A DNA stretch of 64,000 nucleotides from a virus. The stretch covers positions 1 to 64,000 of the IMG/VR virus record IMGVR_UViG_3300028027_000054; one strand, given 5' to 3'. This document shows, piece after piece, positions 1 to 64,000 of this stretch. The notes under the pieces are model-generated. The model was not told where the DNA came from and made no database searches. It saw only the letters and a list, made by a program, of their open reading frames with translations. A program made the translations under genes and the position numbers. Each line of letters opens with the position of its first letter. Position 1 is the stretch's first letter.

Positions 1-2
1 CC

Positions 3-632
3 CAGGTAAAGGGAGTAAGGCAAGATGCTTTACTCACCGATAGGGTCATATACTCATTTGTCAACAAGCACGCCAAGTGGCTGATGAAACGTGAGGACTC
101 CCGCAATAAGCTGATGGCTTATTCAGGTGTCCTGCAGGTACTGGACTTTGTAGAGTTGATAGATGTAGATAAGGTGGATGCCTGTTGCACGGGTTTATCA
201 TCTGGTACTACGATCAAACGGACCAAGAAAAAGATGCCCTTGTTTATGCAAGGCTACTGGGGACCGCTGATCCGCACCATCTCTTCTTTAGATGGCACAG
301 ACGAATTACAACCTACCGTACCGAGTTCATACCTGTCTATGAGCAGAAGCAAGAACTTTAGGTTTAACAGCACAAAATACTACTGGTACTTAAATGATTA
401 TATCTACTTCCCCAACCTGGAATGGGAAGCGGTACGTATAGAAGGAATCTTTGAGGACGACATATCGGATTTTACCTGTGAAGAAGACAGCTGCAGGATT
501 CGTTCTGATCAGTCATTCAATGTCCCAGACTATTTACTTGGGGAATTGGAAGCAAAGGTGTTTCAGGATCTTGCTGGTATGATGCAACTGCCTCCTGATC
601 TCCCCAATGACAAACAAAACTTAGCCCGTTAA
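3..632 (+). CDS. Tail/neck ring-like structural protein, 5' end outside window
   Basis: The frame is open from base 3 with protein-like sequence before the first internal ATG at 84 (residues read LLTDRVIYSFVNKHAKWLMK), so the true start probably lies upstream of the window and 209 residues are visible. Aromatic-rich stretches (YYWYLNDYIYFPN, then WEAVRIEGIFED) resemble phage neck or connector proteins that I associate with crAss-like phages, but this is recognition by eye. The C-terminal part (PDYLLGELEAKVFQDLAGM) is helical. It lies 5 bases before another structural gene in the virion block. A ring or adaptor protein between portal and tail is the best guess. Confidence 0.7.
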   Translation, partial: QVKGVRQDALLTDRVIYSFVNKHAKWLMKREDSRNKLMAYSGVLQVLDFVELIDVDKVDACCTGLSSGTTIKRTKKKMPLFMQGYWGPLIRTISSLDGTDELQPTVPSSYLSMSRSKNFRFNSTKYYWYLNDYIYFPNLEWEAVRIEGIFEDDISDFTCEEDSCRIRSDQSFNVPDYLLGELEAKVFQDLAGMMQLPPDLPNDKQNLAR

Positions 633-637
633 CCACC

Positions 638-1498
638 ATGAAAACAGAACCTAAATATAGAACGTTTGATGAGCTGGTCTACGAGGTTGCCGCTGACTTT
701 GTGCAGTACAACAACGAGGGCATGATTGAACCGGGTCAGCTGATCAAGGTAGCCCAGCGTGTCAGTTACGACCTGGGCTTAAGGATACACGGTACTAAAG
801 AAGTACTCCTGGATGTTCAGAACAAAAAGATCAGACTCCCGGACGATTTCTACGTCATGAACTTTGCCTACCTGTGTGGTAAATACAAAGTGGTAGACCG
901 TGCTTTAATGGGAAGACAAACAGAAAATGTTGTACTCAACACGGCGGCCTGTACCTCTTGTGGTAACCTGGATGAGCATTGCATTTGTCAGAAGACCTAC
1001 ACAGTAGAATGTAAGACCGGTGAAAACATCCATGTGCAGGTAGTAGAAAAACGTGTAGATGAGGTGAGGGTGTATGATCAATTTGAAAGACTCATGATCT
1101 CCAGTATAAAGAACATGGGTTCTAATGACAGCGGTCTTGGTGGCTACATTAAGAATGGCTTTATATACACCAACCTGGAATCAGGCAGGGTGTTTATTAA
1201 CTACCAGGGAGCCCTGGAAGATGACAACGGAAACTTACTTGTACTGGATCATCCCATGATCAATGAGTACTATGAATATGCCCTGAAGCAACGCATCCTG
1301 GAAAACCTATTTATGAACGGTGAAGACGTAGCCCAGAAGATGCAGTTGGTTGAGCAAAGGTTAAGAGCAGCCCGCAATAATGCTCTCACTATTGTTAACA
1401 CCCCTGACTTTGCTGAAATGAAGCAGCTCTGGGAAACAAACCGTAAAGCTCAATATGGAAAATACTACAACATGTTCAAGTCCGGTTACGGATGGTAA
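638..1498 (+). CDS. Probable head-tail connector / ring protein (286 aa)
   Basis: The N-terminal part (FDELVYEVAADFVQYNNEG) is followed by a region rich in short beta strands. A Cys cluster near residues 105-117 (CTSCGN, then EHCICQ) has the spacing of a small zinc-binding loop, which is unusual for a connector. The C-terminal third is helical (YYEYALKQRILENLFMN, then VEQRLRAARNNAL), as in P22 gp4-like or T7-like tail adaptor proteins. Context between a tail/neck protein and the large tail protein supports a connector or tail ring role. The exact identity is not certain. Confidence 0.65.
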   Translation: MKTEPKYRTFDELVYEVAADFVQYNNEGMIEPGQLIKVAQRVSYDLGLRIHGTKEVLLDVQNKKIRLPDDFYVMNFAYLCGKYKVVDRALMGRQTENVVLNTAACTSCGNLDEHCICQKTYTVECKTGENIHVQVVEKRVDEVRVYDQFERLMISSIKNMGSNDSGLGGYIKNGFIYTNLESGRVFINYQGALEDDNGNLLVLDHPMINEYYEYALKQRILENLFMNGEDVAQKMQLVEQRLRAARNNALTIVNTPDFAEMKQLWETNRKAQYGKYYNMFKSGYGW

Positions 1499-1520
1499 GT
1501 TCAAGCGGGTATCTACCACG

Positions 1521-1862
1521 ATGCGGTTTCCAACGTACAGTTGCAGACTTATCATCATGGTAGTGGATAACGTGAGAACAGAGGTGGATAAGCTGTACAA
1601 GAAGTATAACATAAACGATGAGTTTGGAGATGAGGCAGAAGGAGCTTTGGTGATGCCCAACATGGAAGCATACTACCTGCTCTTGGATAAGAGCTACCTC
1701 AGCCATAACACCATTGCACATGAGATCTTCCATGCTGCAGTGAGAATTACGGAAGATCGAGCTATAACGGATGAAGAGGCCCAGGCATGGATGGCAGGAC
1801 ATATTACAGAAACACTGTATAAATTTTTAGACAAGAAGAAGCTACAAGTAAAACATGGCTGA
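1521..1862 (+). CDS. Small zincin-like protein with HEIFH motif
   Basis: A 113-residue protein if it starts at ATG 1521; an earlier in-frame ATG at 1455 lies inside the previous gene and adds unconvincing sequence. Residues 67-71 read HEIFH, the HExxH zinc-binding motif of metallopeptidases, followed by an acidic helix (D84, E85, E86) that could supply the third ligand. The upstream half (FPTYSCRLIIMVVDNVR) looks like a beta strand that packs against the active-site helix. Its stop overlaps the start of the 1584-residue tail protein by 8 bases, so the two are translationally coupled. It could be a virion maturation peptidase or an inactive structural zincin. Substrate unknown. Confidence 0.65.
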   Translation: MRFPTYSCRLIIMVVDNVRTEVDKLYKKYNINDEFGDEAEGALVMPNMEAYYLLLDKSYLSHNTIAHEIFHAAVRITEDRAITDEEAQAWMAGHITETLYKFLDKKKLQVKHG

Positions 1863-4800
1863 ACAATCACAGAACCCCGGAGCTATTACTAATTCTTTTA
1901 CAAAAGGAATGAGTAAGGATCTTAATGAAACTTTCCAGCCGGAAGGTATGTGGAGCCATGCTCGTAATGCAGTGAACAACTCTCATGACGGGCAGATGGG
2001 TGTCATTGGTAACGAACCAGCCAACCTGAAATGTATCCAGCTTCCCTATACACTCATAGGTGCCATTCATCTTTCTGATGACCAGTGGGCCCTGTTTACT
2101 ACAGATGATGTGAACTCAGAGATCGGCATCTTTGACGAGAGCCAGTGTCTGTACACTAAGGTGGTTAATGCAGCTTGTCTGAATTTTAAAAAGTCTAACC
2201 TGATCACAGGTGTCTTCAGAAAAAGGTTTGACTGTGAACATCTCGTATACTGGGATGATGGATTGAACCCTTCCAGGTTTATTAACGTCAACGAACCTCC
2301 TTTTATATATACAGACAAAGTTGTAGACAGCTGTATCCAGCGTACATACACCGGTGAGTTAGATTGTGAAAAGATCAGGCTTGCCCCGCTGATGACCCAA
2401 CCTTGTCTTATTCTAAGCCAGGGTCAGGGAGCAGGTACGCTCCCCAATGGGTCCTACCAAGTGGTAATTGCCTATACTATCAACCAGGTAAAAGTAAGTG
2501 ATTATATCGGTCTGTCTAATGTACAGAGTTTATTTACTCACCAGAACGTAAGCAGTTCTTTAGAACTTAAAATAGAGGTTATTGACAAAGACTTTGATGA
2601 GTTTGAACTGGTTGTAATATCTACTGTTAATCAGCAAACTGTCGTCAAGAAACTGGGGTATTATTCTACTACCATCAGTACGATCTATATTGATACCATT
2701 TCTCCGGAGCTGGTGTCTATTCCCATTAGCCAGGTGCCGCTGAGAAACGAGGCAGTGGAAAAGAGTGATGCCATCTTTAATGTAAACAACTACATGCTGA
2801 GGGTGGGTACTTATTCCAAGTATCAGTTTAACTATCAGCTCCAGGCCAATAAGATTGAAACCAAGTGGACAGCTGTGCAGTATCCTGCCAACTATTACTA
2901 CAAGGGTGGAAACAATGCAGGTTATCTCAGAGACGAGCAGTATTCATTCTTTATCCGCTGGATCTACAATACCGGTGAACGTTCTGCGTCATTTCATATT
3001 CCCGGACGTACGGCTACCCTTGATGAAACCATCAACGTTATAGGCGGGGATGCTTTTGAAACCAAGGATGCAGACAACTTTCAGACCAGGCAATACTGGC
3101 AGGTTCAGAATACCGGCCAGATAGATAGCTTAGCATCCAGGACCATTGAAGACGGAGGTCTTGCTGTGGCGTCTGGTAAGATGGCCTATTGGGAATCTAC
3201 AGAGCGTTATCCAGCAGACCGCCCTGATATCTGGGGTGATCTCTGTGGCAAGCCGATCAGGCATCATAAGTTCCCGGATGAAACCGTAGATCCCTTGCTC
3301 AGTCATTTCAATGATGAGGGAGAAAAAATAGTTATCCTGGGTGTGTCTTTTGAGAACATCACCCACCCCCTGGGACTTGACGGAAAACCTCTGGCCGACA
3401 TTACAGGCTATGAGATCCTGCGTGGATCCAGGGAAGGTCAGAAAAGCATTGTTGCTAAGGGTATGTTCAATAACATGAGGGAGTATGACATCCCGGGAAC
3501 ACCTGTTAAAGGACTGTACCAGAACTATCCCTACAATGACCTGAGAAACGATTACTATTTTACTACAGATCCTACTATTCTAGATAATAAACTATCTAGC
3601 ACTGTTCCTCCCGTAGAAGATGATTTTGATATTGCTGACGTAGATGATGATAATCCGGATAATGACGACGATGATGATGAAAACAGCAGTAAAAAAGAAC
3701 GCCGGGAAGAAAGAAAACAGCGTAGAAAAGATAGAAGAGAAACTAAGAAGAAGTTAAAGGATATGAGAAAACGCCTGAAAGAAGGTGATACCGGTGCAGG
3801 CAGTGTCAATCTTTCTTTCCCGCTTACAGACTACCGTCGTGATTATCTTTCCTTTCATAGTCCGGATACATCATTTACTCGTCCATATCTTGGCATTAGT
3901 GAAATAAAGATATACCAGGAGCTTTATGGTGAAAGCAAAGGTAGGTTTACTCATCCCTACAAACACCCTAAGTTTAAGACACTAACTAACTTTTCTGCTG
4001 TATTTGCTAGTATTATAGGAACTATAGCGGCTATAGGTAATGTACTTACGCTTGTAGCGGGGGACGCAAATGTTACTTTACAAGGAACTGAAAAACTACC
4101 ATATAGTAAAAAGGTGTTTTTAAGTAAGATGCCGCCTACAACTACATCTGCTTCAGTATTGGGTAGTGGAATAACTATTCCTGATCCTATTGTTACTGTT
4201 ACAAATGCTATTGTCGGTGCGTATAACGCTACTATGGCAGTGGCACTCACTGTAATAGAAAGTCAGGCTATTGGAGAGCAGATGATAAATATCATTTACG
4301 GTATGATTCCTAAGCGTCAAAATGCTTTGCAGTATGATTCTCATGGTTTCTATAATAAAACCAGGATCAACAATCAGGACAATCGTAGGTTCCGTGTAAA
4401 TGACGCTCTATATATAGATGACAATATTACGTCTTTTGATGTTAACTACAGCATCAACAACGTATACCGTTCACCTTTTGTAGCAGTTAAAATTGGTGAT
4501 AACGTAGACGATCCTGTTAATCAGGATAATTCTAGGTATAGAATTGGTAATCGTAATATTAATAGTATATATACCAGAAACATATCTGGCTACTACGGCT
4601 CACTAAAGGTAAGCATACCTTCTCAATATGGTCAGTTGGAAGGGATCAAACAAATGGTAGTGTCTGATTGTGTTCATGATGCTCTTACTCCTGATAAAAA
4701 ATACAGTACAGATGTACTCTTTGGAGGAGACACCTATATCAACAGGTTCACAGAAAAGAACTCTATGTTCTTCTTTAACTCCTGGCTGATGGGTGAGCCT

Positions 4801-6609
4801 GATGAAACAGAGTATGACTATCGTAACTATGTCAACATAGCTTATCCCAGATTCTGGATAGATTCAGAACGCCAGAGTTTTAAGCTTTTTAGCAATATGT
4901 CCAACTTCCGTCACCTGGACGAGCGGGACAGTTCCCTGTTTTTTGTCAGTAAGGGATACTTCTATTTGTTCAACTCCGGGGTGCGTGACTTCTTTGTAGA
5001 ATCAGAGATCAACCTGGCCTATAGAGACTGGGAAGATATTATTGAAAAGCGTCATTATGACCCATACAGGTTTACAGACTATAAACCATTGTTCCGTGCT
5101 GATATTATCAAAGAAGGAAACTACTATAAGTATGACTATTCTCTGAGCGTGTCTAAGCTTTTCAACAACTCATTATCTTGGGGTACATTGTTTCCAAGGG
5201 ATTATGATCCTACGGCTGCTAAAAAATGCTACACCTACAACCCAAATAAAGTGATCTACTCTCTTCCACAAGAGATGGAGCTGAAGAAAGACAACTGGAG
5301 AATATTCCTGGCCAACAACTACAAGAACTTTAACTCGCGTGTAACGTCTATCAAACCCATTAATAAAACCGGTGCGTTGTTTATGATGGGTTACCAGAGT
5401 CCGTTACAGTTCATGGGTGTGGACCAGCTTCAGACAGATGCCGGTACAAAGATTACCTTGGGAGACGGTGGGTTGTTCAATCAACCACTGCAGAGCATCA
5501 GCAATGCAGATGAATCTTATGAATACGGCTCATCTCAAAACAGACTGGCAGTAGCCGGTACCCCTTATGGTGTATTCTGGGTAAGCCAGAACCAGGGTAA
5601 GGTGTTCAACTATGCAGGTGGTTTAAATGAACTGTCCAGGGATGGTATGAAATGGTGGTTTGCCAACTACTTACCTAGTGAACTATTAAAAGTATTCCCA
5701 ACCTACCCGTTGTATGACAACCCGGTGAAAGGTGTAGGAGTACAGATGATCTATGATAATACACACGAGATACTATACATTACAAAAAAAGATTACAAGC
5801 CTGTATTTACGGACCTCATATTGGATGGTGAACGTTTCTACAGGATGGTCAACGGGGTCAAGGCCTATTATGACCTTAACAGTGCAGCTTTTGAAGACGC
5901 TTCTTGGACTATAAGTTATGATCCTAAAAACAAAATGTGGCTGTCTTTCCATGACTGGAAACCCACGTATCTGATCCCTGGCCGCCAGCACTTCATGAGT
6001 GTGGATGTGAATTCTATTTGGAAGCACAATGTCCGCTGTGATCAGTTCTGTAACTTCTATGGTAAAGACTATCCTTTTGAGGTGGAGTTTGTATCTGCCA
6101 CTGGTCAGACGGTAAGTACTGTAAGAAACATCGAGTATCTGTTGGAAACATATTCCTACTACAACAACTGCAGGGACAAGTTTCATATCCTGGACCAGAA
6201 CTTTGACCAGGCCATGGTGTACAACTCAGAACAGATCTCTGGTTTACTGGAGCTGGAACTGAAGAGTAAGACCAACCCCCTCACATTGCTTACGTATCCC
6301 CAGGTAAGAACACAGTCTATCGGTATCAACTTCTCTAAAGAAGAGAACAAATACAGGTTTAACCAGTTCTGGGATCTTACCAAAGACCGTGGTGAGTTCA
6401 GTGGTGTACAGACACCTATGTTTATCACCAAGGCCAATGGATATGAATACCCGATCAACCCGGCTTATGTGAACTACCAGAAGGCTCTTTTAGAAAGAAA
6501 GAAGTTCCGTCACAACGTGAATAAGGTGATGCTGAGAAAGTTCAAGAGCGGTAATGTCAAGTTCCTTTTCAAACTCTCTAACCAGAAAATACAACCCTCT
6601 TTCAGATAA
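1855..6609 (+). CDS. Large tail protein, stabilisation/muzzle-like (1584 aa)
   Basis: The N-terminus (about residues 13-70) has the pattern G-x-x-x-D-L-N, P-x-G-x-W-x-x-A-R-N, G-x-x-G-V-I-G-N, typical of P22 gp10-like tail stabilisation proteins and of the large tail proteins of crAss-like phages. The rest is beta-rich. A low-complexity hinge at residues about 586-643 runs from almost pure Asp to almost pure Lys/Arg/Glu (KKERREERKQRRKDRR). Two hydrophobic stretches follow, near residues 712-736 and 773-801, which could span or enter a membrane. It probably forms the distal end of the tail and may open a channel on infection. The next gene starts directly after its stop codon. Confidence 0.75.
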   Translation: MAEQSQNPGAITNSFTKGMSKDLNETFQPEGMWSHARNAVNNSHDGQMGVIGNEPANLKCIQLPYTLIGAIHLSDDQWALFTTDDVNSEIGIFDESQCLYTKVVNAACLNFKKSNLITGVFRKRFDCEHLVYWDDGLNPSRFINVNEPPFIYTDKVVDSCIQRTYTGELDCEKIRLAPLMTQPCLILSQGQGAGTLPNGSYQVVIAYTINQVKVSDYIGLSNVQSLFTHQNVSSSLELKIEVIDKDFDEFELVVISTVNQQTVVKKLGYYSTTISTIYIDTISPELVSIPISQVPLRNEAVEKSDAIFNVNNYMLRVGTYSKYQFNYQLQANKIETKWTAVQYPANYYYKGGNNAGYLRDEQYSFFIRWIYNTGERSASFHIPGRTATLDETINVIGGDAFETKDADNFQTRQYWQVQNTGQIDSLASRTIEDGGLAVASGKMAYWESTERYPADRPDIWGDLCGKPIRHHKFPDETVDPLLSHFNDEGEKIVILGVSFENITHPLGLDGKPLADITGYEILRGSREGQKSIVAKGMFNNMREYDIPGTPVKGLYQNYPYNDLRNDYYFTTDPTILDNKLSSTVPPVEDDFDIADVDDDNPDNDDDDDENSSKKERREERKQRRKDRRETKKKLKDMRKRLKEGDTGAGSVNLSFPLTDYRRDYLSFHSPDTSFTRPYLGISEIKIYQELYGESKGRFTHPYKHPKFKTLTNFSAVFASIIGTIAAIGNVLTLVAGDANVTLQGTEKLPYSKKVFLSKMPPTTTSASVLGSGITIPDPIVTVTNAIVGAYNATMAVALTVIESQAIGEQMINIIYGMIPKRQNALQYDSHGFYNKTRINNQDNRRFRVNDALYIDDNITSFDVNYSINNVYRSPFVAVKIGDNVDDPVNQDNSRYRIGNRNINSIYTRNISGYYGSLKVSIPSQYGQLEGIKQMVVSDCVHDALTPDKKYSTDVLFGGDTYINRFTEKNSMFFFNSWLMGEPDETEYDYRNYVNIAYPRFWIDSERQSFKLFSNMSNFRHLDERDSSLFFVSKGYFYLFNSGVRDFFVESEINLAYRDWEDIIEKRHYDPYRFTDYKPLFRADIIKEGNYYKYDYSLSVSKLFNNSLSWGTLFPRDYDPTAAKKCYTYNPNKVIYSLPQEMELKKDNWRIFLANNYKNFNSRVTSIKPINKTGALFMMGYQSPLQFMGVDQLQTDAGTKITLGDGGLFNQPLQSISNADESYEYGSSQNRLAVAGTPYGVFWVSQNQGKVFNYAGGLNELSRDGMKWWFANYLPSELLKVFPTYPLYDNPVKGVGVQMIYDNTHEILYITKKDYKPVFTDLILDGERFYRMVNGVKAYYDLNSAAFEDASWTISYDPKNKMWLSFHDWKPTYLIPGRQHFMSVDVNSIWKHNVRCDQFCNFYGKDYPFEVEFVSATGQTVSTVRNIEYLLETYSYYNNCRDKFHILDQNFDQAMVYNSEQISGLLELELKSKTNPLTLLTYPQVRTQSIGINFSKEENKYRFNQFWDLTKDRGEFSGVQTPMFITKANGYEYPINPAYVNYQKALLERKKFRHNVNKVMLRKFKSGNVKFLFKLSNQKIQPSFR

Positions 6610-9600
6610 ATGAACAAGCTGCTACAACTGATGATGGATATGGGAAATGTTTCCCACAAGATGCTGCCCAAGTTTCAGTCTAAAGGGGAGGTGTCACCAA
6701 CATGGATGAAACAACTTCCGCCTGCTCTTAAGATAGGGCAGCGTGCAGCTACACCAGTGTACGATAACATATCTAATCTTGCTGCGTTAAAAGCACAAGC
6801 TGAAATGGACATTAAGGCCAAAAAGCAAGCTGCTATTAACGCAATGCGTTATAAACAAGGGCAGATTAAATCACTGCCAAAAGAAACTCTTTGGTCAAAT
6901 GTTCTAGATGGAGCATCTAAAGCTGTAGCTATTGCTGCTCATCCTGTAACTGCTGCTTCTTATACAGTAAAGGGACAACGCATACCTGATAACTTTCAAA
7001 GAGCTAATGTTAATAACTATGACTTGGGGCTAAGTATTCTAAACCCAGGATCTGTAGCTTATTCTGCTTCAGAAATACCCGGTAATATAGCAGACGGTGA
7101 TTATACAAGTGCTGCTTTTAATACAATGGGTACATTACCTGCGTTAGGACTGGCTCCTGCTTTGCTTAAAAAAACAAATCCTCTATTGTATAATGTTAGT
7201 AAACAACTTGCAAAAGAAGGAAATTATGGCAAGATGGCAGCTATCCATGCATTATCTGCAGTTGATGGTGCAGGACCTATGATAATGAAGACTCCAGGTC
7301 TTAAACAGTTATATAAAAAAGCTGCTTATAACGTTGCCTCTAAATCAGGTGGTGATCAATCTATAGAACCAACTAAAGTTTTTAAAAAAGTTTTTTTTCC
7401 AAAATCTCAGAGTTCATATGCAAATTATGCAGGTAGTACAAGCAGAGAAGCTGCTGAAAGAGATCTTGTTAGACAATATATATATGGTGATTCCCCAGGA
7501 TTTGAACAGATAGATATAAAACCATATGGACTAGAAAAATATGTAGACAGATATGGTGACATGAATGTCTATAAAATGAGATCCAAAGTACCACATGGTG
7601 AGGCTCTTGAACTAGATAAGAATTCTTCTTTTGCAGACGCATTTCAGGATGCGTTGAAAAAAAGTGGTGGTAATGATGCTGCTAAACAAAGAGGGTATGT
7701 TACTATGGCTCTTAATCAATTTGCTAACCCTGTATCACCCATTGATGATGTTGCTGGTCATACTGCACGTCTTTCAAAAACTTTACCTGATGGTTACAAG
7801 CTGACGTCTCAAGACATTTGGAAATTCCACCCGGATGATTATCTGCAAAAATGGGGTACTGGAGTTGATAGAGCAAGTCAGTCTATGAGACCTTCTGATT
7901 ATGTAACTTATTTACAAGCTAAACTTTTAGAAAGGGCGGGCAAGCCGTTTGTTTTAATGCAGGAAAATCCGTTAAAATGGATTGATAATGCACCTGTAGA
8001 AAATGTTAGAAAGATTGATCTGCCTAAAGATGTTTTTAAATCCTATTCAGCAGATGACCTGATTAACAATCCTAACTTAGATGAAAATGCATTACTTGAT
8101 AATCTAAATAGTATTGAACTATTTGATGCTGTTAAAGATAATAGCAATGGCATACTTAAACGTAAAATAAAAAAACAAGGTGGTCCTATCGTAGATCCCC
8201 GTGGTCAGTGGGCTCATCCTGGTCAGCGTACCATGGTACCTACTCCTACCGGACAGATCACCATGAAGGGAGTTCCTTATCCCGTATACGGACAAGATGA
8301 AACCGGGTATGGTCAGATGATGATGCCTGGTGGAGAGTACCGCTTTCCTGGTCAGATGGTAGATGAAATACCCATGATGCGTGGAGGTGGTGAAGAAGAT
8401 AATGAAGAGCCTACACTGATGCGTAACCGCCGTGTGGGTACTATTCGTAAACCCATTGCAAAGGTTAACCTTCGTCCTGTCTATGATATGAAAGCACCGG
8501 TTTGGGAAGACTGGTATGTAAAGAACTGTCCTGATGGAGTGGGTTGTTCTAAACAAGCCACTATAAGTGCACAGAAAATCACAGGACTCCCTTACAGTTC
8601 TTACGCACCAGCAGATGCCGGTTACCGGGATGCTGTAGCAGAACGATACGGTTTGACCAACGTGTTTGACCAGGAAGGTGACCAAAAAAGAAATGCCAAC
8701 AGTCGGGGTAAAGGTTGGAAGTATCCTAGCAGTCAAGACTTTAAAAACTGGAAAGCCGGTGACATTGTTACGTTAGATAAGGGAGATGATCTTTATTTTC
8801 CATACTCTGCCCCTGGAGGATTCTCTGAAAAAGATAACAGCAACCTTACCCACAACGGTATGGTGTACGGCTTTGATAAATCAGGAAGACCCATCATCAA
8901 GCACGGTTACCAAACAGGCAAGAACCGTGGCAGAGGTATTACAGAAGTATTGGGTGATGATGGCAGGGTGTCAAGTTTTGGCCACGGTAAATACGCCATC
9001 AAATCTGTATGGCGTCCCAAGGAAGTGAATGATGACAATACCATTAACACGGTGGTTGATGTGGTAGACGATGGACAGGCCAGGGCTACCCGTAAGAAAA
9101 ACACTACGTCCAACCAGTCTTTCTACGTTAAGGATGACTTCACTGATACAAACAGTCCTGCTGATTATTTCTCTGGTGCTGTGAACAGGTCTGAGACCAA
9201 GCAGCGACTTGTGGATATGTTCAACAATGAAAAGCTGGATAAAGAACTGCAGTATAAACTGGGCATGACTGCTGATGAGGTAGACAACATAAAACCTGTT
9301 ATCTACGGTGTATTTGGACAGGAGACAAACTTCAATGACGTTAACAATATGGGGGCTGCACCAAAAGAAATTCTGGGCAGTATTCTGGGTGTAGGATCCC
9401 GCGGCCCCGCACAGATCAAGCTTGATTCCTTAAGTAAGGATGAAAGAAAAATACTGGGCATTAAGAGGGCATCTGATCTGGAAAAAGATGACGTATCCTA
9501 CAAAGCTGCTATGCTGCTTCTTAACAATGCCAGGAAACGTATGAACATGGAAGTAGAGCAGGGTACGCACCCTGAGCTACAGAACGCTGACGAATACTTC

Positions 9601-11403
9601 CGTGCAGGGTATTATTATAACTCACCAGCAAGATCTATCAGTTCTGCTAAAGAGTGGGGTAAGAAAAGTAAACCAGTGACACTAAACCCGTTAACATGGT
9701 TCAACAAGCTTTCTACCAGGGAAAGACCTGGTGTGTTTGCTGGGGTTAATCCTAACTATGCTGAGCAAGAAGAGCTGAGGATGGACAAAGGTTCATACCC
9801 CTACAAGCTGATGGAGAAAGCCCGTGACCTGGGTGTAGACGTTGACTTTGATAATGCATCAGACCTGGAAGAGATTGTGATCAGAGGTGCTAAGAAAGGT
9901 ACAAACTATAAGAAGATGGCTAACGGAGGTTTACTATCCAGGTCAGTCAGCTGTTCCAACTGTGGTCATTCCTGGCAAGCTATAGATGGTGGACTAGATC
10001 CTCTGAGTTGTCATAAGTGTGGTGGTATGGTAAAGATGCAAGTGGGTGGACAGCGTGCTCCCATTTATACCAACAACCCAAATGATCCAAGACTAAGAGC
10101 TTATCAAGATAGTTTGTCTCTTTCTTCAAGACCAAGAAGGAACCCTAACCCTATGATTTCTGTGAGCAACTTTGATAAACTACATTATGCTGGGGCATCA
10201 AAAGCCTATGCAGAAAAAAACATAATGCCTGTCGGGTTTAGAGACTTTTCTACAGAGCCTTATAGAGCATCAGAACCTGTCTTTGCTAAGCCAAAACAAA
10301 GGGTGGAATATAGGAAACCACAACCTGCAGTAGCTCAACAGCAACCGCAGATATTACCAGCTCAACAACCTACTACACCTGCTTACAGGATGCAGGGAAG
10401 TACACCAGTATATGGACCGTCTAATAGTCTGATAGGAATGATGAACCAGCAGTCTGGTGAGTTCTATCCTGACTACATGAACACAGCAGGCCGTGCCCGT
10501 GTTAATCAGGCAGATGCTGATATGATAGGTAACCAGCAAAAGATACTGGAGTATTTGAGAATGAAGGGTGTTAACAATGCTCAGGTAATTCCACAGAAAA
10601 AGAATGGTGGACAACCCGGTATTCCTTTAGCCCAAGATGGCTGGGTACAAAGAGCAGCTAACGCCAACCTTAACTTCTGGGAGAAATGCGGACTTGCATC
10701 CGATGCTAATAATGGCGGAGGTGGTGGAGGTCCATGGAGTGGAGGTGGATATAAGTCTGCCAAGTATAAAAATCCATATGAAGAATTGAGTGACATAGAC
10801 GCTTATGATAAAGACGAGCGTAAGTCATTTAAGAGTACACTTCCACAAGGTGTGGACATAAAAGACTGGGTGGCATTTAACAGAGATGCTTCTAGAATGA
10901 ATTCATTGCTGAGTAATCCTGATTATGATAAATATGTAGACTCTACAGGCACGCTAAAACCTGAGTACCAGACTTCTGCTACACAGTTTGATCCCTACTT
11001 TTTATACTATAAACCTGCGTTTATGGGTAAGAAATCGGTTACAGCAAACGACATCATGAATTATCACATGAACCAACCGCATGGTATTAGTGGGTTTAAA
11101 GAGCTAGCTAACAGAAGGTACATGCCTCAAAAACACTATGGTGGTAATCTATATAAATCAGGTGGACAACATGGTGGGTTGGACAGATGGTTTGCAGAAA
11201 AGTGGGTAGACGTAAAGACCGGTAAAGACTGTGGAAGACAAGACGGAGAAAGTAGAGCAGGTTATCCAGCATGCCGTCCTTCCAGAAGAGTATCATCCCA
11301 GACACCAAAGACTTCTTCAGAAATGAGTGCTGCTGAGAAAGCCAAGTTTAAAAGAAGCAAGACAAGCAGTGAACGTATAAACTATAATCATAAAAGAAAC
11401 TAA
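6610..11403 (+). CDS. Virion protein with NlpC/CHAP-like and lytic transglycosylase-like domains (1597 aa)
   Basis: Multidomain virion protein. Residues 1-520 are Ala/Lys-rich and AT-rich in DNA, with no recognised domain. After the motif KKQGGPIVDP comes a Cys-peptidase-like domain at about 635-790, with C646 (GCSKQA), H748 (THNG) and H765 (KHGYQ), as in NlpC/P60 or CHAP amidases. About 885-1020 is lytic-transglycosylase-like: E905 in GQETNF, then GPAQIK at 932-937 and AGYYYNSP near 999. A zinc ribbon follows (C1115, C1118, C1134, C1137). The C-terminal 75 residues (GLDRWFAEKWVDVKTG, YPACRPS, TPKTSSEMSAAEKAKF) match a DUF5872-like tail. Likely role: injected protein that opens the peptidoglycan at entry. 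Confidence 0.72.
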   Translation: MNKLLQLMMDMGNVSHKMLPKFQSKGEVSPTWMKQLPPALKIGQRAATPVYDNISNLAALKAQAEMDIKAKKQAAINAMRYKQGQIKSLPKETLWSNVLDGASKAVAIAAHPVTAASYTVKGQRIPDNFQRANVNNYDLGLSILNPGSVAYSASEIPGNIADGDYTSAAFNTMGTLPALGLAPALLKKTNPLLYNVSKQLAKEGNYGKMAAIHALSAVDGAGPMIMKTPGLKQLYKKAAYNVASKSGGDQSIEPTKVFKKVFFPKSQSSYANYAGSTSREAAERDLVRQYIYGDSPGFEQIDIKPYGLEKYVDRYGDMNVYKMRSKVPHGEALELDKNSSFADAFQDALKKSGGNDAAKQRGYVTMALNQFANPVSPIDDVAGHTARLSKTLPDGYKLTSQDIWKFHPDDYLQKWGTGVDRASQSMRPSDYVTYLQAKLLERAGKPFVLMQENPLKWIDNAPVENVRKIDLPKDVFKSYSADDLINNPNLDENALLDNLNSIELFDAVKDNSNGILKRKIKKQGGPIVDPRGQWAHPGQRTMVPTPTGQITMKGVPYPVYGQDETGYGQMMMPGGEYRFPGQMVDEIPMMRGGGEEDNEEPTLMRNRRVGTIRKPIAKVNLRPVYDMKAPVWEDWYVKNCPDGVGCSKQATISAQKITGLPYSSYAPADAGYRDAVAERYGLTNVFDQEGDQKRNANSRGKGWKYPSSQDFKNWKAGDIVTLDKGDDLYFPYSAPGGFSEKDNSNLTHNGMVYGFDKSGRPIIKHGYQTGKNRGRGITEVLGDDGRVSSFGHGKYAIKSVWRPKEVNDDNTINTVVDVVDDGQARATRKKNTTSNQSFYVKDDFTDTNSPADYFSGAVNRSETKQRLVDMFNNEKLDKELQYKLGMTADEVDNIKPVIYGVFGQETNFNDVNNMGAAPKEILGSILGVGSRGPAQIKLDSLSKDERKILGIKRASDLEKDDVSYKAAMLLLNNARKRMNMEVEQGTHPELQNADEYFRAGYYYNSPARSISSAKEWGKKSKPVTLNPLTWFNKLSTRERPGVFAGVNPNYAEQEELRMDKGSYPYKLMEKARDLGVDVDFDNASDLEEIVIRGAKKGTNYKKMANGGLLSRSVSCSNCGHSWQAIDGGLDPLSCHKCGGMVKMQVGGQRAPIYTNNPNDPRLRAYQDSLSLSSRPRRNPNPMISVSNFDKLHYAGASKAYAEKNIMPVGFRDFSTEPYRASEPVFAKPKQRVEYRKPQPAVAQQQPQILPAQQPTTPAYRMQGSTPVYGPSNSLIGMMNQQSGEFYPDYMNTAGRARVNQADADMIGNQQKILEYLRMKGVNNAQVIPQKKNGGQPGIPLAQDGWVQRAANANLNFWEKCGLASDANNGGGGGGPWSGGGYKSAKYKNPYEELSDIDAYDKDERKSFKSTLPQGVDIKDWVAFNRDASRMNSLLSNPDYDKYVDSTGTLKPEYQTSATQFDPYFLYYKPAFMGKKSVTANDIMNYHMNQPHGISGFKELANRRYMPQKHYGGNLYKSGGQHGGLDRWFAEKWVDVKTGKDCGRQDGESRAGYPACRPSRRVSSQTPKTSSEMSAAEKAKFKRSKTSSERINYNHKRN

Positions 11404-11414
11404 GAGTATTTCCT

Positions 11415-13505
11415 ATGGCAAACAAACCTAATAACCCTTCTCTGTGGTCTAAAGCAAAGTCCTTAGCCAAACAGAAATTTGACGTCTACCCTTCGGCATA
11501 TGCTAACGGCTGGGCCGCTAAGTATTATAAAAGCAAAGGTGGCACTTGGCGTAAAGCTGAATACGGTATGCAAGTAATGGGTGACGGTGGCATCCCTGAT
11601 AATGAAGGCTTCAACGCTCTTCCTGAAAGGGTTCAGCAAATGATCATCAGCCGTATGGAACAAGGTGGAGAGAAAATGCCGCCAGAGATTGCCCGTGCAC
11701 GTTTTGCTGCAGCAGGTAATCTTAACCAGATGGCTGACTATGGTTATGCATGTGGTGGGTATATCCCGGAAATGATGTATGGTGGCATGGACTATATGGC
11801 CGGTGGCGGAGAGCCTAACGGTGGTATGGCACTGGGTCAGATGTCAGCTGTTGCTGAGAAGATGAGTAAACTACGTCAGTTTGTTTCTCCAGAACAAAAC
11901 CTGGATCCATGGATTGCATCCAAGCTTGCTGTAATGGATCATAGTGCAGATGCTATTTCTGATTACATGATGTATAATCCTGAGGCTCAGGGTGAAGAAC
12001 AGGAAATGATGGAAGGTGGTGGTTACGTAGTATCACGTAGCAGTGACCGTAAAGGAAAGACTCACAAAGTAACGGGTCCTGATGGTACTGAGAAATACTT
12101 TGGTGATTCTAATCTTGGTCAACATCCTAAAGATCCGGAGCGTAAAGCAGCATTCTATGCCCGTCATAAAAAGAACCTGGATGGTAATCCTTACTTCCGT
12201 GCTTTTGCCAGAGCAACCTGGCAGGATGGTGGACAGATAGATGAAATGAAAAATGGTGGGTCTACTTATTCAAATGGAGTATTTTATCAAACAGGTGGTG
12301 AAGCACCACGTATGGAAGATTACCCGGACTATGGATCCTGGAGGTCAGATTTTGAAGCTTATCTCATGGCTGCTAATGATGCACAGGTACCATCTAAAAG
12401 TCCTGGTGTAAGTAGGGTAAATGGAGATGATGAATCTTATGATGCTGATGGTAACTACTATCCTGGTAAAGAAGGTCAGAGGTATATGGATGCATTAAGT
12501 AATAGTAATCATCCAGATCATATAGCTGCACTAGATGCTGCTAACAGAGATAACTATACTATGATGGTTCCCTCTATCAGAATTGCAGACAAAGCTCAGG
12601 CTACCCCTAAAGCTCTTCCTGGTAAAAAAGGACAGGGTTCTGGCAGTATTGTAGACTTCCTAAACTCTAGTGGAAATAAAAGTGACTATGCCACTCGTAA
12701 AGCTCTTGCTGAAGAGCGTGGTATAGCATCATACAGAGGAACTGCAGACCAGAACATGATGTTGCTCTCCATACTGCGTCAAGAAAATAGTGCAGCTCCT
12801 GTTACCAGACAATCTGCTTCTGCAGACTATGACATGAATAGCAGTAACATGCTCAGAAGAGGTTACGTTCCTCCAAGCAACCCGTTCATATTTGGTGAGA
12901 TGCCACAAAGACAAGCTGTTGCAAAGGAAAGACCAGTTGTAAAAACTCCTGCTGCAGCTAAAGTTTCTGCTGCTAAGAAAGTAAACGCAGTCAATGCTAA
13001 AGATGCAGAAGAGTCTATGACCTTTGCCAAGTATAAAGCAAAAGATCCATACTTCTTTGCAGAAGAATCTGATTCAGGATTTAAAAAAGCTATTGACATG
13101 CCTTTCACATATCTAAGAGACCTGGGTGCACGAACTGTGTTAGACAAGGATGTTATGGCACTTGGACAACTGCTCTCTCTCGGTGCAGGGTCAAGTTTGC
13201 TTAAAGGAATAACTCGTGCAGGAATATCTTCTAGATTTAACAAATTTGTAGACGATGCCCCAGATGATATCGATGATGCTGGTTCTATGGTGTGGAAAAG
13301 TAATAACAATACCATTCATGGAATGCGTGCTGCTGCTGCAGAAATTATGAAATCTCCTGGTAGTCTGAGTGCTTCAAGAAAAAAAGCATTGTCTAACCAG
13401 AAGCGTAAACAAGAAGGTGGACCTGTAGTTGGGCAAGAGATGGAAGTAACACCAGAACAGCTTGAACAACTCCGTGCACAAGGTATTCAGTTTGAAATAA
13501 TCTAA
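11415..13505 (+). CDS. GG-motif virion protein with DUF5872-like N-terminus (696 aa)
   Basis: The N-terminus (PSLWSKAKSLAKQKFDVYPS, then ANGWAAKYYKSKGG) is a short basic module common in phage and giant-virus proteins. A second module near residues 200-270 (KTHKVTGPDGTEKYFGD, LGQHPKD, FYARHKKNLDGNPYFRAFA) also recurs in such proteins. Between them lie many short xGG motifs (EQGGE, CGGY, YGGM, NGGS, TGGE). The C-terminus (QEGGPVVGQEMEVTPEQ) looks like a conserved end tag. There is no enzyme motif. Position between two virion proteins suggests a packaged or capsid-associated protein, possibly injected. Start context is CCTATG. Confidence 0.68.
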   Translation: MANKPNNPSLWSKAKSLAKQKFDVYPSAYANGWAAKYYKSKGGTWRKAEYGMQVMGDGGIPDNEGFNALPERVQQMIISRMEQGGEKMPPEIARARFAAAGNLNQMADYGYACGGYIPEMMYGGMDYMAGGGEPNGGMALGQMSAVAEKMSKLRQFVSPEQNLDPWIASKLAVMDHSADAISDYMMYNPEAQGEEQEMMEGGGYVVSRSSDRKGKTHKVTGPDGTEKYFGDSNLGQHPKDPERKAAFYARHKKNLDGNPYFRAFARATWQDGGQIDEMKNGGSTYSNGVFYQTGGEAPRMEDYPDYGSWRSDFEAYLMAANDAQVPSKSPGVSRVNGDDESYDADGNYYPGKEGQRYMDALSNSNHPDHIAALDAANRDNYTMMVPSIRIADKAQATPKALPGKKGQGSGSIVDFLNSSGNKSDYATRKALAEERGIASYRGTADQNMMLLSILRQENSAAPVTRQSASADYDMNSSNMLRRGYVPPSNPFIFGEMPQRQAVAKERPVVKTPAAAKVSAAKKVNAVNAKDAEESMTFAKYKAKDPYFFAEESDSGFKKAIDMPFTYLRDLGARTVLDKDVMALGQLLSLGAGSSLLKGITRAGISSRFNKFVDDAPDDIDDAGSMVWKSNNNTIHGMRAAAAEIMKSPGSLSASRKKALSNQKRKQEGGPVVGQEMEVTPEQLEQLRAQGIQFEII

Positions 13506-13508
13506 CCT

Positions 13509-16160
13509 ATGAAAATACGTATAACAGGTAAGTCATTAAAGAAGGCACAGGTAGGCAAAGACTTCCCTAAGATCTCTATGCCTGCTCCCATATTTGATCC
13601 AAATAACATACCTAAAGAAGAAGCTCCTGAAGGATACTTTGATCAGAAGCCTCTTCGTGAGTTCAATGAGTCAGGTATAGGTCCTACTTTTGAGATGGAT
13701 GAAATGGACAAAAGATACCAGAATGATCCCCAGGCCCAGATGGAGTATGACTTTAGCCTTTATGGGTATCATCAAACCAATCCTAACAAAGACAGCAAGA
13801 ACTATAACAAGTTCATGCAGAACAAGTACGGAATAAAAGATCCGGCTAACAAGCCAAACTTTGGAGCTTTGTCTGCACTGATTGGAATTGGTTCTAATAT
13901 CACTGACTTTGTTACGGATAAGAAAAAACAACGTGACTTTGACAGCTACATGCGTGAGCAACAGATGAGTGACAACCTGTTTCCCAGTGTCAGTGGCTCA
14001 CGTGGAGACTATGTTAACACCGGAACTACTTTTGGCATGTTCCGACCTGATCAATACGTTGTAAATAAAGGAATGTACACTGCTGAGCAAGGTGGTGAAA
14101 ACCCAATACCTATGAATACTATAAGAATAAGAATCATTGATGGTCCTGAGCAGATGGCTTACGGTGGACAGTCCGGTTATGGACTTGACCTTGGTCAACG
14201 TAACACATATTCAGAAATGCCCCAGGGGATGTCTGAGAGTTTTTCCAGTACCATTGGTGCCGTGCCCCGCTCTGCTGCCAACATAGAAGCAGAAGGTGGA
14301 GAAACCCTTTACGGAGACGTAGACGGTGATGGTGTAAATGAACACATGAAGATCTCTGGTCCCCGTCATAGTAACGGAGGTGTACCTCTTAATGCCCCTG
14401 AAGGTTCTTTCATATTCTCTGACACCAAGAAGATGAAGATCAAAGACCCTCAGATCTTATCTGCATTTGGTGTTAGCTTCAAGAAAGGTGGGGTTACCCC
14501 GGCTAGCATTGCAAAGAAGTATGACGTCAATAAATATAAGGCCATCTTAGAAGATCCTAATGCAGATGATTATGCTAAGTCTACTGCTCAGCACATGGTA
14601 AAGAACTACCAGGATAAACTGGGTAGGCTGGCCATGATCCAGGAAGGAATGAAAGACTTTCCTCAAGGTGTGCCACAGGTAGCACAAGATATGATGCAGG
14701 CTTCTCAAGGTTTGACCGAGGCAGCTTATGGTGGTTATATGCCACTTCCTAAAGCTCAAAAAGGTAAACAAACACCTTCTGATGTAATATTTACACCTGA
14801 GTTTCAGCAAATGCTTGCAGATCTTAAAGCTAAGCAGAACGTAAACATGGTGTATTCTCCAAGGATTATTGCTGGAGATAATAATGTTCCAATGATGCAA
14901 GGTAGACAATCTTCAGGTTTGTACGGGGACATTACTCCTGCCGAAATGGACGAGTTTAAGAAGCGTCATCAATGGTATTTTAAAGGTCGTCCAAACTGGA
15001 ACTTTAAAAACAAAGCAGAAGTAGAAGATTTTCAGAGAAAGTATGATGATGAATATGCTAGAAAATACGGTTACAGTTACTTTACAGAAAAGAGAAAGTT
15101 TGATAAAGTAGATGGAAAACCTGGTGAGTATACTTATAATGCTCCTGGATTAGAAGATGAACCTCAAAAGCCTGTAACCCAACCTAATGGTGGTTATGTA
15201 TGTACAGACAACGGTGTTAAATATGTAGGGCCTAATGATCCACTCACTGGATTTGAAGCCTACGGATATTATGCCACAGAAGCTGAAGCAAGGGCGGTGT
15301 GTAAAGGTAAAGATCCAGAACCTGGTCCAAATCCTAATAAAAATACATTCACTGGAAACGAGCGTTCACCGTTTGGGTATATGACTCCGGACATGGTTAA
15401 CATGTTTGCGGCTGCAGCACTGCCTCCCAAGAAGTATCTGCCCTACATGGCTCCTTATAAGACCATGACAGCTGATCCTACCTTCTATGATCCTAATCGT
15501 GAGCTGGCAGCTAACGCTGAGCAGGCTAATATCCAGAGTCAGTATTTGTCCAACTTTGCAGGTCCCCAGTCTTTCCTGGCTAACACTGCTGCTGTACAAG
15601 GCAGGGCTGCTGAGAATGCAGCTAATATCATGGGCAGGTATAACAACCTCAACGTTGGTGTAGCTAATGATTTCTCTGCAAGACAGGCTGACACTAAGAA
15701 CAAAGAAATGGTGGCCAATGTAGAAAGATCAAACGAACTCTACAAGGGTAACGTCATTGCTAACGAGCAGTACAGAAATGCCAAACGCCAATACCTGAAC
15801 AACATAGCCAAGACCTTTGGTACTGCCTGGAACAACAGGATGAACCTGGGACTCATGAATGCAACCAATCCTATGTACAACATTGATAACATATCTGGTC
15901 GTTCTTTCTTTAAGAAAGGCTATGATGTATCTAAGCTTGGTACAATGGGTAGCGGTGCCGGTGGTGACTGGGCTTCTATTGGTGCAGACTTTATGGATGC
16001 ACGTTCCAAGTCTGGTATTGCTGATCTCTCTTTTGATCAGTACTTAAAGATAAAAGGATACAGCACCAGCTCTGATAAGAATGGTGATGGTATTCCTGAC
16101 CAGACAACCAGGAGAGCTACCGCAGCTAAATTCGGAGGATACCTGACTTATCCATTTTGA
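13509..16160 (+). CDS. Internal virion protein with GG motifs (883 aa)
   Basis: It carries the segment EAEGGETLYGDVDGDG followed by KISGPRHSNGGVPLNAPEGS and FIFSDTKKMKI (about residues 258-320), which I recognise from large virion proteins of Bacteroidota phages, where an EF-hand-like Asp loop precedes the GPRHSNGG motif. More GG motifs follow (KKGGV, YGGY), and the protein ends in KFGGYLTYPF. The C-terminal third is helical (LAANAEQANIQSQYLSNFAG and following). A second calcium-loop-like sequence (DKNGDGIPD) lies near the end. Probably an injected or scaffold-associated internal protein. It closes the first structural transcription unit, being followed by a terminator candidate at 16182-16214. 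Confidence 0.68.
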   Translation: MKIRITGKSLKKAQVGKDFPKISMPAPIFDPNNIPKEEAPEGYFDQKPLREFNESGIGPTFEMDEMDKRYQNDPQAQMEYDFSLYGYHQTNPNKDSKNYNKFMQNKYGIKDPANKPNFGALSALIGIGSNITDFVTDKKKQRDFDSYMREQQMSDNLFPSVSGSRGDYVNTGTTFGMFRPDQYVVNKGMYTAEQGGENPIPMNTIRIRIIDGPEQMAYGGQSGYGLDLGQRNTYSEMPQGMSESFSSTIGAVPRSAANIEAEGGETLYGDVDGDGVNEHMKISGPRHSNGGVPLNAPEGSFIFSDTKKMKIKDPQILSAFGVSFKKGGVTPASIAKKYDVNKYKAILEDPNADDYAKSTAQHMVKNYQDKLGRLAMIQEGMKDFPQGVPQVAQDMMQASQGLTEAAYGGYMPLPKAQKGKQTPSDVIFTPEFQQMLADLKAKQNVNMVYSPRIIAGDNNVPMMQGRQSSGLYGDITPAEMDEFKKRHQWYFKGRPNWNFKNKAEVEDFQRKYDDEYARKYGYSYFTEKRKFDKVDGKPGEYTYNAPGLEDEPQKPVTQPNGGYVCTDNGVKYVGPNDPLTGFEAYGYYATEAEARAVCKGKDPEPGPNPNKNTFTGNERSPFGYMTPDMVNMFAAAALPPKKYLPYMAPYKTMTADPTFYDPNRELAANAEQANIQSQYLSNFAGPQSFLANTAAVQGRAAENAANIMGRYNNLNVGVANDFSARQADTKNKEMVANVERSNELYKGNVIANEQYRNAKRQYLNNIAKTFGTAWNNRMNLGLMNATNPMYNIDNISGRSFFKKGYDVSKLGTMGSGAGGDWASIGADFMDARSKSGIADLSFDQYLKIKGYSTSSDKNGDGIPDQTTRRATAAKFGGYLTYPF

Positions 16161-16166
16161 TTTTGT

Positions 16167-16184
16167 AGAGGTATATAAACCTCT
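16167..16184 (+). other. Short hairpin ahead of terminator
   Basis: AGAGGT and ACCTCT pair as a 6-base-pair perfect stem around ATATAA. It sits 7 bases after the stop of the 883-residue gene and directly before the longer hairpin at 16182. It could be part of the same termination or RNA processing structure. Confidence 0.4.
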
Positions 16185-16214
16185 CAAGTTTAATGCTAAA
16201 CTTTAGAGATTTTT
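16182..16214 (+). terminator. Probable rho-independent terminator
   Basis: TCTC-AAGTTTA, loop ATGC, TAAACTT-TA-GAGA forms a stem of 7 plus 4 base pairs with a 2-base bulge, followed by TTTTT at 16210-16214. It ends the transcript of the first virion block. The stem is AT-rich, so termination may be partial. Confidence 0.6.
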
Positions 16215-16216
16215 CA

Positions 16217-16233
16217 GTATATTATAATGTAGA
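16217..16233 (+). promoter_or_regulatory. Phage promoter candidate GTATATTATAATGTAGA
   Basis: This 17-base element sits between the terminator and the ATG at 16236. It recurs with one mismatch at 57441-57457, in front of the other plus-strand unit. The core resembles the Bacteroidota -7 element TAnnTTTG, but no TTTG lies at the usual distance upstream. If it works like a -7 element, the transcript would start almost at the ATG and be close to leaderless. It could be read by host sigma factor or by the phage polymerase. Confidence 0.55.
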
Positions 16234-16235
16234 CT

Positions 16236-18725
16236 ATGGCATCCTTCATACCCAATGTAACTGATATTTTTCCGGACCCGTCCATGTACAGACCGGACTT
16301 CTCATTCTTAGACACCATGCTAAGGAGAAGGCAAGCTATGTACAACCAGGGCTTTGCCGAGTTGTCTAGTAAGTACAGCAGTCTTGCAAAGAACCTGACC
16401 AATCCTTATAACTCTAAGGTGAGGAACCAGTTCCTGCAAGAAGCCCAGAACGAACTGAAGAACCTTTCTGCCATGGATCTTTCCCAGCAGCAGAATGTTC
16501 AGACAGCGACAAACGTATTCACCCCTCTATATGGCAATCAGAATGTAATGGGTGATCTTGCTGTTACCGCTCACTGGGACCAGCAGGAACAGATCGCTGA
16601 GTCTTTCCGTTTAAAAGATGGGGGAAAAGAGTTTAGCCAGGACAACATTGACTTTGTAAGGATGCAGCGTAATGCATTCTCTCAGGACAGACCTGAAAAT
16701 GTAGGTTCTTACCTGGGCAGCAAACGTTCTTATACTCCGTATTATGATTACGCCAAGGAGTATAAAGAAGCCATGGCGGCATACAAGCCAAATAAATCAA
16801 AGATCAGCAGGCCTGATGGTCGTGGTTATATGATCACAGAAGAAGACGGCTCTTATGACGCTGAGGATGTAAAGCTCTATTTGAGCAGCGTGCTCAGTAG
16901 TAAAGCAAAAAGCCAGATGGCTATTGAAGGTGTAGTAAGATACTCCAACAACCCTGCTGTATTTGATACGTATACCAAAGGTCTGGGTAAAACTGAAAAG
17001 TTCCTACAGACAAGGATTCAGGAGTTTGAAGGAAAAATGATGGCTGAAAAGGATCCTGCAAAAAGACAGGAATACCAATCAGGTTTGGACATGCTTAAAG
17101 AAAAGCTTGAGGAAGTTGGTGGTGAGAAAGTAAACATGCAGAACCCTGATTACATCAGCAGAAACAAAGAGAACATAGCCTCTAACCTATACTACTCTGA
17201 TAAGATCGCAGAGCTTTCTAAAGGGTATGCCCGTAAAGATTATACCTACGAGATCAAAGCCGACGATACCTATCTTACACGCCTGCGTGAAGCTGGTCTG
17301 AACCAAAGACACAGAGAGACACTGGCAGACAACGAAAAGAACCGGTCTAATGATCGTCTGCTCAAACAAGTGGATCTGGGTCTGCTCACCTTTGATACCC
17401 GTGGTAACATTGTCCGTGTTCAAGACCAACCGTTTACAGTACCTACTACGGAAATGAAAGAAGGGTTGGGTTATAAACAGTTTCAAGAGCAGAAGAAGTC
17501 TGTAGAAAATGCCCAGATAGATGCCCGCAATAATCTTAAGAAATACTTCTACGCTACCAATCCTATTTATGAACAACAGGGTATTAAGATTACTGACCCT
17601 AAAGTAGAGGCAGGTTTTGACCAGTTTATTACTGATCAGACAACGTTGTTAAAAGATAATCCTAAGAGTAATCAACTGTCTACAAAGTTCTTGCAGTTTA
17701 GAAGTACGGTAGAAGCTGCACAGCTTCAACTTGCAGGCTTTGCTGAAAAGGAAAGAAAAGCTAACGTTGCTTTTAAAGATGATCTAAAAGGTGTTAGAGA
17801 AGAGGTTAATAAAATCTTTGGGGGTGGGTCTAAAGAATTAAATATGTATGATCCTTCTACAGGTAAATACACCAAGGTTAAAATAAATGCTGACAAGTTT
17901 ATAGAACTGTATTTGAACTCTCCTAATAATTATAATCTAGGACCTAATACTAAAAATGGAGTGGTAGACGAGAATGGTCTGAATATTGTTATTGATGGAA
18001 AAAAGATGACTTTTTTAGCAGGTACAGGTGCTGAATTCAAGCAAGCCTTTAAGCTTTTAAGTTCTAATAATGCATCTATTAGCAATGCTACTAAGCGTTT
18101 TAATCAGATGTATGACCAGCAGTATGTTCAGAATGAAGTGATGCTTCGTCCTATTAACGAGAAAGATCCAGTGGTGATAGCTGCTAAAAACAACATGCAG
18201 AACGCTACATTGGTTAGTGCTGACAACATTGTGATCAGCGGATACAACAAAGGCAAGTACATGTTTGGTTTTAAAGCAGGTGTTAACAAAGACAACCTTC
18301 CTTCAGAAGAAGAGTTGGCTGCCATGGGTGTAAAACGTGCACCTGGGTATACCGATGAGAATCCAAAGTTTGTGGTAGAGAGCACCTTATTTGCTCCACG
18401 TACCGGTGAGACTCAGTATAGTGCAAGAGAACAAGTTATTAATGACTTCTTCCAAGGTATGGGTAACGCTACAGAGAGTGATCGTGAAGTGGTGTATGGA
18501 ACTCCTTCAGGTATGTTGACAGTAGGTGAAGGTCTTAATCCAATCCAGATTATTAAAACATCTCGTTACGGACAGTCAGACACCTATGACATAAAAGATG
18601 AGTTAACCGGTATTATGATTAATGCTGGTGTTCCATTAAATATTGATATGGTAATAGAAACCATGAGAAAAATTGAAACAGATCCTACGTTCTTTTCAAG
18701 GATGAGAAATCATAAATCTAAATAA
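16236..18725 (+). CDS. Large helical virion protein (829 aa), cargo-like
   Basis: No enzymatic motif seen. The N-terminus (FIPNVTDIFPDPSMYRPDFS, then FLDTMLRRRQAMYNQGF) is typical of a family that precedes the polymerase genes in crAss-like phages. The protein is mostly helical, with charged coiled-coil-like parts near residues 255-300 (KFLQTRIQEFEGKMMAEKD) and 400-470. The 3' half (about 17.6-18.1 kb) is visibly more AT-rich than the rest. It starts a new transcription unit behind a terminator and a promoter candidate. By position it is probably packaged with, or helps package, the polymerase. Function not recognised. Confidence 0.65.
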   Translation: MASFIPNVTDIFPDPSMYRPDFSFLDTMLRRRQAMYNQGFAELSSKYSSLAKNLTNPYNSKVRNQFLQEAQNELKNLSAMDLSQQQNVQTATNVFTPLYGNQNVMGDLAVTAHWDQQEQIAESFRLKDGGKEFSQDNIDFVRMQRNAFSQDRPENVGSYLGSKRSYTPYYDYAKEYKEAMAAYKPNKSKISRPDGRGYMITEEDGSYDAEDVKLYLSSVLSSKAKSQMAIEGVVRYSNNPAVFDTYTKGLGKTEKFLQTRIQEFEGKMMAEKDPAKRQEYQSGLDMLKEKLEEVGGEKVNMQNPDYISRNKENIASNLYYSDKIAELSKGYARKDYTYEIKADDTYLTRLREAGLNQRHRETLADNEKNRSNDRLLKQVDLGLLTFDTRGNIVRVQDQPFTVPTTEMKEGLGYKQFQEQKKSVENAQIDARNNLKKYFYATNPIYEQQGIKITDPKVEAGFDQFITDQTTLLKDNPKSNQLSTKFLQFRSTVEAAQLQLAGFAEKERKANVAFKDDLKGVREEVNKIFGGGSKELNMYDPSTGKYTKVKINADKFIELYLNSPNNYNLGPNTKNGVVDENGLNIVIDGKKMTFLAGTGAEFKQAFKLLSSNNASISNATKRFNQMYDQQYVQNEVMLRPINEKDPVVIAAKNNMQNATLVSADNIVISGYNKGKYMFGFKAGVNKDNLPSEEELAAMGVKRAPGYTDENPKFVVESTLFAPRTGETQYSAREQVINDFFQGMGNATESDREVVYGTPSGMLTVGEGLNPIQIIKTSRYGQSDTYDIKDELTGIMINAGVPLNIDMVIETMRKIETDPTFFSRMRNHKSK

Positions 18726-18738
18726 CTAAGTAGTTCCC

Positions 18739-21700
18739 ATGGCTGAAGACTTTCCGCAACAAATGCTGAATACCGGTATTCCTGCAGGACTGCTTGATGG
18801 TAAAGGTGTGCCAGTATCTCCTTGGGCTACAACGCCTGCAAGTCAGGTAAATGACCCTAATGTTGATCCGAGACATGTTTTAATGGGTCAGGTAACTCGT
18901 GCTATACCAAGTAGTCTTAGTGGTCCTATTCGTTCTTCTGCAAGAGAAGCTGAAAAATATATTGGGCAGGACTTTGGATTCCTGCCTTCTTCTGTCCGGG
19001 ATAATGAAGACTTCTATGCCCAGTATCAGTCTGGTATGGAGAAGATCGGTAAAGGACTATTAAAACTCCCACTATATACCGTAACCAAACTTGGATCAGG
19101 TGTAGGCTTTATTGCCGGTATGGCCAATCCAGTAAACTGGTTTGCAGAAGATGGTTACATCTCTGCTGTAGCTGACAACTCGATCAGCGGGTTCTTTGAC
19201 AGCTGGGAACAGGATATCAAGAACCAATGGTTACCCACTTTTCAGGAGGCTGAAGACCAGGATAAAGGTTTCTTTGCAAGAGCAGCTACTGATGTTGACT
19301 TCTGGACTGAAGACTTTGTAGATGGTTTGGCGTTCATGGCGTCTGCTTGGGTACCAGGTATGGCACTTAGTAAGGTGGGAGCAGGAGCTAAAGCCATTGC
19401 AGGCTTGGCTAAGTTTGGATCCAGGGGACTGGGAGCTGTTGGGGAGTCTGTAGAAGCTGTTGCAGCTACTACAAACTATTTCAAGAATGCAGCTAAATAT
19501 GCTAAGACCTTAGATAAGTTCAATGCCTGGGCTCTGGCAACTTCTTCTGAAGCTATGTTTGAAGCCAAGGGTGTCAAGGAAAATGTTTTAAAGTCTTTGG
19601 AAGGTCTTGACATGCCTGAGTCTGAGAAAAAGAAGATAGCTGGTGATAATGCCCGTAATGCATTCTTGATGAATGCTGCTCTTCTTGGTGCTACCAACGT
19701 CTTTGAACTTTCACTGGTTTCTAAAATGCTTAATAAAACCAGTGGTGTAGCGTCAGGTATTACAGGTGGTGCTAAGCTGGGAGAAGATGTAGCCGTAAAA
19801 CAGGCTACAACCCAAGTGGGTAAGTTCCTGGAAAGCGGGTTTGGCAGGTTTGCTAAAGACGCTACTGCTGGTGTATTCCGTGAAGGTTTTATAGAAGAGA
19901 ATGGACAGCTGGCTATTCAACGATTCAATGAACAGTATGGTGCTGCCGGTAAGGTGGCAGACATGCTGGATTTTAATACTTATGCTGAACTGGGTGGGAA
20001 CTACCTGAAGCAAACCTACGGAGCACTGGCAGGTGATGACACAGAAGCTGCTACCAGCATTGGTCTGGGTGGTATCCTGGGAGGTGGTATGACCGCTATC
20101 GGTAATGCCCGCCAGGCTCCTAAAGATAAACTCACTACAGAAGAGGCCGTTGACTACTATAACAAGTCCCAGGAAAGCTGGTTGAAGTTTGGTAACATCT
20201 ACCAGACAGAACAAGTTGTTACTAAAGACGCCAGTGGTAACGATGTAGTCACTGAAAAGATAAAGCTGGATCAGAACAACCAGCCGATGATGGACCAGCA
20301 GAAACTGGCTGGTATAGCCAGCTCGGTAAGATCCAACGCTGCTGCTATAGATCAGACGGACAATGACACAAACATGACCCGTCGCAACCTAGTAAGGGAT
20401 AACGCCTTTGCAGATTTTGTACTGGCCCATGTCAACGCCAACATGGAAGATACCCTGTTGGAGAAGCTTGATGCTATTGCAAACAGCTCACCTGAAGAGC
20501 TGGCCAAGCTCGGTTTTGTAGCAGATAAGACCCTGCCTGAACAGATTGCCCGTTATAAGTCACTAGCCAGTACGATCATCAAGCAGAATAAGATCATCAA
20601 TGCAGATATCATATTTGATGGTTCTAAAGAAGACGCTGCAAGAAAATCCCGTCTGACGCAACTTGCTGCCCAGCAAGCTGTGTACAAAGGTCTTGCTGCA
20701 GAAGAACAGGTAAAATATAATGAGATCCGTAACCAGGCCGTCAGCTCTGAAAACTCTTCTTTGTCAGATGGTCTTGTAGAACAGCTTAACGGTATCAAGC
20801 TTAGGATCACTAGCCAGGAACAGTTCATCAAGGAGCTTAAAGCTCAACCCAATAATCTCACCAAGTCACAGATAAAAGTAGCACAGGATCTTTTAGATAA
20901 CCTTAAAGAACAGCTGGCAAGTCTGGAGAAGACCAACGAGCTGTCTGTAAAGAACCTGAAGACGTTCAACAACGGGTTATACCAGTTTGAGAAGGATGCC
21001 CGCAATGAAGTGGCTTATCTGATTCCCATGCTGAAAAGGATGAAGTACAAAGGTGAGCTAGATAACCACGTTGAAACCCTCGGAAAAGAATGGGGATACT
21101 ATGCAGATTTCAATGATGGTAAGAAGAACTTCCTGGACATGTTCATTGAACAGCAGATCCAGGGACCTGTAAATAGCATTATAGAAGCAGAAAACAACCA
21201 GCCTCAACTTCCACCAGCTGCTCTGGCATCGCCACAAGGTCCAGCTACTCCTCCTCCTGGTCCTTCTGCAGGGCCACAACCTGGTGGTGCTGCACAGACA
21301 CAACCTGCCCCTACTCAGCAACAGACTTATGATGACCTGGAGAAGTTCCTTCAGGCAGAGTATGACATGGTAAAGCAAGCTCTGGAGGCTCAGGGAAACC
21401 CTGTGCCCAGTTATACAGACTGGAAACGTACTGCAGGCATAGAAGCTACTAAGCGTTTTATGGCTAAGAAAGGACAGCAACAACAAGGTGCACAGCAACA
21501 ACCTGCAGCTACCCCTGCTCTTACAGAAATGGAAAAAGCAGAAGAAAGGTTAAGACAAATATGGAACACCATAGGAAACGGTCCAGGTAGAAACGCAATA
21601 GAAGATGGTTGGACTGAGTCATTTGGACTTTTAGGTGATACTCTGAGTGTTGGTGGAGACAACCTGCAAGCTCATGGTATGGGTAAATCCGGGTTTGCTT

Positions 21701-24267
21701 ACGCTATAAAAGACTTGTTTGATCTATTCAAAAAAGGAATAGATCCTAACAGAGGTGGTGGTCGTTTGTATACTGCCCCACTTGCTGTGTCTAAAGAAAA
21801 TAAAGCAGCTGCTTCTGCAACAGGAACATCTGGAGGAACAGCTTATGCAGACGGTTCATTTATGTTGGTTGCCAAAAAAGGAATTCTTGGCATAAGCAAT
21901 GTAAATGATATTGGTGGTATCCTTGTTAACAGCGGCTTAACCGATATCAACCCAGAAATTCTTACAGAACTAAGAAAAGCTTTCCCTGGTTTAGTTATAG
22001 AAAGTTACAAAGGTGCTAAAGAACTAGTACAGAAACTTAATAATAACGCTCCACAAACTTCTACTTCTGCACCGGCAGCTCCTGTAGTTACAGATGTTGA
22101 AGAACCCGCTGAACAAACTACCAAAGAAGAACAACAGGCTCCTGCATCTACGTTAGAGAAAGAACTGAATGACCTGGCTAACCAACTCCGTAATGATGTT
22201 GGTATTCGGACTGAGCTTAGGTTCATGAAAGCTGGATCTATTGGATATGATAAAGACGGTAACAAGTACCAGTTAGTATCTAAGAAAGATAAGTACGGAC
22301 GCAGCCTTGAGTATCGTAAGAACGATGGACAGGAACAAAGCTTTAATCCAAAGACAGCTTCTCAGCAATCTGGCAGCCTGGATTATTATCCTGAAGGGTT
22401 TGTTAACTTATACAGTAAGAACCCCAAAGCTACCTTTGACAAGTACGAGAAAGATAAAGCTGCCATAGAAGAAAAGTACAGGCAGATAGAGGCTGCTAAA
22501 GCCCAGGCAGAGCAGAGTCAGTCTCAAGCAGACCAGACTGATCCGGAAGAAGAGGATACATCTAAAGATGTCAAGGACTTTGTACAGGACATTAACAAGA
22601 ACCGTACCCAGTCTAACCAGAACAATGCTTTTGCCAATGCGGAATACCAGGAAGGTTTCAGGCAGGTGGCTCCTTCTAACTCACTGGCCAACACTACAGA
22701 TCTGGTAAACGTAGTAGAGTTTGCAGCTAACCAGATCCGCTATGAAAGAGGAGATGTAAACAAGAACTATGTCTTTGATGTAGCTACCAGCACTTTTATG
22801 CCCGGTCAAAAGGTTACATATAAAGTCATGGTGGATGGTTTTGAACCCGTGGTGAACCGTCTCACTGGTGAGATGTATGATAAGAGTGCTCTATACAATG
22901 AGAACTGGAATGCTGTACAGAGCATGTTTGACTTTATTCCTATCGGGGTGTTTGCTAACATCCGTGGAAAAGAAGTCATGATCGGTACCATACATGAACC
23001 ACAGTGGATTGAGTATAAGATCGGTAACAAGTATCCGCACATTGCTGTTCCTCAGGACCAGATTGACCAGGCAGTGCCTGATGTAGTAAAAGAACAGGTC
23101 CAAAAAAATAGAGAACTTCGTAAGTTTATCTTGGAGAACTACAACCAAAATCATAACTTTGTTATAGAGGGAGTTGTAGAAGATAAATCCATGGGTATAC
23201 TAAGAACTACAGAATCTGTTGATCCTATCAGCAAGCGGGTAAATCCGAAGATTGCAGAAGGCGGTACAGACAACCGTCATGGTATGTTTGGTATCGTCAA
23301 GGACGGTATGATCCAGTCAGACCGTAATGTAGAAATAGACAACATCATCCCTACAGAATCTTTCTCTCCTCAAAATATTGCTAACTATCAGGGTGTAGCA
23401 GTGCTTATGTTGCCGACACCACTGGGCAAATGGTTCCCTTCCTTTATCCAACTGCCCAATGTTTCTACAGAGCAGTCTGAGTTTATCATTGAAGCATGGA
23501 AAGCTTTTACAAAACAGACCAATAATCCGGAAATAGTAAAAGCAGTGTATGATGCCATGGGTCTTACCCAGTCTGCCGACAGTTTTGCTGTTGGTGTACT
23601 GAGAGATTACATCCACCACTACATCACAATAGTAGATGAGAAAGGAATATCCCGTACAGGAACAGGTAGTGAGCTTTCTCCAGGCAGTGCCAGGATAAAC
23701 ATTACAAACAAGGGAGGCCTGGAACTGCAGGTAAAAGGTTTAGACCGCAGTTGGTATACCACCGCTGAGCCGATCATGAAAGCAGAAAACCTGCCGGTAG
23801 ACTACCTGCAGAAGATGAGCAACCTGAAAACCACTATTAGGTTTGAAAATGCTAAGAATGACAGCTTAAAAGGGATCAACTCTACAGACAAAGCCACCAT
23901 ACTTTCTATTAAGAACGGTAAGCTGGTCAAAGAAAACATAACGTACAACCAGTACATTATGGACCGTGCAGGAACTTTTGTAGACAACGGTATCCCAAGT
24001 AAGAATGCCTTTGGTGACTGGGTGTATTTTGCCAACCCTGTGGTGAAGATGAAAATGACCAATGCTTCAGATCCTAATGAAGGACAGTCTGAATCTAAAA
24101 AAGAAGTAACACCTACTCCTACAGTAGACCAGGTTAACACACCTCGTGAAGATAAAGGTGCGGCTCTCCTGGCAGCTCTTAAATCCAAGAGGCTTCAGGA
24201 AGAGCAGATGGAAGAACAGAAGAAAAACTGTACTAGCCTGAGAAGCAAGCTTGATAACATAATGTAA
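18739..24267 (+). CDS. Giant virion/cargo protein (1842 aa)
   Basis: Residues about 75-480 are helical with several hydrophobic stretches (LYTVTKLGSGVGFIAGMANP near 111-130, AFMASAWVPGMALSKVGAGA near 196-215). This could help membrane passage on injection. A Pro/Gln-rich linker (about 819-864) leads to a compact domain near 950-1100 (GGGRLYTAPL, YADGSFMLVAKKG, DIGGILVNSG, LRKAFPGLVI), which I cannot assign. Further linkers rich in Glu/Gln follow (near 1120-1140 and 1245-1275), then a beta-rich region. Its layout of globular parts joined by low-complexity linkers fits phage polyvalent proteins injected into the host. It lies directly before the polymerase gene. Function unknown. Confidence 0.62.
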   Translation: MAEDFPQQMLNTGIPAGLLDGKGVPVSPWATTPASQVNDPNVDPRHVLMGQVTRAIPSSLSGPIRSSAREAEKYIGQDFGFLPSSVRDNEDFYAQYQSGMEKIGKGLLKLPLYTVTKLGSGVGFIAGMANPVNWFAEDGYISAVADNSISGFFDSWEQDIKNQWLPTFQEAEDQDKGFFARAATDVDFWTEDFVDGLAFMASAWVPGMALSKVGAGAKAIAGLAKFGSRGLGAVGESVEAVAATTNYFKNAAKYAKTLDKFNAWALATSSEAMFEAKGVKENVLKSLEGLDMPESEKKKIAGDNARNAFLMNAALLGATNVFELSLVSKMLNKTSGVASGITGGAKLGEDVAVKQATTQVGKFLESGFGRFAKDATAGVFREGFIEENGQLAIQRFNEQYGAAGKVADMLDFNTYAELGGNYLKQTYGALAGDDTEAATSIGLGGILGGGMTAIGNARQAPKDKLTTEEAVDYYNKSQESWLKFGNIYQTEQVVTKDASGNDVVTEKIKLDQNNQPMMDQQKLAGIASSVRSNAAAIDQTDNDTNMTRRNLVRDNAFADFVLAHVNANMEDTLLEKLDAIANSSPEELAKLGFVADKTLPEQIARYKSLASTIIKQNKIINADIIFDGSKEDAARKSRLTQLAAQQAVYKGLAAEEQVKYNEIRNQAVSSENSSLSDGLVEQLNGIKLRITSQEQFIKELKAQPNNLTKSQIKVAQDLLDNLKEQLASLEKTNELSVKNLKTFNNGLYQFEKDARNEVAYLIPMLKRMKYKGELDNHVETLGKEWGYYADFNDGKKNFLDMFIEQQIQGPVNSIIEAENNQPQLPPAALASPQGPATPPPGPSAGPQPGGAAQTQPAPTQQQTYDDLEKFLQAEYDMVKQALEAQGNPVPSYTDWKRTAGIEATKRFMAKKGQQQQGAQQQPAATPALTEMEKAEERLRQIWNTIGNGPGRNAIEDGWTESFGLLGDTLSVGGDNLQAHGMGKSGFAYAIKDLFDLFKKGIDPNRGGGRLYTAPLAVSKENKAAASATGTSGGTAYADGSFMLVAKKGILGISNVNDIGGILVNSGLTDINPEILTELRKAFPGLVIESYKGAKELVQKLNNNAPQTSTSAPAAPVVTDVEEPAEQTTKEEQQAPASTLEKELNDLANQLRNDVGIRTELRFMKAGSIGYDKDGNKYQLVSKKDKYGRSLEYRKNDGQEQSFNPKTASQQSGSLDYYPEGFVNLYSKNPKATFDKYEKDKAAIEEKYRQIEAAKAQAEQSQSQADQTDPEEEDTSKDVKDFVQDINKNRTQSNQNNAFANAEYQEGFRQVAPSNSLANTTDLVNVVEFAANQIRYERGDVNKNYVFDVATSTFMPGQKVTYKVMVDGFEPVVNRLTGEMYDKSALYNENWNAVQSMFDFIPIGVFANIRGKEVMIGTIHEPQWIEYKIGNKYPHIAVPQDQIDQAVPDVVKEQVQKNRELRKFILENYNQNHNFVIEGVVEDKSMGILRTTESVDPISKRVNPKIAEGGTDNRHGMFGIVKDGMIQSDRNVEIDNIIPTESFSPQNIANYQGVAVLMLPTPLGKWFPSFIQLPNVSTEQSEFIIEAWKAFTKQTNNPEIVKAVYDAMGLTQSADSFAVGVLRDYIHHYITIVDEKGISRTGTGSELSPGSARINITNKGGLELQVKGLDRSWYTTAEPIMKAENLPVDYLQKMSNLKTTIRFENAKNDSLKGINSTDKATILSIKNGKLVKENITYNQYIMDRAGTFVDNGIPSKNAFGDWVYFANPVVKMKMTNASDPNEGQSESKKEVTPTPTVDQVNTPREDKGAALLAALKSKRLQEEQMEEQKKNCTSLRSKLDNIM

Positions 24268-24283
24268 TCTTATCCTATACCCT

Positions 24284-27200
24284 ATGATTTGTCCTAACAT
24301 TACCAGTCCGGAGTGGAAAGCTTTGGTTGCCAAGGTCGGTGAAAATCGTGCTTGGAAAGAGTTTTTGATATATGGAAAAACCCCCAGTGCTGATAACTAT
24401 GAAATCATAGATGCAGCAGCTGTGAAAGATAATACAGGTAAAGCATCTGAAGTTTTAGAATTTAGAGCTTTTCAGAGTTTTAAAGAGTATGAAGAGTTTC
24501 TGGAAGTAAAGAGGGATTTTACTAACGATTTTGCTAGTGCCTATCTAAAGCATTCTGCTGCTATAGATTTTGTTGATAGAATCTTTGATAAAGTTTTTCC
24601 TGGTGAAATGACCTGGGGTAACTACATTATTGATCCTAAAACAGGACAGACTAAGTTTATAGTAGATAATGAACCATTAGCAGGTATGACTGCAGAAGAG
24701 TTAAACAAAATGGTTCGTGCTAAGTTCAACACATGGTTTAAAGCAAACCTTAAACGAGAGTTGGATACAGAAACCATTAACTTAAATGGTAAAGAAATAA
24801 ATATTAAAAATCCTTCTACCACTGAAGAAAGAGTAGCACGTACAATTTTTGATCTTTTTGCTACCTTTAAACCAGCAGTTGAAAATTATGTATTTTCTAA
24901 AGAAGGTTTAGAAGCTGATGTTATTAATGACTTATCAGTTAAATACAAAGTTGTTGTCTATAATCCGGACAATGATGAAGACAAACAAGTGTTTCGTTCT
25001 ATCAGGACAAAATCTACTGAGCAGATTGCAGCAGGTATTAGTAAGGACCTGATCCGTTCACAGAAAGATCTGAAATATACTTCTCACATCATGGCCAGTG
25101 TGATCAACACACTGGGTGATATAGCTCCTAACAGGAAGCTGGAGGTATCTCCGGCCCAGGCTTTTAATACCGTAAAGGGTATTTATGCTGAAGTGGCTGA
25201 TAACCTGAAGATGGCCCTTAACGGTATCGTTGGTTCTGATCAGGACCTGGCGGAAGTAAAAGCTTCAGCGTCTTATAATGACATTCTCAATGAGTTTCCG
25301 GTATTGGCTTATGTCAACAGCTATGACGATATGGTCAGTGCTGCAGAAACGTATGATACTATAGTATCCAACTTTGATAAATATAAAGAATCTGTTGTAG
25401 CAGAGCTGGCCCGTAAGGGTATCCGTATGGGAAAAAACACCATACAGATGGTAGATCCTGCTGATGTAGCTGTACAGGAAGTTGATGACGCAGAAAACAC
25501 AGAGATCAGCCAGGATGAAATCGGTGATCGTTATGACCGCAGTGTTTTTGAAACCAATCCCCGTGACACAGCCAGCGTAAGGGTCAAAGCTCTTGTGCAA
25601 ACCATTAAGACCGGTGAGTACGAACTAGGCATTCCCGTATATGCAGATCCAAATGATGTGTTTGCAGATATCCTGCAGGCTGGCAGTGAAATGGCACTTA
25701 CTGGTTTTACGGATGCTTCCGGTAAGTTCCAGGCATTTAAGTTTGCCATCATCAAGCGTGCTGAGGCAAGACCCTATCTGAATGATTTTCTTACCAAGCT
25801 TAACCGCTTTGAGCAAAACAACGAGTGGGAAAAGATCAATGACATTCTAACTTTTGCCACTAAAGCATTTGCTAACGAGACCCTGCTTCTTTACAAGACC
25901 CGTAAAGATGGTAACCAGGTAACTGGTATCACTGACGTAAAAGTGATCAACGCCAACCGTGACACCGTGGAAGACCAGGTGTCAAGAGAGTGGCTGGAAT
26001 CCCACAAGCAGTCTGCATTCTTTAATCGTTCTTCCCTGAATGAACTTAAAGTCAATCCTGAGAAACTGCAGAGACTGGGTAAGATCATTGAAGAAGGTAA
26101 AGCAGCTGTAGGACCAGCCAAGACCGCTAAGTTTAAAGAGTTCTTTGCTACACTGGGTATTGAGTTTACTGACGCTGAACTGGCTTATATAACTCCCCGT
26201 TTGTCTAAGGCACTTGGTAAAGGACCTGACTTTGATATCGTCTTTGGAAAGAAGAACCTTTTAGATAACATATACACTTCTTTTACAAAAAACGCCTCCC
26301 AGGTATTTGATGATAACTATGGATTTCAGGATGAAAAAGGTAACATGCGTAAGCTGGCTACCCTGTACTATGAAGCCAACCCTGGAAGATATAAGCTGGC
26401 CTCAGCCCAGACTGCAGACGGTAAGCAGAAATACCTGTACATCCTGACCAACTTTATTGAAAAAAAGAAACGCCAGTGGAACCTGGGTCAGTACGCCAAC
26501 GTCACCAATAGTGCTCTTGCCCGTCCCAACAGGTCTTTCTGGGATAAGGTAAAAAGCGGAGTGAACAGTTTTATACCCCAGTACTTTAACGGTATCCGTG
26601 AACAACAAGCGGGTAAAGACGGTAAGGTGAGAAAGTCCCTTACTGAAAAAGAGCAGACCGTAACCATGTTGCTCAAGCATCAGGAGAATCTTAATGTCGC
26701 TACCTATATCAACTTCACGTTGTCAGATAAGACCACTACCATAGAAACCAAAATGACCAAGGAGTTCTTTGTAGATGGTAATGACCAGCCTCTGGGTAAG
26801 GGTCGTGATTATATTGTAAACGAGAAAGGTGAGCTGCAGTTTACATCAGGCCTTGGACAAAGAGCTTATGATGCATTTGTAGCTCCTGAGGTGAGCCGTA
26901 TCTTGGCTGCCATTAAACATGGCAAGGATATTAACCTGGAGAACTTCGACATAGCCAGTAAGCTGTTTTATTTTATTCCTTCCCTGAACTCCAATCCAAA
27001 CCTGGAAGAGTTCCGTAGTGATCTGTATGCTGGTCAACTGACTATAGACCAGCTTAATGCCAAACATGGCACCGCTGTAGGTCAGGCTGTACTGGAAGAC
27101 ATGCAGCAGTCTGCAGAACAACAGATAGACCAGTTTATTGCCAACGGTATTTTGAAAGTAGAAAATGGTGCATACTCATTCCCAACTTCTATAAACGGGT

Positions 27201-30200
27201 TCAAGAACACAGACTATGTCAACCGGTTGCGTCAGTCAGGGGTTAAAGGTCGTGACGCAGCACGTCTGATGCTGCTGGACATGAAGCTAAATTACCAGAA
27301 CACCCAGGTAAAGATGATCCAGTTCCTGAGGTTTGATCCGGCCCTGGCATTTAAAAAGTTCAAGGGCTTTACCAATCCGGGTACATTTACAGACATATCT
27401 GCTGCAGACAGGATTAACCTGGTTTCTACCACATGGGATGAATTCTCCAAGCGTGCTGCTGCCTTGATTGCCCCTGGTAGCCAGGGAAGCTATAGCTGGA
27501 AGACCAAGGATGGTGAGACTTATTCTTCTCCTTCTTATGAAGCAGTTACTGCTGCTGACGTAGACTACAAGATTGGAGAAACAGATAATACTACAACAGA
27601 TGCTCAAGAATACATTACACTTAATGAGCATATAGATAACCTCATGTCAGAAGGTAAGATCCCTCTGGAGATCTGGCAGTCTATCTATGATAAAATTGAA
27701 AAAGCCGGTCCTGGTGGATACTATGAACTCAGCGGTGAAGAGCTGGGTTATGTATTCACACCTACTAAACCTGTACAGGTAAACGACGTAGACGAAGGAT
27801 CTGCAGAAGCAGGTCTGAACCGTATTGACTATGTAAAGAGCTCCCGTTATCCGTTGATTCCCCAGCATGAAGCAGGAAGTGAGCGTGATAAGATGCGTGG
27901 CTGGATGGAGCGTAATAACATCCGTGCCATCAACTTTGCTTCAGGCAAAAAGCTGGGTCGTCCTGTAAGATCAGTTACACTATTTAACGAAAATGGTTCT
28001 GAGTTTATAGAACCCTCTGCCAATGATACAGCTGCTGCCAGGCAAACGCTAAGCCGTGAAGGTCTGCGTACACAGCAGGAGATTCCGCACCAGAAAGACC
28101 AGATCCGTACGGTGTCTCAGATGAACCGTACCCTGTTTGATAATATGCTGGAGGAGAGTTTCTCTCTAAAGGGTATCCAAAAGATAAGCGGTACAGAAGC
28201 AAAGGGTTTAAAAGAACTGGTACGCTCTCGTTTGTTTGAAAAGCAGGCTGAAAAACTGCAACAGGAACTGGGAGATCTAAACAGATCCCATCGTGGTCTG
28301 CACCGTTTACTTAAAGATGTTATTCTAAATGACACCACAGGAAGCTATGGTGAAAACGATCTTAAGAGTATAGAGCTGGATGAAAAGACCGGCAAGTTTA
28401 AACTCCCGCTTGAGCAGCAGTTTAAACTCAAGAAGTTTCAGGGACTGATCAACTCTTTGATCAACAAGAACGTCATGCTTAAAGTAGAGGGATCCAGCTT
28501 TGTGCAGGTCTCTGGTGTGGGTGCTAAGTTCAACTTCTCCAACCTTAGTAAAGGTGTAAAGAGTGGAATCATCTGGACGGATAGCTACGCCAAGAACTTT
28601 AAAGACGGTGACGTTAAACTAAACTACATCCGCAAAGAGGGTGATCAGGTGAAGCCTGCCCAGGTGATTGTGTCCCAGTACCTGCGTGACAAAGAAGGAA
28701 ACCTGATTGATCTGTCTCAATATATCACTGAAAAAAACGGGGTAAAGATCCTGGATACGTCTAAGTTCTCTCCTGAAATGTTTGAGCTCGTGGGAACACG
28801 TATTCCCAACCAGTCACATCCTTCCATGCTTCCCATAGAAGTGGTAGGTTTTCTACCGGCTTATATGGAGAACACCATCATAGTCCCAGATGGTATCACC
28901 GGTCAGATGGGTTCTGACTTTGACGTAGATAAACTCTATGCTTACATCTCTAAGATGGAGCAGAAAGAAGACAAGTTTGTTCCTGTACAATATGAACTGA
29001 ACAGTACAGAAGACGTAGATAAGCTTAGTGAAGAACAGCTTGGTCAGCTCTACCGTGACATTCACTGGATGGCCCTGACGCACCCGGCTGCTTACGATAA
29101 GATCACCAAGTCTATTGACATGCCAGAGGTAAAAAGAAAGGTGGCGGAAAGAGAAGCTGAGCTGAAAAAGTATGGTATAGCTGATGACAAGGGTGTAATG
29201 CTTCCCCTGGACTTCATGACCTCTATCAACCGATTTAACGATAACCGTTCTGGTAAAGTGGGTGTAGGTGTGTTTGCCAACCTGATCTCTGCTCAAGCAG
29301 ACTTCCAGGACAAGGTACTCAGGCTGGGTATGATGCAAGATGACGTTGCAAAAGAAAAGCCTATCAAGATCAGGCTTTCTAAAAACGGAAAGGTTGTAGA
29401 TCTTCTTTACCTGGGTAAACCAGGTACTTCTAAGTCTTTTGTAGGTAAGACCCGTACTATATCTGAGAACCTGAACATCATGTTTACGGAGTCAGTGGAC
29501 AACGCCAAGAACCAGTATCTGCGTGAGTTCAACTGGGAAGAAAAAGCTATGAGTGCCATTGGTGTATTTGAAATGCTTACTGATGAGAATGGCAATGCAG
29601 CTCCTATTGAGTTTGTCATGGACCTGACTTCTCAGGAAGCCATTAAAGAACTTTTTACATCTATAGACCAGAAGCAGGACTCGTTTGGAGAGTTTGACAG
29701 CAGTGCACTAGATACCGCCACCTTAGAACTTCAGTTTAAGTACGCAAACGCCTTGGTAACCGGTGGATACTTTTCCAGTATAGCTGAGGCACAAGAGTAT
29801 TTAGTAGACGAGAACCGTGACCAGGCACTGGATCCGGAAACCCTGGATGATATGTGGTTGGTAGGTAAAGCCATCAAGTTACAGGAAGAGCAAAAGCAAG
29901 AGGCTCTAGAAAAGATAGCAAAGGATAAAGGCTACACGTCTGTTCGTGATCTGATGTTAAAATACACCACTGTTCAACATGACAGTCTGGAGCTCTTTAA
30001 GAGAATGGAGGACATAGGTCGTGAGCTAAACACCATCCTTGGTAGCGTATATACCTATACTAAAGGTATTGGTCCCAATGTATTTGCCACACGTCAGAAG
30101 CTTACCCAGCTGAATAAACTTTCTGGTTCTACAAACTTTCTTGGTCTTACTAATGTAGCTGGTGTTATCAAGCGTAATGACAGCACGGGTAAGATAGAGA

Positions 30201-33200
30201 TCGAGGCTCAGGGAGAGATCGGGGCATCTATCAAGCATTCACTTATGGTGGCCCAGGATATTTACAAGGCCCTGTTTCCGATCAGTTCTGGTAGTCATAT
30301 AGAAGCTGTTGTAGATAAATTGATGGCAAACCAGGGTAAGAGCAAAGAAGAGCTGGGAAAAGATAGTTACATCAGCCTTTATGACACTGTGTTCAATGGT
30401 ATCAAGGCTTACCTGTACACTATGCCTGGTTTGGAATTATTCCAGGACTCACGTGGCACCAGGGATAAGCTTGTCAACGGAGACACGTCTTTGGGTAAAC
30501 GTATCATGGATCTGAGTAAAGATCCAGAATACAGACGTAACGGGTTCCTTAAAAATCTGGAAGTAAAGCAGGCTCCCAAGCAGAAAGCTTTCACTGTAAA
30601 CTTCAAAGCTCCTTTTGGAACTGATCTGGACGAGAAAGCCATCATCAGCGGGTTCTATGAACTGGCCACTTCTGATAAAGAAGAGATCCGCCAGCTGGCC
30701 AAAGACCTGGCTATTTATCCTTTTGTTACAGGTGATGCCGGTAACATGGGTAGGTTTATTCCTGTTGACTATTATCTGAGTGACGAGGACTTTAGCCAGG
30801 TGATTGCTGCACTAGACAGCGTATACAGCATGAACATGGATGACCCAGGAGCTATGCAGGCACTGATGCAACAGATCGTGCAGAACAATCCTGACCAGTT
30901 TGCCAAGGCATTTAAGTATTCTACATATGGAAGCGTTACCGGTACAAAAGACAATGTATTTAAACGTGTAGTCAAAAAGCTTGTAGGAAAAGAAGAACTG
31001 AAAGATGTAACTACGTTTACCATTAAGATTGGTGACTTTGAAGCTGATCCTAAAGGAAAGAACATAGCAAACTCTCTGAAGGTTCCTCTGTCAAACGATG
31101 AGTCAAAATCTCTTAAGCAACAAGGTAAGACAGTAAATTTTAAATATCCTCCGTATATCCTGATCAACGATACGTTTACCAGTGAGTTTATAGAAGCGGG
31201 TAGCCGTAACGTGAACTATCTGTACAAGAGGGTTAGCTTTGCGGGAAATCCGGTTGGTACCTATGAGCGGATTAATATCCTGGGATACAACGGTATCAAA
31301 GAGTATGACTTTAACAACCCAGATCTGGCATCATCCATAGAAGGTAATAATAACGTAGAGGATGACACAGCGTTTCAGGAAACCGTTCCGCCTGCAGCTC
31401 CTGTACAGGAACAAGTTACTTCTACTGGTAGTAAAACTTATACAGGTAAGATAGAAAGCTTGCAACCTAACCAGGTGTTTGTGTTTGGGTCAAATCCTGA
31501 AGGTAGACACGGTGCAGGTGCAGCAAAAACTGCAGCTGATAAGTTTGGTGCAGTTAATAATCTTGGTCGTGGTTTACAAGGACAGTCTTATGCACTGGTA
31601 ACCAAGAACCTTAAACCTGGTTTTACAGAATCAAGCACTGGGATCACTTATGAGAAAGCCGGTGAAAGAAGTGTTAGTCCGGAACAAGTTAAGGCTAACA
31701 TTCAGGAGCTTTATGAAACAGCTAAGCGTAATCCGGATAAAGAGTTTATTGTAGCTTATTCAGCTACAGGTAAAAATCTGAATGGATACAGTGCACAAGA
31801 AATGGCTGATATGTTCTCTTCTGCAGAGATACCATCTAACATGGTATTTGAAGAAGGGTTTAGTAAGTTGTTAAATAAGCAGGAGGCTCCTGTTACTCAA
31901 GGTGTAGAGATCTCTTCTAACTCAAAAGGTCTGGCAGCAGCTCTTACTAATCCTACAGAGCTGGCTAAGCAGAAAGGTAATTTGACTCAGTCTTATCCTG
32001 TTACGTTTGATGGGGTTACTTATAAAGACGCAGAAGAAGCTTACCAGAAGAACAAGGGTAAGTATAAACCTGAAGGTCTTGGTAAGGGATCTACATATGA
32101 TCTGATGGTACAGATCCTGGAAGCTAAGCTTAAGCAACATCCTCGTTTGACAGAAGAGATCACTAAAGCTGGAGGCATGAATTGGTTGTCTAAAGCTACT
32201 CATCAGCCAACTGGTAAGAATACGGTATGGGAAACTGGTGGGCAGAACCTGTTTATCAATGCTTTACAGGAAGCTTACTATGGTGTAACTGAAGATGCTG
32301 CAATCTTAGCAGAGCAAAACGAGGAGCAGGAAGTTATTAAAGCACCGCAAGAGGACCAGGAATCAGTCACCATGGTAACGTATGGTGGTAGAAACTTTAT
32401 CCTGGAAGAAAATGCAGGTAGTTTTGATGTTTTCTATGCTAATGATAATGGAACTAAGGGTGTTCCTGTAGAAGACAGGGGGCTGTTTAAAAAAGTACAG
32501 CTCACACACGCTATTTCACTTTACCCTGAAAGAGTGGTTTCTATAACAATCGGTTCTAAAGAGAACAGTTACTATGTTATTGATGATAGGATTTTCTCTC
32601 TACAACCAAGCTCTTTTGGTGACCTGATCACATCTGATGATGTCACACGCCGTGTGATGCAGCAGATGAACACACCAATGCAGGAAAAGCAGGTTGAGCA
32701 GCAAGAACCTAAGAAGTCTACTACAACGTTTACATATAAGAATATCACTGTACCTACAGAGTTTCAGCTGAGTGCAGAACAAAGCAAGGCTCTGGAAAAC
32801 ATCATTGACTTTGTAGAAGCAAGATCTGCAGGAGAAGGAACTTATGACGGCACCTATACATTAGAAGGCTATGCCGGTACTGGTAAGACATCCATCATTG
32901 GTGTTCTGGACCGGTATATCTCTCAGAAAGCCAAGGGTACTAAGTTTGTTTACATGGCACCTACCCATGCGGCTACTGTTGCCTTGGGTAATAACATTGT
33001 GAAGTATGGTGCCAGGGAACTGCCTATGACTATACAGGCATCAGTAACAGAATCTAAGGATCCGAGAAGACCCGGACCTAAGTTTACCAAGAAGTTTACT
33101 GACAGGGCTACTGGTATGAGGAATGTCATCGTTTTGGATGAGGCTTCTATGTTGGCCAACAAAGACTTTGAGAAGCTTATTCTTGCTGCTAAAGCAGAAG

Positions 33201-35221
33201 GTTATAAGATCATATTCATGGGAGATCCCAAGCAGATCCCTGAGGTAATGCCAGGTGTAAAAACCAAAGAGCTTGCCAGGGCATTTGCTAATCCTAACAA
33301 GTCAGTACTTACCAGTGTATTCAGAACCAAGGACAACAACATCCTGACCGTGCTGACCAACATCCGTAACAACACGGACTTTATGGAGTATGAGTTTGAG
33401 AGTACAGACAACATGAAGCAGCTCAATCGTTCTGCTTATAATGAAGAGCTGATCAATGATCTTCAGAATAACCTGGAAGACGTCACCATTATTAACTACA
33501 CCAATGATGGGGTTGCCAAGATCAACAAGGCTGCCCGTCAGGTGTTGGGGTATAGCGGACCGTTGAAACCCGGAGAGAAGATCGTTGGGTACCTGGGTTC
33601 CCAGACTAAGCAGGTAGAAAAAGGACATCTGGCTAACTCGGTGAGCTACATGGTCCAGGACGTCTCTGTAAGGGATGATGGAGCTGTAGTCATTACAGCT
33701 ACATCTAAAGCCCTGGAAGATCTGCAGAAAGCAGGTATGACAGGTTTTCCTTCCCAGGTCTCTTTCAGATACTTACAACTCTCTGTTAATGATTCTTTAG
33801 ACTTTGGTTTGAACCAGGCCCAACTTGACAATAACAAGAAGGAGCTTGAGCGTTCCTTAAAACAGATTCATGAGCTTAATGAACTGTACCAAAGAAAAGG
33901 GATTGCTTATCCGACTTACCTGGTACAGGTACAAGCTATTCGTACAGCAATGGCTGACTTCAACACAGGAGCCAAGTATATTTATAATCCGGCATCAGGT
34001 CAGATAGAACCATATGATTCCAGGAAACATAAAGGCATCAATGCCAACCTTGAGATGGACAAGGGTGTGGACTTTGGATATGGCATCACGGTACACAAGT
34101 CACAGGGTATGACCATTCCTATTGTGTATTTTGACACTAACAGTCTTAGTGTAGTGTCTGACACAGCCATCACCAGGGATGGGCAGAAGTTCAATACAGA
34201 AAAGAATGCCCTGTACTATGTGGGTATGTCCCGTGCCTCTCAAAAACTGGTGGTTCCCAAGAACACCGTAGCAGCACCGATAGCCAGTCAGTCTGACTTT
34301 ATGGATGGGTTCTCTGCTAGTCCTGAGTTTCAGATGGAGGACTTTAATCCACTGGAACTGTTCTTAGGTTTCCAGCAGGATGAAGCTATAGATAACTTTG
34401 TAGCTGAACTGTTTGGTAAAGAAACCACAGTGACTGACTATAAAGGGTTCTTGAATAAACTCTTCAAGGCAACATCTGCCGTTAACAAAGCCCTGATCAC
34501 AGCTATCAGTAAAACAGGTACGGTGGAACCGGTGACATTTAAGATAGACATGTCTCAGCCTGATCCGGGTACGTACAACAGAGCTACCAGGACTATTACG
34601 ATTAATCCAAAGGCAGCTATTGCTGATGCAGTGGACATAGAAGACATGCAAGCTAAGATCCATGAGGTGATCATGCATGAGCTGGTGCACCACGTGACCG
34701 TGGATCTGCTACTGGCAGACCAGGCTACGCTGAGTCCTGAGCAACGCAAGTGGGTCAAGGGTATTAACAACCTCTTTGACCAGGTGCAAACCAAGATGCT
34801 GGAAGATCCTCAACACTCTTCAGCTTTGCTGATGGCCATGGCCAACATGAGTTCTGAAGGGTTCATGTCAGCTAAAGATAAGAGTCTGTACTACGGACTG
34901 ACCAGCGTATATGACTTTGTTACCATGATGATGACAGACAAAGGTTTCCAGAACTTTATGAACACTGTACCGGTACAGGGAAACAAAACGATCCTTGACA
35001 GGTTTATGGATTTGTTGGTTAGTCTGATCAAGTCTCTGGGTATCCAGGTAAAAGATAACTCAGCCCTGGATGAAGGTCTTAGAAATATCATTGGCCTGAT
35101 GGGTGCCCGTACGGAGAACAATGTACAGAAGTCTATTGCCACTGAGTCTGCAAACCGGGACTACATAGAGAAAAACTTTGATAGAATTATTAACGTGCTC
35201 AACATTAAAACCAAGTGCTAA
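24284..35221 (+). CDS. Polyvalent virion RNA polymerase: DPBB RNAP, macro-like, NADAR, SF1 helicase, zincin (3645 aa)
   Basis: The RNA polymerase signature is DFDVD at residues 1545-1549, within TRIPNQSHPS, VGFLPAYMENTIIVPDGIT and QMGSDFDVDKLY. This matches the DxDxD metal-binding motif of single-chain, two-barrel polymerases such as the crAss-like virion RNAP. A segment near 1260 (GLRTQQEIPHQ, then RTVSQMNRTLF) may belong to the other barrel. About 2384-2528 is macro-like (VFGSNPEGRHGAGAA at 2400). About 2542-2668 is a NADAR domain (VTFDGVTYKDAEEAY, GGMNWL, VWETGG). An SF1 RecD/Dda-like helicase spans about 2827-3330: Walker A GYAGTGKTS from 2862, DEAS at 2952-2955, GDPKQIP, VHKSQG and YVGMSRAS. 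HELVH at 3465-3469 is a zincin motif. Probably packaged, injected and used for early transcription. The next gene overlaps its stop (TAATG). Confidence 0.88.
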   Translation: MICPNITSPEWKALVAKVGENRAWKEFLIYGKTPSADNYEIIDAAAVKDNTGKASEVLEFRAFQSFKEYEEFLEVKRDFTNDFASAYLKHSAAIDFVDRIFDKVFPGEMTWGNYIIDPKTGQTKFIVDNEPLAGMTAEELNKMVRAKFNTWFKANLKRELDTETINLNGKEINIKNPSTTEERVARTIFDLFATFKPAVENYVFSKEGLEADVINDLSVKYKVVVYNPDNDEDKQVFRSIRTKSTEQIAAGISKDLIRSQKDLKYTSHIMASVINTLGDIAPNRKLEVSPAQAFNTVKGIYAEVADNLKMALNGIVGSDQDLAEVKASASYNDILNEFPVLAYVNSYDDMVSAAETYDTIVSNFDKYKESVVAELARKGIRMGKNTIQMVDPADVAVQEVDDAENTEISQDEIGDRYDRSVFETNPRDTASVRVKALVQTIKTGEYELGIPVYADPNDVFADILQAGSEMALTGFTDASGKFQAFKFAIIKRAEARPYLNDFLTKLNRFEQNNEWEKINDILTFATKAFANETLLLYKTRKDGNQVTGITDVKVINANRDTVEDQVSREWLESHKQSAFFNRSSLNELKVNPEKLQRLGKIIEEGKAAVGPAKTAKFKEFFATLGIEFTDAELAYITPRLSKALGKGPDFDIVFGKKNLLDNIYTSFTKNASQVFDDNYGFQDEKGNMRKLATLYYEANPGRYKLASAQTADGKQKYLYILTNFIEKKKRQWNLGQYANVTNSALARPNRSFWDKVKSGVNSFIPQYFNGIREQQAGKDGKVRKSLTEKEQTVTMLLKHQENLNVATYINFTLSDKTTTIETKMTKEFFVDGNDQPLGKGRDYIVNEKGELQFTSGLGQRAYDAFVAPEVSRILAAIKHGKDINLENFDIASKLFYFIPSLNSNPNLEEFRSDLYAGQLTIDQLNAKHGTAVGQAVLEDMQQSAEQQIDQFIANGILKVENGAYSFPTSINGFKNTDYVNRLRQSGVKGRDAARLMLLDMKLNYQNTQVKMIQFLRFDPALAFKKFKGFTNPGTFTDISAADRINLVSTTWDEFSKRAAALIAPGSQGSYSWKTKDGETYSSPSYEAVTAADVDYKIGETDNTTTDAQEYITLNEHIDNLMSEGKIPLEIWQSIYDKIEKAGPGGYYELSGEELGYVFTPTKPVQVNDVDEGSAEAGLNRIDYVKSSRYPLIPQHEAGSERDKMRGWMERNNIRAINFASGKKLGRPVRSVTLFNENGSEFIEPSANDTAAARQTLSREGLRTQQEIPHQKDQIRTVSQMNRTLFDNMLEESFSLKGIQKISGTEAKGLKELVRSRLFEKQAEKLQQELGDLNRSHRGLHRLLKDVILNDTTGSYGENDLKSIELDEKTGKFKLPLEQQFKLKKFQGLINSLINKNVMLKVEGSSFVQVSGVGAKFNFSNLSKGVKSGIIWTDSYAKNFKDGDVKLNYIRKEGDQVKPAQVIVSQYLRDKEGNLIDLSQYITEKNGVKILDTSKFSPEMFELVGTRIPNQSHPSMLPIEVVGFLPAYMENTIIVPDGITGQMGSDFDVDKLYAYISKMEQKEDKFVPVQYELNSTEDVDKLSEEQLGQLYRDIHWMALTHPAAYDKITKSIDMPEVKRKVAEREAELKKYGIADDKGVMLPLDFMTSINRFNDNRSGKVGVGVFANLISAQADFQDKVLRLGMMQDDVAKEKPIKIRLSKNGKVVDLLYLGKPGTSKSFVGKTRTISENLNIMFTESVDNAKNQYLREFNWEEKAMSAIGVFEMLTDENGNAAPIEFVMDLTSQEAIKELFTSIDQKQDSFGEFDSSALDTATLELQFKYANALVTGGYFSSIAEAQEYLVDENRDQALDPETLDDMWLVGKAIKLQEEQKQEALEKIAKDKGYTSVRDLMLKYTTVQHDSLELFKRMEDIGRELNTILGSVYTYTKGIGPNVFATRQKLTQLNKLSGSTNFLGLTNVAGVIKRNDSTGKIEIEAQGEIGASIKHSLMVAQDIYKALFPISSGSHIEAVVDKLMANQGKSKEELGKDSYISLYDTVFNGIKAYLYTMPGLELFQDSRGTRDKLVNGDTSLGKRIMDLSKDPEYRRNGFLKNLEVKQAPKQKAFTVNFKAPFGTDLDEKAIISGFYELATSDKEEIRQLAKDLAIYPFVTGDAGNMGRFIPVDYYLSDEDFSQVIAALDSVYSMNMDDPGAMQALMQQIVQNNPDQFAKAFKYSTYGSVTGTKDNVFKRVVKKLVGKEELKDVTTFTIKIGDFEADPKGKNIANSLKVPLSNDESKSLKQQGKTVNFKYPPYILINDTFTSEFIEAGSRNVNYLYKRVSFAGNPVGTYERINILGYNGIKEYDFNNPDLASSIEGNNNVEDDTAFQETVPPAAPVQEQVTSTGSKTYTGKIESLQPNQVFVFGSNPEGRHGAGAAKTAADKFGAVNNLGRGLQGQSYALVTKNLKPGFTESSTGITYEKAGERSVSPEQVKANIQELYETAKRNPDKEFIVAYSATGKNLNGYSAQEMADMFSSAEIPSNMVFEEGFSKLLNKQEAPVTQGVEISSNSKGLAAALTNPTELAKQKGNLTQSYPVTFDGVTYKDAEEAYQKNKGKYKPEGLGKGSTYDLMVQILEAKLKQHPRLTEEITKAGGMNWLSKATHQPTGKNTVWETGGQNLFINALQEAYYGVTEDAAILAEQNEEQEVIKAPQEDQESVTMVTYGGRNFILEENAGSFDVFYANDNGTKGVPVEDRGLFKKVQLTHAISLYPERVVSITIGSKENSYYVIDDRIFSLQPSSFGDLITSDDVTRRVMQQMNTPMQEKQVEQQEPKKSTTTFTYKNITVPTEFQLSAEQSKALENIIDFVEARSAGEGTYDGTYTLEGYAGTGKTSIIGVLDRYISQKAKGTKFVYMAPTHAATVALGNNIVKYGARELPMTIQASVTESKDPRRPGPKFTKKFTDRATGMRNVIVLDEASMLANKDFEKLILAAKAEGYKIIFMGDPKQIPEVMPGVKTKELARAFANPNKSVLTSVFRTKDNNILTVLTNIRNNTDFMEYEFESTDNMKQLNRSAYNEELINDLQNNLEDVTIINYTNDGVAKINKAARQVLGYSGPLKPGEKIVGYLGSQTKQVEKGHLANSVSYMVQDVSVRDDGAVVITATSKALEDLQKAGMTGFPSQVSFRYLQLSVNDSLDFGLNQAQLDNNKKELERSLKQIHELNELYQRKGIAYPTYLVQVQAIRTAMADFNTGAKYIYNPASGQIEPYDSRKHKGINANLEMDKGVDFGYGITVHKSQGMTIPIVYFDTNSLSVVSDTAITRDGQKFNTEKNALYYVGMSRASQKLVVPKNTVAAPIASQSDFMDGFSASPEFQMEDFNPLELFLGFQQDEAIDNFVAELFGKETTVTDYKGFLNKLFKATSAVNKALITAISKTGTVEPVTFKIDMSQPDPGTYNRATRTITINPKAAIADAVDIEDMQAKIHEVIMHELVHHVTVDLLLADQATLSPEQRKWVKGINNLFDQVQTKMLEDPQHSSALLMAMANMSSEGFMSAKDKSLYYGLTSVYDFVTMMMTDKGFQNFMNTVPVQGNKTILDRFMDLLVSLIKSLGIQVKDNSALDEGLRNIIGLMGARTENNVQKSIATESANRDYIEKNFDRIINVLNIKTKC

Positions 35222-38200
35222 TGGCTTGTAAATACACCTATAACGGAAAAGAGTATACAAAAGAACAACTGGTATCAGGAATAGCTACAGGCTTGTTCCG
35301 GGAAAACCCCGTGGAAATATTCAAGTCAGTAGCCACGCAGAAAAAGCAGAAGCAGTCTGACATTGTACGGGATACGCTGACGGTGTTGTACCAAAGAAAG
35401 AAACAGGCGGAAGACGTTATACAGGCAATCAAGAACAGTAAGGAGCCCAAGGATGTCAAGCTGAAGAAAAGAGCTTATTATAATGGGATCATCAGCCGTA
35501 CTAGTGATTCTATCAAAGAGCTCTTAGAAACAGATACAGATAAGCAATTAGACTACATATTGGACCTGGCCCGTATAGATGCTGAACTGGTCAGGGCTAT
35601 GTACACGTCCAAGAGTATGACCTTTAATGAGCTGCAGTTTGCCAACACCATAGTAGAAACATGGTCGAATCTTCCTGAAGCTTTGGGTATAGTTGATATT
35701 TACGATGCTAAAGTAGATCCTGAGCTTACCAAGCAGCTGGAACAAAACGAGGTGGAGTATGCCCTTCTTAGCAGACGCTCACATGCCATGGCTGTAGAGC
35801 TGATCAAGAAAGCATCTAAGGGAAAACTGTCAGAGGATGACATTACCAAATTGGTTGACACTACATTCTTAACTGAATACACCAGGGAACTGTCCACTGC
35901 AGGTATTCCTATCTCCAACCACCTGGCATACATCATGAAGGAGGTTAACCTTAGAATCAACAAGGAGCATAATAAGAACTATGACCTGATTGACAGGATG
36001 ACTCAGGGGATTAAAGACTTCAGCATCTTTATTAAGAAACAAAAGAATAAGGACGGGGTAGAAACCCTGGGTTTAGTGACCCGTTATTCTCAGAAGTTCT
36101 GGGAAACCCGCAGGTCCGTTAACCGTAAACTCCGTAAAGATCTTAAAGAAGCTGCTGGAGATAAAGCCAAGACTTCTCTGGCCTGGAGAACCTATCATAC
36201 CTGGAATGAATCTAATACCATTGCTTTCAATGCCCTGTTGTTTATCAACCGCAATAACTATACAGACCAGCAGAGAGACGCAGAGATCACCAGGATGAGA
36301 AACCTGGGCTTTAACCAATTGGAGGTTGATGATATCATCGTTGAATCTTTTAAACGCTATGAAAGGTTTCAGAACCGTTTAGAAGAGTATGAGCATGAGA
36401 TCATGACTGAGGCAGCGGAAGATCCGTCTATTATTCCCCAGGCTATGACTTATGATGAGTTTGTAAAAAGCAAGGTGGAAGAGTTTGAGGAGATGAACAA
36501 TCCACTGAAGTACATGGACCAAAAGTTCTCTGGTGCAAAGATTACTTCTTATGGTGGAGCAAACTATACCTATTTGATCCCGGTAAAAGCACTGGGCGGA
36601 AAAGACAGCGGGTACTATGATGCCAACTTTACCAAGATTGCAGCAGATCCAAAACTGTATGAGTTTTATACCTGGTATACGAAGTTCATATCTGACAACC
36701 TGAGCTGGTTGCCACAAGAAGAGATTGAAGACCTGGGTAGTAACTTCTTACCGGTTATCGCAGACAGGCTCGCTAAAGAATATGGTTTTACAAGCCTGAA
36801 GGAATCTGTTAACGGACTGGGTGACTGGTTCGTAAAAGCTCTTAGTAACAACGGTTTTGAAGAAAAGACAACGGTGAATCCGTTCAGCCGTAAGGAACTG
36901 CGGGATTTCAAGAGCAGATTCATTAATGAAGCAGTGGCTGTAGAAGAAAGATCCACTGACCTGGGTTTGATTGCCAAGCTATTTAGTGACATGGCATTGG
37001 TTTACAAGCATAAGAACACGGTAAAAGCAGAAGTAGATACGATCAATGACATGATCCAGAACACTAAAGGATCTTATAAGTTTGACAAGAAGCTCAACAC
37101 ACTAATCCGCCAGGATAAAGATGCCAAGAGTATCCAGTCTTTGGCTGACTGGACAGTGAGAAAGGGATTCTATGGACTTAAGTCTGAAGATCCACTGTGG
37201 CAAAGTGACGAGCTTTTCTATGACTGGAAAGAACTCATTCCTCTGATGGGTTATAAGTCTGCCAAAGCTAAAGAAGCCCAGGCACTTAGTGAGGATATAA
37301 CTAAACTTAATAAAGCTTTAGAAGAAAACCTTAACCTTTCTGATGAAGATCGTCAGAAGATTGTAGACGCCAGGAATGCTAAGATTGAGCAGTACTACAA
37401 GCTTGGTGGCAGAAGATTCTCGTTAACAAAAGCTATAGATAGTGGTATCAACAATACACGTCTCACTGCATTAGGATTTGCTCCTTTCTCAGCTGTACGA
37501 AACTTAGTGGTTGGAAAGATCAATAATTATATGCATAGTGCAGGTGGCAGAGACTATACAAAAAAAGAGCAGAGGTGGGCAAACAAACTGCTGACTCAAA
37601 CCGTAGCCAGGTATTGGAGCGGAGGTAAGTTTGAATCTTCTACGACACGTAAGATTGCCGGACTGTTAAGTGATTCTGGTATGGTGGAAGGAGATGATGG
37701 AATGTATATGAGAACCATAGCAGATAAGAAGACTCCCCTGAATAAGCTCAGAGAGATGATTCCCAAAGCTTACACCTGGCTCAGTGGTGGTGACTATCAT
37801 TTCAAGGCTGAGATGATGCTTTCTGCTATGAAGTTTGAAAAGGTTAAGACCAGTAAAGGAGAGATGTCTTTTTGGGATGTACTCAATGAAGAGCGTGAAT
37901 ATAACGAGGCTGAATACGGTCCCTGGGATGCAGCTGCAAATGGAGGTTTAAACTTTGAGGATTTCTATAATAAGAAGATGCTCAAGTACCGTCAGCTGGC
38001 CAACAAACTCCATGGTGCTACCGGTAAAGACGTGTTTGTAAAAGGTAAAGACAACGCTATTGGTCGTTTGTTATTCATGTTTAAATCCTGGTTACCTGAA
38101 ACGGTTGGTGTAAGGTTTGATCCCCGTCACAAAGATGCTTTGCTGGAACGTGATGAAGAGGGTTATTACAGAACCTTTGGTCGTATGGTATGGGACAAGA

Positions 38201-38670
38201 AAGCAAGCGTTATCAAAATGATGTTCAACGCTATGTTAGGAAGAGATGTGGGTTTACAAGACGAGATGGAGTTGGCTAACTTTAAAAAAGCTGTTAAAGA
38301 AATCCAGGTGCTCACTACACTGTGGATGAGTTATCTACTGCTGAGAGCTATGGCTCCGGATGATGATAAGGACAAGAAGATCTACAACTTGCTTTTACTG
38401 CGTCAGCTACATGACCTGAATCGTGATATGACTTATTATATTAATATTAACTCAGTGTCTGAACTGCAGCGGGAAGCTTTTCCCATTATCAGGACCATGA
38501 GAAACTGGGGAGATGCTGGTAAAGCGGTAGCTTACTATGGCCTGGGAGTAGAAAATGATGAGGGAGAACTGGAGTATGATGCTCAACGGACAGCTCTTAA
38601 AGTGACCAAGGTGTTACCGGTGTTAAGTAATGTCAACCGGGTAATATACTACGCTAAACAAGTAGATTAA
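35221..38670 (+). CDS. Large virion protein downstream of RNA polymerase (1149 aa)
   Basis: The ATG overlaps the stop of the polymerase gene (TAATG), so the two are coupled. An in-frame GTG at 35215 is a less likely start. The protein is helical and charged, with coiled-coil-like parts near residues 220-300 and 670-730. A weakly hydrophobic stretch near 1015-1035 (LTTLWMSYLLLRAMAP) could insert into a membrane. No catalytic motif was recognised. In crAss-like phages the genes beside the polymerase also encode packaged proteins, so a cargo or polymerase-partner role is plausible. It is the last plus-strand gene before a convergent terminator. Confidence 0.65.
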   Translation: MACKYTYNGKEYTKEQLVSGIATGLFRENPVEIFKSVATQKKQKQSDIVRDTLTVLYQRKKQAEDVIQAIKNSKEPKDVKLKKRAYYNGIISRTSDSIKELLETDTDKQLDYILDLARIDAELVRAMYTSKSMTFNELQFANTIVETWSNLPEALGIVDIYDAKVDPELTKQLEQNEVEYALLSRRSHAMAVELIKKASKGKLSEDDITKLVDTTFLTEYTRELSTAGIPISNHLAYIMKEVNLRINKEHNKNYDLIDRMTQGIKDFSIFIKKQKNKDGVETLGLVTRYSQKFWETRRSVNRKLRKDLKEAAGDKAKTSLAWRTYHTWNESNTIAFNALLFINRNNYTDQQRDAEITRMRNLGFNQLEVDDIIVESFKRYERFQNRLEEYEHEIMTEAAEDPSIIPQAMTYDEFVKSKVEEFEEMNNPLKYMDQKFSGAKITSYGGANYTYLIPVKALGGKDSGYYDANFTKIAADPKLYEFYTWYTKFISDNLSWLPQEEIEDLGSNFLPVIADRLAKEYGFTSLKESVNGLGDWFVKALSNNGFEEKTTVNPFSRKELRDFKSRFINEAVAVEERSTDLGLIAKLFSDMALVYKHKNTVKAEVDTINDMIQNTKGSYKFDKKLNTLIRQDKDAKSIQSLADWTVRKGFYGLKSEDPLWQSDELFYDWKELIPLMGYKSAKAKEAQALSEDITKLNKALEENLNLSDEDRQKIVDARNAKIEQYYKLGGRRFSLTKAIDSGINNTRLTALGFAPFSAVRNLVVGKINNYMHSAGGRDYTKKEQRWANKLLTQTVARYWSGGKFESSTTRKIAGLLSDSGMVEGDDGMYMRTIADKKTPLNKLREMIPKAYTWLSGGDYHFKAEMMLSAMKFEKVKTSKGEMSFWDVLNEEREYNEAEYGPWDAAANGGLNFEDFYNKKMLKYRQLANKLHGATGKDVFVKGKDNAIGRLLFMFKSWLPETVGVRFDPRHKDALLERDEEGYYRTFGRMVWDKKASVIKMMFNAMLGRDVGLQDEMELANFKKAVKEIQVLTTLWMSYLLLRAMAPDDDKDKKIYNLLLLRQLHDLNRDMTYYININSVSELQREAFPIIRTMRNWGDAGKAVAYYGLGVENDEGELEYDAQRTALKVTKVLPVLSNVNRVIYYAKQVD

Positions 38671-38673
38671 AAA

Positions 38674-38706
38674 AAGGGGTAGCTAATCACTACCCCTTCT
38701 CTTTTT
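38674..38706. terminator. Bidirectional terminator between converging blocks
   Basis: AAGGGGTAG and CTACCCCTT form a 9-base-pair stem with loop CTAATCA. T-runs follow on both strands (CTTTTT on the plus side, TTTTTTAA on the minus side). It separates the plus-strand virion block from the minus-strand block. Confidence 0.85.
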
Positions 38707-38860
38707 AGTACCAGGTAAAGTATAAGGATCCAAACAGGAAGCCAAGTCCTATTTCATGGAACTTTACTTCTTTCTGATCTTTATTGATACCTGTACCGCT
38801 TCTGTAATCAAAACCAAGTAAGCATCCTACTGTGCTAAAAAACTCTAGTCGTATTTCCAT
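38705..38860 (-). CDS. Small conserved phage protein (51 aa)
   Basis: The start ATG at 38860 overlaps the TAA of the upstream gene (TAATG), which fixes the start; a longer reading frame upstream would run into that gene. Two hydrophobic segments (FFSTVGCLLGFDY and HEIGLGFLFGSLYFTWY) suggest a small membrane-associated protein. Its last codons run into the terminator stem region. I have a faint memory of similar short proteins in other Bacteroidota phages. No function is known. Confidence 0.6.
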   Translation of the reverse strand: MEIRLEFFSTVGCLLGFDYRSGTGINKDQKEVKFHEIGLGFLFGSLYFTWY

Positions 38861-39300
38861 TATTCTGTTGTTTTTTCTGTTGTGAATGGATGCCTCATCA
38901 TGAAGCAATCCTGTTCCTGACCCATGTGTTTCTTAAACCCGTTGAGCATGCTCTGGATATTGGCAGCTCCTACAGGGTTATGAGAATGGACACAGCATTT
39001 CTTGAGGTCTACCTTGTTGTCCTGGCAATATGATATTAGCCAGTCTGCACAGTTAAGACCTGTCTTTTCTGTAAAGAGCTCATAGCTGGGTTGCTGAAAC
39101 CCCTGCTGGGCTATCTGCTCATAATAATCGTTCATGTGTTCATCCGCCAGGTCGTGGTCAAATGAGATCATGTCCGGTACTCCGTTGTCTGTGATCCATG
39201 CTACAAACTCGCTATAGTTTCTGACTACATACCATGGCTCGTAGCCAGGTAGTGGTGTTGTAGGTGTACGTACGTCATCTAGGTATAACGCTTTTTTCAT
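38860..39300 (-). CDS. Cyclic-phosphate processing receiver (cREC) domain protein
   Basis: The 146-residue protein has a receiver-like fold signature: LYLDDVRTP (D8, D9), then ISFDHDLA (D48, D50), GLNCADWLISYC, and VHSHNPVGAANI (H105, H107). The SFDHDL and VHS-x-NP-x-GA-x-NI motifs are those of the cREC family, which is predicted from comparative genomics to process cyclic phosphates on RNA ends or nucleotides. The catalytic Asp and His residues all appear present. It is coupled on both sides by 4-base ATGA and TAATG overlaps. Neighbours include MazG, HAD and phosphoesterase genes, so a role in nucleotide or RNA-end metabolism fits. Confidence 0.75.
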   Translation of the reverse strand: MKKALYLDDVRTPTTPLPGYEPWYVVRNYSEFVAWITDNGVPDMISFDHDLADEHMNDYYEQIAQQGFQQPSYELFTEKTGLNCADWLISYCQDNKVDLKKCCVHSHNPVGAANIQSMLNGFKKHMGQEQDCFMMRHPFTTEKTTE

Positions 39301-39680
39301 AAGGGTGGGTTTTCTATAAGGTCTAAACGTCTTTTGAATTCTTCATTTTCTCTCTGCAGGTCTACTATCCGGAACATGCATTCCTCAGTTACAGTAGCCA
39401 GAGATCTCAACGATTCTACATACTCGAGCAAGGACTGATTGCAGCCGTGGCTGACAATCAGCTCATCTGCTATGTAGGCTTCTACTTTGATATTAATTGC
39501 AGCAGGAAAGTTTCCTGAATACACCTTTAGTTTCTGACCAAGTGTATAGTCGTAGGCGTGGTTAACACCTGCTTGTATGGTAATTCTGAGATGATCTGCC
39601 AGCCAGGCTTTCATCTCGTCATGTAGGAAAAACCGTGGTGGGTCCCCCGGTTTGCGGTCCTTGAGTATTTGGTCTATCAT
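39297..39680 (-). CDS. Hypothetical protein with C-terminal coiled coil (127 aa)
   Basis: The family was not recognised. The N-terminal part (PPRFFLHDEMKAWLADHL) looks like real protein, so I take the ATG at 39680, although this overlaps the upstream gene by 62 bases. An ATG at 39614 would avoid the overlap. The C-terminal 45 residues (TEECMFRIVDLQRENEEFKR) form a probable coiled coil. Its stop overlaps the cREC gene start (ATGA). Confidence 0.55.
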   Translation of the reverse strand: MIDQILKDRKPGDPPRFFLHDEMKAWLADHLRITIQAGVNHAYDYTLGQKLKVYSGNFPAAINIKVEAYIADELIVSHGCNQSLLEYVESLRSLATVTEECMFRIVDLQRENEEFKRRLDLIENPPL

Positions 39681-39837
39681 TTTCTAGGGTTGTGGTTCCT
39701 TTAACAGCAGGTTTAGTAAAAGGACAGTGGCGGCATTTGTTCCCGCAGCAGTAACCCCTCTTGAGGTGGTAGACTGCCGTGAATATTGTCATGCCGCCTT
39801 CTGTATAGAAGTCCTTATCTGTTATCTCCCGAGCCAT
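39619..39837 (-). CDS. DUF5522-like Cys-rich protein (72 aa)
   Basis: Residues 10-40 (DFYTEGGMTIFTAVYHLKRG, then YCCGNKCRHCPF) match the small DUF5522 family common in Bacteroidota. Cysteines 30, 31, 35 and 38 could bind a metal or an iron-sulfur cluster. The C-terminal tail after residue 45 is rich in Thr, Pro and Gly and overlaps the next gene, so it may simply be read-through sequence without function. The presence of a host-type family supports a Bacteroidota host. Function unknown. Confidence 0.68.
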   Translation of the reverse strand: MAREITDKDFYTEGGMTIFTAVYHLKRGYCCGNKCRHCPFTKPAVKGTTTLENDRPNTQGPQTGGPTTVFPT

Positions 39838-40141
39838 GGATCATGTTTCTTTCCTTACGGTCTTTAAGCTTTTGATAATTAGCCTGGGCTATGTCATCCA
39901 GCTTCAGACCACAGTCCCTGGCCAGTATGGCTACGTACCACAGTACATCACCTAATTCTTTTTTGATGCCGTCTGTAAACTTCTCGTCTGCTACCGTATT
40001 GCTATCCCGGACTAACTTCTTTACTTTTTCCACTACTTCTCCGGTTTCACCGGCAAGTCCGAGGGCAGGATAAATAAGCGTGTAGCTGGTAGGGTAAACA
40101 GCTGTAGTTTCAGCCAGGTCTTGATACTCGTTAAATGTCAT
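39815..40141 (-). CDS. mazG: MazG-like nucleotide pyrophosphohydrolase
   Basis: A 108-residue all-alpha NTP pyrophosphatase. The metal-binding residues are visible: GLAGETGEVVEK (E32, E35) and KKELGDVLWYVA (E62, D65), the ExxE and ExxD pair of the MazG family. Its length fits a single-domain phage MazG. Such enzymes hydrolyse NTPs to NMP and pyrophosphate. In phages they are thought to adjust nucleotide pools or lower (p)ppGpp, though that remains debated. The start overlaps the end of the HAD gene by 11 bases. Neighbouring HAD phosphatase and dNMP kinase genes fit a nucleotide-metabolism group. Confidence 0.85.
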   Translation of the reverse strand: MTFNEYQDLAETTAVYPTSYTLIYPALGLAGETGEVVEKVKKLVRDSNTVADEKFTDGIKKELGDVLWYVAILARDCGLKLDDIAQANYQKLKDRKERNMIHGSGDNR

Positions 40142-40607
40142 TGGGTTCAGTTTTAATAAGCGTTGTTTGATGAGTGTCTATCCAAGCTTGGATTAACCGG
40201 TCACATTTAACCTGCCATCCGTTGGCGTCTACCTGGATCATGGGTACGTTACACTTGTTGGCCTTGGCTTTAGAGAACTCTTCAGGGTTATCATCTAAGT
40301 GCCAGACAAACTTGGTCCCGTTCAGGTAAGTATACTTCCACTCCATACAGGTGAACCTGACATGGTGCCTTGGTATACCCAGGGATTCTGCTACACCCCA
40401 TACATTAAAGTTGGGATCACCATCATGGTTGTGATAGATCTCAGCCCACTCATGAGCCGGAAACTTTTCTAACCACTTGTGCATATGGTTGGCGTCATAA
40501 CGTGTGGTGACAATCCACACTTCTATACCTCTTTTGATGAGGCTCTTGGCATATTCTTGTACCGGACCAAGTTCCAGGGTGCCGTCAAAGTCAAAGGATA
40601 CTTTCAT
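40131..40607 (-). CDS. HAD-superfamily phosphatase
   Basis: Starting at ATG 40607 gives 158 residues beginning MKVSFDFDGTLE, the HAD motif I with nucleophile D6 and acid/base D8. Motif II is in IVTTR (about residues 32-36), and motif IV is HLDDNPEE with D105 and D106. A longer frame to 40667 would add residues unlike the family and ignore the coupled upstream gene, whose TGA overlaps this ATG. Substrate unknown; small phage HAD proteins of this type may act on nucleotides or on 5'-phosphate ends. Confidence 0.82.
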   Translation of the reverse strand: MKVSFDFDGTLELGPVQEYAKSLIKRGIEVWIVTTRYDANHMHKWLEKFPAHEWAEIYHNHDGDPNFNVWGVAESLGIPRHHVRFTCMEWKYTYLNGTKFVWHLDDNPEEFSKAKANKCNVPMIQVDANGWQVKCDRLIQAWIDTHQTTLIKTEPNDI

Positions 40608-40699
40608 AAAAAGAATTTTATTACAGCTCTCCAGAATAAAAAAGACAAGATGGCGGCCAGCGTCCATGTAATGATAAAGGCCCAGTTAAGCTTCTTCAT
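40604..40699 (-). CDS. Single-pass membrane micropeptide (31 aa)
   Basis: A short frame from ATG 40699 to TGA 40604 encodes MKKLNWAFIITWTLAAILSF followed by LFWRAVIKFFL. It has a positive N-terminus and one long hydrophobic helix. Its stop overlaps the HAD start (ATGA) and its start lies 14 bases inside the upstream gene, the same packing used by the whole operon. Without it there would be an unusual 78-base gap. Role unknown; it could be a superinfection or membrane-state effector. Confidence 0.6.
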   Translation of the reverse strand: MKKLNWAFIITWTLAAILSFLFWRAVIKFFL

Positions 40700-40970
40700 T
40701 GAGTAGGATTTTCTTTGTACAGTGGTTGATCAACGCAAGGTCTCCGTCTTTCATGGCAGAGAGCCTGGGTGCTATTTCTTTGTCCAGGGTGGTAGAGTAT
40801 GTTCTCCCCCTCCTGGCACAAGCGTGCTGTATAGCGGCTGGTGTACATCCTAACTTGTAACCTGCCTTTTTATAGTTCTCATAAACAGCAATCAGCTTCT
40901 GTCTCTGAGGGTCATAGATTCTAATACATGTATTGTCCGGTATCTGGTTAACACTAATCTTCTGCAGCAT
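40686..40970 (-). CDS. Hypothetical protein with HTH-like segment (94 aa)
   Basis: Taken from ATG 40970 (MLQKISVNQIPDN), since a promoter candidate lies immediately upstream; an ATG at 41027 would place that promoter inside the gene. The middle (YKKAGYKLGCTPAAIQHACA) resembles a helix-turn-helix, with CTPAAIQHA as the likely recognition helix. Basic residues follow (RRGRTY). A small DNA-binding regulator is possible, but I cannot name the family. Confidence 0.55.
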   Translation of the reverse strand: MLQKISVNQIPDNTCIRIYDPQRQKLIAVYENYKKAGYKLGCTPAAIQHACARRGRTYSTTLDKEIAPRLSAMKDGDLALINHCTKKILLNEEA

Positions 40971-40997
40971 GTCTCGTCTATAGGGGTTAGGAAAAAG

Positions 40998-41028
40998 TAA
41001 AGTTATACAAAATGTAGAACTCAGCAAA
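40998..41028 (-). promoter_or_regulatory. Bacteroidota-type promoter candidate
   Basis: On the minus strand TTTG (41028-41025) is followed after exactly 19 bases by TAACTTTA (41005-40998). The Bacteroidota consensus is TTTG-N19-TAnnTTTG, so this matches in spacing and in 7 of 8 bases of the -7 element. It lies 28 bases upstream of the ATG at 40970 and would drive the genes from there towards 38.7 kb. Confidence 0.5.
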
Positions 41029-41042
41029 AGAAAATGGAGAGG

Positions 41043-41267
41043 TTAGTCTCCACTTTCCCAGAACAGCTTTCTGACGGCACCACCCAGCTCCATGTCATTG
41101 GAGTGGTCCCTGATCAGGCGGACCGGCACTTGTATGGTCCTTGTGTTGGCACTGTAACAGGTGATACAGTACTGACCTACGCCTTCTACATAACCATACC
41201 TGGTGTCAATATGATCTGTAAACTCATAGATCGTTTCATTTCCGCATTGTACGCAACAGTCTCTCAT
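41043..41267 (-). CDS. Small protein with two CxxC pairs (74 aa)
   Basis: The start at 41267 is set by a 4-base ATGA overlap with the upstream gene. Residues near the N-terminus (MRDCCVQCGNETIYEF) and later QYCITCYS give two Cys pairs about 27 residues apart, a likely zinc ribbon. The rest is short beta strands. This may be a nucleic-acid-binding or structural zinc protein. Family not recognised. Confidence 0.55.
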   Translation of the reverse strand: MRDCCVQCGNETIYEFTDHIDTRYGYVEGVGQYCITCYSANTRTIQVPVRLIRDHSNDMELGGAVRKLFWESGD

Positions 41268-41515
41268 AGGTCGGCATTTATAAGTTGATGTGAATTCTTC
41301 CATCTTTTCTGCAGGTCTTCCCAATAACCACGTTCATCATTGAACCGGTTACATACTGCAACCAGATCAGGGTACCCCAGGGCAATCTTAGCCCGGTTTA
41401 TTCTATCCATTTTAAATATGGTGTCTATAAGAGCAGTGAATCCACTGCCAGCCATACTGTTCTTGTAATGCATGAACAGCTCTTCGGCTTCTGTAAATGT
41501 GGGTCTAGTTTCCAT
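41264..41515 (-). CDS. Hypothetical small helical protein (83 aa)
   Basis: Starts at ATG 41515 (METRPTFTEAEELFMHY) and overlaps the upstream gene by 11 bases; a TTG at 41524 is less likely. It is mostly helical (FTALIDTIFKMDRINRAKIA). No family is recognised and no catalytic motif is visible. It is coupled to the next gene by ATGA. Confidence 0.5.
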   Translation of the reverse strand: METRPTFTEAEELFMHYKNSMAGSGFTALIDTIFKMDRINRAKIALGYPDLVAVCNRFNDERGYWEDLQKRWKNSHQLINADL

Positions 41516-41729
41516 AAAGGTCAAGTTGATCTGCCATTGATCTGATTGTTCTGGCCAGCTGTTTAGCTAGGTTTTTTAAAGAGTCTTCACTTAGTGTTGT
41601 CATCCACTCATCTTGCTTTTCTTCCGGACAGTCTTCAAAGCAAGTGGGTTCTCTACGTTCATCTTCTTCAAACTGGTGGAAGATGTAAATACCGCTGATG
41701 TTTCTACGGTTTACTTGATCTATTTTCAT
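41505..41729 (-). CDS. Hypothetical small acidic protein (74 aa)
   Basis: An acidic protein with a Cys pair (PTCFEDCPEE) and a C-terminal helix (EDSLKNLAKQLARTIRSMAD). Its ATG overlaps the stop of the XRE regulator (ATGA), so the two are probably translated together. It might be a partner of that regulator, but nothing in the sequence proves it. Confidence 0.5.
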   Translation of the reverse strand: MKIDQVNRRNISGIYIFHQFEEDERREPTCFEDCPEEKQDEWMTTLSEDSLKNLAKQLARTIRSMADQLDLYGN

Positions 41730-41950
41730 ACGAGGTAGTTTGGGTCAAAGATGAAGTCATACATTTCTTCTGAGGGTATCTCACAGAGTTGCATGGCTTT
41801 TACAATAACTTTAAGAGGGGGCTGGGCCCTGTTCTCTTCATACGATCCAAGGGCGGACCGGGTAATACCTAGTTCATGAGCAAAGGTTTCCTGGCTCATG
41901 CCGAGCTCATTACGTAGCTCTTTGAAGTTCTGATTAATGTAGATTGTCAT
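41726..41950 (-). CDS. XRE-family helix-turn-helix regulator (74 aa)
   Basis: A single HTH_3/Cro-CI-type domain fills the protein: ELRNELGMSQETFAHELGIT (residues 11-30), then RSALGSYEENRAQPPLKVIV. The pattern GMSQ-x-x-x-A-x-x-L-G-I-x-R-S-x-x-x-x-Y-E is diagnostic. It has no dimerisation or protease domain, so it is a minimal DNA-binding repressor or activator. It is coupled on both sides. The operators are not known; candidates are the TTGTAGA repeats described elsewhere in this window. Confidence 0.85.
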   Translation of the reverse strand: MTIYINQNFKELRNELGMSQETFAHELGITRSALGSYEENRAQPPLKVIVKAMQLCEIPSEEMYDFIFDPNYLV

Positions 41951-42639
41951 AGTGTGATGATATTTCCATGTGAAGTAAGTCCTAAGTCAAACTTGCCGTC
42001 ATGCACGCAGGCTGCATTGGAAAAAATGGTGGGCGTCTTTGAATAACGGGCTATCCCCTGGTTGGTTTCTACGCCGTCCATGTTGTGGATATGTCCAAAG
42101 GCTACCAGCTTCAGGGTATCCTTGAGAGCCCAGCATCGTTTCATCAGAGCTGAGCAGCCACACATCTCCAGGTCACCAAACCGGTCAAAGCTTAAGTCCC
42201 TGACGCCCTTGGGAGGCCCATGTACAATGATGACATCAGTATCGTCTGGTATAGTATTCCATACCCTGTTGATTGTCTCCCTGGATTTCATGAATGCCCA
42301 GTCTCCAAAGGTGGGTGTATGAGGAGATCCCCAGAACTTGATACCGTCTATAGTAGTACTGGCGTTCTCCAGGTAGAAGATACCAGCAGCATGAAAATCT
42401 GCAGGGGTAACCATGCGTCTTTCTATAGACGTGTCATGGTTACCGGCTACATAGATCTTATGCTTGACAGGTATAGATTCATACCAGGCAATGAAGTTTC
42501 TAACCTCGGGCTCATTACGATAAGGGTCTCTCCAGTTAGAGCAGTCACCACTGTGAATGACTACGTCTATGTCTGTAAAGCGGTCGTCTGGGAACATACC
42601 ATGAAATCCATGGGTGTCAGAAAGGTGCAGCAGTTTCAT
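41947..42639 (-). CDS. Calcineurin-like metallophosphoesterase
   Basis: 230 residues with all five family motifs: LSDTHG (D8, H10), SGDCSN (D32, N35), AGNHD (N67, H68, D69), VHGPP (H140) and GHIH (H183, H185). These bind two metals and hydrolyse phosphoesters. The substrate could be a nucleotide, cyclic nucleotide or nucleic-acid end. It is compact, with no signal peptide, so it acts in the cytoplasm. The stop overlaps the XRE gene start (ATGA). Together with the cREC and HAD genes it suggests attention to phosphate ends, possibly to counter host nucleotide signalling. Confidence 0.85.
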   Translation of the reverse strand: MKLLHLSDTHGFHGMFPDDRFTDIDVVIHSGDCSNWRDPYRNEPEVRNFIAWYESIPVKHKIYVAGNHDTSIERRMVTPADFHAAGIFYLENASTTIDGIKFWGSPHTPTFGDWAFMKSRETINRVWNTIPDDTDVIIVHGPPKGVRDLSFDRFGDLEMCGCSALMKRCWALKDTLKLVAFGHIHNMDGVETNQGIARYSKTPTIFSNAACVHDGKFDLGLTSHGNIITL

Positions 42640-42642
42640 AGT

Positions 42643-43494
42643 TTAGAATATATACCGGATACCAGCCGGGTTGAAGAATTCTGCATACAGTTTGGTAAAG
42701 TCCTGTATCATTTGTCTTTTAAGCTGCCACTGATAACGAATGTTATCTGGTGCATACTGAGAATCCTTAGCTTCCTGGATATCAGGACGCCATAACAGAT
42801 CACGCACAGGCTGAGCGTTACGCTCGTGCTGATGAATGTTATGGGTTAAGAATATGCACTCACTTTTGACATGTATACCTGCATCCCAAAGTTGTCTAAA
42901 CAGTTTTCTGTACTTATCGAGCCAGCCTTCTGCATAGATGATGGGAGAAAAGTTAATGTGTACTTCTAAGTGCTCCATTAGCTTAGGTATGGCTTCTATG
43001 CGTGCAGTTATCTGATCTGTGCCTGGTTCCAGTACGTCTGAGTATTCCTGAGGCATCAGACTCACCCTGACTCTGTGTTTGGCCGGGTCTAGATCATACT
43101 GCATAGGAAGCAACATCGTTGGATACTTAGTAGCAAAAGTGCTTTTGGCTTTGGGCTCTACATTAAAGTAGTCAAAGACTATCTGCCAATCATAATGCTT
43201 ACGCATGAGTGATACATCTGTACTGCATCCGATATCTATAGTGTAATACGTGTCGTCTACCTGATTAGGTATCTTTGGCCAGGGTTGCTTTTGCACCCAG
43301 CCGTCTACAGAAGCTATGATAGGTAAGAAGTTCTCATTGACATATACTTTGTCATGGTTATATCTACCTACATAGCAGTATGAGGACATGCATCCTCCGA
43401 GACACCCGTAGATAAAGTTGGGACTAATAGCATCAGAGCTACGTCCGTTGTCACGGGTGGTGAGTGTTTTAGTTTTCTGCTTTAAAATCTGCAT
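42643..43494 (-). CDS. SPL-like radical SAM protein
   Basis: 283 residues. The N-terminal cluster is YGCLGGCMSSYCYVGRY with C31, C35 and C40, giving C-x3-C-x4-C rather than the usual C-x3-C-x2-C. Downstream STDVSLMRKHYDW, TFATKYPTMLLPM, RVRVSLMPQ and a late IYAEGWLDKYRKLF fit the SPL/SplB-like radical SAM family, which includes spore photoproduct lyase. Possible roles are repair of thymine photoproducts or modification of a nucleotide. It is 3 bases from the phosphoesterase gene and overlaps the upstream kinase by 26 bases. The altered spacing makes the cluster geometry uncertain. Confidence 0.68.
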   Translation of the reverse strand: MQILKQKTKTLTTRDNGRSSDAISPNFIYGCLGGCMSSYCYVGRYNHDKVYVNENFLPIIASVDGWVQKQPWPKIPNQVDDTYYTIDIGCSTDVSLMRKHYDWQIVFDYFNVEPKAKSTFATKYPTMLLPMQYDLDPAKHRVRVSLMPQEYSDVLEPGTDQITARIEAIPKLMEHLEVHINFSPIIYAEGWLDKYRKLFRQLWDAGIHVKSECIFLTHNIHQHERNAQPVRDLLWRPDIQEAKDSQYAPDNIRYQWQLKRQMIQDFTKLYAEFFNPAGIRYIF

Positions 43495-44302
43495 TGATCA
43501 GGTTGTTCTTCTTAAGAATAGAATGAATAGTGAACATGAGAGAGACGATGTCAGAGCCGTTCATGATCTTGTGGTCAAAATCCCAGTTGTCAAGACCAGT
43601 CTCAGAAGGGTGTGCATTTATTGCACTAACTCCGGGACGGTCTACACGGATAACTATCCCACCAGCATCCTTGATAGCCTGGGCTTCGTTGGGAAACCTG
43701 GTGTCTGTGATGATCCAGTTGGGGTACTGGTAGTCATTATCTTCTGTTATACCAGGACCGACTTGAGGTAGTGCTACGTAGTCAGCCATAAGAGCATTTA
43801 CCCAGGTGTTAGGATGTAGCCCGTTACGACAAGCATCAGTACCCAGCTCTTGTAAGAATTGTCTGACTGTTATTCTGCATTTTTCTTTTTCCCAGGTTTT
43901 TTTATAAGAGCCATGTATAACTGGATTGAACAAAAGATTGGCATCAGCTTGTTCTTCTGTAATGACTCTTGCTTGTTCTGTTATTTTGGTCTTACCTTCT
44001 TTAAGTTTGATGCTCCAATAATCCCACTCTGGTCCAAGGAAAGTCTTCTTAAACTCCTGGTCTTCAAACTTATTTACAGGAATGCCGGTAAGAAGAGATG
44101 CTATAGTCTTAAGTTTACCTGCCCATTTCTTGATCTCCCAACCAGATTGTTCTTCCAACCACCACTCATGTTGTGAATGATAGAAGGTTATAAGCTCTAG
44201 TACAGTATAACCTTCAGGAATTTTTGGACAGGTTATTATTTGTATAAGTTTTCCAATTGTGTCTTTGCCGCTACCTGCGTAGCCGTTGATACCTATGATC
44301 AT
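43469..44302 (-). CDS. Deoxynucleoside monophosphate kinase-like
   Basis: 277 residues with a Walker A GINGYAGSGKDT (G7-T15) at the N-terminus. Later motifs QFLQELGTDACRNGLHPNTW and ITDTRFPNEAQAIKDAGG belong to the T4 gp1-like dNMP kinase family, which converts dNMPs to dNDPs for phage DNA synthesis. A charged insertion near residues 95-135 (LKEGKTKITEQARVITEEQA) is not typical and may be a lid extension. It is coupled to the zinc-finger gene upstream by ATGA. Confidence 0.82.
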   Translation of the reverse strand: MIIGINGYAGSGKDTIGKLIQIITCPKIPEGYTVLELITFYHSQHEWWLEEQSGWEIKKWAGKLKTIASLLTGIPVNKFEDQEFKKTFLGPEWDYWSIKLKEGKTKITEQARVITEEQADANLLFNPVIHGSYKKTWEKEKCRITVRQFLQELGTDACRNGLHPNTWVNALMADYVALPQVGPGITEDNDYQYPNWIITDTRFPNEAQAIKDAGGIVIRVDRPGVSAINAHPSETGLDNWDFDHKIMNGSDIVSLMFTIHSILKKNNLINADFKAEN

Positions 44303-44661
44303 GCGTTGGTTATTTTAGGTTCAGGAAAAGGAAGACCATCAGCCTTCCAGTCTTTGGCTTGTTCTTTAGTAAGAACCAAGCCTTCACTCGGTTTTATTCT
44401 ATCAAAAAATCTTTTTTCTATGCTTTTAGTATTCAGTGCTGCTTCACTACTGGTCAGGTGATAACCTTTGCAGAATGGACAACGGTAAAACCTGCACTGT
44501 GCTGGTTTACCGGATCTTCTTTTGATACGTTTTTGGGTAACGTGATCATATGCTGTTAGCTTGGCCTTTAACTTTTGTAAAGCTGTTTTAGCTTCACCGC
44601 CAGTAGGATACCTGGTTTTACCCGTGGCACTACACTTGCTTATGTTCAGGGTCTGGTCCAT
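44299..44661 (-). CDS. Zinc-finger protein with CPFCKGYHLT motif (120 aa)
   Basis: Basic protein with C10 in ISKCSATGKTRYPT and a distal CPFCKGYHLTS (C61, C64, H68), which together could hold one zinc. The pattern of a first Cys, a helix (EAKTALQKLKAKL) and then YRCPFCKGYHLT is found in small phage and Bacteroidota proteins that may bind nucleic acid. The C-terminus (LTKEQAKDWKADG) is helical. Function unknown. Confidence 0.62.
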   Translation of the reverse strand: MDQTLNISKCSATGKTRYPTGGEAKTALQKLKAKLTAYDHVTQKRIKRRSGKPAQCRFYRCPFCKGYHLTSSEAALNTKSIEKRFFDRIKPSEGLVLTKEQAKDWKADGLPFPEPKITNA

Positions 44662-44992
44662 ACTTTTCCATTAAGTGCTTATCTATCACTTCAGTAACTT
44701 CTTCCATCATGTGGACTGGCAGACTAAACAGTTGTTCTGTCAACACCATGACATAGACCAAGTCTACTTTATCGAGATCTGATTTGATCTTAAGAACCTG
44801 GTCACTGTCACCTAACAGGTCACAGATGTGGTTGATGGCTGACCTGGCCTTAGTTACTGCGTTATTAATGGCATACTTCTGTTTCTGAGAAGTACTTGCC
44901 CTGGCATACTCTAGTCTGATTTCTATGCATTTCAAATGCTGCATGAGGTTTGTAACCAATTCCCCAACTGTTTCTTTCTTCAATTCCGACAT
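44630..44992 (-). CDS. Hypothetical all-helical protein (120 aa)
   Basis: It is all helical by inspection (VGELVTNLMQHLKCIEIRLE, then NAVTKARSAINHICDLLGD). No family is recognised. It overlaps the zinc-finger gene by 32 bases. It is the first gene after the terminator at 45006-45037, so it may start its own transcript or be reached by read-through. Confidence 0.55.
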   Translation of the reverse strand: MSELKKETVGELVTNLMQHLKCIEIRLEYARASTSQKQKYAINNAVTKARSAINHICDLLGDSDQVLKIKSDLDKVDLVYVMVLTEQLFSLPVHMMEEVTEVIDKHLMEKYGPDPEHKQV

Positions 44993-45005
44993 ACCATACA
45001 GAAAT

Positions 45006-45037
45006 AAAAGGGAGCAGATCTGTGTAGACCTGCTCCC
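45006..45037 (-). terminator. Rho-independent terminator
   Basis: GGGAGCAG (45010-45017) pairs with CTGCTCCC (45030-45037), an 8-base-pair GC-rich stem. On the minus strand it is followed by TTTTATTTC. It lies 7 bases after the stop of the DUF932-like gene and ends the transcript from the right. Confidence 0.8.
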
Positions 45038-45044
45038 GTAATGA

Positions 45045-45896
45045 TTATAGAAATGTTACTCCAAAAGCTCCTGCGGACTCCAGCTCAAACTCTGGCTCTT
45101 CCTCGTAGCTGCTTAAGACCCTGGCTTCTTCCGTAAACTCAATCTGATCCATGTGGTCTACAAGCTTAGACGGCGTCTGCAACTGACCGTATTGGTTGAT
45201 AAAGAAATGATGCAGGGCCTCGTGGTCACTCAGGTAGGTGTTTGGGTGAGACTCCTTCAGTGCATAGGTGACATGGTTGTACATGGCCCAGGCAGAGTTG
45301 GGGTCACAGTTGTAATTGTAAGAAGGTTTGTCCATCTCACGTTTTACAATACCCACCTGTGTGAGGGTCAGGATCTCCTGCTCAGCAAACAAGAGTCCGA
45401 GGATCGTACCTTTCTCCCGGGGAGTCAGTACTACGTTCTTCAGGATCTCTTTGTCTTGGACCAGGGTGTCAAAATACTGCTTGGCATTTTTGATCTGGTC
45501 ATCAATCTTTAAAGAAGCTTCATAGAGGGCAGAGCCTGTATGCTTACGAACAAAGCTGGACATGTCACCACGTACCACGCCGTTCATACATACAAACACG
45601 TGTCCGCCAATGGCACACTTGAACTTCATGCTCTTGTTGTAAGAGTTGGACCAGGCAAACATCAGTCCCATATCCGGGTCGTTGCCATACTCTAAATGAT
45701 AAATGCCCTGGGCCACTTGGCCGTCCAGGGTAGTCTTGTACTGCTCAGACCTCAGGCTGAAGCCAGCAGAAAGAAAAGCCTTCTTGGTCTCGTCAATAGC
45801 GTGACCATGAGGAATTACGGTGTAGGACTTTCCGTGCTGAGGCAGCTCCACGTTACGTACGTGAGCCTCAGATACCAATGCTGTTTTAACAGGCAT
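45045..45896 (-). CDS. DUF932-like phage protein (283 aa)
   Basis: The sequence follows the DUF932 pattern of phage and plasmid proteins: a YTVIPHGHAIDETKKAF segment, a middle FAWSNSYNKSMKFKCAIGG followed by VFVCMNGVVRGD (about residues 82-110), and a helical C-terminal half. The pattern 'nS-x-d-x-S ... G ... vC-x-Ng' is the family hallmark. Its biochemical role is not known; it is often encoded near DNA replication or recombination genes, as here beside the polymerase. The protein ends in an acidic tail (SSYEEEPEFELES) before a terminator. Confidence 0.6.
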   Translation of the reverse strand: MPVKTALVSEAHVRNVELPQHGKSYTVIPHGHAIDETKKAFLSAGFSLRSEQYKTTLDGQVAQGIYHLEYGNDPDMGLMFAWSNSYNKSMKFKCAIGGHVFVCMNGVVRGDMSSFVRKHTGSALYEASLKIDDQIKNAKQYFDTLVQDKEILKNVVLTPREKGTILGLLFAEQEILTLTQVGIVKREMDKPSYNYNCDPNSAWAMYNHVTYALKESHPNTYLSDHEALHHFFINQYGQLQTPSKLVDHMDQIEFTEEARVLSSYEEEPEFELESAGAFGVTFL

Positions 45897-45906
45897 ACGT
45901 TTGGTT

Positions 45907-47952
45907 TTAAAAAAGTAATAATTGTGTAAATGCTTTGGGCTTGTATATCTCTATGCCCTCTATCTGTTTGTTGATCTCATCCAGATAGTAACTGTAGTTG
46001 ATATCGTAGTTCTCTATAGGTACGGCAGGATCTATTTGGTTGACTACGGTTTGTAGCCAGCTGCCAGATTCTACCTGTATCTCCCGTCCGTCGGGATGAC
46101 ACTTGACGATCTTACCGCGATTGTTGGATACATAATATCGTACGATCTTCTGAAGCTTGTTGACCTTCAGGGTTCCCATGTCTACATACCGTTCTTCATA
46201 ATACCAGGCACCCTTGGATTTGACACCGGCACAATAGTCCATGACCTCTTTGTTACATTCAACAAAGACATCAGGATGTATGCCGTTGACAAAATAAGCA
46301 TGGATGGCTTTGGGTATAATGAGGAAACTCTTGTTCTTGTGAAGGGTAGCTACCTTCTTTTTATAAAGGTCTTCCCATTCAAAAGCACCTTTGCACTTGA
46401 CCGGGGTGTAGTAATAATCGTCACCTGATTGCCTGAACTTGTAAGAGATATTCTTCTGCAGTTTCTTCCAGACCTGCTCAGCACTCAGACCTTCTTTAGG
46501 GTCTGCCTTTGCTTTACGTTCTGTAAAGATGGCTATGTAGTTATTGACATCCCGGATGATCATCTTTTGGTACTCGTCATGCTCCAGGGATAACTGGGTC
46601 AGCTTTTCCCACTGGGAACAAACCTTCATGTAGGTTTCTACCTGGCTATTGGGGATCATCATTTCCAGGCCGTCCGTGTTCTGCATCAGTGGGATTCCTT
46701 CTGGTATGGCCAGGGACAGCATCTCATACAGCATGGACAGCAGGAGCTGACCGTTCACCGTGATCTGCATGGTCATCCTGGGATCATAGAGAAACGAGTT
46801 CTCGTCACCGGTGAGACCATAGGTTGAGTTCAGGATAATCTTGTACACGTAGTTCTTGGGATCAGACTTTGGGATCTTCTTACGTTCCTCAAAGAACCAC
46901 TCGTACAGGTCCAGGAACTCTTTCTTAGGCAGATGACCGGGATGAAAGCCATTTTTAATGGCCAGGTTCGGATAAAAACTGGTTACGTCAGAGGTGAGTA
47001 TGGTCCAACCAGGTTGAGCCTCATATACACCAGCTGCTGTTGCACCATGAATGCCACCCAGTCCGTAGTCTGTCTTCACACCCTTGTAGTCCAGACGAAA
47101 CTTAAAGCCGTCTTTGGTAGAAGTGATGACTGTCTTACGGAAAAAATCCAGGGTCTTTTGAAACTCCGGGGTTTGGAACTGGACATAGGGTAATATGACA
47201 TCTCCAAGCACAATGTGTGTATGCGGAGTACGCATCCGTTTGAGTTCTGCTTTTTCTATGCCGGTCTTCTTCTGCAGAAAATACAGGAAGAGTTCTTTAG
47301 ATATCCTTGGCTCTGACGCTGAATAGAGATCTATGTCATATTCTTTTGTCAGGACCTGCCTGAGCTTGATCTGTTCTTTACTGTGTTCCAGGATCTGCTG
47401 GGTAGAGAGTACGTCATTGATGCAATAGGTTATTACATCTTGCAACGTATTAGCATCTGTCACGGGTTTAGTATGATGATGCGGCATCTCTTCTACGTTG
47501 TCCCAGTCCATGGCATATTGAATCCACTTTAGAGAACTCATCTTAGCCCTGTTGTCCCAGTGGTTCAGCTTGAATAGATCAATCTGCCTGATAGAAAGCT
47601 TGAAAGGTGGATATTCCACAAACTCTCCCCTGTCTTTACGGGAGATGATGTCCTGGGCATACGCATAAAGCTTACCGGCAATCTCTTCTCCTGGTAACCT
47701 GGACATGCTGCCGTGCTTACGGATCACATGTTCTGTGATCTGAGAGTCAAATTCCAGTCCGTTGTAAGAGATGTGCCACTGCTTTTGAGTCTTGCACTCG
47801 TTTAGAAACTTTACAAACTCAGGAAAGTCATTCTGGTCTTTGTTGACCACGAAGATCTTCCTGACGTACTCGTCTTTGTAGTGTTGAAAGACTGCCACGA
47901 AACAGTTGACAATCGTCTCGTAGTCCATTACCCAATGTGTAGCTTGTTGCAT
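45907..47952 (-). CDS. B-family DNA polymerase with 3'-5' exonuclease
   Basis: 681 residues, the replicative polymerase. Exonuclease motifs: DYE (D10, E12), YNGLEFDS (N64, D69), and YCINDVLST (D180). Polymerase motif A is SDVTSFYPNL (D322), motif B is KIILNSTYGLTG (N375) and motif C is NTDG (D427). In motif C the first Asp of the usual DTD is Asn (N425). The order and spacing are complete, so the enzyme looks intact. It is compact compared with cellular family members and has no obvious TPR insertions. It lies 10 bases before the DUF932-like gene, as one transcript. The gene upstream is separated by a terminator at 48000-48024. Confidence 0.93.
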   Translation of the reverse strand: MQQATHWVMDYETIVNCFVAVFQHYKDEYVRKIFVVNKDQNDFPEFVKFLNECKTQKQWHISYNGLEFDSQITEHVIRKHGSMSRLPGEEIAGKLYAYAQDIISRKDRGEFVEYPPFKLSIRQIDLFKLNHWDNRAKMSSLKWIQYAMDWDNVEEMPHHHTKPVTDANTLQDVITYCINDVLSTQQILEHSKEQIKLRQVLTKEYDIDLYSASEPRISKELFLYFLQKKTGIEKAELKRMRTPHTHIVLGDVILPYVQFQTPEFQKTLDFFRKTVITSTKDGFKFRLDYKGVKTDYGLGGIHGATAAGVYEAQPGWTILTSDVTSFYPNLAIKNGFHPGHLPKKEFLDLYEWFFEERKKIPKSDPKNYVYKIILNSTYGLTGDENSFLYDPRMTMQITVNGQLLLSMLYEMLSLAIPEGIPLMQNTDGLEMMIPNSQVETYMKVCSQWEKLTQLSLEHDEYQKMIIRDVNNYIAIFTERKAKADPKEGLSAEQVWKKLQKNISYKFRQSGDDYYYTPVKCKGAFEWEDLYKKKVATLHKNKSFLIIPKAIHAYFVNGIHPDVFVECNKEVMDYCAGVKSKGAWYYEERYVDMGTLKVNKLQKIVRYYVSNNRGKIVKCHPDGREIQVESGSWLQTVVNQIDPAVPIENYDINYSYYLDEINKQIEGIEIYKPKAFTQLLLF

Positions 47953-47999
47953 AGTGTACGTTGTTCAGTTCAGCTGTCCCCCCTTTTCTGTTATAGGCT

Positions 48000-48024
48000 A
48001 AAAAAAAGGCAGATAAACTGCCTT
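48000..48024 (-). terminator. Rho-independent terminator before polymerase
   Basis: AAGGCAG (48006-48012) pairs with CTGCCTT (48018-48024) around ATAAA. On the minus strand it is followed by a run of T (complement of 47998-48007). It sits between the 135-residue gene and the polymerase gene, which may therefore have its own promoter or rely on read-through. Confidence 0.7.
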
Positions 48025-48049
48025 CTTATTAGAAAATCACAGGGTGTAG

Positions 48050-48457
48050 TTAGATGGTGATCAGACTTGACGCTGCTTCTGTTTTTACAGGAGCTGCATT
48101 GATGTACTGATTGTAATCAAAAGTGTCTGCGTTGATAGCCAACATGTTGATCAGATTTTTAACTTCATCTGCGTTATCCAGATAGTACTCGTAGTACGTC
48201 TCTATAGTCTTACGCTCTTCTTGGTATTCTTTACCATTGGTACGGCGTCCGATCTTCATGGGTTTAAAGTCTCCAAAGTCATCTATCTTAGGCACCATGT
48301 GCATGCTCTGCTTCTTTTCCTTGCCAATCAGAGCAAGTACTTTAGCGTCCAAGTCATAGATACCTTCGTTATAAGGACTTTCAGGGGTAACCGGAATAAG
48401 CTTGAAAGTGCGTTTCTGCTCCCATGCTCCGGTTACTAACATCATTGATTTATTCAT
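48050..48457 (-). CDS. Conserved hypothetical protein (135 aa)
   Basis: Begins MNKSMMLVTGAWEQKRTFKL. The N-terminal half is beta-rich and the C-terminal part acidic and helical (ETYYEYYLDNADEVKNLINM). It ends in an Ala/Thr-rich tail (NAAPVKTEAASSLITI). No motif is recognised. A TTTGTAGA element lies just upstream and a terminator downstream, so it may be a single-gene transcript, possibly early and strongly expressed. Confidence 0.6.
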   Translation of the reverse strand: MNKSMMLVTGAWEQKRTFKLIPVTPESPYNEGIYDLDAKVLALIGKEKKQSMHMVPKIDDFGDFKPMKIGRRTNGKEYQEERKTIETYYEYYLDNADEVKNLINMLAINADTFDYNQYINAAPVKTEAASSLITI

Positions 48458-48473
48458 GGTTTGTATAATTAAG

Positions 48474-48486
48474 TCTACAAATTAAA
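48474..48486 (-). promoter_or_regulatory. TTTGTAGA promoter/operator candidate
   Basis: On the minus strand TTAATTTGTAGAC lies 17 bases upstream of the ATG at 48457. TTAATTTG matches TAnnTTTG at 7 of 8 bases. An imperfect inverted partner (TACAAA) lies next to the start codon, as for the HNH gene at 51.9 kb. Confidence 0.5.
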
Positions 48487-49042
48487 GAACTTTCTTCAAG
48501 TTCTCCAAAACTTCTACAGGAATTTTCAAGGTTTCTTTCTCCAGATCACAGGGATCACAGAGTTCTCCTACTTGTTTTAACATGTCTACACTGACGTTCA
48601 GCAGTTTAGCATATACATCGTAGTACTTCTCTGGTTGCATGAATGACTCCATGTACTTGTACTCTACACTACTTTCTCCATAGAAAAGCTTTACAGCTTT
48701 GCGTAATGGATTGGAGAGCTTGGAATACTTACCCATGATGAAATTGAACCAGTCGTTCTGGTATCCTGAAAAGTCAAACAGGTACAGGTTGTACTCTTGT
48801 ATATGCACGGTGCTGAAGTACAGCGGATTGGAGATCAGCATCTGCTCTTCAAAACTTTTAAACCCTTCGGACAGGTCTTCCCGAAAGCTGCAGATCAGTT
48901 TCATTTCTTCCGGACCTACCAGCCCGTCAAGAGCTATGTAGGTACCGGAAGGTGAATGATGAGCTGTACGCTTTATACCCATTGCGGGATAGAGAAATGA
49001 CCTGGATTTCTGAAAGTACTTGGTATATAAGCTGTCAATCAT
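48482..49042 (-). CDS. Conserved hypothetical protein (186 aa)
   Basis: No motif recognised. It is mixed alpha/beta, with an aromatic-rich middle (YNLYLFDFSGYQNDWFNFIM) and a helical C-terminus. It lies 11 bases after the nuclease gene in the replication operon, so an accessory role in replication or recombination is possible. Confidence 0.58.
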   Translation of the reverse strand: MIDSLYTKYFQKSRSFLYPAMGIKRTAHHSPSGTYIALDGLVGPEEMKLICSFREDLSEGFKSFEEQMLISNPLYFSTVHIQEYNLYLFDFSGYQNDWFNFIMGKYSKLSNPLRKAVKLFYGESSVEYKYMESFMQPEKYYDVYAKLLNVSVDMLKQVGELCDPCDLEKETLKIPVEVLENLKKVL

Positions 49043-49053
49043 TATGATAATAC

Positions 49054-50091
49054 TTATAGAGCCATTAATCCCTTAGCAAACTGATAAGGAAGATCATAGC
49101 TCCGGTTTGTGTAATGCCAGTCTGCTATCTCTATAACTTCTTTGAACTTGTCCAGCCACTTATCCATTGTCCCTTCTGTCACCGGAAACGCATAAGCCTG
49201 GAAAGCTCTGTCTATAACTACAAAGTGGAACTTCAGCTGGTATCCTGCTCCGACCAGGTCAGCATATTGTATACTTACTGCAGACAAGTAGACTACGGCC
49301 TGTAACCAATAAGAATAGTATTCTACGGTTTCAGGGAAGTCTTTCAGGTCTTTAGCTGTGGTCTTGATGTCATTGACAAAGATGGTCCTGGCATCATGGT
49401 CAATCACCAGGTTATCTATGATGCCTTTGAGCCCATAGATCTTACCGGTAATGTCCAGCTGGAATGCATGCTCGTTCAAAACTTCTTTGTTGTCAAAGTC
49501 AGTAGAGTTGCAGCAGATCAGTTTACAGAGATCCTGGTTGGTCTTGATCATGTCCACGGCGTTCTTACAGTAATCATAAGTCTCCTGGTCGATCAGGGTT
49601 TTGTTACCCTTCATCTTTAGAAAATTCCAGTAGTTATATGCTTCTGTAGTGAGGACCTTATCAAGACGCTGCTGATCGGTCTTCAGACTCTGGTGATAGT
49701 TCATCTCTTTCATGACATCAATCACAGTGTCCGGGTACTCGTCCAACTTTTGACGGTCATCACCCTGCTTAACCAACTGGTTGTGGTGATAGAATACTCT
49801 ATCCAGCACAGTACGTAGGTTACCGGTAGGCAGATTAGCTGGGGAGATCATAAAGATCTCATTGAACTTCTCTTCCTCTAAAAGCAAAGCATGGATAGCT
49901 TTACCCTGTACCAGGTGAGCATCAAGCCTTTCTTCTTTCATACCCAGGATATACATCTGGTGAAAGACAGCAGGATTCCACAACAGTTTGTTTAAACTGC
50001 TGTAACTGAAATAGAACTTCTTTTTATAAAAGTCAGTCTCTAAATGCTTGACCGACTCTTCCATCAGGTCTTCAAAATGCGTATCAATCAT
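49054..50091 (-). CDS. PD-(D/E)xK nuclease, RecB/Cas4-like (345 aa)
   Basis: The N-terminal FSYSSLNKLLWNPAVFHQMY is typical of PDDEXK_1 nucleases. The GKAIHALLLE segment holds H67. The catalytic core is GLKGIIDNLVIDHD (D226) with VNDIKTT (D241, K243), followed by QAVVYLSA, whose Gln lies in the usual QxxxY helix position. It probably trims DNA ends for recombination together with the Sak4-like ATPase and the SSB-like protein nearby. No Cys cluster is seen, so it is not a 4Fe-4S Cas4. It is coupled by ATGA to the upstream gene. Confidence 0.8.
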   Translation of the reverse strand: MIDTHFEDLMEESVKHLETDFYKKKFYFSYSSLNKLLWNPAVFHQMYILGMKEERLDAHLVQGKAIHALLLEEEKFNEIFMISPANLPTGNLRTVLDRVFYHHNQLVKQGDDRQKLDEYPDTVIDVMKEMNYHQSLKTDQQRLDKVLTTEAYNYWNFLKMKGNKTLIDQETYDYCKNAVDMIKTNQDLCKLICCNSTDFDNKEVLNEHAFQLDITGKIYGLKGIIDNLVIDHDARTIFVNDIKTTAKDLKDFPETVEYYSYWLQAVVYLSAVSIQYADLVGAGYQLKFHFVVIDRAFQAYAFPVTEGTMDKWLDKFKEVIEIADWHYTNRSYDLPYQFAKGLMAL

Positions 50092-50531
50092 GGGGTTTTG
50101 ATTTTAGATGTCCAGGCGTTCATAGCCCGGTCACCATTAGCAATAGCACAACTTCTGCAGAGAACAGAAACCCAGCCGGATGTTACTCCCAGGTCTTGTT
50201 CTGATCCGCATTCCTGGCAGGTGTAATTACACATATGTTCAGCCATGCTGATCATACCTTCTACAATGTCGTCGTGACCATTGGTATAAAACCTTAGTCC
50301 TCCGAACTTCTCTTTCATCTGTACACAAGTGACCTGCTCAGGAGTGAGCGGTCCATGCTTGCTGTACCGTGTTGTCTTATCTATATAGTTTTGTATAGAC
50401 CCACATAACTTGTCTATAATAGATAGCCAACCTGTGGGTGCATCTTGCCAATTACACTGTCCAGGATTACCTTCGTAGTCCTGGAAGATCTTGGGATACT
50501 TCTGTATCAGTTCTTCTGTGGTGATTCCCAT
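50088..50531 (-). CDS. Zinc-ribbon phage protein with KEKFGGLRFY motif (147 aa)
   Basis: It contains GWLSIIDKLCGSIQNYI, then QMKEKFGGLRFYTNG, and a C-terminal pair of Cys motifs (CNYTCQECGSE, then VLCRSC). This arrangement, a helix, an FGGLRFY turn and a zinc ribbon, is a recurrent but uncharacterised phage protein. It overlaps the upstream gene by 25 bases and the nuclease gene by 4 bases. Function unknown. Confidence 0.65.
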   Translation of the reverse strand: MGITTEELIQKYPKIFQDYEGNPGQCNWQDAPTGWLSIIDKLCGSIQNYIDKTTRYSKHGPLTPEQVTCVQMKEKFGGLRFYTNGHDDIVEGMISMAEHMCNYTCQECGSEQDLGVTSGWVSVLCRSCAIANGDRAMNAWTSKIKTP

Positions 50532-50761
50532 ATACCTTCTTTTTCTAAGAATGTGCGGATACGAGTAGAGGTCATGCGGTCCATAGTCAGAGCCTCTAAA
50601 AATTCAATAAACCCATAGAGCTGATCTACTTTCTTATTGGCTTTGTCCAGCTCGTGGATATAGAAATCAGCATCATCATGCATGGCTTCATCATATCTCT
50701 GTTGATAATCCACAGCAGCGTCTATAGCTTCTACTGAAAACAATGGGTCTAGCATAGTCAT
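50507..50761 (-). CDS. Hypothetical helical protein (84 aa)
   Basis: It is acidic and helical throughout (FSVEAIDAAVDYQQRYDEAM, then LDKANKKVDQLYGFIEFLEA). No family is recognised. It begins directly after the stop of the next upstream gene and overlaps the zinc-ribbon gene. Confidence 0.52.
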   Translation of the reverse strand: MTMLDPLFSVEAIDAAVDYQQRYDEAMHDDADFYIHELDKANKKVDQLYGFIEFLEALTMDRMTSTRIRTFLEKEGIWESPQKN

Positions 50762-51001
50762 CTACTTTTTAAGTTTTTCCAGTGTTAATCTCATCTCAGC
50801 CAGAACTTTGCGGTTCATTTGGTGAGTGCTACTCGGATCTGCGTCCAGCTCAGAAAGGGTCTTGTATCTTTCTTTGAGCCTGACTCGTTCTACGTTATTG
50901 TTTTCCAGTGCGTTGGCAACTCTTTCCAGTTGCTTAGCTATCTCTGGTAGTGTATGCTCTATAAGTCTTCGACCCATGATGGTCTCGTGTAACTCTGGCA
51001 T
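50762..51001 (-). CDS. Hypothetical coiled-coil protein (79 aa)
   Basis: A probable coiled coil covers residues 20-60 (LERVANALENNNVERVRLKE), and a second helix ends the protein (VLAEMRLTLEKLKK). No family is recognised. It is tightly packed between two small genes with gaps of 0 and 3 bases. Confidence 0.5.
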   Translation of the reverse strand: MPELHETIMGRRLIEHTLPEIAKQLERVANALENNNVERVRLKERYKTLSELDADPSSTHQMNRKVLAEMRLTLEKLKK

Positions 51002-51004
51002 AGA

Positions 51005-51271
51005 TCAGGGCTTTAAGGGGTGAGTGCCATCTTCATTAAGAGGTAACTCTTCAATGTCATCGTACAGTATCTGCATAGCTCCAAGGTTTTGCTCACAGAG
51101 TTCTGCATCAAGAGCTTGGATGATTACACCTTGACCGTCATCAGTCTGTTTGATTTCTATGTCAAGTTTTCCTATACGAACCCAGACTGTACCAGAGTCA
51201 GAGTTCATGATGACTTTCATGTCATTTCTTAAGTCGTTATACTCTGTAATCTCAAATGGTAGGTATTCCAT
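51005..51271 (-). CDS. Hypothetical small acidic protein (88 aa)
   Basis: Strand-rich, with an alternating pattern (TVWVRIGKLDIEIKQTDDG). It shares one base with the end of the upstream gene. No motif is recognised. It could be a small regulatory or host-interaction protein. Confidence 0.5.
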   Translation of the reverse strand: MEYLPFEITEYNDLRNDMKVIMNSDSGTVWVRIGKLDIEIKQTDDGQGVIIQALDAELCEQNLGAMQILYDDIEELPLNEDGTHPLKP

Positions 51272-51480
51272 TACAGGGAGTTTATAAGGTTAATAACATC
51301 CGCCTGTGTATTAGGCTTAACTACATGTACAAGGCCATCTTCTTCTGCCCTGATCAACCATACATTAGGGTCACTGGACAGTTCACGTACTTTTTTCTGA
51401 GCAGCACTGAAGCTGCTACAAGCGTGTTGATAGGGCATGTTGTCGGCCCTAGTAATCCACTTGATTAAATAGATAGTCAT
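51271..51480 (-). CDS. Hypothetical small protein (69 aa)
   Basis: Begins MTIYLIKWITRADNM and looks like a small alpha/beta fold (FSAAQKKVRELSSDPNVWLI). Its start overlaps the stop of the HNH gene (ATGA). It is not recognised. Confidence 0.5.
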   Translation of the reverse strand: MTIYLIKWITRADNMPYQHACSSFSAAQKKVRELSSDPNVWLIRAEEDGLVHVVKPNTQADVINLINSL

Positions 51481-51878
51481 AAATGTTTACTTGATTTTTC
51501 TTGCTGAGTTTTAATGTCATGGCAGCTCTCACAGAGAACTTGTAAGTTGCCCTGCTCACAGAAAAGACGTTCTACAAAACCAGGCAGATCGTTGGCACAG
51601 TTCAGGGAACCTGCCGGGATCATGTGGTCTACGTTGATCTTCTTTTCCGGGTGATACTTATTACAAACAGCACAGAGGTATTCAAACTTCTGACGCTTGT
51701 TTGGACCCTTGTAAGGTCTGCGTGCCTGCATTTTTGCTTGGGTGATCGGTTTCCACCAGCGGGACTTCTGTCTAAGGGCAGAACGGATGAAACTCCAGAA
51801 GGCACTCTCGGTCATGGTGCCTGCATTACGTGTCTTGGGAACTCTGGGTTTCTTAGGGGTTGTAGTCTTCCTGGGCAT
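51477..51878 (-). CDS. HNH endonuclease (133 aa)
   Basis: A basic N-terminus (MPRKTTTPKKPRVPKTR) precedes the HNH core. C69 and C72 (CAVC) pair with C116 and C119 (CESCH) for the structural zinc. D84-H85 in NVDHMIP and N111 in GNLQVLC give the His-Asn signature, and H120 follows. It could be a homing-type nicking enzyme or a packaging or processing nuclease. It stands alone within the replication block, behind a promoter or operator candidate, which would suit a mobile gene. It is not inserted inside another gene. Confidence 0.82.
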   Translation of the reverse strand: MPRKTTTPKKPRVPKTRNAGTMTESAFWSFIRSALRQKSRWWKPITQAKMQARRPYKGPNKRQKFEYLCAVCNKYHPEKKINVDHMIPAGSLNCANDLPGFVERLFCEQGNLQVLCESCHDIKTQQEKSSKHL

Positions 51879-51900
51879 TTTGTAGATTAAGGTCTACAAA
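51879..51900. promoter_or_regulatory. Perfect inverted repeat, operator candidate
   Basis: TTTGTAGA and TCTACAAA form a perfect 8-base inverted repeat around TTAAGG, starting next to the HNH start codon. It would overlap the transcription start of the promoter at 51897-51904, a natural place for a repressor such as the XRE protein of this phage. Confidence 0.5.
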
Positions 51901-51904
51901 TATA
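51897..51904 (-). promoter_or_regulatory. Promoter -7 candidate TATATTTG for HNH gene
   Basis: TATATTTG on the minus strand matches the Bacteroidota TAnnTTTG exactly. A TTGG lies about 20 bases upstream and could be the -33 box. The element continues as TAGAC, like the other TTGTAGA sites of this phage. Confidence 0.5.
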
Positions 51905-51913
51905 CTGTAGAGC

Positions 51914-52903
51914 TCAGGAGTTGTCCAATTTTTTGTTCAACAGTGGCACTAAAGTGTGGAATACTTTCTTGGCCCCGTGTTCCTTGATAGAGTCAGAAGG
52001 GTCTTTACTCATGACCAGGGTGACCGGGATCACTTCAGGATAGAGTTCCTGGTACCGGGCCGCTGCTTTCATACCAGGTTCGTCATAATCAAACAGGATA
52101 AGCACCTTTTGATAAGACTGCAGGTACTGCTGCATGGTCTCTTTACGAATGACGGAATTCTCAGAGTCCGGGGCAATGATGTCCACGGCTAACTTGAGAC
52201 TTTTAAGAGCCATGGTGTCTTTCAGGGAGCTGGTAATGATCAGAAACTTCTGATTTTTTACCTGCTCTGATCCCTGGATATAATCTGCCACCTTAATGAA
52301 CTTCTTGTCCAGGGTTTTGGGCTGATAGATCTTGTACAGGGTACCGTCCTTCTTGAAATAACCATACAGATAATTACTGCGGATGGTCAGTTCAATGGGA
52401 TCTTCATCTACCACCTCTTTAGATAGAACGTAATATTCCAGGGGTCTGACACAGTACTCGTCCAGGAGTCTAGAACCGATGTTATATTGAGTCCAGTAGT
52501 ATTGGTCAGAAGTGTTCCAGGATCGGAACACGTACTGCGATACCTTATACTTACTTGCTTGCTTAAATTCCGCAACATCGTATCCACCGTTATTGTGTAA
52601 GACATAGTCATTATATTTTTCTACTACTAAAGTGCAGGTTTTATGATAAGGCAGCTGGGTAAGCTCCTTGACGAGGTCTATAGCTGAACCACCTTTGCCG
52701 CTTGAGAAATCCTTGTACCGGTAGCCGTCTTTATTGGCATCAAAGTAGATGCACATAGAGGGCGTACGCTCCTTGGCATTGAACATGCTCTTGATCTTTA
52801 CATCATGGCCGTTCAACTTTTCCTTAAGCTTACAGAAGTGTTCAAATATCCAGGGTACGGGAACATCCTTGATGTCATGTACCAAATTCTTTGTTGTAAA
52901 CAT
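51914..52903 (-). CDS. DnaG-type primase with Toprim domain
   Basis: Begins at ATG 52903 (MFTTKNLVHDIKDVPVPW), 329 residues; an earlier frame to 52957 crosses the terminator and is less likely. The N-terminal part includes ERTPSMCIYF and YKDFSSGKGGSAIDLVKEL, typical of the primase core. Toprim motif 1 is ITSSLKDTMAL, where Ser225 or Ser226 replaces the usual catalytic Glu and D229 is kept. Motif 2 is LILFDYDEPG (D272, D274). No N-terminal zinc-binding domain and no helicase domain are visible, so it would need the separate DnaB. It makes RNA primers for lagging-strand synthesis. Confidence 0.82.
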   Translation of the reverse strand: MFTTKNLVHDIKDVPVPWIFEHFCKLKEKLNGHDVKIKSMFNAKERTPSMCIYFDANKDGYRYKDFSSGKGGSAIDLVKELTQLPYHKTCTLVVEKYNDYVLHNNGGYDVAEFKQASKYKVSQYVFRSWNTSDQYYWTQYNIGSRLLDEYCVRPLEYYVLSKEVVDEDPIELTIRSNYLYGYFKKDGTLYKIYQPKTLDKKFIKVADYIQGSEQVKNQKFLIITSSLKDTMALKSLKLAVDIIAPDSENSVIRKETMQQYLQSYQKVLILFDYDEPGMKAAARYQELYPEVIPVTLVMSKDPSDSIKEHGAKKVFHTLVPLLNKKLDNS

Positions 52904-52916
52904 AGGTGGATGTTTA

Positions 52917-52946
52917 AAAAAAGAGGGGGAAGTAAAAACCTCCCCC
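52917..52946 (-). terminator. Rho-independent terminator
   Basis: GGGGGA (52925-52930) pairs with TCCCCC (52941-52946), followed on the minus strand by a long T-run (complement of 52916-52922). It lies between the SSB-like gene and the primase gene. Confidence 0.72.
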
Positions 52947-52968
52947 GGTATATGCATAAAAGGAAAGA

Positions 52969-53577
52969 TTACATGTCAAAGTCATCGTTCACCGGCTCAA
53001 AGCTTACGACAGGCTTTGTTTCCAGTGCACGGAAATGGTACTTGTTGTTCTTGTCAAACTTGTCCAACCTGGACTCGTCAACAGAACAGAACTTGTAACG
53101 TGGGAAAGAGAGCTTTACGATGGTCTTACCGTTATACTCCTCTTCCTTACCGTTCAGGAAGAAATACATGTCATTGCCGGCAAGGATACCAATGGCTTGG
53201 TTAACCCAGTCTTCCAGAGAAGAAGCTGAGATATTATCTACAGCGTCACGCAGTCCGAGTTCTTGTGCGATCACAATGATCTTGTACATGATCTCGTTCT
53301 TGGTGGCGTTGGTTTCTGCATGCTGGTCTGTCCAGATGGTAGCTGTTACCCTGGCTGACAATCCCTGGAACTTGGGTCCTTCAGGATCGTTCTTGTCTAT
53401 AGTCCAACCTTCAAAGTGAGGAATGGCTGGTCCCTCAAGGGTAAGCTCCAGGCTTTTCTTGTCTCCGTTCTTGGAGGTTCTTACTTGTCCCGCAAAAATG
53501 TGGGCATACACTACACCTGGTTGGAATGATTTGGAAGTTCCACCGGTTTTTACTTCTTGTCCTTTAGTACTGAACAT
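52969..53577 (-). CDS. Probable single-stranded DNA-binding protein (202 aa)
   Basis: Beta-rich, with OB-fold-like strands (VVYAHIFAGQVRTSKNGDKK, SLELTLEGPAIPHF, VKLSFPRYKFC) and a helical middle (NEIMYKIIVIAQELGL). The C-terminus ends in acidic residues (EPVNDDFDM), as in SSB proteins whose acidic tail recruits partners. Its position between the Sak4-like ATPase and the primase supports the call. The fold is inferred and no classic SSB motif is present. It is probably made at a high level, with its own terminator downstream. Confidence 0.6.
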   Translation of the reverse strand: MFSTKGQEVKTGGTSKSFQPGVVYAHIFAGQVRTSKNGDKKSLELTLEGPAIPHFEGWTIDKNDPEGPKFQGLSARVTATIWTDQHAETNATKNEIMYKIIVIAQELGLRDAVDNISASSLEDWVNQAIGILAGNDMYFFLNGKEEEYNGKTIVKLSFPRYKFCSVDESRLDKFDKNNKYHFRALETKPVVSFEPVNDDFDM

Positions 53578-53610
53578 GGCTTGTTGTTTTAAAATTAAAA
53601 AGAGTGAGGC

Positions 53611-54294
53611 TTAGTTTTCATAATCAAGTATGGCTTGTCTTACAACAGCCAGATCATTTGTAATCTCCAGGTCGGCAAACATGTCCTTAGGAGCTTTACA
53701 GGTGTTCTCACCGTTGTTCTTGGTTTCAAAAACATGGCGGATGTCTCCGTCCTTGTTTTTCTTGACCTTGCCGAACAACACAATAGAGAACAGTCCTTCT
53801 AAAGTCAGTTTCTCGTCTACCATTTTACCGATAGTCTTGGCCTTGAACTTCTTCTTGCCTTCCATGTCTGTTGACTCTTCTGCATGGGTGAGATAAAACA
53901 CCATGAGTTCTTCTCTCAGGTCTTTGGGCATCCGGGCAATACGTGCTAGGTGTGCACCGATCTGGGTGAACTTCTCATAGCCCTTCTCATCTACACGATC
54001 AAAGAACTCAAAGGCACTCATGTACTGGAAATCATCAATGATCAGATTTTTGATCTCCTTGCGTTTCTCTGATACATACTTGATACATGCCTCAATGTTC
54101 TGAGGAGAGTTGCCATAGTACATGTTGCCAGTAGGGTTGTCCTTACTCCAGATCGTGTACTTCTTTTTCCAGCCTTTGAAAGGAAGAGGTTTGTTAGCTA
54201 CATTAATGATGAACGTTTCTGCCGGATCCAGGTTCTCTATAGCGGTAGATTTTCCTGCACCGGATTCTGCAATTACAAGGATTCCTTGTGCCAT
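53611..54294 (-). CDS. Sak4-like RecA-family ATPase
   Basis: Start at ATG 54294 gives 227 residues, with the P-loop at once (ILVIAESGAGKST, G12-T17). Walker B is NLIIDDFQYM (D87, D88). The segment FYLTHAEESTDMEGKKKFKA and the late GENTCKAPKDMF are typical of the AAA_24/Sak4 group of phage single-strand annealing ATPases. It would load onto SSB-coated DNA and promote homologous pairing together with the PD-(D/E)xK nuclease. It lies 3 bases downstream of the previous gene. Confidence 0.8.
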   Translation of the reverse strand: MAQGILVIAESGAGKSTAIENLDPAETFIINVANKPLPFKGWKKKYTIWSKDNPTGNMYYGNSPQNIEACIKYVSEKRKEIKNLIIDDFQYMSAFEFFDRVDEKGYEKFTQIGAHLARIARMPKDLREELMVFYLTHAEESTDMEGKKKFKAKTIGKMVDEKLTLEGLFSIVLFGKVKKNKDGDIRHVFETKNNGENTCKAPKDMFADLEITNDLAVVRQAILDYEN

Positions 54295-54296
54295 AG

Positions 54297-54875
54297 TTAG
54301 AATGGTAAAGTGTGATTTAAAAGATCGTTCAGCCATGGCTTCAAGCTGACTGGCTTTCCTGTGTGAATGGCCATGAAATCCCGGATGGTCATCTCGGAAT
54401 AAGGCAGGTCTGTTTCAACAGGTGCAGCGGGCTTGGAGTTAAATACCGGAGCTGGCTGAACAGGCTCTGGTTTCTTTTCTACAGGAACAGAAGAAGAAGG
54501 ATTCACTACACGTAGTTCATCTACTGGTACCAGGAATGAACCTTTCTCGTTCATCTCGTACTCTTCTTCATGGTTGTCATTACGGGCAATCCGGTATACT
54601 TTACGCTCAGACTCCAGGGGATCAAGATCCCGGGTGACCAGCTCAAAGAAAAACCCTTTGTCTTTCTTGAATTCCGATCCAAAGATGCCTACTACGTACC
54701 GTCCATGACGATCATAAAAAGGCATTTTCATGTTGAAGTCCAGTGGAGAGACACTAAAAGCACGGATCAGGGGAGCGTGATAGTCACGGATCTGATCAAG
54801 CTTCATCTTCTTCCACTCTTTGGGATTGCCATACTTGTCTATAGCGTCTTGCGGTAAAATGTTTACGTGGGACAT
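54297..54875 (-). CDS. Hypothetical replication-module protein (192 aa)
   Basis: The N-terminal 120 residues look globular (FNMKMPFYDRHGRYVVGIFG). A Pro/Val-rich linker follows (SSVPVEKKPEPVQPAPVF), ending in a conserved-looking tail (DLPYSEMTIRDFMAI, then WLNDLLN). A globular domain, a flexible linker and a short C-terminal peptide suggest an adaptor that ties partners together. No family is recognised. It sits between the DnaB and Sak4 genes. Confidence 0.55.
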   Translation of the reverse strand: MSHVNILPQDAIDKYGNPKEWKKMKLDQIRDYHAPLIRAFSVSPLDFNMKMPFYDRHGRYVVGIFGSEFKKDKGFFFELVTRDLDPLESERKVYRIARNDNHEEEYEMNEKGSFLVPVDELRVVNPSSSVPVEKKPEPVQPAPVFNSKPAAPVETDLPYSEMTIRDFMAIHTGKPVSLKPWLNDLLNHTLPF

Positions 54876-54892
54876 GTGTATGGGTTTTTTGG

Positions 54893-55966
54893 TTATAATT
54901 CTGATCCGACGTCTGCTGACACGGACCGGGTTCTGCCGTTTCCTCCGCCTTGTACACGCCCTGGGTTCAGAGGTGTATAGCCGTTAGATGTGGATGCTGT
55001 TTGCGGTTCTAAGGTTTCCAGCATTCTTTGTTTGTTGAACTCAGCGTTCATAAACAACACGTTGTTATCGTCTCCACCGTTACGCACCTTCAGAAGATGC
55101 ATGTAGATCTGATCCTTGTGTGTGATGTACTTCTTGGGACCGTAGATGTTGATGTTTGCCTTGTGCGGCCTGTTCAGGGCAATGACCATGTCTGAGCTCT
55201 GCATCAGGGCATCACCACCAAAGATGTCTGAACTGGTAGGATAGTTTCCTATGATACCAGGATTGACCCTTGATGCTTCTTCCATGGTGCGGTTCATCTG
55301 TGTGATCATCAAGACAATGACCGGAATCTCGTTCTTGATCTGCATCAGCATCTCTGCTGTATTGTACAGAACATCAAACTTGTCCTTATCACCACTTCCC
55401 TTCTTGATCAGCCAAGAGTGATCAATGGTGACGATCATGTGCTTGGTTCCCATTGCCTTGTGGTAGTAACGGATGGCTTTCTCAATATCCGGTACAGTCA
55501 AGGGTTTTTTGATCAGCTTGCGTTTCACACCGACTCTTTCCAGTGCCTGGGTATCTGCCAGGTAACGCTGCATTTGCTGATAGGTAAAATCATCCAGCTG
55601 CTGGTAGGAACTTAAGACATGGTTATAGTCTTTAGCTACTTCTGCTGCAAACTGTCTGGCGGCATACTGCTTGTCACCCATCTCAAACTGGAACTCCAGG
55701 ATAGAAAAATCCTGGTCCGGATTGTGAAGACGTGACTCCCTGAGTATCTGGGAAACTATCATGGTCTTACCTGACCCTGGTCTGGCTCCAATGGTTAACA
55801 TAGAACCCCATTCCAGACCACCAATACCGGCATAATTCAGGCCGGTCCAGGGAGTCTTAAAAGACTTTACCCTGCCTGTTCTGCGGTCATCTATATACTT
55901 GAGACCCTCAATGAGGACTTCAGAGTAGTCTTTAGCACCAAAAGGGTTCTGTGGTGTAGTACTCAT
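54893..55966 (-). CDS. dnaB: DnaB-like replicative helicase
   Basis: 357 residues cover the RecA-like ATPase half of DnaB. Walker A is GARPGSGKT (G64-T68). IVTIDHSWL (D182, H183) is Walker B. Later motifs are VLMITQMNR, followed by SSDIFGGDALMQSSDMVIAL, as in DnaB motif 4. The N-terminal primase-interaction domain of bacterial DnaB is missing or very short, as in several phage helicases. It likely acts as a hexamer at the fork. The C-terminus is Gly/Arg/Ser-rich (GGGNGRTRSVSADVGSEL). Confidence 0.88.
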   Translation of the reverse strand: MSTTPQNPFGAKDYSEVLIEGLKYIDDRRTGRVKSFKTPWTGLNYAGIGGLEWGSMLTIGARPGSGKTMIVSQILRESRLHNPDQDFSILEFQFEMGDKQYAARQFAAEVAKDYNHVLSSYQQLDDFTYQQMQRYLADTQALERVGVKRKLIKKPLTVPDIEKAIRYYHKAMGTKHMIVTIDHSWLIKKGSGDKDKFDVLYNTAEMLMQIKNEIPVIVLMITQMNRTMEEASRVNPGIIGNYPTSSDIFGGDALMQSSDMVIALNRPHKANINIYGPKKYITHKDQIYMHLLKVRNGGDDNNVLFMNAEFNKQRMLETLEPQTASTSNGYTPLNPGRVQGGGNGRTRSVSADVGSEL

Positions 55967-56178
55967 AATGTGTGAGAAAATACTTGTGAAAACACAGACT
56001 CACTAGCCTCTACAGCATCCATCTGACCCAAGTAAAAAGCTTCATTCATCATTATCTCTATGGCCATTTTAAAACCTTCTGCATTGATGGCCCGAAACCC
56101 TACAGTTCCTGGGATTTCAGCTGTTAGCTGGCTAAATAACTCTCTAATTTTTACTTCGTGATCTTGTACAGCTTCCAT
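55963..56178 (-). CDS. Hypothetical small protein (71 aa)
   Basis: Starts within a TAATG overlap with the upstream gene and ends in an ATGA overlap with DnaB. It is helical (HEVKIRELFSQLTAEIPG, then IEIMMNEAFYLGQMDAVEAS). Not recognised. Its coupling to DnaB hints at a helicase accessory role, which is only a guess. Confidence 0.5.
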   Translation of the reverse strand: MEAVQDHEVKIRELFSQLTAEIPGTVGFRAINAEGFKMAIEIMMNEAFYLGQMDAVEASESVFSQVFSHTL

Positions 56179-56360
56179 TACAGGTTCATTTTACGGGTTG
56201 TAAATGTATAGAACTTCAAGGAAACAACCAAGAAAAGTTCTATAATTAGATACCTCCAGAAGGAAACATCTACAATAAAAAAGTCTACTACCACCCAGTT
56301 AAGGGCAGTAAATACCAGGCTGATCAGTAGTCTGTTGACTACCTTTTCAACTGATGACAT
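56178..56360 (-). CDS. Small membrane protein (60 aa)
   Basis: From ATG 56360 (MSSVEKVVNRLLISLVFTAL). Two hydrophobic helices (LLISLVFTALNWVVVDFFIV and WRYLIIELFLVVSL) form a short hairpin. A longer frame to 56405 would overlap the upstream gene. An early membrane protein is possible, for example for superinfection exclusion. Confidence 0.58.
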   Translation of the reverse strand: MSSVEKVVNRLLISLVFTALNWVVVDFFIVDVSFWRYLIIELFLVVSLKFYTFTTRKMNL

Positions 56361-56370
56361 AGTCAATGGG

Positions 56371-56958
56371 TTATGATTGTTCTCGGAAGATGACGTCTGG
56401 GTCATCTGCGATCATCTGGCAGAATTCCGCCAGGGTAGACTTTACAGTCTTACTAATAGTGTCCGTTTTCTGTATAAAAGCAGAAGCGTTCATCATGTAC
56501 TTCTTATGCTCAGGTGTGTTCTTCTTGTACATGTAATAGTTGGTAGCTTCCAGCACGATATCCCAGGTGAACTCGGGGTACTTTTTAAAGAACCATACGA
56601 ATTTGTCCTTGATCTCCTGTGTGGTGGAACGGGCTACTGCTCCTGTAGGTAAGGTACCTGGTGGAAACAGCATTCTATAAGTGTGAATATGGTCCAAGAA
56701 GTTGTCTCCAAGGACTTCTGTTGTTACTTTTTTCTTGGTCTTAACCAGGAAAGTTTCAAACTCTTCCAACACCACGAGGGCTTGTGCGGTGAGTACTCCA
56801 TTGTCGTCAAGATAACCTCTGGAATGGGCTATGGTACGCTCTGCATCTGGGTTAACAATAGTTGTGGGCTTGATCTTACCGCGGCAGCAATCAAGGAAAT
56901 AAAGCAAGTTGGGGCTCACATTGTGTTTGATCAAATTCAACCAGAGCTGATGATTCAT
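56371..56958 (-). CDS. Conserved replication-module protein (195 aa)
   Basis: Helical and charged. Segments such as NVSPNLLYFLDCCRGKI, EEFETFLVKTKKKV, FKKYPEFTWDIVLEATNYYM and MNASAFIQKTD have the look of a helicase-loader or primosome accessory protein, but I cannot assign a family. It overlaps the DnaA-like gene by 68 bases, which is long for this genome; a shorter version is possible but no in-frame ATG near the expected place makes it clear. Confidence 0.6.
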   Translation of the reverse strand: MNHQLWLNLIKHNVSPNLLYFLDCCRGKIKPTTIVNPDAERTIAHSRGYLDDNGVLTAQALVVLEEFETFLVKTKKKVTTEVLGDNFLDHIHTYRMLFPPGTLPTGAVARSTTQEIKDKFVWFFKKYPEFTWDIVLEATNYYMYKKNTPEHKKYMMNASAFIQKTDTISKTVKSTLAEFCQMIADDPDVIFREQS

Positions 56959-57391
56959 AGCTTTTTTTTATGTGGTTTAGAATTTGGTAGTACCGCTCTC
57001 TGAAGGACTCAGAGGTTTCTACCAGGTTGTTGAAGGTGGATACGTTGTGCAGCACCGTGGTATGGTCACGTCCGCCAAGGTAATCTCCAATGCTGACACA
57101 GGTAAACCGCATCATGCGGGCTATGGCACAAAAGATGTTACGCAGCTCTACCAGCTCTCTTTTACGGGAGTGGGACTTGAGGCTTATTGGATCTCCAAAT
57201 GCCACCGGAAGAAACTGTTCAAAATACCTGGACAGTTGGTCCAGGCTCATGATCGGCAAGTCAGTTCCTCCGTGACTTGAGATCTTGGTTACTACAATGG
57301 GAACATAACCCAGTTTTTCTTCAAACTTCTGTTTGAACTCCTCGATTAATCGTCGCTCCAGCTTAACTGCATAGTTGTATGTCTCGGTCAT
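56891..57391 (-). CDS. Replication initiator with DnaA domain IV (166 aa)
   Basis: Residues 72-120 match the DNA-binding domain IV of DnaA: SRKRELVELRNIFCAIARMM, then SIGDYLGGRDHTTVLHNVST (G106, G107, R108, D109, H110, T111, T112). GGRDHTTVLH is the DnaA signature that contacts the DnaA box. No AAA+ ATPase domain is present; the N-terminal 70 residues are helical and unassigned. It is probably an initiator or a regulator that recruits DnaB. It is the first gene of the replication operon, next to the divergent intergenic region, a natural site for an origin. Confidence 0.85.
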   Translation of the reverse strand: MTETYNYAVKLERRLIEEFKQKFEEKLGYVPIVVTKISSHGGTDLPIMSLDQLSRYFEQFLPVAFGDPISLKSHSRKRELVELRNIFCAIARMMRFTCVSIGDYLGGRDHTTVLHNVSTFNNLVETSESFRERYYQILNHIKKSYESSALVEFDQTQCEPQLALFP

Positions 57392-57408
57392 AAACTTGGG
57401 ATATTTAT

Positions 57409-57420
57409 TCTACAAATGTA
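57409..57420 (-). promoter_or_regulatory. Promoter -7 candidate TACATTTGTAGA
   Basis: On the minus strand TACATTTG (57420-57413) matches TAnnTTTG exactly and continues TAGA. It lies about 20 bases upstream of the DnaA-like start at 57391 and would start the replication transcript. No clear -33 TTTG was seen, which hints at a phage-specific or activator-dependent promoter. Confidence 0.5.
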
Positions 57421-57440
57421 AGTAAAGTCTACAAGATTTT

Positions 57441-57457
57441 GTATATTATATTGTAGA
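57441..57457 (+). promoter_or_regulatory. Phage promoter candidate GTATATTATATTGTAGA
   Basis: It matches the element at 16217-16233 in 16 of 17 bases and lies 53 bases before the first gene of the lysis block. Together they suggest a shared plus-strand promoter class. Confidence 0.55.
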
Positions 57458-57509
57458 GGCTATGAAAGTTCTACATCTTTAATATTTACTAGGTAAAACT
57501 ATTTCTACC

Positions 57510-57764
57510 ATGTCTAATTTTTATGCACAAAAAGACGGTAATGGTTACCCCATCCCAGGCACTATGATGAGTGTGGAGGGTTCTGTTCCTGCAGTTAGCA
57601 ACGTCATTGCAATTCCTGCATCTGATGTGGTCTCTACAAAGACCCATCCTATTGGTCTACGCTACTTTGTACGTAAAGACGCAGTGGGTAACATCATCCC
57701 TAACTCCCTGATCATCAGCTTTGAAAAGCCTTCAGGACTAGTGTACGAGTTTAAAAAAGCCTAA
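57510..57764 (+). CDS. Small structural-type protein (84 aa)
   Basis: Begins MSNFYAQKDGNGYPIPGTMM and is beta-rich. The repeated form 'KDGNGYPIPGTM' and 'KDAVGNIIPNSL' marks two related halves (about residues 8-19 and 54-65). This suggests a small duplicated beta structure, such as a decoration or fibre-tip protein. It starts the plus-strand unit after the divergent region. Confidence 0.58.
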   Translation: MSNFYAQKDGNGYPIPGTMMSVEGSVPAVSNVIAIPASDVVSTKTHPIGLRYFVRKDAVGNIIPNSLIISFEKPSGLVYEFKKA

Positions 57765-57788
57765 CTCTTTAAAATGCTAAGGGTCACC

Positions 57789-58082
57789 ATGGACAAGATA
57801 AAAATCTGGGCATTTCCTGTACTGGTATCTATAGTGGGATGGTTTATCGTCAACACGTTGAACGAGATCAAGAATGACTTGGAACTCGTCAAACAAGACG
57901 TCAAAACCCTACTGGCTCAGTCTAATATAGACAAGACCCGCATTGACAACCTGGAAAGACAGGTGTTCGGTGCACTGAATACAAGCTCACCAATTAAGAT
58001 CCCTGTTACACCTGTTGCAAGACCTAATTATGACTTGTTCCTGGTGAGGGAAGAAGACATCAGAAGACTTATAAAATCATAA
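57789..58082 (+). CDS. Membrane-anchored coiled-coil protein (97 aa)
   Basis: I take ATG 57789 (MDKIKIWAFPVLVSIVGWF) because it puts the membrane helix directly at the N-terminus; ATG 57774 is possible. One transmembrane helix is followed by a coiled coil (LELVKQDVKTLLAQSN, DKTRIDNLERQVFG). It is probably a lysis-block protein, holin-like or spanin-like. Confidence 0.6.
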   Translation: MDKIKIWAFPVLVSIVGWFIVNTLNEIKNDLELVKQDVKTLLAQSNIDKTRIDNLERQVFGALNTSSPIKIPVTPVARPNYDLFLVREEDIRRLIKS

Positions 58083-58092
58083 ATAACACTGT

Positions 58093-58383
58093 ATGACTTT
58101 TAAACAATGGGTCTTGGACCTTTTTAAAGATGAGAGAGGATCTACCTCTATGAAACCCGTTATCGGGCTTTTTTTAGCACTGTGCCTGGGCGGAACGCTT
58201 CTGGCCAACAGTTTTACCCATGGTGATATCAAGCCTTCTGACTCTTTGGTAGAGTGGACTGCTATTACCCTGGTGGCCATGGTCGCAGGAGATACCCTGG
58301 ACAAATTCTCTAAAAAGAAACCTGATGAAACACCTAGGAACAATAATAATTCTGGCTCTGATAGCTATTCTGATCCTGCGTGA
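58093..58383 (+). CDS. Holin-like membrane protein (96 aa)
   Basis: Two transmembrane helices (KPVIGLFLALCLGGTLLANS and WTAITLVAMVAGDTLDKFS) are joined by a short loop, with a charged, Asn/Ser-rich C-terminal tail (KKKPDETPRNNNNSG). This fits a class II holin. The start context ACACTGTATGAC also occurs before the gene at 58950. The last 59 bases are shared with the next gene in another frame. Confidence 0.7.
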   Translation: MTFKQWVLDLFKDERGSTSMKPVIGLFLALCLGGTLLANSFTHGDIKPSDSLVEWTAITLVAMVAGDTLDKFSKKKPDETPRNNNNSGSDSYSDPA

Positions 58384-58933
58384 GATAGGCGGATGTAATG
58401 GCGGATCAGGTACTGGCGGTAAAGTAGATACAGTAAGAGTTGTAGATACTGTTTGGGAAAAACATGACACTACGATCTATAAGAAACTCACTGTAAAAGA
58501 GACCATCCATGACACCATGCCTCCTGAGTATTTACCCAGTCCGATGTATGACAGTCTGCTTGTCCAGTATAATGAACTGGCTAAGGATTTCCTGGCTAAG
58601 AACATCTACGAGGATACATTAAGGGTTCCTGCCATCAGGGGACTATTCATTGTTAAAGACACCGTCAAGAATAATAAACTATTGGGACGCAGCTGGACTG
58701 CAGACTTTATCCTGCCCACTGTCAAGGAAACCGTCACAATCACTAAGACCCTGCCACCTAAGCGTCAGCTGTACATCGGTGGTGGTATTACAGGGTCCCA
58801 GACCCAGATGCAGAGCATTAATGCTGGTATACTCTATAAGACCAGGAAAGAACGCATTCTAGGCGTCACTGGGGGTATCAATCAAGAGTTTAAACCCCAG
58901 GTAGGCGTCAGCCTTTACTGGAAGTTATTCTAA
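58325..58933 (+). CDS. Membrane-anchored envelope protein with barrel-like end (202 aa)
   Basis: N-terminal membrane helix (MKHLGTIIILALIAILIL), then a periplasmic segment (VDTVRVVDTVWEKHDTTIYK). The C-terminus (LYIGGGITGSQTQ, then GVSLYWKLF) has alternating glycines and hydrophobic residues and ends in Phe, as in outer membrane beta-strands. It overlaps the holin-like gene by 59 bases. It could be a one-protein spanin that links the inner and outer membranes. That is inference from layout. Confidence 0.55.
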   Translation: MKHLGTIIILALIAILILREIGGCNGGSGTGGKVDTVRVVDTVWEKHDTTIYKKLTVKETIHDTMPPEYLPSPMYDSLLVQYNELAKDFLAKNIYEDTLRVPAIRGLFIVKDTVKNNKLLGRSWTADFILPTVKETVTITKTLPPKRQLYIGGGITGSQTQMQSINAGILYKTRKERILGVTGGINQEFKPQVGVSLYWKLF

Positions 58934-58949
58934 CCTATATAAACACTGT

Positions 58950-59312
58950 ATGACTATGGCAATACCTGCTAAAAAACCAGCAGCTAAGAAGCCTGCTGCC
59001 CGTAAGTCACCCGCTAAGCCTGCATCAATCGTAGAGAAAGCTACCGGAGCATTCAAGATGCCGGTATCGTACAAAGAATTCGTGAAGAACCCTATTGTAG
59101 CCACACTATTTCTGGCTCTGACTGGTATTGGATACCTGTACATTGACGTAAAAGGTGTGTTTGAGAACAATGCAGTAAAGCAAGAGGTCCGCGTAGATAA
59201 GTTAGAAGGTAAAAACGACACGCTCCAGATAGAGCTGCGTAATGTATTGCTGGAAAAAGCAGCAGCTGGTGCTAAATCTGACATGGTCAATAAACTCCAG
59301 AAGATCCAATGA
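58950..59312 (+). CDS. Lys/Ala/Pro-rich membrane protein (120 aa)
   Basis: The N-terminus (PAKKPAAKKPAARKSPAKPA) is like a histone H1 tail and could bind DNA or anionic lipid. A transmembrane helix follows (VATLFLALTGIGYLYID), then a coiled coil (VDKLEGKNDTLQIELRNVLL). It is probably an inner membrane component of the lysis block. The start may be at 58956 (second ATG). It ends in an ATGA overlap with the lipoprotein gene. Confidence 0.58.
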   Translation: MTMAIPAKKPAAKKPAARKSPAKPASIVEKATGAFKMPVSYKEFVKNPIVATLFLALTGIGYLYIDVKGVFENNAVKQEVRVDKLEGKNDTLQIELRNVLLEKAAAGAKSDMVNKLQKIQ

Positions 59313-59632
59313 GAGTAGCCATCCTCATAGTGTTACTGTTAGCTTGCAACGTGAGTGGCCAAAACACAAACGAGGACCTTGCTAAAGAGCAGGCGTTCCA
59401 AAAACTGTTATTAGACAGTAAGAAGGTTCAAGCAGACGCTGTAAAGCAGGCCATGCAGGCTGATCAGCAAACCACGCAGATCGTAAACAAGGCAGCCAGT
59501 ACGATCAGTGCTTTAAAGGCAGAGGTCAAACAACTCAAACAAGAACTCAATGAAACTAAGAAAGCACTGGACTCTGTTGAGTCTAATGATAATACTCAGC
59601 CTTTCAACCTTAGCCCAATATCCGGCGGTTAA
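59309..59632 (+). CDS. Lipoprotein, spanin-like (107 aa)
   Basis: A signal peptide with a lipobox (AILIVLLLACNVSG, LLAC with the Cys at about residue 13) indicates a lipidated outer-membrane protein. The rest is a coiled coil (ISALKAEVKQLKQELNETKK). It overlaps the next gene by 83 bases in a different frame, the overlapped pair layout seen in Rz/Rz1-type spanins. It would be the outer membrane subunit. Confidence 0.68.
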   Translation: MRVAILIVLLLACNVSGQNTNEDLAKEQAFQKLLLDSKKVQADAVKQAMQADQQTTQIVNKAASTISALKAEVKQLKQELNETKKALDSVESNDNTQPFNLSPISGG

Positions 59633-59942
59633 GAAGATCGGTAAGGACTCTGTGGTGATCATTACCCTTGAACAAGGTAAGCAGATCAACCAAAAGTTTG
59701 TGGTGTTGGAGGACAGCATCAAAAAACTAAAGCTGGACAAAGACAGTATTAAGGCCAGCTTTGACATGGAGTACCGTAAAGCCTTGCAGTATAAGAACCA
59801 GGCTGATACTTTTCAGCATTGGTATACAGAAAACAAGAAGATCTACCTGGACAAAGAACAGCGGTGGAAATCTGATAGAAGACATTACATGGGGTTCTCC
59901 TTTGTCCTCATGGTAATGGTCGTGCTCTTTGCCCATTTATAA
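59550..59942 (+). CDS. Inner-membrane spanin-like protein (130 aa)
   Basis: An N-terminal hydrophobic segment (WTLLSLMIILSLSTLAQ) could be a signal sequence or anchor. A coiled-coil middle (SIKKLKLDKDSIKASF) and a C-terminal transmembrane helix (FSFVLMVMVVLFAHL) follow. The frame is shifted relative to the lipoprotein gene, with which it overlaps by 83 bases. If the N-terminal segment is cleaved, the protein would be tail-anchored. Probably the inner-membrane partner of the spanin pair. Confidence 0.65.
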   Translation: MKLRKHWTLLSLMIILSLSTLAQYPAVKKIGKDSVVIITLEQGKQINQKFVVLEDSIKKLKLDKDSIKASFDMEYRKALQYKNQADTFQHWYTENKKIYLDKEQRWKSDRRHYMGFSFVLMVMVVLFAHL

Positions 59943-59954
59943 ATCCTATATCCT

Positions 59955-60554
59955 ATGAAGTTAGATGCACTGAAGGGACATGTCCCTGACACTGTCATTG
60001 CACAAATCCCTGGTGTCATGGAAAAGTTCCAGGTAAACACACCGTTAAGACTTGCACACTTTCTGGCACAATGTGGCCATGAATCTGGTGGGTTTAAACT
60101 TACTCAAGAGAACCTGAACTACGGAGCTAAGGGTCTGATGACCATATTTAAGAAATACTTTCCTACAGAAGCTTTAGCTAAGGCGTATGAGCGTCAGCCG
60201 GAAAAGATTGCTTCTAAAGTATATGGTAACCGCATGGGTAATGGTGATGAAGCTTCTAAAGAAGGCTACAAGTTTCGTGGTCGTGGATACATCCAGCTCA
60301 CTGGTAAAGATAACTACAAAGCTTTTGACGCTACGGTTCCTGAAGACATCCTGGCTAGTCCTGATCTGGTTGCTACTAAATATCCCTTGTTATCTGCAGC
60401 ATGGTTCTGGAGTAAGAACGGCCTGAATACACTTTCAGATAAAGGTGCCACTGATGCCGATGTAACGGCTATCACTAAGCGTGTCAACGGTGGGACCATT
60501 GGTCTGCCTGATCGGATTAAACATTTCAAAGAGTATCATAAACTTCTTGCATGA
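59955..60554 (+). CDS. GH19 endolysin
   Basis: 199 residues matching the glycoside hydrolase 19 family of phage endolysins. HFLAQCGHESGGFKLTQENL holds the catalytic E43 with E52 in ENLNY. Later motifs are KYFPTEALAKAYE, KIASKVYGNRMGNGD, FRGRGYIQLTG and NYKAFD. It would cut the glycan strands of peptidoglycan at lysis. No signal peptide, so it depends on a holin. Start context is TCCTATG. Its stop overlaps the next gene (ATGA). Confidence 0.92.
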   Translation: MKLDALKGHVPDTVIAQIPGVMEKFQVNTPLRLAHFLAQCGHESGGFKLTQENLNYGAKGLMTIFKKYFPTEALAKAYERQPEKIASKVYGNRMGNGDEASKEGYKFRGRGYIQLTGKDNYKAFDATVPEDILASPDLVATKYPLLSAAWFWSKNGLNTLSDKGATDADVTAITKRVNGGTIGLPDRIKHFKEYHKLLA

Positions 60555-60922
60555 TCTTGCTTAAACTTATCATAGCACTGATATATGCAGGTTTAAACAT
60601 CCTGCATGCTAAACATGATGCCTGGAGGATCTTTGATGGCCGCAGGATATACCATGGCATCAATGGTCTTGTACATGTTCTTATACTTATCCCAGTATAT
60701 TTTTATACTAAAGAGTGGTTCTTTGTGATCGGACTGCTGTCATTACGCAGAATTGTCTTTGACACAGCACTTAACATTTTTAGAGGTCTGAGGTTTGACT
60801 ATATCTCTGCTACCACTACATCTATTATAGACAGACTATCCTACAACATTCAGAAACGCTACGGATACGTCATGTATTACGGAATGTTCTTCCTACTTGT
60901 TCTACTCAGTATAATCCTATAA
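60551..60922 (+). CDS. Multi-pass membrane protein, holin-like (123 aa)
   Basis: At least three hydrophobic segments: LLKLIIALIYAGLNIL, VHVLILIPVYFYTKEWFFV and YVMYYGMFFLLVLLSIIL. It lies between the endolysin and the M15 peptidase and is coupled to the endolysin by ATGA. It may be a holin or antiholin, and the family was not confirmed. Confidence 0.58.
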   Translation: MILLKLIIALIYAGLNILHAKHDAWRIFDGRRIYHGINGLVHVLILIPVYFYTKEWFFVIGLLSLRRIVFDTALNIFRGLRFDYISATTTSIIDRLSYNIQKRYGYVMYYGMFFLLVLLSIIL

Positions 60923-60925
60923 CCT

Positions 60926-61390
60926 ATGCAACTCTCTAAACACCTTTCCCTTGCTGAAGTGACCAGATCTGACTCTGCTAAACGCAAAGGCATTTCTAAC
61001 CAACCCACTCCTGAACACATTGAGAACTTTAAGAAGTTAGCTCTAAACATCTTTGAACCCATCCGTGAGCATTTTAAAGTGCCTATCCTGATCTCTTCTG
61101 GGTACAGGAGCAAGGATCTGAACACTGCTATTGGCGGAAGTTTGACATCCCAGCATTGCCAGGGTGAAGCCATTGACATCGACATGGACGGAGCAGGTAC
61201 CATTTCTAACGCTGATGTATTCAACTACATCAAGGACGAGCTCAACTTTGACCAGCTCATCTGGGAATTTGGTACAGATAAAAACCCTGACTGGGTGCAC
61301 GTGTCATACGAGTCTACCGGTAAACAACGCAAACAGATCCTGAAAGCAGTAAAAGTTGGTGGTAAAACACTGTATAAACCCTACGTCTAA
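60926..61390 (+). CDS. Peptidase M15-type D-Ala-D-Ala carboxypeptidase/endolysin
   Basis: 154 residues of the Peptidase_M15_3 type. The zinc site is SQHCQGEAIDID (H77, D84) plus WVHVS (H125); E114 in WEFG is a likely catalytic base. SSGYRSKDLN (57-66) is the substrate-binding turn. It cuts peptide crosslinks and would complement the GH19 glycosidase. No signal peptide. Start context is ACCTATG. It ends where the next gene starts (one-base overlap). Confidence 0.9.
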   Translation: MQLSKHLSLAEVTRSDSAKRKGISNQPTPEHIENFKKLALNIFEPIREHFKVPILISSGYRSKDLNTAIGGSLTSQHCQGEAIDIDMDGAGTISNADVFNYIKDELNFDQLIWEFGTDKNPDWVHVSYESTGKQRKQILKAVKVGGKTLYKPYV

Positions 61391-61665
61391 TGGAAAACTC
61401 TAAGATGTCTTCTTTCCTGTCTAACAACTGGAGCATCATCGTGGGTGTACTTACGGTGTCTTTTGTTGCAGGCGGTGTTGTCTCTGAGTTCAGGCTCATG
61501 AGAGCTGAAATAGAAGAACTGAAAAAGGATACATCTACCAAGATCCAGCAGATCATAGAAAAAGACGAGCGTAAAAAAGACTGGTTAGAAGAGCAAGAAC
61601 AACGCATTGATGACCTGGAAGAATACAGGGCATATGAAGACGGCATTAACTCAACTAAAAAATAA
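61390..61665 (+). CDS. Membrane-anchored coiled-coil protein (91 aa)
   Basis: A transmembrane helix (WSIIVGVLTVSFVAGGVV) is followed by a long charged coiled coil (AEIEELKKDTSTKIQQIIEK, then WLEEQEQRIDDLEEYRAYED). This is the third such protein in the lysis block, with those at 57789 and 58950. It may be a holin or spanin accessory. Confidence 0.55.
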   Translation: MENSKMSSFLSNNWSIIVGVLTVSFVAGGVVSEFRLMRAEIEELKKDTSTKIQQIIEKDERKKDWLEEQEQRIDDLEEYRAYEDGINSTKK

Positions 61666-61670
61666 ACACC

Positions 61671-61796
61671 ATGGCAAAAGGTAAAGGCGGTGAAAGCCGT
61701 AAAATCAATTTTGGTAAGCGTCGTAAAGGACTGGCTACCAAGAGACGGGGACCCAAGGACAAACCTGTATCTAAGTACAGGGGTCAGGGTAAATAA
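61671..61796 (+). CDS. Small very basic protein (41 aa)
   Basis: Starts MAKGKGGESRKINFGKRRKG and continues with KRRGPKD and KYRGQGK, ending at TAA 61794-61796. About 40 percent of residues are Lys or Arg, with many Gly. It is the last gene before the convergent terminator. Similar small basic peptides occur in Bacteroidota phages. It could bind DNA or RNA, or be a ribosomal protein mimic. Function unknown. Confidence 0.6.
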   Translation: MAKGKGGESRKINFGKRRKGLATKRRGPKDKPVSKYRGQGK

Positions 61797-61797
61797 A

Positions 61798-61830
61798 AAA
61801 GAGCCGATGGAAGAATCCACCGGCTTCTTT
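61798..61830. terminator. Bidirectional terminator
   Basis: AGAGCCG and CGGCTT pair, with a further TGG/CCA helix inside the loop. T-runs follow on the plus side (CTTTATT) and A-runs precede it (TTTTTT on the minus strand). It separates the lysis block from the minus-strand gene at 61849-62196. Confidence 0.8.
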
Positions 61831-61848
61831 ATTAATAACCGTTGCTTA

Positions 61849-62196
61849 CTATTTGAGCCTCCAAACCCTACGTGCTCCATCAAGTTGTAAGCGAGATGTT
61901 ACAGCAAAACCGGGTTTGTACCTGGCAAACTGTTTAGCTGCATAGTGTAAGGAATTAGGTTGTTTACACACTGGATCTTTAGACGGTATCAGAAAACTAT
62001 CACCTGGTTTCATCAGAGCAAAGGGAAACTTAATGTCTGTAGAGCTGTTTCTCACACCAGCCATAATCACTCCTTCTTCTACGTTATAGATGTAGGTTCT
62101 GTCTTTTAATGGAGTGTCATCTAAAATAGTAGCTGGTTTCTTTCTTTTTACTGTAGCTGTCACCTTTTTAGGTATTACTTTCTTAGGTCGTGCCAT
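61849..62196 (-). CDS. Conserved phage protein with basic N-terminus (115 aa)
   Basis: Start at ATG 62196 (MARPKKVIPKKVTATVKRKK) gives a strongly basic N-terminus. The C-terminal half (FALMKPGDSFLIPSKD, LHYAAKQFARYKPGFAVTSR, ARRVWRL) matches a recurring small phage protein with a 'GdSFlip ... aa ... WR' pattern whose function is unknown. It might bind nucleic acid. It sits behind a promoter candidate at 62217-62249. Confidence 0.6.
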   Translation of the reverse strand: MARPKKVIPKKVTATVKRKKPATILDDTPLKDRTYIYNVEEGVIMAGVRNSSTDIKFPFALMKPGDSFLIPSKDPVCKQPNSLHYAAKQFARYKPGFAVTSRLQLDGARRVWRLK

Positions 62197-62216
62197 ATTG
62201 TGTTCTAATTTGCTGC

Positions 62217-62249
62217 TAAAGTTATTGCTCAAAGTAGAATGCTTGTCAA
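62217..62249 (-). promoter_or_regulatory. Weak promoter candidate
   Basis: On the minus strand TTGAC lies about 20 bases before TAACTTTA, the same -7 sequence as at 40998-41005. It lies 20 bases upstream of the ATG at 62196. Confidence 0.35.
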
Positions 62250-62287
62250 GTATTAATTTCAGCAGTTATTAGGTTACTATATGGTTA

Positions 62288-63811
62288 CTACCTCATTGCT
62301 ACACCGTACATATCAACTTTTTGTATCTTATGTCCGTCAAATACAACTACTTGATTCTTGTTAGAATACTGTTGAATGACATGAGAACTAAAGCTATTGA
62401 ACCTTGATCCTTCTACACCAATGAAGAATGCTTTATCTGAATAGATAGAACAGGAGTCTTCTGCATCTGTAATCACCAGGGCGTTGATATCATTGTTTAC
62501 AATAGAACGTACTGCTTCATTGATAGTTGTACCACCATCACAGTCAATCATTGCAATAGACATCATATCATTACGATATTTTTTTACACGGGTGTTAAAC
62601 AAATAGACATCATTAAGCATGTCCATCTCTTTGAGCTTGGCAATCATACTCTTGGCAAAGTCGATCTTGGAAATCTGACTGCCTTGAGCATTTTTTACTC
62701 CACAACCGCTGCTCATAGAACCGGATACGTCTACATATACGTCCACCTTACCGACGGACTTGGTATCTTTGATCTGTATGTCTTCTGCAAAGATCTTACG
62801 AAGCCTTGGGTGCAACAGTTCATAGTCTTCCAACCCGGATACATCCTGGGCATTGAACAGATCCTCATACTTGATGATCTTACGGGAAGAAAAGTAACTG
62901 GCACTTTTATCCAGGAGCTGCTTGATCTTTTCTTTCAGACTACCCATAGACAGCTTAACTGATTCTAGTTTGGCTACGATCTGACGCATGTAATCAGGAG
63001 ACAATTTACCTGCTGTGTCACCACAGTCTTTGTTGGCCTGCTCAAACATCTTTTCCTGGATATCCTGATCAATGTGTTCATCCATCATCTTACAGGTATC
63101 CTGGGCATCCTGCATCAGTTTGTCCAGCATGTTCTTAGATGGCTGGGATTCCATGTGTTGTTTCATGGCGTCATCTATATCATCTTGGTTAAACTGAGAG
63201 TCATCACTTCCGTTCAGACCATTCATCATCTGCTTTTGTGCCTCAGCATCTACGTATTCCATCTGCGTTAGTTGCATCAGGTAATACAGCATCATGTTCT
63301 TGGTAAACACAGCAGATTTCAGGTTGGATCCTTCGGTCATGATCTTACCTACAGGATTGTTGGCTTTCTCCAGGAACTTAAACCTGGTGGCATTTTTGTC
63401 ATCACGCTCGCTAAACTCAAGTTTATCCATCTTGTGATAGTATAACTTGTGAATGTCATACTTCAAAGACTTGGGAATCTTGGTATAGTTTTCCTTAAGC
63501 TTCTCATGAAACTTATTGATGTCTGGTTTCTGATCTTCGGGAAGCCTGCCAAACGCTGAAGTAGCTTTAAAGCGACCAAAGTGTTCTTGTATAGACTTTA
63601 CGTTTTGAAGTTCTTTATCAACCAGGCTATCAATCTTACCCTCATCTATATAGTGGATGTACGGTTTGACCAGGTCACTCTTCTGGTAGAAGTTGATCTT
63701 GCCAAACAAGCCGTCTCTGTCTTTGTAGTAAGACTGGCTCTGTATCTCTCCTTTCTTTACTTTCTCAAGAATGGTATATACATTCTTATACTGTTTGCCT
63801 TTTGAGGACAT
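62288..63811 (-). CDS. VWA-domain protein (507 aa)
   Basis: The C-terminal 150 residues form a von Willebrand A domain: VDVYVDVSGSMSSG (D361, S363, S365, the MIDAS motif), with T428/T429 in GGTTINEA and ITDAEDSC as later MIDAS ligands. The N-terminal 350 residues are helical and charged, with no known domain. Proteins of this layout usually work with a MoxR/RavA-type AAA+ ATPase as a metal-dependent chaperone or remodelling pair. The partial gene upstream could be that ATPase but this cannot be seen here. The promoter would lie outside the window. Confidence 0.78.
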   Translation of the reverse strand: MSSKGKQYKNVYTILEKVKKGEIQSQSYYKDRDGLFGKINFYQKSDLVKPYIHYIDEGKIDSLVDKELQNVKSIQEHFGRFKATSAFGRLPEDQKPDINKFHEKLKENYTKIPKSLKYDIHKLYYHKMDKLEFSERDDKNATRFKFLEKANNPVGKIMTEGSNLKSAVFTKNMMLYYLMQLTQMEYVDAEAQKQMMNGLNGSDDSQFNQDDIDDAMKQHMESQPSKNMLDKLMQDAQDTCKMMDEHIDQDIQEKMFEQANKDCGDTAGKLSPDYMRQIVAKLESVKLSMGSLKEKIKQLLDKSASYFSSRKIIKYEDLFNAQDVSGLEDYELLHPRLRKIFAEDIQIKDTKSVGKVDVYVDVSGSMSSGCGVKNAQGSQISKIDFAKSMIAKLKEMDMLNDVYLFNTRVKKYRNDMMSIAMIDCDGGTTINEAVRSIVNNDINALVITDAEDSCSIYSDKAFFIGVEGSRFNSFSSHVIQQYSNKNQVVVFDGHKIQKVDMYGVAMR

Positions 63812-63824
63812 AGCTTTTTAATTT

Positions 63825-63861
63825 AAAAATGGCTGACTGGGTATTATTCCAGCCAGCCATT
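63825..63861 (-). terminator. Strong hairpin terminator
   Basis: AATGGCTG-CTGG pairs with CCAG-CAGCCATT (about 12 base pairs with one mismatch) and is followed on the minus strand by TTTTTAAATTAAAAA. It follows the stop of the partial gene and precedes the VWA gene by 14 bases, so the VWA gene may depend on read-through. Confidence 0.78.
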
Positions 63862-63865
63862 GTTT

Positions 63866-64000
63866 TTAGAAAGGGTTGCTAGGAGCCATAGATTGAACAT
63901 CACCGGCTTCCATCATATTGTCAAAATCCTCAGAAGTCTGGTAGTCCTTACGAGCAGGATGGTTGGCTAGCAGATACTGCATGGACAGCTCGATCTCTTC
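63866..64000 (-). CDS. 3' end of a minus-strand gene (at least 44 aa)
   Basis: The frame is open to the window edge and ends at TAA 63866-63868. The visible end reads EEIELSMQYLLANHPARKD and DFDNMMEAGDVQSMA, ending in APSNPF. It is acidic and probably helical. Its place just before the VWA gene makes a MoxR-type AAA+ ATPase possible, but no catalytic motif is in the window. Confidence 0.6.
   Translation of the reverse strand, partial: EEIELSMQYLLANHPARKDYQTSEDFDNMMEAGDVQSMAPSNPF

Follow-up and report, generated by a model that had tools for sequence, protein, structure and literature searches.

The locus described here raises the question of why a phage RNA polymerase (RNAP) should share a single polypeptide with several other enzymatic domains, and what such a chain would do in infection. 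The window, i.e., the whole 64,000-nucleotide stretch that we analyzed, was taken from a virus record of 79,806 bases, of which it covers bases 1-64000. On its plus strand, which also encodes all of the domains and neighbors discussed below, positions 24284-35221 form a single uninterrupted frame with an ATG start and zero internal stops. Its 3645-residue product, described as one protein in an earlier sequence-only reading, is a two-barrel, virion-type RNAP with a C-terminal payload. The N-terminus (residues 1-230, 24284-24973) is variable, with 36% amino acid identity to the nearest relative, L004, versus about 80% elsewhere. It is followed by the RNAP body (residues 231-2330, 24974-31273), delimited with three HMMs (RNAPN, RNAPcore and RNAPtail) over relatives.

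In tblastn searches of phage records, residues 1-2379 matched Fpv3 gp32 (5e-35) and phi14:2 gp66 (2e-15) and, because both matches span the same stretch, the resemblance is not due to chance. A 34-sequence profile of the modeled catalytic core (residues 901-2100, 26984-30583) retrieved phi14:2 gp66 (PDB 6VR4) as the sole solved protein (E = 1.9e-116), the match covering profile positions 7-1131 of 1135. When an AlphaFold2 model of the same residues (pLDDT 82.3, pTM 0.80) was submitted to Foldseek, 6VR4 came first (5.6e-33) and QDE-1 next (2.1e-4). The DFDVD metal-binding motif was confirmed at residues 1545-1549 (28916-28930), where it had previously been placed, and aligns with the DFDID of 6VR4; in an alignment of 15 RNAPs, the G-D-D-D at DFDxD is invariant, as are several lysines and R, P and S positions. 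These profile and model matches firmly place residues ~231-2330, as a single-chain two-barrel RNAP, in the phi14:2 gp66 family, the fold being called by matching of the whole model rather than by tracing individual barrels by hand. The sequence-only reading had proposed a two-barrel enzyme, and nothing in the predicted structure spoke against it.

In a tree of RNAP cores, the window grouped with Fpv3 and environmental contigs (100/99), separate from the named Crassvirales; Fpv3 itself lies outside Crassvirales according to the taxonomy. No major capsid protein (MCP), portal or TerL gene was seen on the 79.8 kb record, because the record begins inside the structural genes. Two peculiarities of the core were observed among relatives. 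L004 has an insert of ~60 residues (1553-1615) immediately after DFDVD that the window lacks, and at four loci (L084, L086, L088 and L091) the core is encoded as two ORFs with ~0.5 kb separating the halves, possibly an intron or intein; Rfam found no known intron at these four loci.

Residues 2786-3344 (32639-34315) matched the Dda-like family phrog_325 (8.4e-60) and AAA_30 (2.6e-22), and contain helicase motifs (Walker A, DEAS, GDPKQ, HKSQG and YVGMSR). In a fold search with a model of the payload this region matched T4 Dda (7e-13). The SF1 helicase noted earlier is thus firmly assigned to the Dda/RecD2-like SF1B group. At the C-terminus, the zincin-like domain (residues 3398-3645, 34475-35218), also anticipated from its HExxH motif, has HELVH at residues 3465-3469 and matched phrog_2206 (N4-like vRNAP, 6.8e-9), and an iterated zincin HMM reached the HExxH of N4 gp50 at position 2228 (2.1e-9). 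At the level of the family, these alignments firmly indicate a zincin homologous to that of the N4 virion RNAP.

Such a domain might act on its own chain. It is possible, but in our judgment the less probable outcome, that the protein is a polyprotein precursor, from which its own zincin, acting in the virion or in the cell, frees RNAP, ADP-ribose hydrolase(s) and helicase to work separately. Iyer et al. (2017; PMC5512222), who treat the N4 vRNAP, with its zincin, as a polyvalent protein, propose that zincins process such proteins, and the window zincin is homologous to the N4 one. However, neither a cleavage site nor a processed product is known for the window chain, and among relatives the zincin varies in position or lies in a neighboring protein, so that in those with the zincin elsewhere cleavage in trans would be required.

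Between polymerase and helicase, residues 2385-2556 (31436-31951) matched the NCBIfam model A1S_2505_Nterm (NF049995) with 101 bits against a cut-off of 45 (E = 3.9e-29), as well as phrog_2072 (7e-30). The domain had been called macro-like; it stands as a member of the A1S_2505 family, for which a macro fold is at most possible. No macro match was obtained for this region by PDB sequence search, nor for the payload model by fold search, in which the helicase dominated, and when the A1S_2505/NADAR stretch was used to search PDB by sequence, no usable match emerged. The adjoining residues 2557-2692 (31952-32359) score 14.5 bits on their own against a Pfam cut-off of 35.1, so we label this domain NADAR-like rather than a family member. 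Comparison by hhalign with the canonical NADARs of two relatives (L042 and L059), using shallow alignments, gave 94.1% (E = 1.3e-7), and in L042 a Pfam NADAR (6.1e-15) occupies the same slot. The earlier claim of a NADAR is therefore supported indirectly, by the profile comparison and the shared slot, but not by the domain's own score, and a divergent NADAR is probable from these alignments. A small β-rich domain (residues 2693-2785, 32360-32638; AlphaFold2 confidence ~80) comes next and, in alignments and a census, was seen only in close kin. In the AlphaFold2 run on residues 2385-3584, A1S_2505 and the zincin were modeled well and the helicase moderately well, but NADAR poorly. NADARs are de-ADP-ribosylating enzymes for which a phage role has been suggested (PMC11125620), and the chain probably holds one or two ADP-ribose-handling domains.

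The payload varies widely among relatives. Our set of RNAP ORFs was gathered mainly by the DFDxD pattern and many loci are cut, so that payload counts are lower bounds. Among the matches listed, at least 44 of 145 non-redundant RNAP ORFs carried A1S_2505, NADAR, SF1 or SLOG, and at least 16 carried two or more of these (SF1 in at least 24, A1S_2505 in at least 20, NADAR in at least 13 and SLOG in at least 11); a zincin was present on the same chain in at least 63, and the median length was 4007 residues. The modules occur in many orders, upstream or downstream of the polymerase. A quickly built tree of 135 cores, in which the deep branching is uncertain, implies at least 12 changes of presence for A1S_2505, 10 for NADAR, 15 for SF1 and 10 for SLOG. 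L004 has an additional DprA/SLOG-like domain, L021 lacks A1S_2505, and in L027 zincin, SF1 and A1S_2505 are all N-terminal to the RNAP; the order is RNAP-A1S_2505-SF1 in crAssphage cr50_1 and RNAP-SF1 in cr118_1. Three close kin (L006-L008, 48%) have RNAP and zincin alone, without the cassette. Other cargo includes a cpYpsA SLOG (L081) and, in an RNAP chain of at least 6738 residues that runs off its locus (L134, ORF 1121-21335), ART-PolyVal (3.8e-5) with a zeta-toxin-like kinase, AAA_33 (3.6e-17). As judged from these sequence comparisons, phages swap and reorder this cargo, with modules gained, lost and shuffled, and the polyvalent character proposed for the chain in the sequence-only reading is borne out across relatives.

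Exchange within the payload has been recent. Between the window and L004, Ks falls in NADAR (0.33) and in A1S_2505 (0.52). Intervals of 60 codons that start at residues 2501-2561 show a third-position identity of 0.88-0.93, against a median of 0.55, and the patch at residues ~2501-2620, spanning A1S_2505 and NADAR, was thus recently exchanged between the two lineages. This bears on the proposal that the extra domains simply serve transcription, the helicase melting promoters or removing roadblocks and the zincin and A1S_2505 being structural or ejection parts, with no counter-defense. The recurrence of RNAP with SF1 in the absence of NADAR or A1S_2505, in cr118_1 and others, is in its favor. 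We nevertheless consider it unlikely: no part in transcription is known for NADAR or SLOG, L134 carries ART-PolyVal and a zeta-toxin-like kinase, and the A1S_2505/NADAR patch was exchanged between lineages as arms-race cargo would be.

Alternatively, the protein might be an ordinary giant RNAP of the crAss type, with C-terminal domains that are inert or in the course of decay, which would suit the divergence of the NADAR. We regard this as very improbable, given that the helicase and zincin motifs are intact and that RNAP core, helicase and zincin all have a Ka/Ks of 0.07-0.08 between the window and L004 (with Ks of 1.6-1.8, i.e., near saturation). SF1 and zincin are thus under purifying selection equal to that on the RNAP core. 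Finally, although the record is a metagenomic one, we rejected an assembly chimera, whose probability is negligible, because relatives on other contigs (L004 and L042) show the same module order in one ORF.

How does the chain compare with known systems? Phi14:2 gp66 likewise has a single-chain two-barrel core with DFDxD, and gp65- and gp67-like neighbors in the same order, but it is 2180 residues long and lacks helicase, A1S_2505 and NADAR, and the phi14:2 zincin sits in gp65. The nearest named relative of the RNAP (~30-33% identity) is Fpv3 gp32, a protein of 4287 residues annotated as virion structural, which shares the C-terminal zincin but has no helicase, A1S_2505 or NADAR and carries an extra N-terminal part of more than 1.5 kb (~2300 residues ahead of the RNAP core region). 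In cr50_1 gp059 (NC_055868, 4774 residues, annotated "DNA helicase"), RNAP and SF1 helicase share a single ORF with A1S_2505, and in cr118_1 gp14 (4946 residues) RNAP core and SF1 helicase are similarly fused; in both, unlike the window, NADAR was not found and an HExxH precedes the RNAP, and identity is ~20-30%. P23-45 gp96 also places a two-barrel RNAP within a giant virion protein, but there the fusion is to the tail tape measure protein, and no enzymatic payload was seen in the parts of the account that we consulted (PMC10770324).

The sequence-only reading had taken the size of the chain as unusual, known crAss-like vRNAPs being much shorter. That argument fails, because the literature already treats giant crAss vRNAPs, up to ~6000 residues long, as a hallmark (PMC10136315), and our own panel had a median of 4007. 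Large multidomain transcription proteins have also been described (Yutin 2021, PMC7886860), and the fusion of RNAP, A1S_2505 and SF1 is already known from the published cr50_1. In the literature searched, where subscription journals and figures were mostly beyond reach, we found no RNAP-helicase-NADAR fusion in crAss-like phages, nor two-barrel virion RNAPs described as carrying an ADP-ribose-themed payload that can be exchanged. What is new is the pattern of payload shuffling and recent exchange around the RNAP.

The genes on either side of the RNAP bear on its packaging. Upstream lies a gp67-like protein of 1842 residues (18739-24267; BLASTP 1.2e-26 to phi14:2 gp67), part of the transcription/ejection block, and downstream a gp65-like protein of 1151 residues (35215-38670; BLASTP 2.8e-5 to phi14:2 gp65), whose start overlaps the RNAP stop and which is strongly conserved among close kin. 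The order gp67-like/RNAP/gp65-like is that of the gp67/gp66/gp65 block of phi14:2, and the proteins of that syntenic block were detected in virions. Three RNAP-associated proteins of crAss001 were also found in virions by mass spectrometry (PMC10172136), and the annotation of the Fpv3 homolog as virion structural agrees with this. By analogy, we infer that the window chain is packaged and injected.

Several other genes attracted our attention. In locus L005, ORF 2-6742 encodes a gp67-like protein with an extra copy of the zincin, beside the one in the RNAP chain of the same locus. In the window, a small protein with an HEIFH motif is encoded amid the tail genes (1455-1862, plus strand), a possible second metallopeptidase, and a radical SAM protein resembling spore photoproduct lyase lies at 42643-43494 on the minus strand (Pfam SPL, 9.7e-11). 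Two 507-residue proteins are encoded as a pair on the minus strand, at 62288-63811 of the window and 3866-5389 of L040 (63866-65389 of the record); one has the stretch DVYVDVSGSMSSG, which resembles a VWA domain but has no Pfam match, and the other is an ATPase (phrog_19600, 2.9e-16). A phage integrase (phrog_1, 4.2e-26) at 13021-14133 of L040 (73021-74133 of the record, minus strand) makes a temperate lifestyle possible.

Several distinct enzymatic domains thus lie in one polypeptide, i.e., RNAP, SF1, zincin, A1S_2505 and a probable NADAR. We consider it likely that the protein is a polyvalent two-barrel virion RNAP, encoded by a relative of Flavobacterium phage Fpv3 and of the crAss-like phages, and that it works as follows. 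The chain would be made late, packed into the capsid together with its gp65- and gp67-like neighbors, and ejected along with the genome. The RNAP would then transcribe early genes independently of the host RNAP, the helicase opening the template or clearing bound proteins. NADAR, and possibly A1S_2505, would remove ADP-ribose marks or signals of host defenses such as DarT-type toxins, and the zincin would release modules from the chain or cut a host protein. Because relatives swap and reorder the add-on cargo, the polymerase, once injected, probably brings anti-host enzymes with it.

On our best reading, by analogy, this polyvalent RNAP parallels the case of N4, whose gp50 is an injected giant RNAP with a homologous zincin, and whose relatives include fusions to other effectors (Iyer 2017, PMC5512222), although gp50 is a T7-type single-subunit RNAP of unrelated fold. 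One zincin family on two unrelated RNAPs, of the N4 and crAss types, suggests a need shared by injected polymerases. More tentatively, and at a little under an even chance, crAss-like and Fpv3-like phages may have in their two-barrel virion RNAPs a general delivery chassis, a conserved polymerase that is injected and whose flanks exchange ADP-ribose- or NAD-related anti-defense modules (NADAR, A1S_2505, SLOG and ART-PolyVal), helicase and protease. If so, early transcription and the disarming of the host would arrive as one molecule. The idea links polyvalent injected effectors with giant two-barrel virion RNAPs, both already known, and offers one reason for the great size of such polymerases. 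In this abundant group of phages, where the annotation of most giant proteins goes no further than hypothetical or "helicase", the variable parts of the RNAP chains may represent a catalog of pre-delivered counter-defense enzymes.
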